From NCBI RefSeq assembly GCF_028640845.1, contig NC_080541.1:175636502-175700501 (forward strand): DNA of 64,000 nt, in the 5' to 3' direction. Shown here piece after piece: positions 1-64,000 of the stretch (position 1 is the first letter of the stretch; every line of letters begins with the position of its first letter). The position numbers were made by a program, and so were the translations under genes. The notes under the pieces are model-generated. The model was not told where the DNA came from. It did not search any database and saw only the letters and a list, made by a program, of their open reading frames with translations. The DNA comes from Ahaetulla prasina (Eukaryota; Chordata; Lepidosauria; Squamata; Colubridae).

Positions 1-2658
1 TCTGCTGCCAGTATGACAATGAATATCACATAGATTTTAATGGATAGAATTGCCCTACCTGTAGTGTGAGGAAATTCTTGTATTAGACACAATAAAATGG
101 TTGTATTATAGTAACCGTGGGCTTGGCGTGTTAATCAGATTACAGAGGAAGAGAATGAAGTTCACTTTGCAATGTTGATGGTTAGTGGTTAGCAACTTCT
201 CTGAGATATCCATGCTTTATTAATGTCAGAATGATGTAAAAAACTACTCTATGTCGCTAGATGTGGTTACCCTGTTTTTCAAAAGAACTCTTCTGTAGAC
301 TTGAACCTTCGATAATGGTCATTGTTATTTTGTCTTGCTTTGACACTCAAATTCTAACTCTATGGCTAAGAAAAATATTACAAAAGTAATTACTTGCTGT
401 AGCTTTTTATGTTCTGGTCATTTCTTATGATGTATAATTTTAGAAAATATTCGAGGCTTTTTGTGTCTTCTGAGTCCTTGGTAAATGTATGTTGGAGTTT
501 AGTCCAAATTAAGCGCTGTCTTCATGGCTTATTTTGAATCACACATACATCTTGTGGAATATTTATTATCAGCTTGAATTATAGCAAATTTTAAAATAGA
601 AAGAAAAAGATGGAGGCTGAATTAATTTATGAAAATTAAAATTTGGGCAATCCAACAGCCAGCTGGTTGACTTTGGGCCAGTCACATTCTCTTAGCCCAA
701 TCCACCTCACAAAGTGATTATTGTGAAGAAAATAGGAGGAAAAAGGAGTATTATGTTTATTCACTGTCTTGAGTTACTTATAATGTAGGAAAGGCAGGAT
801 GAAAACAAAATTCTAAATTATGGCATATGCAAGGTTTTGGGGGAGGGATGTTTTACTGCTATGACCACAATATAGACATTTAAGACATTTCTTTCATTGA
901 ACTGGGAAATTTGAATTAGCTAAGTATAGAATTCCGTAGCTGAGCCAGTTTAAATTTGTCACTCATTTCAGTCTTAAAGACAAGATATATAAACTGTAGC
1001 CCACAGTTAGTGTGTCTTTTGTGATCCCAAGAGAAGATTAGGCCAATGGTTGGGCCTCCTTTTATTGGAAGGCTTTTTGGAGTTTTAAGGAGCAAAACAT
1101 GGCCCTTAATTTTGCGTATTGGGCAAAATAGATATTTAAACATTCATCTCATTTCTTAGAATTTCTCCCAAAAGCAAGTCCATATTTATGAATGCAGCTT
1201 TCAACATGCCATGGAAATCCTGGCATAGTTTTCAGGCCAAAAGATATATTTACATTTTTTGACAGGAATGCATATGAGAAAGCCCTTAAACATGAGGAAA
1301 TCCATGATGGTACTGGGTTTTGTACAACAGATTTTTGAATCAATACCAGATACTTAATTTTAACAGTGGCAACATAATACAAATGAAACATACAAAATTA
1401 AAATTAATGATAAAAAAAATGAAATGAATAAAAATGAATAAAATATGACCATTGGAGTGCTACTAGAAGCAATCTGGTGATTCCCATCCTTTCATTTCTC
1501 TGATTCAAGTAGTCCACCTTTATCAACCACATTTGGGATTGGCAACTTCATCGTTAAGCTAAGTGAAACTGTGACTGTGTTTATGATCTTACTTCAGCTT
1601 TCCTTTACTTTACAGACCTGTGAAGGTCATAAACACAAGGATTGATCATAAAGTTAGATTTTCATCTCTGTTGTAACTGTGAATGGTTACTATATGCTAA
1701 ATGAGGACTACCTGTCCCACAAAAACTGATTTTGGCTTTCAGAGAAAAGAATGGAATAGGAGTGTCAGATTTCCAGGAGGTAAAGTGGTACTATTCCCAC
1801 CCTTGAATTATCCAAATTAGAATGTTCCAAAATTGTATCATCAAAATGCTGCCATTTTGATGGCTCGATCCTGAGATCCCGTAGGCTATGCATGGGTTTT
1901 CCATTCTTGTTTTAAAGTATCGCTTTAATATCTGTTCTGCTTAGGAAAATTTAAACATAAATTCAAATATCTTAAAGGAAAATGATATTTTTTTGGAATG
2001 TAGCTAAACACTGTCCATCTGATCTTAATATTTATAGCTACTTTGTCAGTGACTTCTTATTTAAATGTATTTAACAGATTTCCCCCCCAAGCTCAAGTGC
2101 TGTGTATCCTAGTTTCTACATTGGACAATGTGCTGTTTGAAGGCTGATGTGGAATATAAGCATTTCCACAGGGAAGTATTATTGTTTGCCTGCCCTTTTC
2201 ACAGCATAGAGGTGTCTTTTGCTCCAGGGAAACCTCACTTCTGAAAAACATTGTCTTTGAATTAAAAGGGGAGTATCCTCTTTAACTTTCACTCTTGGGA
2301 AGACTTTTAAGCTATACAAATAATTGGAAAATAATATATTTATTGTCATATTAGCTATTTCTAAGTATTTTATGCATTCAAGGGATAGAAGACATGTAGA
2401 AGAGTATAAAGACAAAAATATAACAATATGTGATAGATTGCATTCTCTGTCTATAGAATTGGCTTATATAAAATAGATTGAAAAATCATTTGAAATGATG
2501 AAGAGCTCTATGAAAATTTGTAAACTTCCTAAGGGTGTATGGTTGTGGAGGATATGAGAATATCACATTTATATTGATTATTTCCCCCTGTGTGTGTATA
2601 TGAGTCCAGATATGTCACTGAGGTAATGTGAAGATTTAAATCTGAATTTATTTTTTAG
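1..2658 (+). other. TESK2 intron, no exon seen
   Basis: No coding exon is supported here on either strand. The open frames present are on the minus strand and look like chance. The sequence is AT-rich and mostly unique, with a SINE remnant near 630-800. It ends in the acceptor of the TESK2 last exon (polypyrimidine run, then AG at 2657-2658). It is inferred to be the last intron of TESK2. Confidence 0.6.
630..800 (+). repeat. Sauria-type SINE remnant
   Basis: The stretch contains 'ctttgggccagtcac', 'tcttagcccaatccacctc' and 'aaaataggagga', followed by 'ttgagttacttataatg'. These are the body and tail phrases of the squamate Sauria SINE. The tRNA-like head is missing or degraded. Confidence 0.6.
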
Positions 2659-3674
2659 GATTGCTAGAGAGGGGACAAGGTATCAAAAGGCTGAGCTCAT
2701 TGGATGACAAGATTCCACCTAAATCACCCCGACCACGGCGCAACATCTGGCTATCACGCAGTCAATCAGACATTTTCTCTCGGAAACCTTCCAGCAAGAT
2801 AAATGTTCAGGATCCATATTATACACCGAGCAAAGGGGCAAGTCGAAAAGTCAACCCTTTCAATTCCAGGGAAGACTTGAAAGGGGGGAAAATAAAATTT
2901 TTTGATTTGCCTAGCAAATCCGTGATATCTCTTGTATTTGACCTGCACTCTCCAGAAGCAAGAGGATGTCAAAAGATGAGCCAGTCGCTGTTCAAGCACA
3001 CCTATGCCTATGATTGGCAAGACTCTTCTTTCCTTCCTGGGAGGAGAAGCAGATCACTTCCAGTTTCTCCTGAATTTGTTCATAAAGATTATAGTACATT
3101 TGGAGATTTCTCTTCAACAGTCAGTAGTTGTGATCCCACCCAGCTAGGGGCTGAGGTGCGCCAGAGGCTGCTGTGCAGTAGTAAGTATGGTGTATCTGAG
3201 ATCCCTCCTTTTCAGGTTAAACAACGTAGGCAGGACTCGCATCCTCCACTTCTGCAAGAGGAAGAAATGGATTGTTCTGATGAACTGGAGCCTCTAAACA
3301 AAAATGGGTATTCTGTAAAATGTTCAGCTGAAGAGGCAGAACTTGGAAAGCCTGAGGGACAAGTGCTGCAAGACACTTCTGGCCAAGTGGCTAATATCTT
3401 AGTGCACAATGTAGACTACCCAGAAAATCAATTCCCAGAAATGTTCATGAGCTGTACCACCTCTGAAGAAATGGAGGTGGAAGATGAAACTCAAAGGAAT
3501 ATGCCTTCCACTAAACTGGAATCTTCTAAACAGTTGCTCAGTATTAATCCTTCCTCACAGCAAGGCAGAGACTCCACTTTCCTTGAAGTGGTGGATAGCC
3601 ACACTTCAAATGTTTCTCTGCTGCCTTCAGACACACCAGCATCAATAAGTGGACAGCCGAAATGTGACATTTAA
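2659..3674 (+). CDS. TESK2: TESK2 last coding exon (testis-associated kinase 2, C-terminal region)
   Basis: This is the C-terminal, non-catalytic region of TESK2, a dual-specificity kinase related to the LIM kinases that phosphorylates cofilin and affects actin and cell spreading. The exon opens after a clear AG acceptor in phase 1 (two bases complete a Gly codon) and reads 337 residues to TAA. Phrases diagnostic for TESK2 are visible: KRLSSLDDKIP, NIWLSRSQSDIFSRKP, VNPF, GGKIKFFDLPSKSVISLVFDL and, near the end, TSEEMEVE. The middle is Ser/Pro/Glu-rich and poorly conserved, as in other TESK2 proteins. The kinase domain lies in upstream exons outside the window. The Ser-rich RSQSD segment is a plausible 14-3-3 or kinase site (inference). 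The gene is partial only because the window starts inside it. Confidence 0.95.
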
Positions 3675-6600
3675 AAGCCAACCATTGGATGATGGTGATG
3701 ATGATAACACTCCTATTTACTACTCTGGTTTTAACTTCCTGTGTCAAACGTCTCTAAAACAGTGTAGCAATGTAACCAGTCCATTTGAAAATTCTAAAAT
3801 GTATTATGAGAGATTGTATGCATGCAAGGATGTATGAAAGGAATTCTCAGCATACCTCAGGAAGAAGCTAATATAGGAAGGTTTGCTGTTGAGTGCCTGA
3901 TTTATGCAGGGTCACAATTATAGCGATACTGGGATTATGGACATCTCTCTGTGTTTCTATTTGTGTTATTCATACTGTTTAGGTTTTGTTAAATGTTTTT
4001 AAGAACTTAGTATCTTCTTCAATTTCAAAATCTCTGTCTCATTAGCAGTAAAATGCCAAGTAGCAATAAATATTTATATGGAATATATTTAAAATAACAA
4101 GTACCCTAGGGGCAGATTGTCCTAAACTAGTCTTACTTATCCTGGCCAACCTTCGAAATATGAATTTTAAATCCCAGTATTCTGAACAATGTCCAGTGTT
4201 GGAATATTCTGGGAATTGAAGTTTATACTTTTGGGGGTTGCTTAAAGTTAAAGACAGTTTATTTGTGTATATGTATATGTACTGGACTACAACCACAACT
4301 GTTCTGGCCATTAACAAGGGCTGATGAGTTCATTATTACCACAGTTTCAAAAAACCAGCTTCTCTGCAAGTAGTTCAAGGTATCAAACTATTTCTACAAT
4401 ACTCAAAAAAATCTTGGTCCATGATTGGAAGAAATCGTTTTTGGATTGGTTGATTTCCAGAATATCCCATTTTGGATCAAAATGTTCCAAAATATAATGT
4501 TTTGCACATGATACTTCCTCACCCTTGCTTTAAATGAACAGGAAGAATATGGCTCTGAATTCTCTAAAATTTATTAAATAAGATGAGTTTTCGTTACAAT
4601 AGCTCCCTTACCTTTTCCAGTCCAGTTGCAAACAGTGGAGGCATTGAGCATATTCCTACTTCAGGCATTCCTTGTTAAATTGTTAATTGCTTGTCCAGTT
4701 TTATTTGCTGGAAAGGAAATTTTCCATTAGCCGTTTTACTGAAGGAACAGCAAAGTTCCATTTCTGAATAAATTGTTCATGAAACAAAATGAGATGAATA
4801 TTTTCATCTCTTTGGTAACCTCATTCTCTTTATTATAGAAGCATGAAATGTATCACCATCAAATGTTTGGCATGAAAGAACTCTCTTCAACATATTTTTT
4901 TTAAAAATCCAGTTTTGCATGCATGTCTTCAGTTAGTCTATGTGCTTCACTCACACAGAAACATGATCTATGTATGCAAATTATATAAATTCTGTAGATA
5001 AATTGCTTGGAATTTCTCAAATGGCAAGTGAATTTTAAAGTGAAGCTACAGAAATAGTATCTCTATACTAAAGTCTCTTTGCACATCCAAACCAGCATTA
5101 TATGCTCAGAACTTAATAGGACTTAATACAAATTATATAAAAAGGATTAAATTCCCAAATCTTGCCTCTAGTTCGAATACACTTGAAATTAGTTCTGGTG
5201 AAAATAGATTTCCTCATATTCATTCCTCATAACTAAACTGTAGAAAGGGCAAATCCTCACAAAATATGAAGCAATAAAAGCAGAATCACAAATATTGAGC
5301 AGACCAGGTTTGCAAGCTACGTTTATTTATAGACATTCATAACAGCCTCAAGTTCCTTCCAGTAGCTGGAGAACAAAATTATTGTCTTCTCAATTATTCA
5401 TTTGAAAATTTCTAAAGTAGCACCACATTCCAGTTTAGTTGTTTCCTCTTTCAGGATTAGTGATAAAGAATCCCAGTAGTTATTATCAGGCTGCTTTATT
5501 TAACGAGTTAAAAAATATAACCATTTAAACAGTTGGTGCGATTTTGAATTCAGTAGCATTTTCCTCCACCCCATCCAAAGCAAAATAATTTATGAATGTA
5601 ACTTATGCTCAGCTCTGGAAAGCACCAAGCATGCAATGTATCTCAAAGGCCATTTCACTTCCAGAAAGTATTCCATTTCTTTGCCTGCATTAGTTTATAA
5701 CTTGCTCTGCTCTTGTAGCCTTTCGGTCTCACCCTTTTACTGCTTGTGAAAGCTGGATGTGACAGATTACTTCTGTTCTGGTCACATCCCCTCCTCCCTC
5801 CTTGTGTATTTTCCAGGTTTTTTACAGACTCTACGAAGTGGTACCTTCTCTTGTTAAGTGGGATGATGGATTCCTACTGCGGTTGCTCTGCCTTCTTGTG
5901 TTAATGATAACCTAGGTCCTTGACGCAAAAGTAAGTCTTTCTAGACTGCAATTCGATGACAGTTGGCTTTGTAGGAACTTGAGAAAGCAATAACTACAGT
6001 TATTGGATGGTTAAACATAAAGGTAACCTGTCCTTTTATACAATATGTAAACACTCTTATTATCACATCCTATGGAAAGCCAGCAATGCAGAGCAGCTAT
6101 GGGCCATCATCTGTACTCTATACAGAATGTGGCCAAATGAATGCATAATTTGTACAAACACAATGATACTAGATGGTTTTGCTTTTCAGCATGTTTGATT
6201 TGCTAACAAAGATGCCTATTGCTTTTGATAAGCCACCTGAAGACACTTCTAAGATCCTCACTCTATTTTTACTTCATTAATTTTGTCTAAATTACATTTA
6301 ATAAGCATTTTAGAGGATATTCATGTGGCCAACTGATGAAAGACTGTGAATACATGTATGTAACAAATTAATACCTGAGTAGAAAAAAAGTGTACGATGG
6401 ATTCTTGGTTGTTGCATCTTGTCCAAGAACACTGGTATTTCTTGCCAGTTTAACTAGACACTTGAATAATTCCTCTTTGCACTTAATGCTGCTGTTTATA
6501 CTGCATGTCACTACATTTCTATGCAAAAATAACCTTTGAGGTAGCCAAATATTTGATTTAAGGTTTATAGATCTTTATAAGATCTATTTTCATATTTATG

Positions 6601-9010
6601 AAGGAATTTTATGTCTTAATATTTGCTGTCTGTAAATAGCTAAATTTTGTCATTAAAGCTTAGGAATAAAATTTATAGCATGTGTATAATTTAACACTGC
6701 CAGGAAAAGGGTTTTTGAAAAAGCATTTTTCTAATACTTCAGATATTATGAATGTTTAAAGAAAACAAATCTTGATTTGTATGTGTTGATTCATGTCTGA
6801 TTTCCCTCCACCTTAGAATTACATAAATAGAGTGTTTCACTGGAACTGAAAAAAGTAACCAAAGATAAATATAGTTTAAAATATCTGCAAGTTTTCTTTA
6901 TCAGTTTTTGAAAACCATTCCCCAGTTCACTGTCGGAAGAAAATCAAATATGTGGTTGAGAAGACAAAATTGATGATGCAAAGGAGTAATATAAAATGAG
7001 AAACATTCATTCTGACTTAATATTCATACATTCCAGTATTTTGTTGTAAAAGTGATAATCTTTGTTCTGTTAAAGTCAGATTCCAGAAGAGCTTGTCTCA
7101 TTCCAGAAAGAATTCCTTATTGTGCTTTCCCTTGTTTCAGATTTCCAATTGTGTATTCACCAGCAATTAATGAACATTTAATTGTTCCCAGACAAGACAC
7201 ATCATATTTCATAGTGTATAAGCTGCAGTTACCTTATATTAAAAGGCTAGTAACTGAAGCTAATGTCACATTGTCATGTTAGTAAGTTAAATGGTTTCAT
7301 ATAAACAAGTAACAAAACATGGGACAATTGTCCTGTTGAGGCATTTGCATTTGTGAATTCCTTTACAATACAGATCAATGCTCTATTAATTTGGTTATTT
7401 CTACTTTCCGAGTACTCATGTATCCATCTTGAAATTTTCAAGTTAATTGCATTTGTCAAGGGCAGAATTACCAATCAACTTTCACTAAATGATTCAAGGT
7501 TCTATTTTGAGCAAAAATTTCTCCCTATCTTTAAGTACAATAAAACCTACTCGCCACTTTTAACCTACTACCTGATTTTTATACCTCCTTAAAGCAAATA
7601 AAAGTGAAAATATCTAAATGCTTTCATTTTCCTTATACCAAAAACAGTTCTTGATTGTTTGGTTGCTTTTTCTTATCTTTCGATTTCACATTTAACAGTT
7701 ATCCTTCAAATATCAAATATGTTTGCAATACAGATGAATACAAAATTATCATGTTATTCAATTCCTTTTAAAGTTTTTCCTAGAATAAAATATGTAAGTA
7801 TTAACATTTATATAAAATGTGTGTGCTATTGCTGCATCACTTTACATAGATTTCAAATTTTGTCATTTTGCTGTCCATTCCCACATGTTGATAACATCTG
7901 GCTAGAGCTATCCAGTTAGCTTGAACTTTCTTTTCCCTAGTTAACTTGGTATTAATGACAAGCTTTAGCTACGTCATTGCTCTCCCAAGAAACAATTTTT
8001 AAAAAGTTGAACATTATTGACCCCACTAAAGTTGTTATCAAATAATGCTTTCCAAGCAATGTATCTGGAATAGATAAGATTAAAACATCATTTTTAGCTT
8101 CCAAGAGATCTCATTATTGTTTTGTTGTGTGCAACTGGAATACATAACTTTGATGATCTGTATTGCAAAAAGGCTTGCAACAATAAATTAACAGATTAAA
8201 AAGCCTCCAGTCTGTCAAATATTTTGATACAAAAAAGTAAACATTATTTAATAAGGGAAACACCAATGTTTTATTTCAGTAAAGATTGATGATGGCAAAG
8301 AATAAGATATCCCTTTGAATTATTATACTAGAATGGGGCTGGGGGGCATTGGCCTTCCAGATGTTGATTTGTAACTCCATCCTGCAGTAATGTTTTTTCT
8401 CAACTGTTAAGTTGCTTAATTTGCATTAGGAAAATAAGACTGCGATAGAACTGTGGGAGAACAAATCAAACTATTTGGCTTTAATTCCTTATCTTTTCCT
8501 TAACTTTTTGTTACCCCATCTTAAGGATTTAAAATAACTAAAAACAAGCTGTATAATATAAATCACATTTAGAGGGCATGATTCCAAAAGGATATCCAGA
8601 AAGAGGAGAAACAACCAGTTGTTTGCTAATGACAAACTGTAGTACAAGAAAAGCAGTTATCACTCTTACGTTATGGTAGGCCAGATTCAGGAAGATTTCT
8701 GAAGCCTCGAGAGCTTTGTAGTAGATTTAGATGGCTGCAATCTCCCTTTTGGGCTACTATAAAAATAGTTGATTTTATATTTGGTACCCAACATTTGCAT
8801 TCTCATTGTCTAAAACAAAAGTCCCACAAAATTTCAGAAAGTTTGATTAGAAATTTCAGATATGCATGCCATATCTTTTAGACAAACTCAGATATGTTGA
8901 AAAGAAAACTACCTCATTCTTGTCAGTAAAGAATAAGATTCAGATAGGTGTTGGTGGGGAGCTATCAGTGCAGATTTTTAAATATGTGTGGATAGTACTT
9001 TAATGCATCA
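3675..9010 (+). other. TESK2 3' UTR and TESK2/TOE1 convergent spacer
   Basis: No further coding exon is seen. Possible poly(A) signals for TESK2 (AATAAA) occur near 4066, at 5273-5278 and at 6665-6670; which one is used cannot be told from sequence. The stretch is AT-rich and mostly unique, without a clear mobile element. TOE1 runs in from the other side, so the two genes converge. Confidence 0.45.
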
Positions 9011-9016
9011 TTTATT
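9011..9016 (-). terminator. Possible poly(A) signal of TOE1
   Basis: The minus strand reads AATAAA about 560 bases past the TOE1 stop codon. A variant ATTAAA lies closer, at 9399-9404. Either could end the transcript. Confidence 0.3.
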
Positions 9017-9575
9017 CCACATCCACTGCATGGAGAGCTGTAATGATTTCACATCATCTGAAGCCATGGACATTAGAGAGCAAGGAATAGAGCCAACTAC
9101 CTGACCTTATGAATATTAGGATGATGGTGCAAGGTAATCCATGTAAAAAAGCTTTTCCACAGTTCCCTTGGTTAATTTCTCTGAATGGTTAAGGCATATG
9201 ATTTTTTGGGAAACTTTACAAGGCTGCTTGAAAACTGATGCCAGCTGTCTTCTCTTAAATGCATTGCCATTCCCCAAGAGGCATTGTATGAGCATGAACA
9301 CACAAAGTTGTGCACCAGTCTTGTAAAAGTGCTTTCTTAAGCATTTGAAAAAAAAGTGCTTCATCTACAGTGTAAAGGTTCTATCCCCAATGGGAAAATT
9401 TAATACATAATTTTTACAAACATTTAAAAATAAATCCATAATCCATTCAGGCTGCTGCACATATTCATGTCTTATTAATGTCTCTTTAGCAGCTCTGGTT
9501 TGAGTATTGCAGCTTCAAGAAAACAATTGATAGTAATGACATTATCTGTGATCCTGAGCAGTATGGTATTTACTT

Positions 9576-12500
9576 CTAACTACTGTCCCATACCAATTTC
9601 ATCTTTTGGTTGTGGGCTTTGGAAGATTTAGAAAACAAACTTTTCACAATCTGAAGAGGCACAGACTTTCCACTAAGGTACAATTTGTTGTAGCACTCTG
9701 GCAACCAAGGCCCGTCATTTGAGTCACTCTGTTTATCATTCTTTAGCATCTGGATGTATGCTATTATGTAGCCTGTCATGAAAGCATCAAACCCAGCCCG
9801 GTGAATACTCCCTCGTGAACAATTAGATGGTGCTACGTTATCTGTGACAGGCAAAGAGGTCACTGCAGAATCACTCTGTAACTGGGCTTTTGGCTCTGCT
9901 CCTTCCCTTCCTATTGCCTTTTCCTGCTGGAAGTCTTTGAATGGTGAAGAAATGATACTCTCATTGTCTGTGGCAATAGCAGCATTCCCATCAACACTGG
10001 CATCAACTGCACTATTGGAAACTAGTTCTTGTTCCACATCCATTGAAGTCTCCCCATTACCAGACACATTTTCTGCATCTGCACTATCTATAATAGGAGC
10101 AATCACATTACTAGGGCAAGACTGTTTGGAAGGGGAACCTTTTTCCTTATCCCAAGCCAACTTTACATCATTCATGGGGCTGCTCAGTTCAACTTTTGTT
10201 GACTCTAAGTTCTTCCGCCGTTTCCATTTCTGTTTCCTTGTCTTCCGCTTCGCTTCCTTCTGATTCTCATCCTCATTAATAATTAGATCAATATTGTGAG
10301 ATTGTGTACATTTCAATCCATCTGGGCACCAGCCATAAGCCTGTGAAAGAGAATGAGAACTATTAGGATAGTTTTTTAAGAATTTTGCAAAGATTGGAAT
10401 CCAGTCAACTTTTCCTAGACAGCAGTACTATGCATAATCACTGATGCTAAACCTCTTCACTTGGATCCCAAGATAGCTCTTTCCCGAATGAAGCAAAAAC
10501 TCCAGTTTTGTTCTTTTTTAAAGAAATATGGCTTCCTTAACACTGGAAAGGCTGATCTAACAAGATCTTTTATCTGGGATAGCTTGTCCTCATAAGTCTG
10601 CATCTAACATTTGAGGCACTAAAACTGTTATTTCCAATTTGGTTTTATAGACAATTTTTAAGATCCTAAAATGTAGATGAAAGACCCAATAAATAATACT
10701 TAACCGAAAATGGCTGGCAGATGACAATTTTGTTAGCAATGTCAGTTTGAGCCTGGCTGACATCAGCCACAGAGCAAAACCGGTATTCAACATAGGCATC
10801 TATGCTGGCAGGATAGCTGCAGAATTCTATGCTGAGATATGGTTTCTTGGAGTCTTTCAACCTGAAGTTTTCTCGTTTGCTGAAATTCAAGAGCAGTATA
10901 ATAATAGCAAATGTATGGGGATAATCGGTAATTTTTCAGGATTCGCTTTTCTTTTACACGATCATACAAAAAGTTAAAAGAGAATTGAGAAAATGAGGTA
11001 TGGTGGGAGAAAAAAATCAATTCAAAACAAATACCGAATTGCCACTGAGATGAAAATAAATACACAAGGGCTGTTGTACAGAAGAATTCAGAAGTACAGA
11101 ATTGCATTATTTGTCTAGTTTTACAAATGCTATTGCCAGCTAATTGTCACTAGCATTTTTCCTGATGACCCTTGCCTTTAGTTAGTCAAACAAAAGAAAA
11201 AGTTCCTATCATTCCTATTTCATTTTCCCATGCTAAGCAAGATTATTCCTGTCTCCTTCTCTCATGTTTTCTAGGACACATGGAGAACACAGAAAGCAGA
11301 TAGACACGCAATTCCTGCCATATTTTAGTATTTTTCTGAATCGGTAGTCACCAGAGCAGAGAGTGAAAGAAGGTTTTAAATTTCATTTCAGAAGAGTAAT
11401 AAAGCCATTGGTAATCATAATTAATGGCTAGTTAATCAAACAAAAATCTGTTGTTTTCCCTCCCATATTTTCACAAAAGAAGAAAAACAGTTCTTGAACA
11501 GTTAAAAGCACTACATTCAATTTAAATATTTGCCTCAACATATACATAAATGGAATGATCTATAAGGTGCATGAAAACTGACCAATCAGAATAATAAGGA
11601 TAATTATCTTCTTAACCTTTAGATTACTTGGTCATATGGATATTGGAAGCTTTTTATATATAAATAAAAAGCAGGAGAGGAGCAATGCAACTTCAACATC
11701 TGTCAGGATGTTTACAGCATTTATTTGTTAAATGATACATACCATTTCTTATAGGCATACTCTAGATAAGAAGCTACAAAACGTGCCTCAAATTCTGAGG
11801 CATATTTTGTGTCATAGATGCCGGCTGGGAACATCTCTGAAAGATCAGCAGTGAAAGTGCCCAGATTGTCAGGTAAGTGGGCATAGAAGCACTGGTAGAG
11901 GAAAACTAAATCAATTAGGCCATTGTGCAGAATGATAGGTTTTCTTGCTCGAATTATTTCCAGGAAAAAAGTACGAATTGTCTGACTCCGATTTTCATTT
12001 TCCTGTGAGTAAATAAAATGGAAATGTTGTTATTTAGGCATCCCACTATGGAAAGTCCTCTTCTGACAGCCCTTTAGATCTGGATAGACAAATGGGATGC
12101 TGGAAGTTATCTCTTCTAGACCTATTATCAAAAGAAAATACAATCTAATCTAAAGTATTGCATAGGCAATGTTTACCATTTGTTAATTACCAACTAAACC
12201 ATTCATTGAACACACAACTGCATCTTCTAAATATGGCCTTATCAGTAAGAGCTCCAATCTCACAGAAAAATGCTGCTACTGGTAATTTTCCTTGCAATAG
12301 CTGAAGTTAATAGATGCAAGTATGCATCTATTATCATATGAGACCTTTTTGTCAAAAAGCTTGAACCTGGATTGGTTTCTGATGTTGAGAATAAACTTTC
12401 ACCAAATTATGGAACAAAATATTCTGTGAAATCTACTAGGTAAGAAGTCCTAACCCATTTCCCAGTTTCTTTCATATATTTCCATCAGATTTAGCCCTTA

Positions 12501-14033
12501 AATTAAGGAATTCTTGTACCTTATCATTGCCCCTATGATAGGGAATGCCCTGAGAATACTGCTTGTTGAAGTCAAAGCCATGTTGCACCAGGAATTGGAC
12601 TGACTGTGGTTCAATTATATAATCATCCATACACAGCAAGGTCAAGTTGTAGATCTGGGAAAGATATGTGTTCTCTGTCTGCAAAATAAAAGCCAATCCA
12701 ATGAAAAGGAGGACCACAATTACTATTGCATTGGGGGTATGATCTGTCTCATACATACATTTGCATACATTTACAATATATGGCATGTACATATTTATTG
12801 TGCAGAGAGAATCTCCAGCACTGATTTCAGCTACAGTAAGCAATCTTAACCGAGAAAGCTGAACACAGAATAAGATATTTGTTAGGTTTCTATGTTTCTG
12901 TCTACTATTTCTTTTTTGGATAATTGTCTTAAATTTGGATTCTCTGTCTTTTATGTGAATACAATAATACCTCAAAAATGCAAAAGTTTTATAAACTAAT
13001 GCTAGTGACACCAGGAATCATATTTAAATTTCTAAGGTTTGCCTTCAATATTTATTCTCCATCAGAGGTAGGATTATCTTATCCTCACAGAAATATCAAC
13101 AGAGGGCTAGACACAAAACGAGCACCATACCTTGTCAGGAAGGTGTTTAAAACAAGCAACTCCAAGAGACAAAACAGAGCGTGTTTTAGCAGCATTGCAA
13201 ACCGCTTTATATCGTTCTTCAATGCACCTGTGAGAAACATTAAGCAATTGAATAAGAAGCAAAAACAGAGAATTTAATCTGCAGAGTGCATGAAAATCCC
13301 TGAAAATATCATTAGTATTGTTTACATTGGGCTAGATGGACCAATAATCTGATCATTATAAAGCTGCTGCCAATACTCAGTAAGATTTCAAATCTGATGA
13401 CAGGATCTTGTCATTAACCTGAATACATCTCCTAACTTTAAACAAGACGAAGATCCTCCCCAATTCCAAGAGTACTAGACCCATATAGTGATGCCTATAG
13501 CTAACATTGTCTATGTTTTCAGAAGAGCCAATTGCTTAAATTATCAAATCTTAATCATTAATTCCATCCTATAGCTACTGAATGCTTTTATCTAAAAATC
13601 TGAAATAAGTATATTCGGTAAGCATTGTGAATAAAATATTTGGTCCAACATTAAAAAATTGATAGTTCAGAATTTGGTATCATCTTGACCATAAAACTTC
13701 AGAAGAAAAAGAGTGGTACAGTACTTACTGATTCAGCAAACTCTTCCTTGTTCCAAGCCCACTAAGTTCCTATGGATAAAGATAACACTTTCAGTGTTCA
13801 GTAGAAGATGCAAATACATAAAATAATTAGGGATAAATTTTACCTTACTCTCAGAAGTCTGACTGCAATTTCTCTTTTCTCTTGTTCCAAAGCTAAAACC
13901 AATAAAGAGCAATTTTACTCACTGTGTCAACAGCAATAAAGCTAGAAGTTTTGATAGCCAAAAGCATGGATGGCCAGAGCTCCTTGAAATTGTCATCCTG
14001 GACATCAATGACGGGCACCCTTAAAGAGGCCAT
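9576..14033 (-). CDS. TOE1: TOE1 (target of EGR1, poly(A)/snRNA 3' exonuclease), seven coding exons
   Basis: TOE1 is a nuclear/Cajal-body DEDD-type 3' exonuclease that trims oligo(A) tails from snRNAs and other small RNAs. Coding exons on the minus strand: 14033-13923, 13769-13729, 13227-13131, 12678-12520, 12002-11743, 10879-10705, 10340-9576. All have GT/AG junctions and phases that join; total 1608 nt, 535 aa (human 510). The DEDD nuclease core shows D36-T-E38 (VDTELSGLG), HNGLIDL with D167, and YDTKYASE near 199-205. A CCCH zinc finger (C-x8-C-x5-C-x3-H: C277, C286, C292, H296) spans the junction of exons 6 and 7. A basic nuclear-localisation segment is at 312-324. The end ([36 protein letters not shown]) is strongly TOE1-like; the acidic segment between is divergent. 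The start chosen is the first ATG after an AG acceptor at 14043, so an untranslated or short coding exon 1 further up cannot be excluded. Confidence 0.95.
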
Positions 14034-14159
14034 TGTAATACAGCTGTTGGGAACAAAACACATATGATCCATTATTTTAATAATCCAGTTATTAACTTTG
14101 TTTTGGGGAAACAATGGTGAAAAAGTAAAATAAGCAAAAGGTTACCAACTAGTCAACTT

Positions 14160-14410
14160 GTGGCTCAACAGACTAATGCAGTCTGTTATTAACACAGCTG
14201 CTTGCAATTACTGCAGGTTCTAGTCCCACCAGGCCCAAGGTTGACTCAGCCTTCCATCCTTTATAAGGTAGGTAAAATGAGGACCCAGATTGTTGGGGGC
14301 AATAAGTTGACTTTGTATATAAATATACAAATAGGATGAAGACTATTGCTAACATAGTGTAAGCCGCCCTGAGTCTTCGGAGAAGGGCGGGATATAAATG
14401 CGAATAAAAA
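14160..14410 (+). repeat. tRNA-derived SINE with L2-like tail
   Basis: A box-B-like 'ggttctagtcc' is followed by 'gttgactcagcc', 'tttataaggtaggtaaaat', 'ttgggggcaataagttg' and the tail 'ccgccctgagtcttcgg', ending in poly(A). The same family recurs at 36190-36432, 37262-37506 and 57335-57557. The shared tail with the L2 copies suggests L2-driven mobilisation, like mammalian MIR (inference). Confidence 0.7.
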
Positions 14411-14819
14411 AAAAACTTAAAGAACTGATGCATTTTCTGTATCTACATCCTCTCTTCCATTAAAGCTCAAAAAAGTAAAGTTAACATGTCCGAGTTGCAA
14501 GAATCCCACACGACCTGCAGAAGATAGCAGAGATACAGGAAACTTTCTTTGCTGCCATCTACCGGTCCTCCGGATTTGTGCAGTATTGATATGGTAGCGC
14601 TAATAAAAAGAGTCATATTGCAATGGCCAATGTCTAAGCGGGAGCAGTCTGCGTTCCGCAGAGCTATCTTCTCTGCGTTCCTGGGTACTAAACTGCGTGG
14701 GGAAAACCATATAGGAGAGAAAAATAAAAATAAACAGAATCCCGGAACTCACATTCAACTGTATCAATCGCTGGAAGTTTTCAAATATTTCTATTACTCT
14801 TAAAAGCTTAGAACTGGTC

Positions 14820-15680
14820 TGCCGCTGATATCTTAAACTTCCGGCGCGTTGTGAATTCAGGGGTCCTTCCCGTGCTGATGGCGCATATATGTAGCTGTCT
14901 ATTTTAAGTGCCTTTCGTTGGATGCTAGCGCAGTTATGTAAGATTACCTAAACAGGAGTCCCATTCAAATTAGCAGAAAAATGAGTATTCCAGCTTCCCT
15001 AAACCAGATGCTTTAAAAGTTTTTCGCACGCGATGTTTAACAACTGTGGTGCTTTCTGCAGATTTTTTTTTTTTAATTAAGCCCAACTTCCGAGGCCATC
15101 AGAAATTTTCATTTTGCGGCATATTAGGGTAAACGCTATAGCCAGCCCACTTTGCAAGCAGATCCCCCCACAAGCCGAGAATAGATGCAAGTATGCATTT
15201 AAAAACTATTTGGCAGCGGGCAAGCCTTTTCAATTCAAACTTTTACCAAAATTGCCAAGTGAGAGGAGAGATTTTCCATTACAGTCTTATCAAGAACTCG
15301 GTGTTTTTTTTTTAAAAAATAATCAGCGGTATAAGCATAAAATATGTGAATTACAAAATACAAAGTATCAAGCCAGACAATCACACTATACATAAGCATA
15401 AACTGGCATGCTGACATTTGGTTGTTTTTCATCAAATGAACATCGCTAGCTTAACAAGAATTAATTCTTTTCCTAACAGGCTTTAGCTACTAAGATCTTA
15501 GTTTTTCAATCAATCACTGTGGAGAAAGAAAAGTGACTTCCACGTAAATAAAACCTGGCGGTATGATTTATAAAAACGATCTGGAAAAAGAGTTAGTCTC
15601 TGCTCCTCCCCAATGCTTCCGCCGAGTTAAAACTTCGCGCCTCCAAACCGCAAAATCCGCAGGACAACACAAACTAAGTC
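14820..15680. promoter_or_regulatory. Probable TOE1/MUTYH bidirectional promoter region
   Basis: TOE1 and MUTYH start head to head on either side of this region, as in mammals, where they share a promoter. CpGs are denser here than in the surroundings. An ETS-type core (CCGGAAGT on the minus strand) is at 14837-14844 and an E2F-like TTCGCGCC at 15634-15641. No transcription start was proved, and exon 1 of MUTYH was not identified. Confidence 0.4.
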
Positions 15681-16344
15681 TCGGGTCTATTTGCTGCTTG
15701 AAATATTAATTGCAGGACAGTTTGCGAAGAACCCCGTCCCCTCTCTCCATTTGAAACACACCTCTGTGTACACGGAATAAGAATTAAGTTAGAAAGTGTG
15801 TTGCCTCCAGTTGTGGGAAAGAAACACGTGAGTACGGTAAAATCCTTAAATTGTCCTTTACTTTCACTTCTACCCAAAGAGGGGCATTTATCGATAAAAG
15901 AAAAAGTAACCATTGGAGAGCCTAGGCTTTTGTGCTTCCTACAGTAGCACTGTGGTTGGTGGGCGTTGTACATCCCTTTGCTTTTCAATCTGCCGTTTGT
16001 GTAGTTCGTGGTTTGTTCTGTTTGCGTGCACGGTCAGCCTGTAGCGTTTCCGTGACGGCTCTGGGGCTACAAAGAGCCGTACAGATGAGAGGGAAAGGGG
16101 AAAAAAGAAACCCTGTATGCCTCCTTTGAAAGGACGTCTGTTTTCTAATAATTGTTCCATTTTTGAGCGTGTAAGAACAAAACAATCCTCCTACACGGAT
16201 GTTGTTGGCACGTGGTGAGAGGAGCCGACGGCTTTGTTAGGCATGGAAGGCTAGAATAGTCTGCATTAATTTAGGTTATTGAAAGGAAATCACACTCTTC
16301 GAAAAGTGGGGTTTGATTGCCACAGGGGAAGATTGCTTGGTGTA

Positions 16345-16510
16345 ATTTTATTTTTATATAGGGTTTATATTATATATTTATATATATGTATGTATGTATA
16401 TAGGTTTATATTTAGGTTTATATATATACCTATATATAGGTATATAGGTTAATATATAGGTTTTTTATTATATATAATATAATATAAACATATACATATA
16501 CATATCTACA
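16345..16510. repeat. AT-rich low-complexity tract
   Basis: A run of TATATA, TATG and TAGGTTTATA units with no coding content, upstream of the first MUTYH coding exon. Confidence 0.8.
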
Positions 16511-16841
16511 TACATATAATATAGGAGGGGGGCAAAGACCTAATCTTTATTTGCACTGTGAAGTCACTGTACAAGCTTTGGAATTTTCACCTCTCTTATG
16601 TGAGTTGGTGAGTCTGTGTCAATAATAAAAAAAGATTCCCATTTGTAGCCCTCATTTCTCCTTACAGCATATTTTTTTCAGATTGCCCACATTTGTAATT
16701 TGTAATTATCTGTTAGCATACTAAATTTGTTACAATTCCGAGTATATATATAAAGAGTTGCACAAATTGTTACATTTAGATTTGGAAAGACTTTGATTTA
16801 ATCTAATGATAACATATTTTATGCTCTTCCCTAGTTTGGAA

Positions 16842-19800
16842 ATGAATAAACGCCAAACGTCAAAGTGCAGCAATCTGGGAAAATCCAAAAACCATCAAAG
16901 AAAGATGAAAAAAGGACTTGTACTTTGCAAAGGTAATAGAACTACACAAAATTTTTGCTCAAGAAACAGGAGAATAACAAGACTAGTACTGTATTTTTCC
17001 ACAGTCTCGACTTCTTTTTTGTAATGTGGTAACCAAAACTGGATGTAATATTCCAGGAGTGTGGTCTGGAATACTGCATCCTGTTTGAGATTTTGGAAAA
17101 AGTGCAGAGAAGAGCAACTAAGATGATTAAGGGCCTGGAGACAAAAACATGAAGAATGGTTATAGGAATTGGGTATGGCCAGTCTAGAGAAAAGAAGGTC
17201 TAGGGGTGACATGACAGTATTTTGAGGGGTTTCCACAAAGAAGAGGAAATCAACTTATTTCCAAAGCACCAAGAAGGCAAGACAAGAAACAATGGATGGA
17301 AACTAATCAAGGAGAGAAGCAACCTGGAATTAAGGAGAAACCTCCTAACAGTGAGGACAATTAATCAGTGGAACAGCTTGCCTTCAGAATTTGTGGGTGC
17401 TTTATCACTGGAGGTTTTACAAGGAAAGACTGGACAGCCACCTATCTGAAATAGTATAGAATAGAATTTTAGAATTTCTATTCTATTCTGTTCTGTTCTG
17501 TTCTGTTCTGTTCTGTTCTGTTCTAGAATCTCTTGCTTGAGAAGGGCCTTGGACTAGAATACCTCCAAGGTCCCTTCAGCTCTATTCTGATTGATTGTAT
17601 TGAATAAAATATAATTTAAAGTGTAATTATCATCTTGGGGTGGTTACTCCTAACTTAATCTTTTATTTGATTATACATTATAATAAATTGGAGAGTGAAA
17701 TTGCAAACAATTCAATTCCAGATTGATTGCCCCCTCAACGTAGCCCTAAGAAATGCTGACTTTAAAATGTTAATTTCTCTTTACTACAGAAGTGCCAAGT
17801 TCTCAGCCTTTATTTCACACATTCAGTGATGCAGTTGAAATCAGAGACTTCCAGAAGAGACTGCTATCTTGGTACAATAAATGTAAACGAGATCTGCCAT
17901 GGAGGAAACTGGTATGGAAAAATAAGGAGTAGTTCAGAAATATTTTGTTTTCTTTAAAATAAGGAGATAATTGTTGCATTGGATTTTCATTCTTCCTGTT
18001 CCTCTATTGCAGGCTGCAACTGAAACTGATGATGACAAACGAGCATATGCTGGTGAGAGCAATAATTCATCTATTTCATCAAACTATATTAAATGCAAAA
18101 AAAATGTCAATTCTCATCAACAAAATGAGTGATTTGATTGGCGTTTGATTATATGTTGATTTGGGTAATATGTTTATATATTATAATTATATAATATGAT
18201 TATATGATTATATATTATTTTTATTAATAGAGTTGTTAAGGGGCATACCTCTTATCATGCTTCCTTGATCTAGGTATCTTTAATCAACACTCTCTGATTG
18301 TTTCTGCTGCTGTTTCCCCTTTGTGCTTGCAGTATGGGTATCGGAGATCATGCTCCAGCAAACCCAAGTGGCTTCAGTGATTAATTACTACAATCGTTGG
18401 ATGCAGGTGATGCTGAGCTCCTTTCTTTGTGACAAATTCGCATGTACATTAACCAGCATTCTGGGTTTTGAATGATTTGTGCATCTGTTCTGCTTTGCAG
18501 AGCCAGTAAATAAACACCTGTTTTTCTTTGTGATGTAGAAATGGCCAACCTTGCAGGATTTAGCTGAAGCTTCATTAGAGGTAAAAATATTTTAAATATG
18601 TTTATGAATATGCACACATTTACTAACTGAAAAGGAAATGTATATATATGACCTTATCCTTCTTGGGTTAATTTGAGTTTTTTTTCACATTTCTGTTTGA
18701 GAATAGGAAGTAAATGAACTATGGGCAGGCCTTGGCTACTATTCTCGAGGAAAAAGGCTCCAGGAAGGTGCATATAAGGTACTTTAGTTTTGACAATATT
18801 AATGAGTTACTGGGTGAACGGGTTGCTGCTTAACTTTGGCAAGAAGATAGTTCTATTTATTTGGCTTATAGTCACTTCGCAAATTGAGACTGGGCAGATA
18901 ATATAGGATTAAATCCAAGAACAAGCCAACAACAAGGAAAAAATGCAACCCTTGATTCCACTAGAATTGGGTGGCCAATAAATTTAAATAAACAAGAAAA
19001 TCCAAGGCTAAACATTAGTCATTTTCACATTCCACTCATAAATGGGCTCATCCAACACATTGCCCTAAGTCAGGTCTTCAAGATCCTACATAACTTCAAC
19101 ATGGTTGGGAACATCTTAAATAACTATTAGCCTTCAACAGCATGTCTGAACGTCTTAGAGATGTGTTATTTAATAAACGGATTATTGTGTTGAAAATACT
19201 ATGGATACAGCACAACCTTCCTGTTAAGAGTATAGCAGACATTCAGTTTATTTCTTTCCCTTTGCTTTGATTGCTTTATTCATTGATCTTTTACAGGTGA
19301 TGTCACAACTGGCAGGTCATATGCCAAGGACAGCAGAAGAACTGCAGAAGCAGCTGCCAGGAGTAGGGAAGTACACTGCAGGAGCTATTGCATCCATAGC
19401 ATTTGGCCAGGTAATGATGCCATCATACTGGGTACTTAACCTTGCTTTAGGGTGCATATGGAAGATAGCATTGGGCATCTATGTTTCTGTTTGCAAAAAT
19501 GATCATTCCCAGCTCTTCAAACATCTTATATCTAATTGCCCTTTTGCAGCTTTAGGCTTCTTCTATTTTGATCCTGTTTATGTGTTTAGAGACAAAAAAA
19601 AGGCATCTCCCCTTGCTGGAAGGGCTCAGTGAAAAGATGAAATATTTTCCAGTAGGATGGAGAAAAACCAGTAAAATGTTTTTATTTTTTTGAAAGAATC
19701 GCTCTATTCACATAAGTTTTATGATATACATTAGTAATTAGTAATATCGGTGACATCCAATAATTGAAATTCTTTTGAACAATCACAAAATTAAAATAAT

Positions 19801-22800
19801 GCAACAATAAAATGTAATAAGTAGAACAGGAAAGGTCTATCATGCATGTGCATGCACAGACGTAAATATAAATATTTTGATTTTAGCTTGGCTCCTGATG
19901 TCTACATGAACTGTAAAATGCCTGGAAGGAAGAACAGATAGTCTTAGCCTAGTATTGAAAATATATCAGTTGCAAACAAGTGTGTTTCCCTGGGGATGGG
20001 TTTGCATAACCTGGAGTCCCAACTGAAAGGCCCTGTCCCTTGTAAACAACCTACTTCCTTCATGGAAGGTGGAGGATTTGAACAGACATTTCTAAGATGA
20101 CCAAGAAAATCTGTACACAGCCTGAATGGTACTGTGGTCATGAGTATGTTTAGAAGACTCATTGAAATCTATCTCAAGCATAAAAATTTTTCTTCAAAAT
20201 ATACAGGTGACAGGAGTGGTAGATGGAAATGTGACTCGAGTTTTGTGTCGTACAAGAGCCATTGGAGCTGACACTGCCAATTCAGCTGCTGCAGATGCAC
20301 TCTGGTAAGGAATTACTTTCATTCCTACAATGCACTAAGATCTATAAAGCAATAATTCATACAATAGAGAAGGGGTGTCAAACTCGATTTCATTGAGGGC
20401 CGTATCAAGATTGTGTTGACCTTGGGGGAAGCGGAGTGGGCATGGCCAGGGGGCGTGGCCAGTTCAATGTCATTCATGTCGGGGGTGCCTGTGGTGGCCC
20501 GAGAAAATGAACTCCCGAGCTCCATTTTTGGCTGCAACAGCCTCCTGCAACCCTCTGCCAGCAAAAACTGAGCTCCATTTTAGGTTGCTACAGTTTCCTG
20601 CAACCCTCCACCCGCAGCCCTCCCGAGCTCCCTCCTTTCACTGGCAGAGACACCGCAGGTCGGTCCTTCACTCTTTCCAGAGAGACCCCGCAGGCCAGAT
20701 CTAAGCACCCCGCAGGCTGGATCCAGCCTCCAAGCCTTGAGTTTGACACCCCTGCAATAGAGAATAAAGTACATTGCATGTAAGAAGTCCCTTTGAAGTC
20801 AAGAGGACTTAAAGATCTCTGTCCAGTGTAGCTCACTGGGATTGTTGCTGGATGAAATGAAGAGAAATCCCAATTACAACTGCCTTGAATTCCTGAAGAA
20901 GAAACAAGTTATAAATAGGGGGGAAAATCCTTTAGGATTGGATTAAACAGTGTGCTGAGGAACGAATAGAAGCTACAAAGAATGATGATAGCATACCTAA
21001 AAATAGTGTTTGCATTGATAGCTGAATTTTCAGGATACATAATTTCTATGTTTTTAAAATTTGTCCACAACTATGAAGTGTCAAAATCCTTATTTAAATA
21101 GTGAAATGAAAGATTCTTTAAATGATGTGTTTATGCCATCAGATTCTATAGAGGAAGAGTAATTTCTCATTCATGTCTAGATAACTTTTTAAACTTGGAC
21201 TCAATTCAAATATTTGTTGGCCAGATTTTCCTTTGGCTTACAGTGAGATATATAATTGTTTCTAAACAAAATAGGCTTTTTTCTGTTCTTTATTTAACAG
21301 AGGTGTTTATTGGCACATCCTTCCCCATAGCCATTGCCTTGGGCATATCTGAAGTAGGAAGCCAAATAAATCAAGATTTTTATAGTCACAAGATATTGTT
21401 GTGGGGGTCATATCTAATATTTTATTCAGGTATTAGGATATTAATATCTTAGTAATAAGTTTTGTCTGTCATGTTAAAATGTTAGACTTTTACAGAATGG
21501 AATAAAAAGATAAACAAGATACTTGCTGAGACACTAACATTCATACAGGTTGTCCCAAATTTACAACTGCAGTTGGGACCAGAACTTCTGCCACTAAGAC
21601 ATTACAGTTGTTAAAGGAATTGTGCCCAATTTTATAAAAAAAAAATTGTCATTAACAAATTATATAGTTGTTAAATGAATTTGCCTTCCCTCATTGACTA
21701 CTTGTTGGAAGCTGGCTGGAAAGGTCACAAATGGTGATCAGGTGACCACAAGTGCAACTGTTGTAAATACATACTAGTTACCCAAATTGCAGTTGCGACT
21801 CTGGGGATGCTGTGAATGTCATAATACAACCAGTTGTAAGTCACTTTTTTCAGTGCTGTTGTAACTTCAAACTGTTGTTAAATGAACGGTTGTAAGATGA
21901 GGACAAGCCTGTATCAGGTTTTTCTTATAATCCATCTTGAAGTTACTAAAATAAAAGATGTGAAGTTATGTAGGATCATATTAATAATTTAGGTCCAAAG
22001 TGCTCTAAAATAGTGAACTAATGTCTGACACCAGGGGAAGGATTTGTAGAGGTTTTACAGATGATGGATAATCATAATACATGTTATTCTTGACTTATGA
22101 CCACAATTGAGCCCAAAATTTCTGTTGTTTAGCGAAAAAGTTGTTAAGTGTCTTTTGCCCCATTTTGTTACCTTTCTTGTCACCATTTTTAAGTGAATCA
22201 CTGTGGTTGTTAAGCTGGAACACAATTGTTAAGTGAATCTGGTTTCCCCCTTGACTTTGCTTGTCAAAAGGTCATAAAAAGTGGTCACATGACCCCAGGG
22301 ATACTGCAACTGTCCTAAATATGAGTCAGTTGCCAAGCATCTGAATTTTGATCACATGACCTTAGGGATCCTGCAATGGTTGTAAGTGTGAAAAAGGGTC
22401 CTAAATCACTTTTTTCAGTGCTGCTGTAACCTTGAATGGTCACTAAATGGACTGTTGTAAGTTGAGGACAACCTATACCTGCAAAGACTTAGCAATGACA
22501 ACAATGAATAGAATAGAAAACAGATTACAATGTCATATTTGACACATTCAATGCATGCTATAAATGATGGAGATCAAGCCTACAGGAGATCAACCCTGAC
22601 TGCTCTTTAGAAGGCCAGGTCCTGAAGATGAAACTGAAATACTTTGGCCACCTAATGAGAAGGAAAGAGTCACTGGAGAAGAGCCTAATGCTGGGAAAGA
22701 TTGAGGGCAAAAGAAGAGTGAGATGACAGAGAATGAGGTGGCTGGATGGAGTCACTGAAGCAAGTGATGTGAGCTTAAATGAACTCCAGAGAATGGTAGA

Positions 22801-25800
22801 GGACAGGAAAGCCTGAAGGAACGTTGCCCATGGGACGCAATGGGTCGGACAGAACTAACAACAATAAATGATGGCATACATCCTGAAGAAAGAAATTTGG
22901 TGGTGTTTTTTTATTTGAGGACGTTGAGGGGAAATCTTGGTTGTAATAGGATTTTGGTAAACTTAAGATTCTGTATACATAACAAAATGCAGTATATAAT
23001 GTTCTCAGCTTGAAGAGAAACTAAACGTAATTTTTAATGTGGTACTTGTTACTTCACACTTATTTAGTTTCTACTTCATGAAAAACCATTAATTTAATTG
23101 TTACCTCAGCCATTCCACAGAGTGCAGGGTTGTCTCACGTTATGCCAAATTGTATGCAGTGAGATTTGTGGAATAGCGGGAGATCTTTTGAACAAATGAA
23201 CCTTATCTTTTTCTAACTTGAATTCCTCCCCTACAATATATAGCATTAATGAATAACAACGCTATTTTTCTTAGGGCTTTAGCCCACACTCTGGTTGACC
23301 AGACCCATCCAGGTGACTTTAATCAAGCAATGATGGAGTTAGGTGCAACTGTGTGTACTCCCAAGACCCCGTTGTGCATGGAATGTCCAGTGAAACAGCA
23401 CTGCAGAGCTCTCCATCAAGTAAGGATACCCTGTTTGTTTGAATGCTCCACTCAGATCTGCAAGAATTATATGAGGGAGGCTTTGTTCTTTGTGGGGTGT
23501 GGTGCACTGGCTTTGTATCTTAAACTAAAACGCTATATACACATACATGTGTGGAGTAGATGAAGATTCCAGGAAGACAGACGATAGGATCACATATGAA
23601 TCTTGAGGCTGAGAGGGACTATGGCCTTCCCCTGTAGACTGGGAATTTGGGGAGTTGTCTTAATATGCTTGAACAGCATCATGTTGCTTTAGTATGATTA
23701 AGGTTGTAGCCTTATTATTAGGCTAACAGTGCAAGCCTATCCAAACACACTCAAAAATAAATCTAAGATCTTGAAGAGTGACTTATTTCTGAATATATAT
23801 GCATGTTAGCCTAATAATGTTGTCCTAGTGAGGCTTTGTTATATTTGTATTTATCAGAATGTAAATTATTTTTCACAATCTCTTCCACATAGCAATTCTA
23901 CTACAACTCTTTTTTTTTTAAGTGTTGACTGCCTTCCCCAATCTGGACATACTCTAGTTGCTTGGAATTCAACTCCCAGAATTCTCAGTAATGGCTATCA
24001 TCATTTTAGCCATTGTCTATCCACTGCAGGATGAAGGCATCTTCCGCATGTTTCCAAACAATACGGTCCTGAGCTTTCTTTTGTCAATTGGGCCCGCAAT
24101 ACTTGCAGATGTTGTAGATCCAACTTGTTTTAGGTCTCTTTTATGGATGCTTTTTATCAAGTGGGATCCATTCCATGGCAGCCTTGGTCCAATTGCCATC
24201 AGTTCTTCTTGCCAAGTGACAGCCCATTTCCATTTCAATTCTTTTGCTCTCTTGATGATATTGTATACTTTCGTTTGTTCTCTAATCTACATGTAGCTCT
24301 TTCTGTCTTGTCTTGTAATGCCAAGCATGTATCTTTCCATGGCTCTTTGTGCCACTCATAGCCATTCTATCGATTGTGAAATTAAGTGTCCATCTTTCCC
24401 CTGGAAGTTCTAAAAATTGAAATTTGCACCTTTAGAGAGTGCATGAGCTTTATTATTTATTTACTACAAAAAATTGTACGAGAAAGGCTGCTGTATAACA
24501 AACCTTGCAGTCCAGTTTTTCACTTGGCTTAATCTTTACTTGGAATCATAATTAACTGAACCCTAAAATTGACAGGCCTTCCTGTCCTTCCAGTCATGTC
24601 TCTCCCTGTTGTTACCTTCACCCTCTTCCTACACCAGTACAAAAACCCTTTATCCTTTGCAGGTGGAAAAGGATCGGTTAAATTCCACCAAGAGACCGTT
24701 AGGAAAAACTGCTTCTAAAAGCCTCCCTGTGTTAGATATGGAGGAATGTGGTAAGTGCTAATAAATAATTTATATTACCAGGATGATTGTTTACACTGAG
24801 AATGAGAATTAAGGTTTTACAAAAGCGAGGAAGACTCTCAGAACTTCATTCCCGACTAACCTCTTTCCACAGACATTGCTTCATTGTCCCAGTGATGCAT
24901 AAGGAAGGACAGAATTGTGATCGTGCTCTCAAATCAGCTGGTTTATCCCTCAAGAGAAATTGTATTTTTGTCTTCGTATTACCTTCATTATTAAGGCTTT
25001 AACAACGTCCTTGTGTAGTAAAAAATGTTGGAGATGTGAGATGGAATTGGGGACTTATGAACATATGTGGTATAAATGTGATAAGGTTAAAAAGTTTTGG
25101 CAACAATTGGAGAAAATGATATTTGAAATGATGGGGAAAGTAATAATATTGAGAGTGGAAACTATATTATTGTTGGTAATTAAGGAAATAGAATTAACAA
25201 AATATGAAAAAGAATTGATTAGAATTATGATTATAATAGGTAGAATTATAATAGCTAGATATTGGAAATTAGATGTGATTTTTAGAATAGAAGAGTGGAA
25301 TTTTGAAATGTGGAAATTAGCCTTAAATGATAAAATGACATGTGATATTAAAATTAGAAGTGGTGTGTATAAAGAAAATATTTTCTGGAAGACTTGGAAA
25401 CCATTCGTGGATTATGCGCTTGGAAAATTGGATGCTTCGGTACCTGTACCTCGAGAACGTGGATTTTGGCAATCATGAGGATATATCCGAAGACCCAAAT
25501 CTTCCTTTTTTTTTGTATAGCACAAGGGTGTAATAATGTATTTTCTTTTTGTTTGTTGGAAAAAAGTAATAAAAAATTTAAAAAAAAACAAAAAACAACA
25601 ACGTCCTTGTGGGAAAAAGTGGATTGAACGTGTGATGTGCTTCCAAACTGCCTACTCGTTTGGAAAGTTTGCATCTTTAAACTGAGGTGGTCTTTGCTGC
25701 AGGGGACATTCAACTTTCATTTTTGAATGTAATCATAGGATCTGGAGGTCATGGCAAATGGATTAAAAATAACATCTTTGTGTAATGCTTATTTTATACT

Positions 25801-28800
25801 TGTTAATATTGCTATTTTAAATGTTGTATTCTGTTCTATTATGTTTATTAATATAGGCTTTCTTGGGAAGGAAGGGTGGGAGGTTGCTTGAACTTTGTCA
25901 CTATGGGATGGGCAGAGTCAGAGGAACTGTGATTCTTCTTGCCAAGCCAAGCCTTCCTGTCCTAGATGTCCATGAAAAGAGATTATAATGAAGGACTACT
26001 CCTGCTACTGTCAGCATTTCAGAGTTTGGCTGATCGCCTGCTGCTTCCTTCTCATTATTAGCTGCTGTCTCAGGGAGCTGTTCCCTCTGCCTGCCTTCCT
26101 CAGTACCATGGGAGCCCAGCCTTGGTGTCACTAATTTCCCAAGAAAGATTACCAAGAAGCAGCCCAGAATAGAACACACAGCCACATGCGTGCTACAGAG
26201 GAGATGCAGTGATGGGAATCCAGAGTACTTTCTTGTGAGGAGGGCCAGCTCAGGTAACCAGCTGAAGAAGAAATCAAGGAAGGCTAAGCATTGTCAACTA
26301 ATGTTACATCTCCAGCTCTAGTTCTGTAGCAGTTATAGAAATTTGGATCTTGTCATGAAGTGTCTTTTTGTCTTGTTTTTTTAAAGAAATTACTAGGAAG
26401 GATTGTTTCTCTGAAGGTTTTTAGAGGCTTTTCTTAGGCTAAAGAAGCCAATTTTATCTTGGTAACTTTGAATAAGAAACTACAAATATGTGAGCATCTG
26501 TAGGCCTGAACCAAGAGCCAATTTATTTGTATGTCCATTCCAGGTACTGTCCAGTGGTGTGGGCCCAAGCGTCTTTTGATTAATGACATGTTTTTCCATT
26601 CTCATTGAGAAAACATTTGAATAATAAAGTTTATTGAATTCCTTTATCTATGTGAGAGAAATATTGTTCTTTAACAGAGAATACTCATTCCTTACATAAT
26701 TACTGTAAAAATAACATTTTAGCTGAAAGCATTTCAATAGCTTTTTTTTTTTTGAAGCAGAGAGTTCAAATTCACACATGTAACCATTGTGTTATCTTAA
26801 ATTGTACTGATTAGACATTTTCTTGTAGGTCTGCTAGCTGGATTGTGGGAGTTTCCTAGCATCCTCCTTGAACAAGGGCAGGAAAAGCAACAGAAAGTGA
26901 TTCTGGCAGATCACCTCCTAGCCTCGCTTGGCAATGACTTGGCAGTGAGGCAACTACAGTATGTCGGAGAGGTAAATTGGATCCCAGATAGGAATTGGTA
27001 ATGCTTTTATAATCAGCCATTGTTAGCCAGTCTTCCAACAAGTTTCTCCCATGTTTTTGTTGTGTCTTGGATCTTCAGCCCAGTTCACTTTGGGGTAGCA
27101 TTAGCATTAGAAGTTCTATTGCTATTTACAATTATAGTAAAGTTTTAGAGTAGAGTAGATACAAGGAACCAAGATGAATGTACTACATTTGGAAAATGGT
27201 TGTTGAATATTGAAATTAGCCAAGGTTACAAATAGATAGCTACATAGCAATGAAATTAGTTCCCCAAAAATGTGGGCAGCAAAATTTATCAGTTTATTGT
27301 CTTACTAAGACTTTTAAAACTTTGCAAGGTTACAAAAATATTGATCTTAATTTCAATTTTAGCCTTATCCAAATTGTTATAAAGTATGGTTCAATGCAGC
27401 AGAATTTTTCCCCCCGTATCTTTGCTCCTAAATCTAGATATCATGTCCCTGTAGCTCCTTGTCTCAAAGCAGGGAAGAGTAAAGGTTAGAAAAGAAAACT
27501 CCAAGGATTCCTCTCCTTGGGGCATTTAGTTTCCATCTCTACCATACCACTCTTCCTTCTGCCCATCATAATATTGAGTTACAGGATCCATCCACATATC
27601 CACCACTCAGGTTCTCCATATCTTCTCCCACATCCGTCAAACATATCTGATCTATTTTTTGAATGTGGACAAAGATGAGGAAAATTGGAATAGGAATGTG
27701 GAACTGCCAGCACCCCGATGGGTGACCAAAACAGAATTTCAGATCTCAGCCATCTCCACAGCTATGAAAAAGGTACTGAAAACCTGAGATTTAAACACTT
27801 TCATAGTGGATTTTTTTGCAATTCTCTAAAATGTTGTATGTGAGGAATGTAGGTAAATGTGTTAGATTTGTATTTTGCCATTCCTGTAGGAATACATTAC
27901 AATTTATGTAGAATCAGTTGTCCATTTTCTTCTATCCCAACCTCCTCCTTGAGATACCGATTGGCCCAGAGACATCCAGTGAGATTTATGGCAGAGGATA
28001 GACTTAAAAATTGCAATTGTTTCATTTCACATGAATACCATTTGCTTCATTGTTCAGACAATGTGCTTCCAAGAAATGTTGATAGAAGACTTCAATGCAC
28101 AGAAACAGAAGCCATCCTGTCTCCCTACCTCTCTGTGGAATTAGAACCAATTCTATGCAGACACTCAAGCCTGTCAGTGTAATAATTTGGGGCCACATTG
28201 ATGTCCCCATCATATCCCAGAACTGATGTTCTGCAGTAGAGTTGATAAGTTCATGTGTAGCTATGTTAAGATTTCTAATCATCAATACATTTGCAAACAT
28301 AATATATCAATATATTCATGCACAATCACTGCTATATATAATAAGACTGAAAAGGATATGGGACTAAGAGCAAGTTCTGTTCTCCATCTATAAAATGGAA
28401 TTAGATGTACAGGGTTCCTGAGAACAGAACTTGCTCTTAGTCCCATATCCTTTTCAGTCTTACTATATATAGCAGTGATGGTTAACCTTGCAGTTTCTAC
28501 CCCCATCGAGTCCTAGCTTTCTCCTGCCTTCCTGCCTTCTCTGATCTTTGCAGTTTCTACCCCCATCGTGTCCTAGTTTTCTCCTGCATTCTTGCCATGG
28601 AGAAGCACCTGCAGAGGGTAGAACCTGCGGAGATCAGGAAACACTGCATGGCAGAGACCCGAAGACTAGCTAGCCAACGGGAGGTGCACGCATGTGTGGT
28701 GGGGCGATGGCTAGCGTGCCCGCAGAAAAGGCTCTGCATGCCACCTGTGGCATGCATGCCATATGTTCGCCATCACGGATATATAGGCTGAACATTGCCC

Positions 28801-29266
28801 CATACTATCCACATTAAAAATGGCCCTAGAATTATTTGAGTATATAATTTCTGTGTTCTTTTTCAGGTCTTCAAAGTTTATGAAAAATGGAGCTGTAGAA
28901 TCAACGATGCCCAAGTGAGTTTTATCTTTTGATAGAACCAAGCAGATTTTGCTCATGCCTTGTTTAGCTTCCTATTCTTATTCTCTTGCCTCTTTTTAAA
29001 GTAAGTCTCAAAATTGGTCAGTGAATTGACTTGTGGCTGGCCAAGGTACTAATCACAGTAGTGCTTACTGTGGAGAGGATGAAATAGGTGGCTGTTTGCA
29101 GGGTCTTCTCTGTTAAATCTCTTACTTGTGTATCATTGTACAGATTGTGAAGAAGAAGAAACGGGACTCTCGCAGGACCAGCCAATTAAAGCTTGAAGAA
29201 CAGAGTAGTTCTTCCAAGAAGCAGCTTTCTTTGCATTCATTTTTTAGAGCTGGTCTCAATAACTGA
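16842..29266 (+). CDS. MUTYH: MUTYH (adenine DNA glycosylase), fifteen coding exons
   Basis: MUTYH removes adenine mispaired with 8-oxoguanine in nuclear and mitochondrial base-excision repair. Exons: 16842-16932, 17790-17911, 18013-18052, 18333-18406, 18539-18580, 18707-18778, 19297-19410, 20207-20304, 23275-23419, 24663-24750, 26062-26253, 26829-26971, 27611-27772, 28867-28914, 29144-29266. All junctions are GT/AG and in phase; total 1554 nt, 517 aa. Key residues: catalytic E89 in [12 protein letters not shown]; helix-hairpin-helix [11 protein letters not shown] from 167; catalytic D191 in VDGNV; 4Fe-4S cysteines C245, C252, C255, C261 (C-x6-C-x2-C-x5-C); zinc-linchpin cysteines C295, C302, C305; Nudix-like 8-oxoG recognition domain from about 310 ([33 protein letters not shown]); and a C-terminal PCNA-binding box QLSLHSFF at 504-511. 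The basic N-terminus fits a targeting signal. An upstream 5' exon could lengthen it. The gene looks intact. Confidence 0.96.
17040..17600 (+). mobile_element. CR1 LINE 3' end with (TTCTG)n microsatellite
   Basis: Open fragments resemble a CR1 reverse-transcriptase tail ([20 protein letters not shown]) followed by the typical CR1 3' phrase 'cctccaaggtcccttcagctc' in sense. A perfect TTCTA/TTCTG pentamer run at 17476-17525 sits just before that 3' phrase. CR1 elements carrying pentamer microsatellites are known from snakes (Snake1 type). It lies in intron 1 of MUTYH. Confidence 0.7.
20370..20754 (+). mobile_element. hAT-type non-autonomous element with 8-bp target duplication
   Basis: The ends are inverted (aggggtgtcaaactc and gagtttgacacccctg) and the element is flanked by the direct 8-bp repeat caatagag at 20362-20369 and 20755-20762. 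The interior is GC-richer than its surroundings and has no intact frame. It lies in intron 8 of MUTYH. Confidence 0.85.
21546..21911 (+). mobile_element. TA-flanked short DNA-transposon-like repeat
   Basis: The ends CAGGTTGTCC and GGACAAGCCTG are inverted and both sit beside TA, suggesting a Tc1/mariner-like insertion. The interior repeats 'gttgttaaatgaa' phrases. Related copies: 22080-22486, 36449-36834, 49548-49941 and, degraded, about 58170-58560. Confidence 0.6.
22080..22486 (+). mobile_element. Second copy of the TA-flanked repeat family
   Basis: It shares 'cttgacttatgacc', 'gttgttaagtg', 'catgacc' and 'gttgaggacaacct' with the copies at 21546 and 49548. The ends are more decayed. It lies in intron 8 of MUTYH. 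Confidence 0.55.
22555..22866 (+). mobile_element. BovB (RTE) LINE 3' fragment
   Basis: Translation in sense reads [35 protein letters not shown] and, at the end, 'gggtcggacagaac', which are the BovB ORF2 C-terminus and its 3' end. Stops interrupt it, so it is a dead 5'-truncated copy. BovB is known for horizontal transfer among squamates, ruminants and others. Confidence 0.85.
23990..24370 (-). repeat. Possible decayed LINE fragment, unclassified
   Basis: On the minus strand a 73-codon frame begins [12 protein letters not shown], which resembles the KWRWAGH-type tail of some reverse-transcriptase elements. Family and boundaries are uncertain. It lies in intron 9 of MUTYH. Confidence 0.35.
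25016..25596 (+). mobile_element. 5'-truncated L1 insertion with 15-bp target duplication
   Basis: The fragment opens inside an L1 ORF2 C-terminus ([25 protein letters not shown]) and ends in an A-rich tail. The 15-bp sequence aacaacgtccttgtg flanks it directly at 25001-25015 and 25597-25611. The long frame 24960-25478 is this element and not a host gene. It sits in the MUTYH intron before exon 11. Confidence 0.88.
28325..28479. repeat. 60-bp inverted repeat (foldback)
   Basis: The arms at 28325-28384 and 28420-28479 are reverse complements over 60 bp with one mismatch, separated by 35 nt. The right arm runs through the target duplication and the first 7 bp of the hAT element at 28473. Confidence 0.9.
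28473..28778 (+). mobile_element. hAT-type short element with 8-bp target duplication
   Basis: The ends cagtgatgg and ccatcacgg are inverted and flanked by direct atatatag (28465-28472 and 28779-28786). Inside is a direct duplication of about 59 bp (28490-28580) containing 'tttctacccccatcg'. A related copy lies at 57839-58166. It is in the intron before MUTYH exon 14. Confidence 0.8.
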
Positions 29267-29397
29267 CGGCAAGTTCAGACACAGTATAGAAAAAACATGA
29301 AGAGGGTATATCTTTGCACTCCCAGTTTTCTGGTACAGTATTTTGAAATCTGGGTCAATCATTTTTTTGAAGGGCTTTTGAATAGGGTCCTCTAGGG

Positions 29398-29507
29398 CAG
29401 GGGTCTGCACACTTGGCTCTTTTAAGACTTGTGGACTTCAAAGCTGGCTGAGGAACTCCGGGAGTTGAATTTACAAGTCTTAAAAGAGCCAAATTTGCAG
29501 ACCCCTG
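29398..29507 (+). mobile_element. Foldback hAT-type MITE in the MUTYH 3' UTR
   Basis: A 110-bp element has the inverted ends caggggtctgcac and gcagacccctg and the 8-bp direct repeat ctctaggg at 29390-29397 and 29508-29515. Its halves are nearly complementary, so a transcript would form a long hairpin. It lies between the MUTYH stop and the candidate poly(A) signal. Confidence 0.85.
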
Positions 29508-29875
29508 CTCTAGGGACATATGTCTACCCAGTATGGCTAATGTGAGATACAGAAGCATAGTGCTATGATGTTGTCATTTGATTTCCTACTAATTTGCTAA
29601 ATGTCTTATTAAATAAGCATTGCTCTTAACCTTGCATGCCCAACCACAATTTTGTGCCAAAGGAAACTACCAACTAGCAGATATTTTGGGATATGGCTCA
29701 TTGAAAGAATGTGGCAAAGCAGGATAGGATTATTTTTTAAAACCAGTTTCTTTTGGGAACAGGTACCTGAATGATCATTGTTTGCCTACACGCTGCTTTG
29801 TTCTGCATGCCATTTTCCTGTATGATCAACTATTTTAATGCTTGAAATGTCTTGTTTTATAACTGTGGCTTCGCT

Positions 29876-29881
29876 AATAAA
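29876..29881 (+). terminator. Candidate poly(A) signal of MUTYH
   Basis: An AATAAA lies 610 bases past the MUTYH stop and is followed by a T-rich stretch. It is the best candidate for the transcript end. Confidence 0.55.
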
Positions 29882-29899
29882 ACCTTAATCATTGTTTAT

Positions 29900-31290
29900 T
29901 TAAAAAAAACTTGTGAGCTTCCATTTTTAGCTGTTTTCTCAAAACTTATTAAATTTATGAGAATGAGGTTGAAAAGTGAACTGATCCCCCTGATTCTTCA
30001 CTCAAAATACAGTGTACGGAGTTATAATCTATTCTGTATTTTAAGGTGATTTGTTTCACTTGTTCTAACAAGGAGAAACATGACTCTGCTATCCAAGGCA
30101 ATATATTCAAGAACCTCCAACAAATATTTGGACAAGAAATAGGTATGGTAGATATCTGTGGGCTAGAAAATATACAGAGAGCGCAAGTTACCACCTCACC
30201 ACTTTCAGTAACATTCAGTAGCATTCAGTAACAGCAAGTGGATGTGACTGATAGGAGTAACCACTAAGTTAATTAAACCATGGATACTTTCCAATAACAT
30301 CTAAAGAAATGAACTGAGTAAATCTCTTCATATTCAATGGATTCTGAAATAAGAGCCCCTCTACAGAACTACTGAGCCAATTTTGGACATATATTAAGAT
30401 TTATTAGCAATATGTTTTGAGAATCACAACATTTATTCACAGTTCTTCATATTAGATAAAGATTAAGTCAGGTTCTTTTCACTTTTTAGGAGTGTAAATA
30501 GCATAATAATAGCTATATTCCATCTGTATATAAATGCTTGGATCTATGCTAAAGATTCCCTGTGGTTCCGTGTTCTGATAGTTAAAAAGAGGTTCTGATT
30601 CATGTGAGAGTGGCTAACAGATACACTTGCCTCTTGTTTGACCAGTTAACACTATATTTAGAGGATTGAAGTAGGTAAGAACAGAGAGAACTGATTTTCT
30701 TCCAATAGTAAGATAATATGTAGTCCACAGTTTGCTCTTTGTGTCTTCAGAGCTTGGTTGTTTTCACTGAAACTTTTTCTTACCTAACTTAGTAACTTTC
30801 TTCACTAAGAATACTGTAGTTAAGCAACAGGAATTTTGCATCTTTTCAGATTTGAACTCCATGGTCCCAAAGACTGGGAGTCTGGTATGTTCTGCAGATA
30901 GCAGTCATTTATTCTAATAGAGTGAGCATTTCTCTCTTCCTAGGGAAAATATAACAGCCATTCCCTTAGGCCTTTGTACTTTGTTAAAGAAAAATCAATT
31001 ACCAATTCAGTAGTTCAACTAGCAAGGCAAAAAACTATGTGCTTTCAAGTGTGATATTATTGTCACAGTGTTGCTAAGATCAGGTTTCAGTTCTCATCAA
31101 ACATGCATGGGTTCTAATTAGATGGTTTCCAGGTCACTTAGACACTCTTTAATCCAAACCAGCATTGACCATGCAAAATGCAAGTAGATATTTGAACCGA
31201 ATCAGTCCATATACTTTGTTCTAACATGGGCATTAATCCTATGTTAACAAATCTGAGGCAGCGCTATATTATTTATCTATACTTTATCAA
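29900..31290. other. MUTYH/HPDL convergent spacer
   Basis: No gene or clear mobile element is seen. The sequence is AT-rich and unique-looking. A minus-strand AATAAA at 31292-31297 could end HPDL, but the adjoining 31290-31330 also resembles a SINE tail. Confidence 0.5.
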
Positions 31291-31352
31291 ATTTATTTGC
31301 TGCCCGTCTCGCAGTTCAAGGCGCCTCTGAGCAGAACATAAAGAACCTTCTG

Positions 31353-32591
31353 TCAGGCTTCGTTCTCGAGTAGATTGGGTCTTTGCTGCTGATCCATATA
31401 ATCCTGTACAGATTTCCAAAGAGCACGGACATTTCCCTCACCGAAACCTGCAGCCCCATGACGCTCAATGAGTTCTATGAAGAAGGTCTCCTCTGTAAAA
31501 AGAGGTTTAGTGAAGATCTGCATCAGGTATTGCTTCTCAAGCAGGCTAGGGCTGTTGTCCTGCCCTTTGTCATCTATCGTTGCATCAAAAAGGATGCCGT
31601 AGTCTTTCAGGAGCTGAAGATCTTGCCCAATTTGCTGCATCTCCTCTTTGCTTTTCTCATTGTAATATGATACGGGTGGCTTGAAAAAGCTTACTCCTGA
31701 CTTTGCCATGGCTGCAGCAGTACTTACAATGTCTGTAGTACAAAGGGCCACATGCTGGATGCCAGCTCCTTCATGCTGCTGTAAAAAAGTGTCCACCTGG
31801 CCCATCCTTTGCCTTGGCAGTGACTCAGCCAGAACAAATTTACAGTCGGGCTCAAAGGGTGACAACCGATCATCACTGTATTGCATGGCAGTAAGACGAA
31901 GGCCCATGCCTTCCCCCTGAATTCGAAAGCCTTCTGCAGCATCATCTTGATGGTGGATGAAGAAGCGCTGGAAACCAAAACACTGCTTGTACCAGTTCAG
32001 CACAGCTTGTGAGCTACCTTGCAGACAGGCATAGGTGATGTGGTCAAAATGTATGGTTTCCTTCTCCTTCTGGAATTTCTTGGGGGAAACTTCAACTTCA
32101 CAGAAACCAGGCAGGAATGACCCACCATACTGGGATCGATCAAGAAAAGTATGGCTGACATTGCCCACAATGGACATCACTACAGAGTAAGTAACAAAGC
32201 CATTTTCATCTGCTTCAGTGGTGGGAGGAATAAGGATCTTACAGCCTTTCTCTTGAAGATTTCGGGAGATTCCAGGGACATCCTCTACCTCAAAGCAAAT
32301 ATTGGAAGCTGTACTGACTCTGTACTGCAGGTTCACATCATACAGGATCCCTTGATGCTTATAGCAGTCTGAAGGCAAATCTGAAGATGAAAACTTGTTC
32401 TCAGTCTGCTCCCGTTCTTCATTGACAACAAAAATAGCATCTCCTCTTCGGAAAGCCTGCTGCCTCTTCCTCTCAGCTTCCCGTATAGCAAACAGCTCGA
32501 AGCCAAACCTTTGCACCAGGTGACTTGCCAGCTGTTGGCCCTGAAGAACATGGAATCCAATATAACACAACCGCTTCAGAACAGCAGACAT
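31353..32591 (-). CDS. HPDL: HPDL (4-hydroxyphenylpyruvate dioxygenase-like), single coding exon
   Basis: HPDL is a mitochondrial iron-dependent dioxygenase of the vicinal-oxygen-chelate fold; in mammals it converts 4-hydroxyphenylpyruvate to 4-hydroxymandelate for a CoQ10 head-group route. The frame is 412 aa (human 371) and uninterrupted. Two VOC halves are visible: RLCYIGFHV with FVVNEE and ASNICFEVEDV in the N-half, and HFDHITYACLQGSS, LRLTAMQ, VLAESLP, IQHVALCTTDI, FTEETFFIELIERHGA in the C-half. The metal ligands are inferred as H184, H280 and E373. Compared with human, the extra length is spread over linkers (about 60-75, 338-352) and the tail. The ATG is preceded by about 49 nt of leader and an AG acceptor at 32641-32642, so an upstream untranslated exon is likely, probably at the CpG-rich region near 35.2 kb. 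Confidence 0.95.
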   Translation of the reverse strand: MSAVLKRLCYIGFHVLQGQQLASHLVQRFGFELFAIREAERKRQQAFRRGDAIFVVNEEREQTENKFSSSDLPSDCYKHQGILYDVNLQYRVSTASNICFEVEDVPGISRNLQEKGCKILIPPTTEADENGFVTYSVVMSIVGNVSHTFLDRSQYGGSFLPGFCEVEVSPKKFQKEKETIHFDHITYACLQGSSQAVLNWYKQCFGFQRFFIHHQDDAAEGFRIQGEGMGLRLTAMQYSDDRLSPFEPDCKFVLAESLPRQRMGQVDTFLQQHEGAGIQHVALCTTDIVSTAAAMAKSGVSFFKPPVSYYNEKSKEEMQQIGQDLQLLKDYGILFDATIDDKGQDNSPSLLEKQYLMQIFTKPLFTEETFFIELIERHGAAGFGEGNVRALWKSVQDYMDQQQRPNLLENEA

Positions 32592-32761
32592 TATGAAATT
32601 TGGGGTTGGTTAGTTGCAACACATCCTTTTGCTATTAAATCTACAAAACAAAAAGAAAAAGTCCAGATCAATACCTTAAGATAGGAGTGGCAGACCAGAA
32701 TTGAATTGAAACTGGGCCCTGTTCTATTGCACCAATAAAAGGTCTGCATATTTCATAGGGA

Positions 32762-32950
32762 GAGACAGTTTGGTGTAGTGATCTAGAAACAAAGAAACAC
32801 TAGTTCTAATCCCACTTTAGGCACACAGCCAGTTGATTAACCTTGGGCCAATCCTACTCTCTCAGCTCTAGAAGCAGGCAATGGCAAATTACTTCCAATT
32901 AATCTTGCCAAGAAAATGGCAAGAACTTGTCCAGGCATTCTGTCCTGCCA
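32762..32950 (+). repeat. Sauria SINE
   Basis: Head 'cagtttggtgtagtg', box-B-like 'agttctaatcccac', then 'ccttgggccaatcc' and the Bov-B-like 3' phrase 'tcttgccaagaaaatgg'. This is the typical Sauria SINE order. Confidence 0.75.
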
Positions 32951-33459
32951 AAACCAGCAATTCACTTTCCATTCTTTAAGATGCAGCCACATTCTGTTTT
33001 CAATCACAATAAAGAAAACTTATGTCTTAAATTCCTTTTGCTCACTTTTTAGTCCTAACCCAGAATATTCCTTTTAGAAAAGGAGAGGAACAGGACATTC
33101 AGAGATAACCGAATGCACAATTGGTGAAACATCGAAACAGCAAAACTATCATAGCAGCTATGAACAAAGTGTCTTGGCTCCTGCTGTGTGGACATTTACA
33201 CCACTCGGGCCCACCCCCAAGCAGCCAAAGAAATCCATGAACAGTGATATGGTGTGTTTTTATATATGACAATATGAAAAACATGGATATTATTATGTAA
33301 AGCTTATTCTTTTTAAAAGTACACTTTGCCATGGATCCGGTCAAGAAGGAACATAACAACCAATCATGGATTGGTTGTTCTTGCTTGCAAGAAAGGGAGA
33401 CTTTGAACAATAGGAAAGCAAATATTCTTTAATTATCTTAATGTTTGTATACTGTTTTT

Positions 33460-33540
33460 TATATGGCTGTAAACCACCCTGAGTCCTTCGGGAGAAGGGC
33501 GGTCTAGAAATTTAAATAATAAATAAATAAATAAATACAC
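33460..33540 (+). repeat. L2-like 3' tail
   Basis: 'ccaccctgagtccttcggg' and 'agaagggcgg' followed by an AAATA run: the 3' end shared by the L2 copies elsewhere in the window. The body is absent. Confidence 0.65.
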
Positions 33541-33989
33541 GTTGGGGGTGCTACAAGACAGGAAATCCTAGGTCCTTATCAGGATAACTGGGATTAGTTC
33601 TATTATTAGGCAAAGGAAGACGGAATATTCAGGTCATCAACTGATAGAGGATGAAAAACTGCAATTTTGAAATTTTTTTGCTAAGGCTGTCCTTGGACTG
33701 TGCTGCCAGCTGGTGAGGAGGATTCTATGGAATTAGGCAAATAGATGAAACCGGTTTGGCCCTGGTCTCTTCTAAAAGACAGGGAAGAAAAGAATGTAAC
33801 CTCCATTTTATTTGTTAGGTTCATTTCATTTCTCCACTACTATTTTGAGCCATCCTTCAACCTTACTTCACGTTGGTATATAAGAGAATATATTTATCTC
33901 TGTTGGAACCATTTTATTGATCAAAAACTGGGTTTTTTTCCATAAGAGGCCGTTGCACCCCTCTAGAATCAGTCAGACATGATCTCGTG

Positions 33990-34072
33990 CTATGTATCTT
34001 AAAGCAAATATCAGAAGCTGCTCTGACTCTAAACTACAGATTCACATCCTACAGGATCCCTTTATGCAGCTC
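33990..34072 (-). pseudogene. Degraded HPDL-like pseudogene fragment
   Basis: About 72 bases match the HPDL coding sequence near 32280-32352 at roughly 83 percent by hand count, in the same orientation. The minus-strand translation follows HPDL residues 79-103 but has in-frame stops at the positions of two tyrosine/glutamine codons. It begins about 1.4 kb upstream of the HPDL start. It could be a tandem-duplicate remnant or part of a retrocopy. Similarity fades on both sides and no intact frame remains. Confidence 0.7.
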
Positions 34073-34845
34073 AGGGCTATGCGATCCCAATGCCCTCATT
34101 TTATGTTCTGCGGCTGAGCCAATTGATTTCTTGTTCAGAGGCATATATCTGAAATTGTACTAAATATAATCCTCCAGACTGAAATGCTGAAACTGTCGTG
34201 TTTTTGGGCCAGATGGTTGGTTTGGAAGTTCCTCACATCATGTCACCTCCATTGAGACCAGTGATCTTTCATGGCTATCTTCCTGGCTTGAAGCTTCTCC
34301 TCATACAGTTACACTTTCTTCAGATACGCAATGAACCAAAAAGTAGTGGGGGGTTGTGATGATAGTGAAGAATATAGTGAAGAATATGATGATAGTGAAG
34401 AATATAGTCATCTTCAAGAAGCTCTCCAGGAAATGGGCAGTGATGTGTGGCTCTGTCCTAGCACAGTGCAATAAAATTGTCATTTTAAATATTACTTTTA
34501 TTTGGTCATATTACTTGATGTTGGTTTACTTTCTTTAGAGTTAACTATTTCTCGGACTGTTTGAGGAAAACAGGTTCTGGGCTTACTTACAAGTAAGAAA
34601 TAAATAAAAAACCTGCTGCTTTAAAAAGAAGAGTTTTCTCCACAAGCATGTTGCCTTTCAAGTTGTTTAGAACGATCCGGGAGAAGAGATGAAAGATTAA
34701 AAAGTGTTGTGTTTTAAAATACTTCCGATACCTGTTCCTTTAGCTTTAAAAATAAAACATGTTTTCTCAAGAGAACAAGTTGCAAAAAGAGAGAGGGTTC
34801 CCCCCCAACTTGCAATAAATCTAAGAGGCATGTTTTATCCAAACC

Positions 34846-34983
34846 AAGGGTCACCAACCTGGGCAACTTTCAACCTGGTGGACTTCAACTCCCAGAATCC
34901 CCCAGCCAGCAAAGCTGGCTGGGGAATTCTGGGAGTTGAAGTCCGCCAGGCTGAAAGTTGCCCAGGTTGGAGACCTCTGAGAT
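34846..34983. mobile_element. Foldback MITE upstream of HPDL
   Basis: Two arms of about 62 bp are nearly reverse complementary (ggcaactttcaacctgg / gctgaaagttgcccagg). The 8-bp tccaaacc is directly repeated at 34838-34845 and 34984-34991. It resembles the elements at 29398 and 55656. Confidence 0.75.
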
Positions 34984-35079
34984 TCCAAACCATTCCACTC
35001 CCAACTCCTCATTCTCACTCGAAAAAACAAGGATTGCTTGTTTTTTACTCGTACTCTTTTTACTCGGCAGCGTAATTAT

Positions 35080-35420
35080 TTCCTCTTTTCCTACCGCTTC
35101 CCCATCGGGCGCCCTGCCGCGCGCTGATTCCATCTGCTGCCGCCCGGCACAGAGACTCCCTGCATCCACTCCCTCGCCTCTCACCTGATTTGTGAACGAC
35201 TTATTTTTCCCGTCGTGTTATTCTTCTCTCTCCTTCCAGCCGGGAATGAATTTATAACGGCGGGGGGGGGAGCGGTTGGGGGGAAGAACACGGCAAAACA
35301 CCAACTTTTTCACGACCTTGACTTGACCTTAAAAGTAGCAGCTCCGCAGCACGGACGGAAGCGGAAGATGTTCGAGGATGGGTTTGCGCCTAAAGACAGT
35401 TGCAACTGCATTTTAATGGA
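35080..35420 (-). promoter_or_regulatory. CpG-rich region, probable HPDL promoter and 5' exon
   Basis: GC content and CpG density rise sharply here (gcgccctgccgcgcgctg). A minus-strand CAG|GTGAGA splice donor at 35180-35187 would fit the end of a non-coding HPDL exon, joining the acceptor at 32641. This is inferred from composition and splice signals only. Confidence 0.45.
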
Positions 35421-35641
35421 TTTGGATGATCCGGGGCTATCCTGAGCCTTGCCTCTAAGCTTCCCCCACCCCCACCGCTCCTTCTTTTCAGATTTCAATT
35501 AGAAAACAGAAAGAAAGCATGAGGCGCTGTGTGAGGCAAGGCACGCGCCTGCTCTCTCTTGGAAGAAGACTGGCTTGTACTTTTTAATCTTGAAAATTAA
35601 CTTTAAAAGACAGGTGTCTGTATTCCTCCAGGGCTTAAACC

Positions 35642-36050
35642 AATGGGGGAATTCATTTTTTTTTATTACCGGTTATTTGGGCGTGGCTTGGTGGGCGTGG
35701 CAGGGAAAGGATACTGCAAAATCTCCATTCCAACCTCATTCCAGGGGAAGGATATTGCAAAATCTCCATTCCCACCCCACTCCAGGCGAAGGATACTGCA
35801 AAATCTCCATTCCCACCCCATTCCAGGCGAAGGATACTGCAAAATCTCCATTCCCACCCCACTCCAGGAAAAGGATATTGCAAAATCCCCATTCCCTCCC
35901 CACTCCTGGGGGAAGGATATTGCATAATCTCTATTCCCACCCCATTCTGGGACCAGCCAGAGGTGATATTTGCCAGTTCTCTGAACTACTCAAAATTTCT
36001 GCTACCAGTTCTCCAGGACCTGTCAGAACCTGCTGAATTTCACCCCTGGT
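35642..36050 (+). mobile_element. Short DNA-transposon-like repeat containing a minisatellite
   Basis: The right end reads atttcacccctgg. The interior contains 'gggcgtggcttggtgggcgtgg' split over lines and a tandem array at 35703-35945 of six units of about 42 bp (gatattgcaaaatctcc, ccattcccaccccactcc). Relatives: 38138-38455 (reverse), 41247-41645 and 55063-55330. Confidence 0.6.
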
Positions 36051-36189
36051 TAAACCTCCGATGAGGAAGAGAATGATGAATGTGGAGGACTGCCTGATCT
36101 CGACTGCAAAAAGCCTAGGGTTACTAGATGGCAGCAAAGAGATTTTGGTACTCTGTTACCATCTAGTGGTCATTCTCATGATCTGCACT

Positions 36190-36432
36190 GAATCCTAGCA
36201 ATCGCAATAGCATTTAGACTTATATATCACTTCATAGTGCTTTACAGTCCTCTCTAAGTGGTTTACAAGTCAGCATATTGCCCCCAACAATCTAGGTCTT
36301 TGTTTTACCAATCTCGGAAGGATGGAAGGCTGAGTCAACCTTGAGCCAGTGAGACTCGAATTGCAGGCAGCCAGCAGTCAGCAGAAGTAGCCTGCAGAAC
36401 TGCATTCTAACTACAGCACCACTGCGGCTCTT
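36190..36432 (-). repeat. tRNA-derived SINE, antisense
   Basis: Reverse copy of the 14160 family: 'attgcccccaacaatct', 'ggatggaaggctgagtc' and box-B complement. The edges are decayed. Confidence 0.7.
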
Positions 36433-36448
36433 ATTATGAATTCTAACA

Positions 36449-36834
36449 CAGGTAGTTCTGGATTTCCAACCATTCATTTAGCAGCTGTTCAAAGTTACAG
36501 CAGCATTGAAAAAAAGACTTATGACCACTCCTCACACAACAGTCACAACCTCCCCACAGCCATGTAATCAAAATTAGAGTGCTTGGCAATGGGTATTTAT
36601 TTAGACAATTGCAATGTTTCAGTGCCATAGATTGTCATTTGCGATCTGCTCAGCTTCTGACAAGCAGTAAATCAGGGAAGCTGAATTTGATTAATAATCC
36701 CATGATTCAATTAATAACTGCAGTGATTCACTTACTAACCATAGAAAAAAGTCATATTTTTCATTTAACCAATTGCCTTGCTTAACAACAGAAATTCTGT
36801 TTCCAATTGTAGTTATAAATTGGGGGCTACCTGT
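36449..36834 (+). mobile_element. TA-flanked repeat family, third copy
   Basis: Ends CAGGTAGTTCTGG and GGGGGCTACCTG are inverted. The interior contains 'gcttggcaatggg' and 'ttaataactgcagtgattc', shared with the copies near 49.6 and 51.6 kb. Confidence 0.6.
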
Positions 36835-37261
36835 AACTTTAATCTCAGAATATTCTACTGGTAAATTTGCTTCACTATTACTTCACAAATAAATCTATGA
36901 GCCTGTTGTTCCTTTAAGAGCAGATGCCACTGCTTTCTTGCATAAATCTCTGGATTATGAGACTTGGTGGTAACATAATTCTGACCCCCTAATCTCCTTT
37001 AAGCATTTATTTTTAAAGGCACTTTTGGATCTGTTGTTGCTTAATAATTTCACCCATTATTGCTTTTGACTCTTGATCTTTTTACACTTTCTAGATAATA
37101 AGATGCTGGCAATGAGTATTTCATCTGCAGATGAGAGATCCTAGCATACACTGAACTGAGTGAGCACACTTGGAGAAAAGCTGAGCTGTGATTATAGTTG
37201 TTCCCAAAGTTGAATTTTCAACAACCAGAGTCAATGGGGAAGCCATCAGGAGGTTGCAAAT

Positions 37262-37506
37262 AGCACTTAGCAATAGCACTTGAACTTATATACCACTTCA
37301 TAGTGCTTTTACAGCCCTCTTTAAGCGGTTTACAGAGTCAGCATATTGCCCCCAACAATCTGGGTCCTCATTTTACCCACCTTGGAAGGATAGAAGGCTG
37401 AGTCAACCTTGAGCCTGGTGAGATTTGAACTGCTGAACTCCAGCTAGCAGTCAGCTGAAGTAGCCTGCAGTACTGCACTCTAACCACTGCACCACCTCGG
37501 TTCTTG
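37262..37506 (-). repeat. tRNA-derived SINE, antisense
   Basis: Second antisense copy of the same family, with 'cacttcatagtgctttt', 'attgcccccaacaatctgg' and 'ctgcactctaacc'. Confidence 0.7.
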
Positions 37507-38137
37507 CCAATCATGGGAGCACAGGACATTGCAACTGCACAGGATTTGCCTAAGGATCGCAACTGGGACTGCCAGAACTGCAATCATAAATTTACATGGT
37601 CCAATGACATTGCTCCTTAATCCGTGTCGTTTAGTGATAGACTTCCCAATCCCAATTACTGGTGAGGACTTTATTTATTTAAAAGTTTCAAATGACTGAA
37701 GCCAGGATGGGTTACAGAAGTTAGTATCTAAGAGCTCCAATAAAATGACCGTAAAATAAATACTTCCTCAATGGCTGTATTCACATGATAATATTCCTCT
37801 AGCACTATAAATTATTTCAATTATGTTAAAATAATTTAGAATGACATACTTTGGGATTTAAACAAATATATTAAAGATGTATACATAGAGCAAGTAAATG
37901 GTGTTGTGCATGCAGTAGCCAAGTTTGTCGTGAAGCATGTCATGCAAACCACAACCAATATTCACTTTATTTGTTTTGTATGTTACTGTTCTCCAGTTGA
38001 ATAATACCCTAAAAATAAAATAATAGACTTTCAAGGCCAATTCAGCTTGATTCTCTGCACCAACTAGCCATCTTTGGACTGGAATCACACACTGCACTAA
38101 ACCATAAAGCATTGATTTCTGACTATAATGACTGACA

Positions 38138-38455
38138 GAGGTGGGTTTCAACAGGTTCTCACCAGTTCTAGAGAACTGGTAGCGGAAATTTTAAGTAGTT
38201 TGGAGAACTGGTAGTAAAAATTCTGACTGGCCTTGCCCCATCTGCCTCCCAAGTCCCAGCCGATCAGGAGGAAATGGGGATTTTGCAGTATCCTTCCCCG
38301 GAGTGGGGTGGGAATGGAGATTTTGCAGTATCCTTCCCCTGCCACCAAGCCACGCCCACCAAGCCATGCCATGCCCAAGCCACACCCACCAAGCCATGCC
38401 ACGTCCACCAAGCCACACCCACAGAACCGGTAGTAAAAAATTTTGAAACTGACCA
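38138..38455 (-). mobile_element. Relative of the 35642 repeat, inverted
   Basis: Contains two units of the same minisatellite in reverse (ttttgcagtatccttcccc), 'ccaagccacgcccacc' repeats and terminal 'ccagttctagagaactgg'. Confidence 0.6.
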
Positions 38456-38459
38456 CTGG

Positions 38460-39870
38460 TGCCTGAGTTCACATAGTTTGCTCTACCAAAACGAAACAAA
38501 TCTTTGAGTATTTCAGAGACTCTAGCTTTAGTAGATTTTAGAATCAAGCAGCACTCAGAGTATTAAGAAATGATTTTTCAGTGTAGGATGGTGCCTAGTA
38601 GAGAGTCACTTCAATTTACTATGATGATGAGTAGTAAATGTACCAGCTTAGATAGCACAAGAAAATATGCAATATCTGTTTTCCAGATGTGGCCAGATTG
38701 GATGTTTCTGAAAAACTGAAGCATGTTCTGAAGCATGGTATGAAGACAATAGGCTCTGCTGCTTTGGGACTCAGCAAATTAATTTTATCTATATGCTGAT
38801 GTAATCTCACTTATCAGAAACCAAAATAAAAACACATCACTAGTACAAGAATAGGAAGAAGATAAAAGATGGCAACTCCTCAAATCAGAAAAAGTCTCTC
38901 CAAGGAGGCTCAGTCTTTAGGAATTTGTAGAAACCCAACGAAGAGAAAACCTGCCTGATCTTCACACGGAAGCATAATTTTTTTATGCCTAGGTGGTGTT
39001 GTTTTGGCTCCAAAGGAACTACACTATTTCTTCATTATTAGAAATAGATGGAATTATATGCTGCAGTTACAGGATTTTAGAATTATTCAGTATTCCATCT
39101 GCCTCTCCAAATGTTTCAGAGGAAACAAGAACTTGGAATGCAAAGGAAAGGGGCTTTTTTATTGATTCGTTTTAGAGTTACACTGTGGTAAGATGGGTGG
39201 TCAATAAATGTAATAATAAAAAAATATATGTTTTCCTGCCCTACAGATTTTTTTCATCAGGCAGGGTTATTTTTATACTTGCACCTGGAATAAAATGTCC
39301 ACATGACAATGTTCTGCTAGACAAACTGCCTTTTCTGAAACATTTATAACAGGTGCCTCCTTTGCTTCATAGTGAGGATGGTTAACATATCTTAGCATTT
39401 TTCTTCATATATTGGAAAATATTAGGAAGTAGTTGCTGCCCTCCTTCAAAGCTTTATTTTCTTACATACACTGCCTGGTGCTGCACAGTATTTCTTTCAC
39501 TTCTGTGTGTGATAAGTCTGGGAGAAAAAACAAGTACAGCTGGGAGGCAGGCAGTGGTAAGTACAAAGCCTAATCCTATGAATATCTCTAGGGACACGCC
39601 TGTAGTTGGCTCTTCCCCAGTTATTTCCTTTCTCCCAACCCCTTCTGGGTGGAGAGATCTGGAATGAAAATTAACCTACACCAGGGGTCACTGCAGAGTT
39701 GGGAGGTTAGACCCATCAGAGCAAACATCAGGAGAGTCCCAGGTTTCTCAGTGGACGGAGCAGAACAACAGCAAGATTCACCAGAGAAAAGGTAGCGTAT
39801 GACCTTGTTTGGAATTCTATATATGGTATTTAATTTCTGCAGATGATTAAGGATTTTCGATTGGTTCACT
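38460..39870. other. Intergenic, no gene seen
   Basis: AT-rich, unique-looking sequence between HPDL and SELENOP2. No exon or clear mobile element could be supported. Confidence 0.5.
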
Positions 39871-40130
39871 AAGAAAGATTACCACTATGAATATGATTGC
39901 AGAAAATATGACTTCAGTAACAGAGTGGTCAATGCCTGGAATGTACTACCTGACTGTGGTTTCTTCCCTAAATCCCCAGAACTTTAACCTTAGTTTGTCT
40001 ACTGTTGACCTCACTCCCTTCCTAAGAGATCTGCATAAGCGTATTCAAATTATGTTTATACTTTTACCTGATCTTATATATGCTTGACAAATAAATAAAT
40101 AAATATAAATAAAATATAAATAAATGAATA
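39870..40130 (+). mobile_element. LINE 3' fragment
   Basis: Translation in one frame reads DFSNRVVNAWNVLPD, a phrase typical of the ORF2 C-terminus of non-LTR elements. It ends in a TAAA/ATAA simple repeat. Confidence 0.55.
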
Positions 40131-41246
40131 ATGGGGTAGGTAGGAGAACGTAAATTAAGAAGTAAAAAAGTACAATTGTGTCCTAGTCAACATCTTGACT
40201 TGCTCCTGAAGGGCACAACTTTGATACCACATCACTTTCCATTAAACTATCTACAGAGATTCTCAATCATCCAGGTTATGGTTGCCCCAAAGATGCTTTT
40301 CAAAAGGCAACTGGGCTTTGTTAGTTTTTTGGCTTCATGGATGAGAAGCAAAACGTTTTCAAGAGGAAGAACACCCTCCCCCACAAAAAAAAGTCCAGTT
40401 GCTTTTTGTAAAGCACCTTTGGGATTTCCATCAGATGACCTCAATGGTTAAGAGTGTAACAGGTTTTGAATCCTCAGCAGGAAAACATAATAGGTTTTTT
40501 CATACGTATTTTCTGAGCGTTGCATCCTGCCCTCTCAAGATTATTTTCTTGAGTGCAGGAAGAGACAAAGAGCATGTTTGAAGGGATGAGGAATGTTAGA
40601 CCAATAGTGGGTATTGCAGACAGGTTGTAGAGCGTCAGGTAGGTGGGGAAAGGAAAACACTGTAAATGGTTACTGGGCATGTCAACATTGCTGTTTGTAA
40701 TAGAGCTACAGATAATGCTCCAGACATTATGTCTGGCTGATAGTAGTAGAAGACTTTTGGCAAAGAAAATTGTTTAATTTGTCCAAAGTAAGAGATTAAC
40801 TCTGGTTCAGCTAAAGAATTTTATCTTCCTACATTGTCTCTTTTCTAGGAACAGAGGCAATCTAAATAAATATTGGGCTTTTTATTTGCACTCTTTGATT
40901 GCGTTTCTGTTATTTGTGATGTATCCTATTTTTTTTTTCATGAAATCAGGACTTTTATTAAGCTAAACATGTGAGACCCAAGTCTATTGCTTAAAGCCCC
41001 AGAGTTATTTCCTAGAATTCTGAACATCGGTTTCACTCAATAGAAATGTAACTTCTAAACTTAACAGATAAAAGGGACAAAGGAAGGAGCTCAGTTTTGA
41101 TTAAAGGATACAAATGAAAATGATAAAATATTTGAGAAGTGCAGCACTGCTTTTTGGTAGACCAAAATTTTGCTTGTCAGCATGTTAATGGGAAATGAAT
41201 GAAAAAAGCTTCAGAGAAGGCTTTTTCTGATCTTATCAGCTACATC

Positions 41247-41645
41247 CACCGGTGAAATGTAAAATTTGTTACTACCGGTTCTGTGGGTATGGCTTGGTGG
41301 GGGGGATAATGAGACTAGGTGGGCATGGCCAACTTTTAAAAAAAAAATTTTTAAAGCATTTTTTCTACAACCTTTTCAGCTGAAGAGGTTTTAAAAGCCT
41401 CTGACGATCCCAGCTAAGCCGCATGATCATCAGAGGCTTTTTTTTTACTTTTAAAAGCATTTTTTCAGCCGAAGAAAAAATGCTTTTAAAAGTTAAAAAA
41501 AAACAACCTCTGATGATCACGTGGCTCAGCTAAGCGGGGGGTGGGGGGGAGGGATTTTTGCAAAAATCCCGGTTCTCCGAACCACCCATTGCCATTGCTA
41601 CCAGATTGGGCGATCCGGTCCGAACTGGGAGCATTTCACCCCTGG
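41247..41645 (+). mobile_element. Relative of the 35642 repeat with an internal hairpin
   Basis: It starts near 'ccggtgaaatg' and ends 'gcatttcacccctgg'. A foldback at about 41395-41535 pairs 'tacttttaaaagcatt' with 'aatgcttttaaaagtta', and the outer arms contain 'cctctgatgatca'-type repeats. Confidence 0.55.
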
Positions 41646-42272
41646 CTACATCTAACCACCATTTTCTTTCACTTCCACTCCTCAACCCATGTAATTTTCC
41701 TCCATATTTTTTCAAACCTCTTTTTTTTTTTGGTATGACCAATTGAGTTCATTTCTCACCTTTATATTCCCATTCTTTTAGTACTCCTCTCCCTCTCTCT
41801 TTCCCTTTCTCCCGTAAGTATAGAAGGTGTAGTAAATATAATGGTATAACTCGGATATAGTTACATGTCATCTTCTTTTGTTTTATCGCATATCTTTAAT
41901 TTCTTTTCCATACTATTTCTTATTTCTTTTCTGCACTGTGCCCAAAAGGAAACATCACGATGAGTTGATACAGATGTTCTAGGGATTTGCAAAACATTCA
42001 GTGCATCAATGGTTTCATGCACAGAGCAGCTGGCTTGAAGTAACTCTGAAGTGATAAAAGCTATAGTAGATGAGATAGAAGGCCTGTTGGAATCTTTCTC
42101 TCAAACACCCAGGTTGCAACCATCAATATAATACTAAAGTCACAACTCCACTGCATAATGGGATAGCATTGCTTATTTTCTGTGATGCAAAGTAGACAAT
42201 GGAAAGTGATTTTTCTGGAAAAGATCCTTAAATCTGCTGTCTTTTCTTATAGGCTAAGGGGAAGTAGTCGGG

Positions 42273-45200
42273 ATGGGCTTCTTGCCCCCGACCACAAAAG
42301 CCTTGCTGCTGGGACTGGTGATTGCTGCTACAGTAGCAGAAGGGGTTGTGGTTGAGAACCAAACCAGAATATGCCAACCGGCCCCACTTTGGAAGGTAAA
42401 TGGCATAGATCCAATGGTTGGAATGGAGGGCCAGGTGACAGTGGTGGTCCTTTTGAAGGCCAGCTGACAGTTCTGTCTCACGCAAGCAGCCAGGTGAGTT
42501 CTGCCCATAGAGCAGGTTGTTTGCTTCAAGAGTTATAAAAAGTGCCTAAACAGAAACCACATCTCGGGCAATAAGGTTTCTGCAGAAAATACTGAACTGA
42601 ACTCAGCATTAATTAAACTGTTGAAAAGACTGATTCTTCATCAATTCCTGTTCAGTGAAATATAAAATCATCCCATGGTTGTAATATGCAAGATGTGATA
42701 TACAAAGAAGAATGGCCATAGTTTAATTCATGAATTTCAATACTGCATAATGTGCATTCAGATATCTCTAAAAACTTTCAGCTGTAATAACAGGCCATTT
42801 AATGAGAAATAAAATGAAGTGGTGTCTCTTGCTCTAGAGATTTTATTCCAAATTATAAAAGCATCCTTCCTAATTTATCCCTCCTAATGCCTCAAGGGAT
42901 TAGGTGGCTCAGTGGCTAAAATGCTGAGCTTGTCGATCGAAAAGTCAGCAGTTCAGCAGTTCAAATTCCCAATACCATGTAATGGGGTGAGCTCCCGTTA
43001 CTTGTCCCAGCTTCTGTCAACCTAGCCATTCGAAAGCACATAAAAAATGCAAGTAGAAAAATAGGGACCATCTTTGGTGGGAAGATAACACCGTTCCCTG
43101 CGCTTTTGGCATTTAATCATGCTGACTACATGACAACGGAGATGCCTCCGGACAGCGCTGGCTTTTTGGCTTTAAAACGGAGATGAGCACTGCCCCCTAG
43201 AGTCAGGAACAACTAGCACATACGTTCAAGGAGAACCTTTACTTTTACCTTTACCTTTTAATGCCTCAAGATGTCTTGGATATCAACAGTCATAATTCGT
43301 AACCAACGATGAGATTTGGAGTCCAACACACCTGAATTTCCACTATTAGTGATGGTGGGGAGGCTGGGAATTACATCTGTGCATGTCATTTCCTAAATGT
43401 TATTTATTGCTCTTTTTACAACCAGCCTTGGCAGCTTGCGAGAGAAATTGTCTGGCGATGGCATGGCCAATGTCAGTTTCATGATTGTGAATGAAAAAAC
43501 CCCTTCCTCCAGGGCAATGTATTGGGAGCTCAAAAGACATGCTCCCAAAGGCATTCCAGTTTACCAGCAACAAATCCTGGAACCTGATGTCTGGCAAATT
43601 CTACAGGGCAACAAGGATGACTTTCTGATATATGACAGGTTGGTGGTACTTGATACAGGGAAGAAGCCATTCAAGTGGATATGCATATACAACATGATTA
43701 TAACACTCTTGGATTCTGTTGTGGCCTGCCAGCGGCCAGGAGAGCTGGCAGCAGATTTGGATAGTGAGGAGGTTGGGAAGGAAAATTGGCCAGTTCTGGA
43801 GTCCAGGGAAAGCTCTGATGAGGGCTCTGTGTCGGAGGCACAGCGGGGGCCAGCGGGGGATGCCAGTTATCAGCTACCTTCAGAGTCAGACATCAGTGAG
43901 GCAGATGAATAGCTGGAGTCTGTCCCCAGTGTGTGCATGCACAGAGCTGCCAGACGAAGGGAACAACTAAAGAACAAGGGTTGACTTGGGAGTAAGGCCA
44001 CAGGTGGACAATGAATGGCCCCTCCCAGAAGGAATAAAAGAGGAGCGAAAGGGGAGTGGAGTTTGCAGGAGACAATTAATTTGCCTAATTGGTTTGTGAC
44101 TCTCCGAGACTCTTTGCCAAGTTTTGAAGATATCGGCCTGGCAGCTCTCCAAGCCAGATAAGGTCTGTGACTGTAAATTCTCCCGTGAAAGACTTTGCTG
44201 AAGGTGAATGAGAGGAATTTGCTGTTTGTTTAATAAAAGGGGTTTTGTCAGGACCAGGATTCTGCTTCGTGCTTTTTGGGGAAGCCTAGGTCAGAACAGA
44301 TTCTGTCAAGCCCAGGAGATTCAGGCAGTTTAAATGAATATAAAGATTTATTGCAAGCTTAAGCTCTCAACAAGAGTCTGACCAACTAACAGACAAGGGA
44401 AATGCAGAGATAAAAAGGCATTCAAAAGGTGGGCTGGACTTAGATTTCTTGCAGGCATGCAGAGACTCAAGACATGATGTGTTTGGCCCCTCCCTTGGGC
44501 TCATCCTGGTCATCTTCTACATATTCTACAGTGGGGGCTGAAAGGAACTGACTAGTCTAAAACTTAAAAGCAAAACAACTGTCTATAGCAGGGGTCGGCA
44601 ACCTTAAACACTCAAAGAGCCACAAAGGTCCTAACTGGAAGCCCCCCATTCAGTTCTGGAGCTGATCAGAAGTCCGGTTCCCCCACCATAGAGACTCCAC
44701 TTAGCGTGGCATCCTTTTTCCTCTACCTGTCCTAACTGAAAGTCCTATCAATTGTGGAGCTGACTGGAAAACCTATCCCTTGCCATACAGTCTCTTCCTG
44801 GTGCGCCGTGATCCCCCCCAACCAGAAGGTCCTCTCAAAATTATGGTGCCGACCGGTGACAAGGAGCTGTAGCAGAGGATGAAAGAGCCACACATGCGGC
44901 TCCAGAGCCACGGGTTGCTGACCCCTGGTCTATAGAGCACATACAGTAGAGGGAAGAAAGCAAGAGGCATGTTCCTTGACTTTGGAGAGGGACCGTTTCT
45001 TCTCATTTTGTCATTGATAAAAATGTAAGCTCAGCCAAATTATATTCTGGTCATGCATGGATGGATCCTCAAGTGTCCCGAAACAAACTTCTTGCACTTT
45101 TTTTCCATGGCATCTGGACTCTGCAGGTGCAGGAAGCTCACTTTCCACATCCAGTTGCCATACAGTTTTCTGCACTTACCATATGTTGAGGCAGCTGTGC

Positions 45201-47373
45201 GCTACACATCCCGCAAAGACTATTGTGGCAATTGTTCCTGGTATTATCTGAACAGCAGCCAGGAGGTAAGAACTGAAGTCTTCTCTCTCTCTCTCTGCAG
45301 CTCTCCCATTTAAGCAGGACATTTTATACTTGCTCAGCTTTTCTTTTCTTTTTTTTATACTTAAGAATTCTCCAAGTTTTCTGATTGCACATTTTATTTA
45401 TTTATTTATTTATTTATTTTATTTGATTTTTATACCGCCCTTCTCCCGAAGGACTCAGGGCGGTGTACAGGCAACAATAAAATACAAACACCCCAATATA
45501 CAATTTAAAATACGAGTTAAAAAACTTATTATAATTAGCCTAGAACTTTAAAATTTATAAAACCAAACCCCATTTAAAATTAGTAGAAAATTTAAAATCG
45601 ATAAAATTTATAATTTAAATTTAAATTTAAATTTAAATTTAAGTCAGCGGCCTAATAATAAAAGGTATGTCTTCAGTTCGCGGAAAGTCCGAAGGTCAGG
45701 TATTTGGCGAAGCCTGGGGAAGCTCGTTCCAAAGTGTGGGAGCCCCCACAGAGAAGGCCCTTCCTCTGGGGGCCGCCAGCCGACATTGTTTGGCGGACGG
45801 CACCCTGAGAAGTCCCTCTCTGTGAGAGCGTACGGGTCGGTGGGAGGCATATGGTAACAGCAGGCGATCCCGTAAGTACCCAGGCCCTAAGCCATGGAGC
45901 GCTTTAAAGGTCGTAACAAAGTGCACTCGGAAGGCCACAGGTAGCCAGTGCAGTCTGCGCAGGAGCGGTGTTACGTGGGAGCTACGCGAAGCTCCCTCTA
46001 TCACCCGCGCAGCTGCATTCTGGACTAACTGAAGCCTCCGAGTGCACTCATTTTATACAAGCCTCATTTTATACAATGAGGATGAAAGAAATACAGTAAA
46101 AGGGAAGGCATGTTTCATATTTTGCAGTATACGAGAACAAGCAAAACTGGAAAATTTCAACTGTATCTTTAAGTGTAATATGAGGAACGGAGCTGAAGGA
46201 TCTGAAAGAATAATTTTAGAGCCAGCGACATAGAAAGGGCCCAGATTTAATTATTTACATCCAGGTCTCTTTGTGTTACATATTGGCTGAATCCACACAT
46301 TGTGTTAAGCTATACTTTGGTTAACCATGACTGCTGAAAAAAAAAAAAAGCAGTTGACTTGATTTGCACATCATGCTATATCAATACCCACTGTATTATA
46401 AGTAGGAGTAGGAGTAGGAGTTATAAATCAGGTTGAAGAGCATGTAATGATGGTCAAGGCTAAAGGACATGCCAACCTGCAGGTTATCTCTCTGCACACC
46501 TGGTCTTTATTTGTCTATCTAACATAGGAAGTAAACATAACAAAACAAAAATGCTTTGGGAAGAGAGAAATCTATTAAGTAGTAGATATTTGTATTAAAA
46601 TACAAATGATCTTGCACTCATTGTCCTTCCTTCCTGTGACATGTATTGTGGAACTTTACTTGTATCTTCTGCCATAATGACCGAGTTCAATTGTGCCAAA
46701 TCAAAATGTGGTTTCATTGTATCTTAGCTTGTTAGGCAAATCCAGCCAACTAGGTCATAGTCTACGAAGCAGAGATAAAACAGTTGAGCAAATTGTTTAA
46801 ATCCATTATGTGTAAAATCCATAGTCTTATCACCTAGGTATAAGATTCTTACTTTTTAAAACCACTTTCTTAAAATGAGAATTTTAAATTTAAATTTAAA
46901 ATGAGAATTGCCTTGAGCGAGTCACCAGAATAATAATTTATATTTGCTAGCTAGATTACTGATAACGTATTCTGCAAAACTAATTCACTTTGGCAGTTAG
47001 TATATTTGTTCATACTAAATGTAAACATACAGCAAGTAGATCCCTTCATTATAATATACACTATGTCATTTTCTTTCACCCTTAAACTGTGCCATCTTGC
47101 TTCATCTTAAGTGCATCTCATAATATATCAGAACTTATTGCTATTTCACAGGTGAATAACACAGCAAGTACTCAGATGACAACTGAGGCTCCAGGAGACA
47201 AAGTGAAGAGCCTGGAAGTTTTGAAAAGTCAGCCTGAAAAGAAAAATCAAGAAGCGCCTAACTTCAAACACCTAGTCCAGAGCCATTCCCATCACGGGGG
47301 AATTAACACAGCCCAACCATCCCTCCATTCTCAAAACCATTCAGTTAACCACCACAAAAGTGAATCTCACTAA
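42273..47373 (+). CDS. SELENOP2: SELENOP2-like selenoprotein (selenoprotein P2/Pb), four coding exons, in-frame TGA = Sec
   Basis: A secreted thioredoxin-fold selenoprotein of the selenoprotein P family. Exons 42273-42493, 43426-43638, 45127-45265, 47152-47373 join in phase (2, 2, 0) to 795 nt, 264 aa plus stop. A signal peptide is visible (LLLGLVIAATVAEG). Residues 55-68 read GQVTVVVLLKAS-U-QFC: the TGA at 42465-42467 occupies the Sec of the UxxC redox motif, in the position found in selenoprotein P. Then follow LREKL, VSFMIVNEK, IPVYQQQ, DVWQILQG, KDDFLIYDR, CRKLTFHIQLPYSFLHLPYVEAA and CGNC. The tail (about 195-264) is Lys/Gln/His-rich, with seven His pairs or singles near the end, and has no further Sec. 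That is the architecture of the short, single-Sec P2 form, which placental mammals lack. Several N-glycosylation sequons (NQT, NVS, NCS, NSS) are present. A SECIS hairpin lies about 640 nt past the stop. The 20-nt leader follows an AG acceptor, so a non-coding first exon is expected upstream. Confidence 0.93.
42465..42467 (+). other. In-frame TGA selenocysteine codon (Sec65)
   Basis: The TGA is followed by CAG TTC TGT, giving UQFC. The frame stays open past it to the exon-1 donor, and the downstream exons continue the selenoprotein P homology. It is therefore read as Sec and not as a stop. Confidence 0.92.
42897..43258 (+). mobile_element. tRNA-derived SINE with 12-bp target duplication
   Basis: Box A 'tggctcagtggcta' and box B 'agttcaaattcc' are followed by a body ending 'gccccctagagtcagg' and a CTTTTAC repeat tail. 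The direct repeat taatgcctcaag flanks it (42885-42896 and 43259-43270). It lies in intron 1 of SELENOP2. Confidence 0.85.
43717..44298 (+). mobile_element. Solo LTR of a retroelement with 5-bp target duplication
   Basis: The 582-bp unit starts TGTTGTGG and ends GAACA (TG...CA) and is flanked by direct gattc at 43712-43716 and 44299-44303. A TATA-like aataaaag near 44033 and an AATAAA near 44232 fit an LTR. No internal genes or second LTR are present, so it is a solo copy left by recombination. Whether it is ERV or Gypsy type cannot be told. It lies in intron 2 of SELENOP2. Confidence 0.82.
44589..44927 (+). mobile_element. hAT-type short element with 8-bp target duplication
   Basis: The ends caggggtcggcaacc and gttgctgacccctg are inverted, and direct gtctatag flanks it (44581-44588 and 44928-44935). 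It lies in intron 2 of SELENOP2. Confidence 0.85.
45390..46050 (-). mobile_element. L2 LINE 3' fragment, antisense
   Basis: The minus strand encodes [59 protein letters not shown], the C-terminus of an L2-type ORF2. It ends in the 'ccgcccttctcccgaagg' complement tail and a TTTA run. It lies in intron 3 of SELENOP2. Confidence 0.85.
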
Positions 47374-48271
47374 ATGGCTACAGTATGGAAATAAGCTCTC
47401 AACTATTAGGAACTCCAAAACATTACACTAAAAAAAAATTAAGCGAGCAATATAAAAAATAGCTAAGGAGTAAATTTACACATCTCAGGAAGGAATGGTT
47501 CCATGTTTGCTCACAGTAAGAGTATACCAAATTATTTCCAGAGGGACAAACATCATATTAATCTATAATAGGTTTTGTTTCATTGTGGTGTAACCAATAA
47601 TTAACCTGAACGCAAGTGATTTAATGGAAGGGCCGAGCCCATAAGTTGAACAGTTAGACGTTTCAGACATTGTCTCTCAGAAGGCTATTTTGTGGAAGCG
47701 CAGATTGGTATTTCTCACTGCCACACCTATCTTCTAGGACATGTTTCTCAACCTCAGCAGCTTTAAGATATGTGGACTTGAGCTTCCAGAATTTCCAAGA
47801 TAGCACTGGCTGCAATTGGAAGTCCTTGTGATGTTACCTAGTTTGGTAATGAAACATCCGTAAAAAAACCTCAAAGCGCAGAGAGTACCAAGGACACCAC
47901 AGTTCAATCCTGAGCTACAAATATTCTCTTCTATCGATTATCTAATGTCTACGTCTGTATGCACTTAGTCTTCTGCTGGGAAATCAGTTTTGATTCCCCA
48001 CCTTTACATTTCCTACTTTTCTGCACTCAATGAAGTATGCAGTGTAACCTAAATATTGCAGTCACTGCAGCCTGAAACTGTTCAGAAAAGTAGTTAGCTA
48101 AAATGGAAAGATGGGATGAGGATCAGAATTAGGATTTGAGGAAGGGTGACAGACTAAGTGAGGGCAATGGAAATAAATTTGGCAAATTAACATCCATGGA
48201 CCTGGATGGCTAATTTGAGGATTGTGATTTATGTGGTGTTCCTAGATTCTTGCCAGAATCAAGAGAATAAA
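47374..48271 (+). other. SELENOP2 3' UTR
   Basis: This runs from the TAA to a candidate poly(A) signal AATAAA at 48266-48271. It contains the SECIS hairpin and, at about 47740-47815, a hAT-like remnant (gtttctcaacctcagcagc). The length is fairly typical for a selenoprotein P 3' UTR. Confidence 0.6.
48015..48091 (+). promoter_or_regulatory. SECIS element of SELENOP2
   Basis: Helix I pairs ACTTTTCTG (48015-48023) perfectly with CAGAAAAGT (48083-48091). After a small internal loop comes the quartet ATGA (48030-48033) opposite TGA (48073-48075). Twelve nt past ATGA stands the apical AA (48046-48047). Helix II pairs TGCAGTG (48038-48044) with CACTGCA (48063-48069). Spacing and invariant bases fit the SECIS consensus that recruits SBP2 for Sec insertion. 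It is on the same strand as the gene, 642 nt past the stop. Confidence 0.87.
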
Positions 48272-48963
48272 ATGTAATTAACTGGGTTTACAGAAATGTT
48301 ACTTGCTTCTATATACATTGCACCGTACGTAGTCAGGAGGTTTGGAGTGAAGCTCAATTAAGAGACAGAGCATTATGAGATGAACTGATGAAGAAAGTTT
48401 ATTCTTGACATATTGGCAAAAGTAATGAAAATGGATACATCATGTACTGAGTAAAAAATAATACTGCATTCTGGTGGAAATAAACTATCCAAAATTGCAT
48501 TTGAAATCTTCATTTTCAATATCTTAATGGATCAGAAGCATTACAAATTAAAGCAAAGTCTTTTATTTAAAACACATGCACAAATAAATATGACCAAAAC
48601 AGTTTTTGCTTCGGGTACCAAATTGAAAAATTATTCCAGTCATGAGTTCCTATCGAAATCTTCTGATATTCTTCCAACTTTAGATCTTTATGTCTTGTTT
48701 GCCTTTCCAAAAAATTGCACAAAGACCCTGAATTATCTGAGTGTGGTTAACATGATTAGAAAATATTTGCAAAAGCTTAACCTTTAACTGACTTCTTTTC
48801 TCGATAACAGCAGTTCACTCAGAAGAAATTGCTGTTTCATTTTTAAAAAAACTATATCTGTCCCCTGGCTCCCTCAATAAGGTGACATGCATGTTTTTCC
48901 CATCTGGTTTATTTTCACAACAATCCTATGAGTTTGGCTATACTGACTGATTGCCTCAAGATT

Positions 48964-49220
48964 ACCCTGTTTCCCCTAAAATAAGACATCCCCTGATAAT
49001 AAGCCCAATTGGGCTTTTGAGCGCATATGCTAAAATAACCCCCCTAAAAAATAAGCCCTCCCCAAAATATTTAAACGCATGCGCAGCCAGTCCCCGCCAT
49101 TTCCTCTGCTTTCCACCAGGCACCCCAAAATAATAAGACTTCCCCGAAAATAAGGCCAAGTGCTTATTTCGGAGTTCAAAAAAATATAAGACAGGGTCTT
49201 ATTTTTGGGGAAACATAGTA
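48964..49220 (+). mobile_element. Short inverted-terminal-repeat element
   Basis: The ends ccctgtttcccctaaaataag and cttatttttggggaaacat are inverted. The interior repeats 'ataagcc' and 'ataagac'. No coding capacity. The family is not named here. Confidence 0.7.
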
Positions 49221-49547
49221 GTTGGTTTCATGACTGAATGGAATTTTGAACCAGAGTATTTCAGCTATTATCCAGCACTATCAACTGCATAGTCAAAGCA
49301 GCCAGGACCCCAGCTGCAAATGCATGACTGAAGCCCCACAGTTTTTAAAATTGTGCCAGAGATGCATGTTAAAACAAAAAAGCTGGAGCTTCAATAGTCT
49401 CAGCCACCTTCTTGCTGTTTTTGACTCCCCCCACCAATGATGTTACTGTCTGATAATGTTAAGTTAGTAACATAATTGTTAAGTGAATCTGGCTTTCCCA
49501 TTGTGAAAGTTATCAGTGCCTTATAGACTTTCAGGGCAGGGAAATAC

Positions 49548-49941
49548 CGGTAATCCTCAATTTACAACAGTTCATTTAGTGACCGTTCAAAGTTACACAG
49601 AGATAAGTGACTTATAACCGTTTTACACAGTTGCGACCTTTGCAGCATCCCCATGCATTTTGATCATGCAATCAAAATTCAGACGCTTAGCAACTGGTTC
49701 ATATTTATGACCGTTGCTGTGTCCCAAGGTCATGCAATCCCCTTTTGCAACCTTCTGACAAGCAAAGTCGATGGGGAAGCCAGATTCACTTAACAGTTAG
49801 GTTACTAACTTAACAACTGCAGTGATTCGTTTAACAAATGTGGCAGGAAAAGTGGTAAATTGGGGCAAAACTCACTTAACAAATTTCTCAGCCAAATACA
49901 TTTTGGGCCCAATTGTGATCGTAAGTCGAGGACTATCTGTA
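49548..49941 (+). mobile_element. TA-flanked repeat family, copy in duplicated block
   Basis: Starts 'ggtaatcctcaatttacaac' and ends 'gtaagtcgaggactatctg'. The 1.04-kb duplicated block begins inside this element at 49589. Confidence 0.65.
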
Positions 49942-50640
49942 CTGCCCAATGAGTCTGTTTAACATAATACAATATAATACATAATACAAGTAACATCTAG
50001 CTAGGCCTAGAGTGGCTAGAAGAAAATAACATCCTAGTGGAGGAAAAGAGAAGATTTCAACAGGCAGGGTTTCAGGGAGTTTGCTTTGTGTTCAGTTAAG
50101 GAATAATACTCTCCCATTTCGTTAAAAAATAGATAGGTAGACCTCAATTTACGACGAGTGGCTTAGCTTAATTTATCATGAACCTCCCCAGGAATATATA
50201 TGATCCAGTATCGAAGTTACAAGAGCCAGGATGCTCCCCCCTCCATGGTCACATGACCACATTTTGGGCACTCATCAATCAGCCCACATTTATGACTGTT
50301 TGCACCTTCCTACGATCATATAATTTCATTTTATGATATTTTTTCTGAAAACCAGGATTTACTTCTGATTTTTGGTAAAACCGGGCCATCGCAAATCATG
50401 GGTTTGTTTAGCAACTGCTTCAAAATCGATCACACAAAACTTTATAACTGTCACAACTTGAAACCATAATGGGCAGGATCCATTATGGTCCTAAATCAAG
50501 AACTATTTGTTCTCAGTTACCTATGTCAGCTCTTTTGGTTTTGTTGGTAGATCTCAGGCAATCTTAACTGGAAAAAAAAAACCAACAGAGCATCTGCAAT
50601 AAATAGATAGTTACTGACTCTATTTTATATATATATATAT
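49589..50640 (+). repeat. 1.04-kb direct repeat, copy 1
   Basis: It matches 51501-52536 almost base for base in the same orientation, with scattered substitutions and a net difference of about 16 nt where copy 1 has an extra aatac-rich segment. It contains two TA-flanked-type repeats and ends in a TA run. Confidence 0.92.
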
Positions 50641-50645
50641 ATATA

Positions 50646-50980
50646 GGTCTTTGGTTGTTCGGGTTTTCTCCCGTGTAAAATTGGAAGTGTCTTGGCGACG
50701 TTTCGACGAAGTCTCATTCGTCATCTTCAGGCTTCAGCTTCGTGCTTCTGGGAGCAATGTGTGATCGCAGCTGTTTCTTCCTTTTAACTGCTAGTGGGGG
50801 TTTGAACTGATTGGGTGGGAGCTTGGCTGTGCTCTGATTGGATGGGGTTTTTTCTGTGCTCTGATTGGCTGGGGTGTGTCCTGTGTTGGTGGGGGCTTGG
50901 TTGTGCTCAGTCTAGTCTGTGCTGCAGGATTTGAGCTGGTGAGCTGCATAGCTGTTGTTTGGCTTTGTGGTGTGCTCCAA
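50646..50980 (+). mobile_element. Penelope-like element fragment
   Basis: It contains 'gacgtttcgacgaagtc' and 'tcattcgtcatcttcagg', phrases of Penelope-like terminal repeats, then internal short repeats (gctctgattgg three times or near). The reverse-transcriptase part is absent. It joins directly to an L2 fragment. Confidence 0.5.
50697..50730 (-). ncRNA. Hammerhead-ribozyme-like core
   Basis: Minus strand: CTGAAGA (50730-50724, the CUGANGA box), T, then stem II GACGAA (50722-50717) with TTCGTC (50710-50705) around loop TGAGAC, then GAAA (50704-50701). Box order and stem II are as in hammerheads carried by Penelope-like elements. Stem III would be very short (GTC/GAC) and the cleavage-site side does not pair well, so activity is doubtful. 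Confidence 0.45.
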
Positions 50981-50984
50981 GGTA

Positions 50985-51500
50985 TTGGTTACCACCTTTA
51001 AAGCGCTCCATGGCTTAGGACCGGGCTATCTACGGGACCGTCTACTGCCGGCCTCTATCTCCCATTGTCCGGTGCGTTCCCACAGAGACGATCTCCTCAG
51101 GGTGCCGTCAGCCAAACAGTGTCGACTGGCGGCCCCCAGGGGGAGGGCCTTCTCTGTGGGGGCTCCGACCCAGTGGAACGAACTTCCCCTCAGGCTTCGA
51201 CAACTACCTGACCTTGGGACCTTTCGCCGCGAACTTAAAACCTATTTATTTCGGATGGCTGGACTAGCTTGATTTTTATCTGTAATTTTGATTGAATGTG
51301 ATGGGTTTTTAAATTTTTGTAATTTTATGGGGGTGTTTATTATTTTAATTTTTGGGCTAATTTAAATCAGTTTTTTAAGGGTTGTTTTAATTATTGTGTA
51401 TGTCTATTGTGTATTTTATCTGCCTGTTCACCGCTCTGAGTCCTTCGGGAGAAGGGCGGTATACAAATTAAAATATTATTATTATTATTATTATTATTAT
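50985..51500 (+). mobile_element. L2 LINE 3' fragment
   Basis: The frame reads [53 protein letters not shown], then 'ccgctctgagtccttcggg' and an (ATT)n tail at about 51468-51500. It separates the two copies of the 1.04-kb repeat. Confidence 0.85.
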
Positions 51501-52536
51501 AAAGTTACACAGAGATAAGTGACTTATAACCGTTTTACACAGTTGCGACCTTTGCAGCATCCCCATGCATTCTGATCATGCGATCAAAATTCAGACGCTT
51601 AGCAACTGGTTCATATTTATGACCGTTGCTGTGTCCCAAGGTCATGCAATCCCCTTTTGCAACCTTCTGACAAGCAAAGTCGATGGGGAAGCTAGATTCA
51701 CTTAACAGTTAGGTTACTAACATAACAACTGCAGTGATTCATTTAACAAATGTGGCAGGAAAAGTGGTAAATTGGGGCAAAACTCACTTAACAAATTTCT
51801 CAGCCAAATACATTTTGGGCCCAATTGTGATTGTAAGTCGAGGACTATCTGTATTGCCCAATGAGTCTGTTTAACATAATACAATAAGTAACATCTAGCT
51901 AGGCCTAGAGTGGCTAGAAGAAAATAACATCCTAGTGGAGGAAAAGAGAAGATTTCAACAGGCAGGGTTTCAGGGAGTTTGCTTTGTGTTCAGTTAAGGA
52001 ATAATATTCTCCCATTTCGTTAAAAAATAGATAGGTAAACCTCAACTTATGACGAGTGGCTTAGCTTAATTTATCATGAACCTCCCCAGGAATATATATG
52101 ATCCAGTATCGAAGTCACAATAGCCAGGATGCTCCCCCCTTCATGGTCACATGACCACATTTTGGGCACTCATCAATCAGCCCACATTTATGACTGTTTG
52201 CGCCTTCCTACGATCATATAATTTCATTTTATGATATTTTTTCTGAAAACCAGGATTTACTTCTGATTTTTGGTAAAACCGGGCCATCGCAAACCATGGG
52301 TTTATTTAGCAACTGCTTCAAAATCGATCACACAAAACTTTATAACTGTCACAACTTGAAACCATAATGGGCAGGATCCATTATGGTCCTAAATCAAAGA
52401 CTATTTGTTCTCAGTTACCTATGTCAGCTCTTTTGGTTTTGTTGGTAGATCTCAGACAATCTTAACTGGAAAAAAAAACCCAACAGGGCATTTGCAATAA
52501 ATAGATAGTTACTGACTCTATTTTATATATATATAT
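51501..52536 (+). repeat. 1.04-kb direct repeat, copy 2
   Basis: It starts exactly where the (ATT)n tail of the L2 fragment ends and matches 49589-50640. It ends in a shorter TA run. Confidence 0.92.
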
Positions 52537-52544
52537 ACTTTTTA

Positions 52545-52833
52545 AATATATCAGTCTGAGAGTGAGATGTACCATCACTGACTCAGCATTTCTCAAATGT
52601 AATGCCAGCTAGCAAAGGAGTTAAACAAGGATGCATTTTGCGCCCAGTATTTTTTAAGTACTACATTAACATTGTGGTAAATGCCACTAGCAAGAAAGAG
52701 TTTTACACCCTCAAAACTGACTAATAGATCTACCGCCTTACCCAGACAGTGCTGAGCTACTGACACAGAGGCCAGTAGATATCATAAGAGCCATGGAACC
52801 ATTGGTCCATTTCTGTAGAGAACACTCTTTACA

Positions 52834-52917
<84 letters not shown>

Positions 52918-54020
52918 TACTATTACTATTACTATTATTATTATTTATTATATTTGTATACCGCCCATCTCCCGAAGGACTCAGGGCGGTTCACAGTCAA
53001 TAAAACAACAGAAAACATATAATACATATAAAACAGCAAAAAGAATAGATAATTAAATTCAGTTGATGCCTTAAAACTTTTAAATACAAATTTAAAACCC
53101 ATTTAAACCCCTGATTTAAAAACCCCAATTTAAAACTGCGTTCAAGCTAGTCCTGCTCTTCGAAACAGCAACGTCTTCAGCTCGCGGCGGAAGAACCTGA
53201 GATCGGGGAGTTGACGAAGCGCCAGAGGGAGCTCGTTCCAGAGGGTAGGGGCCCCCACAGAGAAGGCCCTCCCCCTGGAGGTCGCCAGCCGACATTGTTT
53301 AGCTGACGGTATCCGGAGGAGGCCCTCTCTGTGAGAGCGCACTGGTCGGTGAGAGGCTAATGGTGGCATATTAACTATGTGAAAGCAAAAATCATGCATT
53401 TTGCAAGGCCTTCAAAAAATTTCACTGGACCTTCAAAGGACACATAATGGAACACTTCCCTCTCCTTGCACCTGAGAGTTGTGCTGTATTATTCAAGGAA
53501 ACAACATACTCACATTTCTCGGGTTTCTTTGAATGCTCAGAGGAGCTCAATAGTAGTCCACTCTCTCTTTTTGCTCTAGAAGAACCCCAAATATTCTAGC
53601 TGCTTTGAAGCCAAGATCTTTTCACAGCATCCCCATATAGTGCAGTTAAATCCAGGTCTCAACTATGAGGAAACCGGAGAATGTTCAAGCTGGCTTCCTA
53701 AGAAAATTATTTCAGCTAGGGCTCCTAAAAGACTGCTGTACATTCAGAGGCAGAGTTTATAATAAGGGGATGGCTATGCAGGCTTGGATATTGGCTAAAG
53801 GCCAAGAATGTCATTAAGAGCACAATTGGGGCATAACAAATTTAATTTTAAATCAGCATTTCATCTGGCTCAAATTATAAATACCAAACTTGGAGAGCGG
53901 GGGAGTTTTTCTACCACTGCAGTTGAGTATCTTACCATCAGCAATGTCAGAGGGAAAAGAGTTTGTCCCTACAGAGATGGGAGTCCTGAATTACCCCCTC
54001 TGCATATGACATCTTTTTAA
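52545..54020 (+). mobile_element. Decayed non-LTR reverse-transcriptase element, split by an L2 insertion
   Basis: Left part: GVKQGCILRPVFF (an RT motif, about 52618-52660) and LLTQRPVDIIRAMEPLVHFCRE. Right part from 53370: NYVKAKIMHFARPSKNF and HISRVSLNAQRSS in shifted frames, then RAQLGHNKFNF and YRDGSPELPPLH. The two parts continue each other around 52838-53362. Frameshifts and stops show that it is dead. The family is not named here. Confidence 0.6.
52838..53362 (-). mobile_element. L2 LINE 3' fragment with long (ATT)n tail
   Basis: The minus strand encodes [45 protein letters not shown] and ends through the L2 tail into about 100 bp of TTA/ATT repeat (52838-52945). The Ile-rich open frame here is only the translated microsatellite. 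Confidence 0.85.
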
Positions 54021-54230
54021 ATATTTGTAAATCACTATTTTATCTTCCCTTAGTCTTTTCTTTTGCAAGTTACCAGTAAATGGACAAAACATTTGTGTTA
54101 AAAAAATCATTTAAGGCCTTTGTTCCTTTACAAGGTTTATAAAATATTCCAACAGAAGAAAAATCTGAACAGTGTTTAATCCCCTATCTTCATTAATTCT
54201 ACTTGGAACTGTTCAAAGTGTAGTTTAACT

Positions 54231-54972
54231 CAGGGGTCACCAATCTTTTGGACCTCAGGGACTACTAAATTCATAATTTTAAATTCCATGGACCACTAAT
54301 ATGATCTGCCTAATGACCAAGTGGGTGGTGGCTAGGTGGTCATGTGACTGGGTGGGCGTGACCAGCTCAATGTCACCCACGTTGAGGGGCACCTCACCAG
54401 CCTCTACTCGCCTCCTCATCCAGGCTCCTTAAGGTCCCAGCAGTTGTTGGAGCTAAGCAGCCACCACCAGAAAGAGTTGGCAAAACAGGTAGCTCAGTTC
54501 AAATTGGATCTGACCGAGGAGGCTCAGCAGAAGCACCTAACTGAGGACTATGAGCACAGGCTTTCCGAGCAGAGGGAAGACCTGCGGGAGTGCAAGGCCA
54601 GGTACCAGCACCTGGAGGCTCATCGGGCTGAGATGGTCAGCCAGTTCCAGGCCATGATGCAGTCCCACTGGACCAGCATTTTATCACCAGTTGTGCTTCC
54701 CTCCAGTCTTCACCCAAAGCCCCGTACCAGGAGGCTGAAGCAGACCCCAAGTTGGAATTTCTGCCCCCTTCCAACCCACACAAAAAGACACTGAAGGGGG
54801 AGACTTCTCTGCAGCAAAACAAACGTTCATTGCACATATACAGCCCAGGGGCCATAGTTTGAGGACCCCTGATTTAGTGCAATATTAAAAAATGCAAATA
54901 ATTTTTCTGTGGACCACCAAAATTTTCTCATGGACCACCAGTGGTCCAGGGACCACCAGTTGGTGACTGCTG
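54231..54972 (+). mobile_element. hAT-type element carrying a coiled-coil coding fragment
   Basis: The element starts caggggtcaccaatc, ends ttggtgactgctg, and is flanked by direct gtttaact (54223-54230 and 54973-54980). Inside, 54444-54794 is open in sense for 116 codons and rich in Glu, Gln, His, Leu and Lys (LELSSHHQKELAKQV, EDYEHRLSEQREDLR, RAEMVSQFQAMMQSHW). The first 75 or so residues look like a coiled coil; the last part loses that character. GC is higher than the surroundings. An inner hAT-like end (gtttgaggacccctg, near 54860) suggests nesting. The host-gene origin of the fragment is not recognised. Confidence 0.7.
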
Positions 54973-55062
54973 GTTTAACTCACATAGTTTCCAGATCCAA
55001 GATCAACGAGCAGCCAAGAAGTGTCTGTGGCCTTAGAATCTTGCCTCCTTCAGCAGCATAGA

Positions 55063-55330
55063 GCAGGGGTGAAATTCTACTGGATCGCACCAGATTGAGC
55101 GATCTGGTAGCGACCGTGACCAGTAGTTCGGCGATCCGTTAACAATGGTGGAGCAAAGCTCCGCCCACCTGCCTGGCTGTCATTATTTCTTGGTTTTAAC
55201 CAGAAAGTAAAGTGTTTTTTACCTTCTGCGCATGCACAGAAGGTTTTGTACATGCACAAAAGGTGTCTGTGCGCGTGTGTGGCACGTGCACTTTCAAGCC
55301 GGTAAGGAAGGTAAGTAGATTTCACCCCGA
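55063..55330 (+). mobile_element. Relative of the 35642 repeat
   Basis: The ends caggggtgaaattc and gatttcaccccg are inverted. The interior has 'gcgatctggtagcg' and 'gcgcatgcacagaagg'. Confidence 0.6.
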
Positions 55331-55655
55331 TGCAGAGTCTTGTAGCAGGAAATTCAATATGTATGATTTTGTCTTAGCCACAGGGGTTGTAAACCATGGT
55401 TCATATACTAACATGATGTGCTTACATTCACAACTTAGGAAAGAAATTCACCAGAGAGTAGTAGTCCGTCACTGCTCTGAAGAACAAATATGAGATGCTA
55501 AGTCTGTCCTAGAGGAATTTCTACTTTTATCAGCAGAATATCTTAGCCTGAGAACTGGTATCTCTAACAATTGAGATAGGATTGGCTTCTTTCTTGGAGC
55601 AACCATTTTCCTAATCTCTAACAGTTCAGCAATGAGGGACCCTCTTGCCTTGGGA

Positions 55656-55789
55656 CATAGCTTAGCCCAGGGGTCTCCAACCTTGGCAACTTTAAGTCTG
55701 GCAGACTTCAACTCCCAGAATTCCCCAGCCAGTTTAAAGTCTGCCAGGCTTAAAGTTGCCAAGGTTGGAGACCCCTGGGCTAAGCTATG
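55656..55789. mobile_element. Foldback MITE with inverted flanks
   Basis: The arms 55656-55707 and 55738-55789 are reverse complements over 52 bp with one mismatch. The hAT-like ends (caggggtctccaacc / ggttggagacccctg) lie inside the arms; 12 bp outside each end (catagcttagcc / ggctaagctatg) are also inverted, so no direct target duplication is seen. Confidence 0.8.
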
Positions 55790-55799
55790 CACATGTTAA

Positions 55800-57240
55800 A
55801 GAGTTCTGTACCTGTCCTTTGGATTCTGCTGGACTAAGTAGGTAAGTTGCTAAGTTTTTCAAAGCACTTTGCTGCCTGAGACGAAGCATAAAATTGTTCC
55901 AGTGCTACCTCTCCCCCCCTCCACTCAGACTAACAAGTAGCATCTTTTGTGACAAAGACCCTTAGTGATAGCCAAGCAGACCAGCTAAGCAAAAATACTT
56001 TGTTCCTACTGTGACACGAACTCAGGAGGAGTGGCTCAAGGGAGGTAACTGCTGCTTTTGTTCTGCTTAGGGCAGTCAGATCCACTGTGGATTTTTGTAG
56101 TCCATTGCATTTGGAAAGAAACAGATTATAGGCTGATCCAGTACAGGCACTTCTGTTGCCTTGATAGTTATCAAGTCATGTGTATCTGTATACAGCTTTA
56201 AAAAAAAAATCATCTGATATGAATAACAGGCTTCAAACATCACACTAAATCATTCTGTATTAATCATGGTTTTTAATGAGGCTCAAGTGGCTGGGTTCCC
56301 ACATTGCCAAAAGGCATGGTTTACAGTAGCTGAGTCACAAACAGCTGGGTTTATCCAGTGTTAGAACTATACAAACCATATTATGGCCTAGACTGGTGAA
56401 TCTGAGTTTTTTCTAGGTTTATTTGCCTGTTTTTTTCACTGCTCTGGAGTTGAACTAAGTTGATATGAGACTTAGTTATTTAAATATAATTCTCAACTGT
56501 ATTTATGAAACTAGGGGAAACTTTAAGAGACAGAAAACAATGAATTCTCCCTTTGCATATAGTTTATTTTCCTCTGTTCTTCCCTATGTATTGTTCTGAT
56601 AAGCTCCAAAAATGGAAATGAAATTTGATTTTATGGTCTGAAATCATATCACTCTAAAATGCAAATACATGCCAATGCTGAATTTATTTTGACTATAGAA
56701 CACGGAAATGTTGATTGCTTTAGACTGAAATTGCAATGCTGCACTTCACATGGTCAGTTATAACCTCAAATAAAAAATAACTAATCTAACATCCTCGACA
56801 CCCAAAATAAATCCAGCCTTATTAAGTTTGCTTTGCTCCAATTCTATTATATCAAAATCTCGCTATACAGTGCAAGATTAGCCTTTATCTTTATTTTGAA
56901 GTAAAAGATAGCCTTTAATATCATTTTTTAAACTATTTGCAGGTTCTTAAAAATGATTATGGTATTATTCTACATACTTGTTCAAAGTCCTTTTGAAGAC
57001 AGGATAATCCAGCATCTTTTTTGTATTCCTAGTCTTGAAAAGATACTGAAATTATGGTACTAGGATATTATGATTATTATTTTAAAGAATTCCAATACAC
57101 AATGCCTATTCACTAGATTATTATTGCGCAAAATACATGGTTGGGAAAACTGCTAGTGATAGAATAGTTAATATAACACTGATTAAAGGAGGCCTTTAGG
57201 CCCAATGTCATACTGAGAACACACTGGATACAAATCAGAT
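55800..57240. other. Intergenic, no gene seen
   Basis: AT-rich, unique-looking sequence between SELENOP2 and PRDX1. No exon, RNA gene or clear element could be supported. Confidence 0.5.
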
Positions 57241-57334
57241 AGATTTGTATGTAATGCATTGTAATAATCCAACCTACAATTCACAATTCAATGTATTAAA
57301 TAAATTAAAATATTATTATTATTATTATTACTGG

Positions 57335-57557
57335 GCCGGAATAGCTCAGGCTGTAAGGAGCCTGTTATTAGAACACAGTAGCCTGCAATTACTGCAGGTT
57401 CAAGCCGGGCCCAAGGTTGACTCAGCCTTCCATCCTTTATAAGGTAGGTAAAATGAGGACCCAGATTGTTGGGGGGGCAATAAGTTGACTTTGTAAATAT
57501 ACAAATAGAATGAGACTATTGCCTTATACACTGTAAGCCGCCCTGAGTCTTCAGAGA
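57335..57557 (+). repeat. tRNA-derived SINE
   Basis: Full-length copy with the head 'gggccggaatagctcagg', box B 'ggttcaagcc', the body phrases of the 14160 copy and the tail 'ccgccctgagtcttcag', followed by an (ATT)n run at 57557-57615. It is not a functional tRNA: the acceptor pairing and cloverleaf are not maintained. Confidence 0.8.
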
Positions 57558-57616
<59 letters not shown>

Positions 57617-57838
57617 ATGTATACAGAAAACTCTTGAGTAAATTTAATCAATCAAATGGTGCATGTAAAATTATCTTTGGAATGATATTAGCTTGAAGGT
57701 GACAATGGTTGATAGGTGACTGAATGAGAAACAAAAGGACAGGTCTAGGCAGTAAGCGGATATTCACATATTAATAAAGTATTGCTCTCCCCTCCACTGG
57801 CAAGAAAGAGCATTGCATCTTAAAACGGTCTATCACAG

Positions 57839-58166
57839 TGATGGCGAACCTTTTAGACATCGAGTGCCCAAACTGTGCATGCACGCGCGCCCAAACTGAA
57901 AGGCACGCACAAACACGCATGCACGAGCACGCATGCACAGCAGAGACCTGAAGACCAACTGGCCGGCGGGAAGCGGGGCATCCCAACACCAACAGCTTGG
58001 CAAGAGACAAGATGTTTCATGTGCTTCTGTTTCATCATTTGCAGGGAAACAAGCTTCCGAAAGAAACGCCAGAGATCTGACCTGGAGTGACTGTGCGCGT
58101 GCCAGCAGAGAGGGCTCTGCATCCACCTCTGGCACGCATGCCATAGGTTCACCATCACGGGTATAT
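57839..58166 (+). mobile_element. hAT-type short element
   Basis: Ends cagtgatggcgaacc and ggttcaccatcacg are inverted. Near-direct flanks gtctatca / gtatatca fit an 8-bp duplication with one change. Same family as 28473. Confidence 0.7.
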
Positions 58167-58629
58167 CAGAATCATACAGGCAATCCTCACCAGTAGCAAT
58201 GAGGGATTGGCAATTTTGTTGCTAAGCAGCAAAATAATTGTGACATCACATGGTCATGCCCTACCTGTATTAGTTTCAGCTGTGGTTATCAAGTGAGGAA
58301 CTCGAGCAACTTGCAACTTCCTGCCGGCTTTCCCACTGACTTTGTCAGACACAAGTTGTGAAGGGCACAAAAGACAGTTGTGACTGCAGGATGCTACAAT
58401 CATTCCAAATGTGCATTGACTGCCAAGCTCTTCAATCATGATCATGTGACTTTGGGTGGGTGCAATAGTAGCAATTTTAAGGACTGTTTGCAACATTTTG
58501 TTTTCAACGCCACTGCAAGTTCAAAATTGCTGAATCAGCAGTCAATAAGCAAGAATTACTATGTTATATCAGGATTGTTTGTAAGTTTCTCTTTTCAGAA
58601 TAATTGACACATTTCCCCAAGTTTTTCAT

Positions 58630-58957
58630 AAAAGTTTAATAACAGTACAAAATACAAGAAAAGCCATTTGTTCCACACGTACCAGAGACAGTCACTAATA
58701 TGCTAACAATTGTCAGCTATGTGCATGAGTACAAAGAGCAAATTCTCTACTTTTGCCAAGGTTAATAGACTAGATAGTCAATATGCCATTCTATAATCCA
58801 CTTATTCAGATCCACACGATCCAAACTAAAAGACTTATGAAATGAGGCAGTAAACTAATCTGTTCACAAAATGGCTACTCTTTAAATAAGAAATGGCAAA
58901 GATTGCTCTGTCATATGTTACAGTATACTTTTTTTTTGTACAAAACACAACATACAT
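58630..58957 (-). other. PRDX1 3' UTR
   Basis: A minus-strand AATAAA overlaps the stop codon at 58956-58961 and an ATTAAA lies near 58634-58640, which is the more plausible end of the message. No repeat is present. Confidence 0.5.
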
Positions 58958-61900
58958 TTATTTCTGTTTGGAGAAATACTCTTTACTCTGCTTGACATCT
59001 GGCTTGATAGTGTCACTTCCAGGTTGCCAACCAGCTGGGCACACTAAAGAAAATACATTTTAAGTTATTGGGTCATATAAAAAAACCTGAGTTGCATGTT
59101 CATAACTAGATCAATACCCCCAACCTTGCAGAAAGGAAGAGTTGCAGTTTACAGTATCAGAATTGTATTGATTGGAAAAACCCTGTTGCACAGGGTGATT
59201 TGGGCCAATAATTATTCTGACCATAAACTGCAACTTTCATATTCTCAATTAGAACACATTTTTAGCAATACTAGATTGTATATCTTTAGTATCATAACTA
59301 ACCATTATTCAGTATGATAGAATTTAGACTTAATATTACTGAATAAGTCACAAGCACCTGAGTTCATACACTACACTTTTCATAAACTGGAACAGGTGCA
59401 ATACCAGATCCAGCTAGGAATCCTGTCTCATCACATCTGCTGAAAATCAGCAACATGGGCTTCTAATATTTTGAGATGGGAAAGATCACATTCTAAGTAT
59501 TAATATTTAAAAACACTCAGAACCTCCTCCAAGATAGAAGAATAGAAAAGTTGAGCCTTCTCCAAGCGACATGGAAAACAAGCAGTAAGCTGATATTCTG
59601 ATAATAAATTTATTTCATTTATTGTGCAAATTACATGTGGCATTCTGTGCTACTAAACTTCGTTTGCACTGATTTTAGAGAATGTAAACTCCAACATATT
59701 TTTACAATGGTGAATAAACTTATCCTCAACCTTTAAAGATTTTGTTTTTCATTGGAAGTCACTCCATCAAAGTTAGCCTAAAACTTGTACCACAAATGAA
59801 TAATTTTTTTGTAGTGTATCTATGCACCCAACCTTATCACCTGACATCTTAATCATAAAAATACAATCCAGGTGGCAGCTGCAATCTATTTTTAATGTAA
59901 GGGAAAAGTGCTAAAATTTCTCAAGTATTCATATCTATGTAATTTACATAATTCTGAAAATATTTTTTGCTATGCAGACAAAAAGTTAGTACTATATTTT
60001 TTTTCTTCTGTTCCATCAACTCAGTGTCTCAATTTCTAACCTGACCCTAATCACTACACCAAACTGGCTCTCAGTGCATGTTCTGGCTAACCAATTCATT
60101 TTATTTCCTGCTTTACCAATATAAGTTGGCAAATATAAAGTTTTGTATAAAATTTCCGTAAATTTTGTATGCTGCTAGAGCTAGAGCCCACTGGGAGTTA
60201 TGAGGCCAATACATTTTTAAAAATTATAACTAATCTCACCTTCTCCATTTTTGTCTGTAAACTGAAAAGCCTGAACTAGCCTGAGTGTCTCATCAACTGA
60301 ACGACCAACAGGCAGATCATTGATTGTGATCTGGCGCAAGATCCCCTTTTCATCGATGATAAAGAGGCCCCTAAAATAGGAAAAAGGTAATTTAAAAAGT
60401 TAGAGGTTGTGCAAACACCAATTCAACTTTCTCTGAATTTATTTTTAGAATGCAATTCAAAGCAAATATCAAATATAAGGCAGTCATTCCTGCATGTGCT
60501 ATGTGAAACAATAAGCTTCTTGCAGAATTCTTTAGCTTGAATAGTATTAGAAAAGAAACAATAGGTGAGATAATGAACCTTGCCTAATATTATTCATCAA
60601 ACTTGTATAGCTGCCCAGAACTAGAAGGCAGAGAACCAATTCAAATCATAATACAAACACTATTTAAAATAACAAACATTGAACATTGTTTGTTCAATGA
60701 ACCATCTAAAACATTCATCCATCATCCACCCTGTGCCAGAACTTTTTACATCCTGGTCCCTATGCACCTGGAGCGAAAGTCAGGTTTTCACAGCTTTTCT
60801 AAAAGCCAAAAGAATCAGCACCATCTATATCTTTATTTATTTTATTTATTCGAATTTTTATACCGCCCTATCTCCCGAAGGACTCAGGGCGGTTCACAGC
60901 CAGATAAAAACATGCAAATAATACAAGTAAAAACAACAATTAAAAAACTTATTAATTAGGCCGAATTAAAAATATCACTAGAATAAAATAATATAAAACC
61001 CCATTAAAAACTAAATTTAAAAACTAAAACCCTAGGCTAGCCCTGCGCAAATAAATAGATGTGTCTTAAGCTCGCGGCGGAAGGTTTGAAGGTCAGGAAG
61101 TTGACGAAGCCCTGGGGGAAGCTCGTTCCAGAGGGTGGGAGCCCCCACAGAGAAAGCCCTTCCTCTGGGTGTCGCCAGTCGGCAGTGCCTGGCGGACGGC
61201 ACCCTAAGGAGTTCCTCTCTGTGAGAGCATACGGGTCGGTGGGAGGCGATCGGTGGCAGTAGGCGGTCCCGTAAATAACCCGGCCCTATGCCATGGAGCG
61301 CTTGGGGTTAGGGGGCTGGGGTGAGGCTATTCTATAAAGGCAGGCACGATGACAGAGAAAGCATGTTTCTAAGACCCCCGTCAGACAACATTCTTTCACT
61401 AGGGGGGACTCATCCATGCCCATCCTGCATTGCAGGAACTATCCACCACCTGGAATTGCACCTGCAAATCTACTGAGAGCAGCACAGGTTACACACCACA
61501 ATTACCAAGGTGTATTCAAATGCACTCACTGCACACAGACACTCCGCTACTGTATTCTGAACTAAATGTTTTCAAATGCTTTTCATGGGCACCAATTTAC
61601 AGCATACTGGAATAGTCACTTGGGAGGTGACTAAGGCAGTAATGTCACTACAACTCAACCAGCCATGAAAAATATAAGAACATGTTTTATTAGATTTTTG
61701 CTCTGCCTTTACTTTTTATCAGTTCAAGGCGGTGTACATATTTAATGCTCTTGCCCCCATTTTTCACATAGACCCAAGAGAATGACTGGCCTCAAGTCAC
61801 CTAGCTGGCTTTCATGCCTAAGGAAGAACTACAACTCATTCTTTCAGTTTTGATTTTTTTTTTTCCTGCTGAAACAAACAGAACTCCAGGCAAAGTTTCC

Positions 61901-63216
61901 ACATATTATAAGGAATTAGTTTACATTCCTTATACATTACATACATTTCTTACATAGCTAATTCTTCCTACAAAGGGAAGCAAGCATTCTATCTGAACTT
62001 GGTAATGTACAGATACATTGCAACTAGGTAAATGTAGACTTGAAAACGGGCTAAATGATGACGGCATTTAAACATAAGTATTGATAGCTTAAAACCATGA
62101 ACTAACTATTGAAGATCAGCAAAATCTTTGTTAACACAACAACAATTCAATGCGAGTGAATTTAATTTTAAAAAATTATCTGAAGGGGGAAATAGGTCAT
62201 TTGCTTGAAGAATACAAATCAGAGGAAGATTGTTACATTACCTGAAAGAAATGCCTTCATCGTCCTTTAGTACACCATAATCCTTAGCAATTAGACGTTT
62301 TGTGTCAGAAACCAGAGGAATGCGCATGCTGCCTAGTCCACCCTGCTTTTTGGGAGTGTTGATCCTTTAGGAAAAGTTCAAGAAAGAGTTCAAAAATTGG
62401 TATAGTTTTTCAAATAAATACTTTTAAAATGATCAATCACAACTGGAGCACCAATGTGCAAATATAAAGTATTTTAGCAACTTTAACAATTGCAAAGAGG
62501 CAGAGATCCAAAACTATCCTCCTTAGTTTTAGTCTTTGGCAGATTACCAAATGTCAGTTCCCATTATATGAATACAGTGGAAACTTTTTGGGTGGTGCAA
62601 TCCAACTGCCCTTGTGCAATATAAATTGCCACAAAAATTCAACAGATCCTTGGTGTTAATAGAGCTACTAGGAGATGGCAGAAACAAATAGGTCCATTTA
62701 GTGTAAGCTTTAACAGACTCTAAAAATCTTTAAAGCTCCGCATGTTTGTGACAGTTATTCAGAGACTCGCTTCTTTTTCACCTATCAGTTTTGCAAGTTA
62801 TTAAGCAGGAATTAGGTTTCATCTCTTCTATATATGAATTGCTTAGTACATGAAATGACATTAGAAATAAGTTAAAGCTTGCTGATGAAATCACTTCAGG
62901 GCAGTTGTTCATTTCACTTGCACCAATGTCTTCCAACCTTTTCATTAAGTGTAAACCACACTAAACTCAAAGGTTTTGATTTGAACAGAAACACACAGGT
63001 TTCTACCATTATCAGAAAAAGCTCTTTGACAGGATGAAAGCCCCAAACCCAAAGATTCTTACCAGGCTAGATGGCAAAAGTGAGAATCAACAGAAGCACC
63101 AATCACCTCACAATTTATCTTCTTGAATTCATCAGAACGGTCACTGAATGAAATAATTTCAGTTGGGCAGACAAAGGTGAAATCAAGTGGATAGAAGAAG
63201 AATACAACGTATTTCC
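58958..63216 (-). CDS. PRDX1: PRDX1 (2-Cys peroxiredoxin 1), last four coding exons, partial
   Basis: PRDX1 is a cytosolic thioredoxin-dependent peroxidase that reduces H2O2 and organic peroxides and also acts as chaperone and redox sensor. Coding exons on the minus strand: 63216-63063 (154 nt), 62364-62242 (123), 60370-60240 (131), 59043-58958 (86 with TAA). Sizes equal those of human PRDX1 exons as remembered, and phases join. Visible: [20 protein letters not shown] with the peroxidatic Cys (human Cys52), [71 protein letters not shown], and VCPAGW with the resolving Cys, ending KEYFSKQK. The YF tail near the end marks the hyperoxidation-sensitive eukaryotic type; the GGLG motif is also present. 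The first coding exon (about 35 residues) was not found before 64000, so it lies outside. PRDX1 rather than PRDX2 or PRDX4 is supported by [11 protein letters not shown] and the SKQK end. Confidence 0.95.
60836..61312 (-). mobile_element. L2 LINE 3' fragment in a PRDX1 intron
   Basis: It opens with TTTA repeats and 'taccgccctatctcccgaagg', then the antisense of the L2 ORF2 C-terminus as in the other three copies, ending at 'ccatggagcgctt'. It is near 60836 in the intron before the 131-nt exon. Confidence 0.8.
61680..61840 (-). repeat. Possible SINE remnant, antisense
   Basis: 'ttttattagatttttgctc', 'agttcaaggcggtgtaca' and 'gcctcaagtcacctagctgg' resemble the antisense of squamate SINE tails. 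Boundaries are unclear. Confidence 0.4.
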
Positions 63217-64000
63217 CTAGGAAAAAGTTGAAAAAGGTGGTCAACAGCACAGAAACATTTTTTTCATAGTCAAATTGGTACAATTACAGCAAGATATACA
63301 GTAATTACTAAGGCTGTGCATAAAATGCAAAGTGTTTTGAAACCAAAACAAACCAATGTATTCTACAAGTTCTGCCAGAACCATTCTGGATTTGCCATGG
63401 GGTGGCTGAAACAAAACTCAGTGGTCAATTCAAGTCTTTTGTTCTGTCCTTATACTTTCACTACCTTTGAGCAATTCCTGCCCTATATTAATGTATTAAT
63501 CAGAACAAAACAGCCTCATTCCATTCAGAATTTGGACCAAAATTTCCAAAAACCTGCATTTTAAGTCAGCCACAGAACATCCAAAAGCATGCACAGGATG
63601 ATTTTGCACAATACCAAATCCTGTATTCCAAAATTCAAATATTAGAGCAATTTTATGGCATCTCTGCAGATGTACTCATTGCTAAACAGCACAAAAGATA
63701 TCTGGTACAACTGAGAATGCTATGTAATCAAAAGTTCTCCTTACTGCTAACCATATTTGTGGGTGCTTCATACACAACTCTATAAAACAATAGGGGCCTA
63801 TACCTCATGCAAGTTTCAGCATAAAAATATCAAACTCCAGAAAAGGTAGTGTATTATTCCTTCACTAACCAATTATGCTACATACTTACCAATTGCCAGC
63901 ACAATTCAGCTGCTGGCTATCAGCTGCAGTAACTACTTAAGGCCAAGGTAAGTTAAAGCAGGTGCTATCAATATAGTGCCTCCCCACACACTTCAATTCT
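63217..64000 (-). other. PRDX1 intron up to the window edge
   Basis: The stretch was read on the minus strand for the first PRDX1 coding exon (starting MSSG, ending SDYKG in relatives) and nothing similar was found. It contains no clear repeat. Confidence 0.55.

Follow-up and report, generated by a model that had tools for sequence, protein, structure and literature searches.

The window, the whole 64-kb stretch of snake DNA analyzed here, contains on its forward strand what is well supported as an intact snake SELENOP2 (SelPb) gene, an ordinary member of its family (Table 1). On the 5' side of SELENOP2 are HPD-like, MUTYH, and CAF1-family genes. Published SelPb synteny describes a conserved neighborhood, which is without SelPb on human chromosome 1. 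For other stretches of the window, Pfam gave no family for 2646-3671, 54348-54791, 45699-46052, and 24921-25475, NCBIfam named none for 2646-3671 or 54348-54791, and the PDB search with the CAF1-family exon at 11724-12029 returned no match.

Gene Structure of SELENOP2

The four coding exons total 795 nt and join in phase from the ATG at 42273 to the TAA ending at 47373, encoding a 264-residue protein. All three introns begin with GT and end with AG. This is the structure, with the same coordinates, proposed in the first-pass annotation. The TGA at codon 65 is the sole internal stop among the 264 codons, and the next stop in frame is the TAA; the earlier claims of UQFC at the redox site of the family and of no second selenocysteine (Sec) are both borne out. 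The redox site reads KASUQFC. By eye, the hydrophobic N-terminus resembles a signal peptide, in agreement with the earlier claim. A likely splice acceptor, also recognized by eye, is located directly before the ATG (AG at 42251-42252), and would fit a non-coding first exon. The mRNA would probably join such an exon to the four coding exons. The tail was described as His-rich, which is real but modest: of the 73 residues encoded by the last exon, 9 are His.

Table 1. Features of the SELENOP2 locus, with positions in the window.
Feature	Position	Strand	Description
Putative 5'-UTR part of first coding exon	42253..42272	+	After the likely acceptor; assigned by eye
Coding exon 1	42273..42493	+	Signal-peptide-like start, first Trx-domain strand, Sec codon
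GT...AG stretch across TGA	42435..42470	+	36 bases; encodes 12 residues missing from the Ophiophagus database model
In-frame TGA	42465..42467	+	Selenocysteine codon 65 (KAS-U-QFC)
Coding exon 2	43426..43638	+	Remainder of Trx-like domain
Coding exon 3	45127..45265	+	End of Trx-like domain and CGNC region
Coding exon 4	47152..47373	+	His-containing tail and TAA stop
SECIS-like element	48013..48093	+	Helix I 48013-48023/48083-48093, ATGA 48030, AA 48046, TGA 48073
Putative poly(A) signal AATAAA	48266..48271	+	Downstream of SECIS-like element; another at 48172

Family Assignment

Pfam gave only SelP_N (PF04592) for the protein, at 238.1 bits against the cut-off of 23.2 (E 1.1e-70), and SelP_C (PF04593) had no match. 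In the protein homologue search, SelPb orthologues were found across jawed vertebrates, and the entry "Selenoprotein Pb, partial" from Ophiophagus hannah matched at 6.2e-106. Homology at these two levels excludes chance. Exons 2 and 3 are 96.6% identical to the Ophiophagus sequence. Searched against PDB sequences, the joined protein yielded a single weak match, plant adenylylsulfate reductase (E 0.22), which is uninformative.

The search found 190 homologues, of which 120 were listed, and the alignments were made from these 120, with 63 rows for the fold, 13 for the redox site, and 10 for the tail. The phylogenetic tree contains 34 rows, the query and 33 sequences chosen from the same 120. Rows of the alignments and the tree were picked for taxon spread and coverage of the stretch. 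The protein is placed inside SelPb, where its nearest neighbors are two elapid snakes (99/92). The SELENOP1 (9 rows) and SelPb (24 rows) labels of the tree are our own, assigned mostly by database names, and for some rows, P0079 and P0107 among them, the database name is just "Selenoprotein P N-terminal domain-containing protein". SELENOP1 as the identity of the gene was rejected by the split between SELENOP1 and SelPb (100/100), by the lack of a Sec-rich C-terminal domain, and by the TAA after the tail. Exons, homologues, the SelP_N match, and the tree all agree with the earlier identification as squamate SELENOP2/SelPb with a single Sec codon.

The gene belongs to the same sequence family as SELENOP2/SelPb/Sepp1b of reptiles, birds, fishes, and non-placental mammals, and shares with them the redox motif, one Sec codon, a short tail containing His, four coding exons that agree with the SelP gene plan, and one SECIS candidate; only orthologue-level sequence differences separate them. 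It shares the SelP_N domain, the N-terminal exon plan, and the UxxC motif with SELENOP1 (SelPa), but has no Sec-rich C-terminal domain, and one SECIS candidate is present where SELENOP1 has two.

Two general statements made earlier about the family need limits. One Sec per SelPb is true of the snake gene but does not hold throughout the family: in frog SelPb, Cys takes the place of Sec, as described in PMC2397514, and salmonid SelPb has 1-4 Sec in the account of PMC6301783. Absence from placental mammals is the published view, but armadillo was named as an exception in 2008 (PMC2397514). The gene is also less novel than it was first rated, as reptile SelPb has already been published and squamate entries are present in databases.

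The In-Frame TGA and the SECIS-like Element

The TGA at 42465 would be read as selenocysteine, directed by a single SECIS in the 3' UTR. Coding similarity extends beyond the TGA, with QFCLKQA in Ophiophagus and Pelodiscus and QFCLTQAA in Callorhinchus. An in-frame TGA is also what would be seen if it were a real stop and the locus a recently inactivated pseudogene. Yet it is a lone internal stop located at the Sec position of the family, the splice sites are intact, exons 2 and 3 are conserved with Ophiophagus, and a SECIS-like element lies downstream. The pseudogene reading is rejected on the lone TGA at the Sec position, the conserved exons, and the intact splice sites, and is considered very improbable.

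None of the 10 aligned reptile database models (squamate, turtle, and crocodilian) is intact at the motif. In eight, the TGA codon falls in a gap; in the other two, an unrelated residue within a replaced stretch stands there. In an eleventh model, P0026 from Crotalus adamanteus, the first coding exon is read in another frame. The first-pass annotation expected ordinary gene prediction to lose or misread the gene, and this is borne out, with breaks at the Sec codon in all 10 aligned models. SELENOP2 tends to be damaged by automatic gene finders because its selenium codon resembles a stop.

The Ophiophagus entry deserves attention, as it lacks exactly the 12 residues encoded by an in-frame GT...AG stretch that spans the TGA. 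Splicing of this stretch would remove the TGA and generate a Sec-free protein, as in that model. Vertebrate introns are, however, generally far longer than 36 bases. The skip would delete not only Sec but also the strand preceding the redox motif. Moreover, the 10 reptile models break in various ways here, which resembles the avoidance of a stop by gene finders. On the 36-base size and the varied breaks, this reading is rejected too, as even more improbable than a pseudogene. The gap at 42435-42470 in the Ophiophagus model is an annotation artefact, not a real intron.

The SECIS-like stem-loop sits 3' of the stop codon and 5' of both AATAAA signals. It was located by reading and by scans combining motifs and pairing. 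Under a strict scan, whose thresholds were chosen after the candidate had been seen, it is the only match in the 64-kb window, and no match appeared in 150 simulated 64-kb strands. With loose scan criteria, its score is reached by 6 of 500 simulated 3' UTRs. Its fold z is -3.76. The GA core and the AA given for vertebrate SECIS elements in PMC3316567 are both present. The published SelPb SECIS is of type 2. Rfam reported no SECIS family in 40000-56000 (E ≤ 5) and none in 47374-48400 (E ≤ 10). The element at 48013-48093 is a strong candidate for the SECIS of SELENOP2.

The SECIS-like element and the likely splice acceptor before the ATG were absent from the first-pass annotation and are added here. 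The outcome is a full gene model with exons, Sec codon, and SECIS candidate. It is useful for correcting annotation and for comparing SELENOP2 with SELENOP1, and involves no new principle.

Fold and Likely Function

The structure model of Xenopus SelPb has a block-mean pLDDT of 93-98 at residues 31-150. Its CxxC motif (60-63) is located between a strand (50-56) and a helix (61-79). Among the 50 matches listed for this model, at 10-20% identity, are DsbE/ResA-type proteins and GPX4, with a TM score of 0.75 by target length for ResA (2h1b). The model of the Xenopus relative thereby shows a Trx fold in which the CxxC/UxxC site stands where the helix begins. The likeness of the snake protein to DsbE/ResA-type reductases and GPX4 lies in the fold of that model and the placement of the redox motif; in contrast to it, they have no SelP tail. 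The DsbE/ResA-type matches are bacterial, and GPX4 is a peroxidase without UxxC. The SelP gene plan and the proposal of a Trx fold are published, as described in PMC2397514.

The product would be secreted, with a thioredoxin-like domain in which the first main strand is followed by a helix that starts with UxxC. Such a fold with UxxC at the helix start makes a Sec-dependent thiol oxidoreductase or peroxidase most likely, which may work in plasma or at the cell surface. The literature examined contained no enzyme assay of any SelPb.

SELENOP2 could instead have selenium carriage as its main role, as SELENOP1 does, and bring its single Sec to tissues. In PMC5708738, liver was the sole tissue of those studied in which turkey SELENOP2 was detected, and the authors class SELENOP1 and SELENOP2 together as transport selenoproteins. 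There is, however, a single Sec per molecule, and it lies within a thioredoxin-type redox site. With a single Sec and without the Sec-rich C-terminal domain, the protein is unable to transport bulk selenium in the manner of SELENOP1. Frog SelPb, with Cys for Sec (PMC2397514), keeps redox chemistry with no selenium. A role mainly as carrier is considered unlikely, though less remote than either alternative reading of the TGA. Rather than carrying selenium, the product most likely acts as a secreted, Sec-dependent oxidoreductase of the thioredoxin fold; the redox role favored over transport in the first-pass annotation is a reasonable proposal, although unproven.

As a whole, the locus is very probably explained by an intact SELENOP2 whose TGA is read as Sec and whose product is a secreted Trx-like redox protein. 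A broader proposal is held only tentatively, at somewhat below even chance: that squamates retain an active Sec-dependent SELENOP2, a secreted redox enzyme rather than a transporter, whose database models are widely broken at the UGA. If this is true, the breakage would mean that a conserved reptile selenoenzyme is largely unstudied. Within this proposal, the frog change to Cys suggests that the chemistry of the protein is kept rather than its selenium cargo.

The tail aligns with those of seven squamate-like relatives (P0007, P0013, P0015, P0027, P0033, P0044, and P0116). All seven stop at a similar position and lack a Sec-rich domain, and one further relative in this alignment, P0026, is cut short. 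The short His-containing tail may function in binding heparin, membranes, or metal.

Gene structure and family identity

By its sequence, the gene is SELENOP2. Its four coding exons join in phase into 795 nt, encoding 264 residues, with GT donors and AG acceptors throughout. The first-pass annotation had placed four in-phase exons between 42273 and 47373, and these limits are exact. It had also proposed a UQFC site with a single Sec. Only one internal TGA is in frame, at codon 65 (42465–42467) in the motif KASUQFC. The N-terminus is signal-peptide-like by eye, and the protein has six N-glycosylation sequons. The tail had been described as His-rich; His is present, but as the last exon has 9 His in 73 residues, it is better called His-containing than strongly His-rich.

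Positions of SELENOP2, its SECIS-like element and neighboring features
Feature	Position	Strand	Remark
Open frame	2646–3671	+	342 residues
CAF1-family ribonuclease gene exons	9579–10427, 11724–12029	-	5' side of SELENOP2
Adenine DNA glycosylase (MUTYH) exons	19228–19629, 23222–23560	+	5' side of SELENOP2
HPD-like uninterrupted ORF	31356–32609	-	418 residues; nearest identified gene on 5' side of SELENOP2
Likely splice acceptor 5' of ATG	AG 42251–42252	+	By eye
SELENOP2 coding exon 1	42273–42493	+	Joined reading frame
SELENOP2 coding exon 2	43426–43638	+	Joined reading frame
SELENOP2 coding exon 3	45127–45265	+	Joined reading frame; with CGNC
SELENOP2 coding exon 4	47152–47373	+	Joined reading frame; TAA stop
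SECIS-like helix I	48013–48023 / 48083–48093	+	11 pairs
SECIS-like core	ATGA 48030, TGA 48073	+	Motif and pairing scans
SECIS-like AA	48046	+	12 nt beyond ATGA; motif and pairing scans

The protein matches Pfam SelP_N at 1.1e-70. A homologue search of 5.8 billion proteins gave 1,055 candidates and 190 matches at E<=1e-3. Among the best 120 of these 190, the top match is "Selenoprotein Pb, partial" from Ophiophagus hannah (6.2e-106), followed by further squamates, turtles, sharks, birds and frogs. Over residues 75–191, identity to the window protein is 96.6% for Ophiophagus (117 aligned), 96.4% for Pseudonaja (112), 94.9% for Crotalus horridus (117), 84.6% for Podarcis muralis (117) and 75.0% for Alligator (116). 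In a tree of 34 rows (the window protein and 33 of the 120 listed homologues), SelPb and SELENOP1 are split with support of 100/100. The window protein falls among squamates (100/98) and groups with two elapids (99/92), which are closer to it than Crotalus.

In the available part of PMC2397514, SelP exon 1 is UTR only, exons 2–4 encode the conserved N-terminal part, with the Trx fold on exons 2–3 and the Cys-rich section on exon 4, and exon 5 contains the remainder and the 3' UTR. The four snake coding exons match exons 2–5, and the likely acceptor upstream of the ATG is consistent with a separate exon 1. The snake intron shortly 3' of the Sec codon agrees with the ancestral intron adjoining UGA 1 in the accessible text of PMC5133445.

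As far as the available portions indicate, one Sec is present in every SelPb except frog (PMC2397514), and SelPb is tabulated in fish, birds, platypus and marsupials (PMC3316567). That the snake finding is correct and ordinary is well supported. This analysis adds a SECIS candidate and a description of the ways in which reptile models fail at the UGA.

The in-frame TGA and the SECIS-like element

Two observations make the TGA a likely Sec codon: similarity persists beyond it, and a SECIS-like element is present. In the alignment, the sequence 3' of the TGA is conserved as QFCLKQA in Ophiophagus and Pelodiscus and QFCLTQAA in Callorhinchus. Frog has Cys at the position of the snake Sec codon.

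The Sec motif is intact in none of 10 aligned squamate, turtle and crocodilian models, which bears out the earlier claim that ordinary gene prediction spoils this gene. In eight, the TGA codon falls in a gap, which in Pelodiscus is that single residue only; two (Varanus and Gopherus evgoodei) have an unrelated residue within a replaced stretch. The 12 residues missing from the Ophiophagus model are encoded in the window by 36 bases (42435–42470) that begin with GT, end with AG and include the TGA, and the gap can be read as the gene finder's avoidance of a stop. In the Crotalus adamanteus model (P0026 in the protein search), the Sec stretch is in another frame, as in the window ORF 42356–42538. 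From its Leu-Thr at this stretch, the in-frame codon should read TNA, which would allow TGA and exclude Cys. Trp occupies the Sec position in 11 of 30 motif-matched homologue rows, three of them (P0028, P0029 and P0043) SelPb-like by sequence; it may be read as TGA translated as Trp.

The SECIS-like element, on the + strand, is absent from the first-pass annotation. Its helix II has 7 Watson-Crick pairs, and its fold (-26.3 kcal/mol, z -3.76) was equalled by 0 of 200 shuffles. The core lies 1,257 nt 3' of the TGA in the mRNA, and AATAAA at 48172 and 48266 are both downstream of the element. A loose scan of both strands ranked it top of 191 candidates (16.5; next 16.0, on the - strand), and 6 of 500 simulated 3' UTRs equalled its score. 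Under strict and relaxed thresholds, both chosen after the candidate had been seen, it was the sole match in the window; simulations gave 0 in 150 64-kb strands under the strict and 27 matches (0.0026 per 927-nt UTR) under the relaxed thresholds. Rfam reported no SECIS at the SELENOP2 3' region. The element matches the GA/GA core and the AA in the apical loop of vertebrate SECIS in the available part of PMC3316567. The SelPb SECIS is classed as type 2 in the accessible portion of the published description, a type that the snake candidate may share.

Fold and proposed function

With 63 sequences as input, the structure model of the Xenopus laevis relative reached a mean pLDDT of 75.7 and a pTM of 0.62 overall. 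Block means are 93–98 in residues 31–150 and low in the tail. Its CxxC (60–63) lies between strand 50–56 and helix 61–79. Among PDB structures, the model best matches the putative disulfide isomerase 2ls5 (E 2.3e-07), GPX4 and DsbE/ResA-type proteins, including ResA 2h1b with a TM of 0.75 by target length.

Since snake SELENOP2 has its one Sec at the redox site and lacks a Sec-rich domain, it more likely acts as a secreted redox protein than as a selenium carrier. In the available part of PMC5708738, the authors class SELENOP2 as a transport selenoprotein; of the turkey tissues that they compared, liver alone had detectable SELENOP2 mRNA, at a level they call high. By analogy with this distribution, liver secretion is plausible in snakes.

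Neighborhood and repeats

The top solved match of the HPD-like ORF is 4-hydroxyphenylpyruvate dioxygenase (1sqi, 1.1e-34), with NCBIfam 4HPPD under its cut-off; we take it to be HPDL. The CAF1-family gene, whose exon 9579–10427 has a Pfam match slightly under the cut-off and whose exon 11724–12029 had no match in the PDB search, is presumably TOE1. HPDL, MUTYH and TOE1 are, we assume, neighbors on human chromosome 1. The open frame 2646–3671 had no match in Pfam or NCBIfam and is perhaps, on our assumption, the last exon of TESK2. Another open frame (54348–54791, + strand), with a coiled-coil-like stretch (QLLELSSHHQKELAKQVAQFK...), likewise had no match in Pfam or NCBIfam. In the available part of PMC6301783, the SelPb neighborhood is kept from fish to chicken, and SelPb is absent from it on human chromosome 1.

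Two tandem arrays were observed, a 41-base unit in 5.9 copies (35701–35944) and 39 copies of TAT (52834–52951). A peptide resembling RSHRE.LLR.PSA... is common to four open frames (45699–46052, 53145–53411, 61035–61307 on the - strand and 50952–51269 on the + strand), probably a single family of transposon-derived repeats. The last SELENOP2 intron contains one of the copies. The palindromic stretch 41388–41538, ~0.7 kb upstream of SELENOP2, matches many hairpin (miRNA) models of Rfam below threshold and looks like a hairpin-forming repeat.
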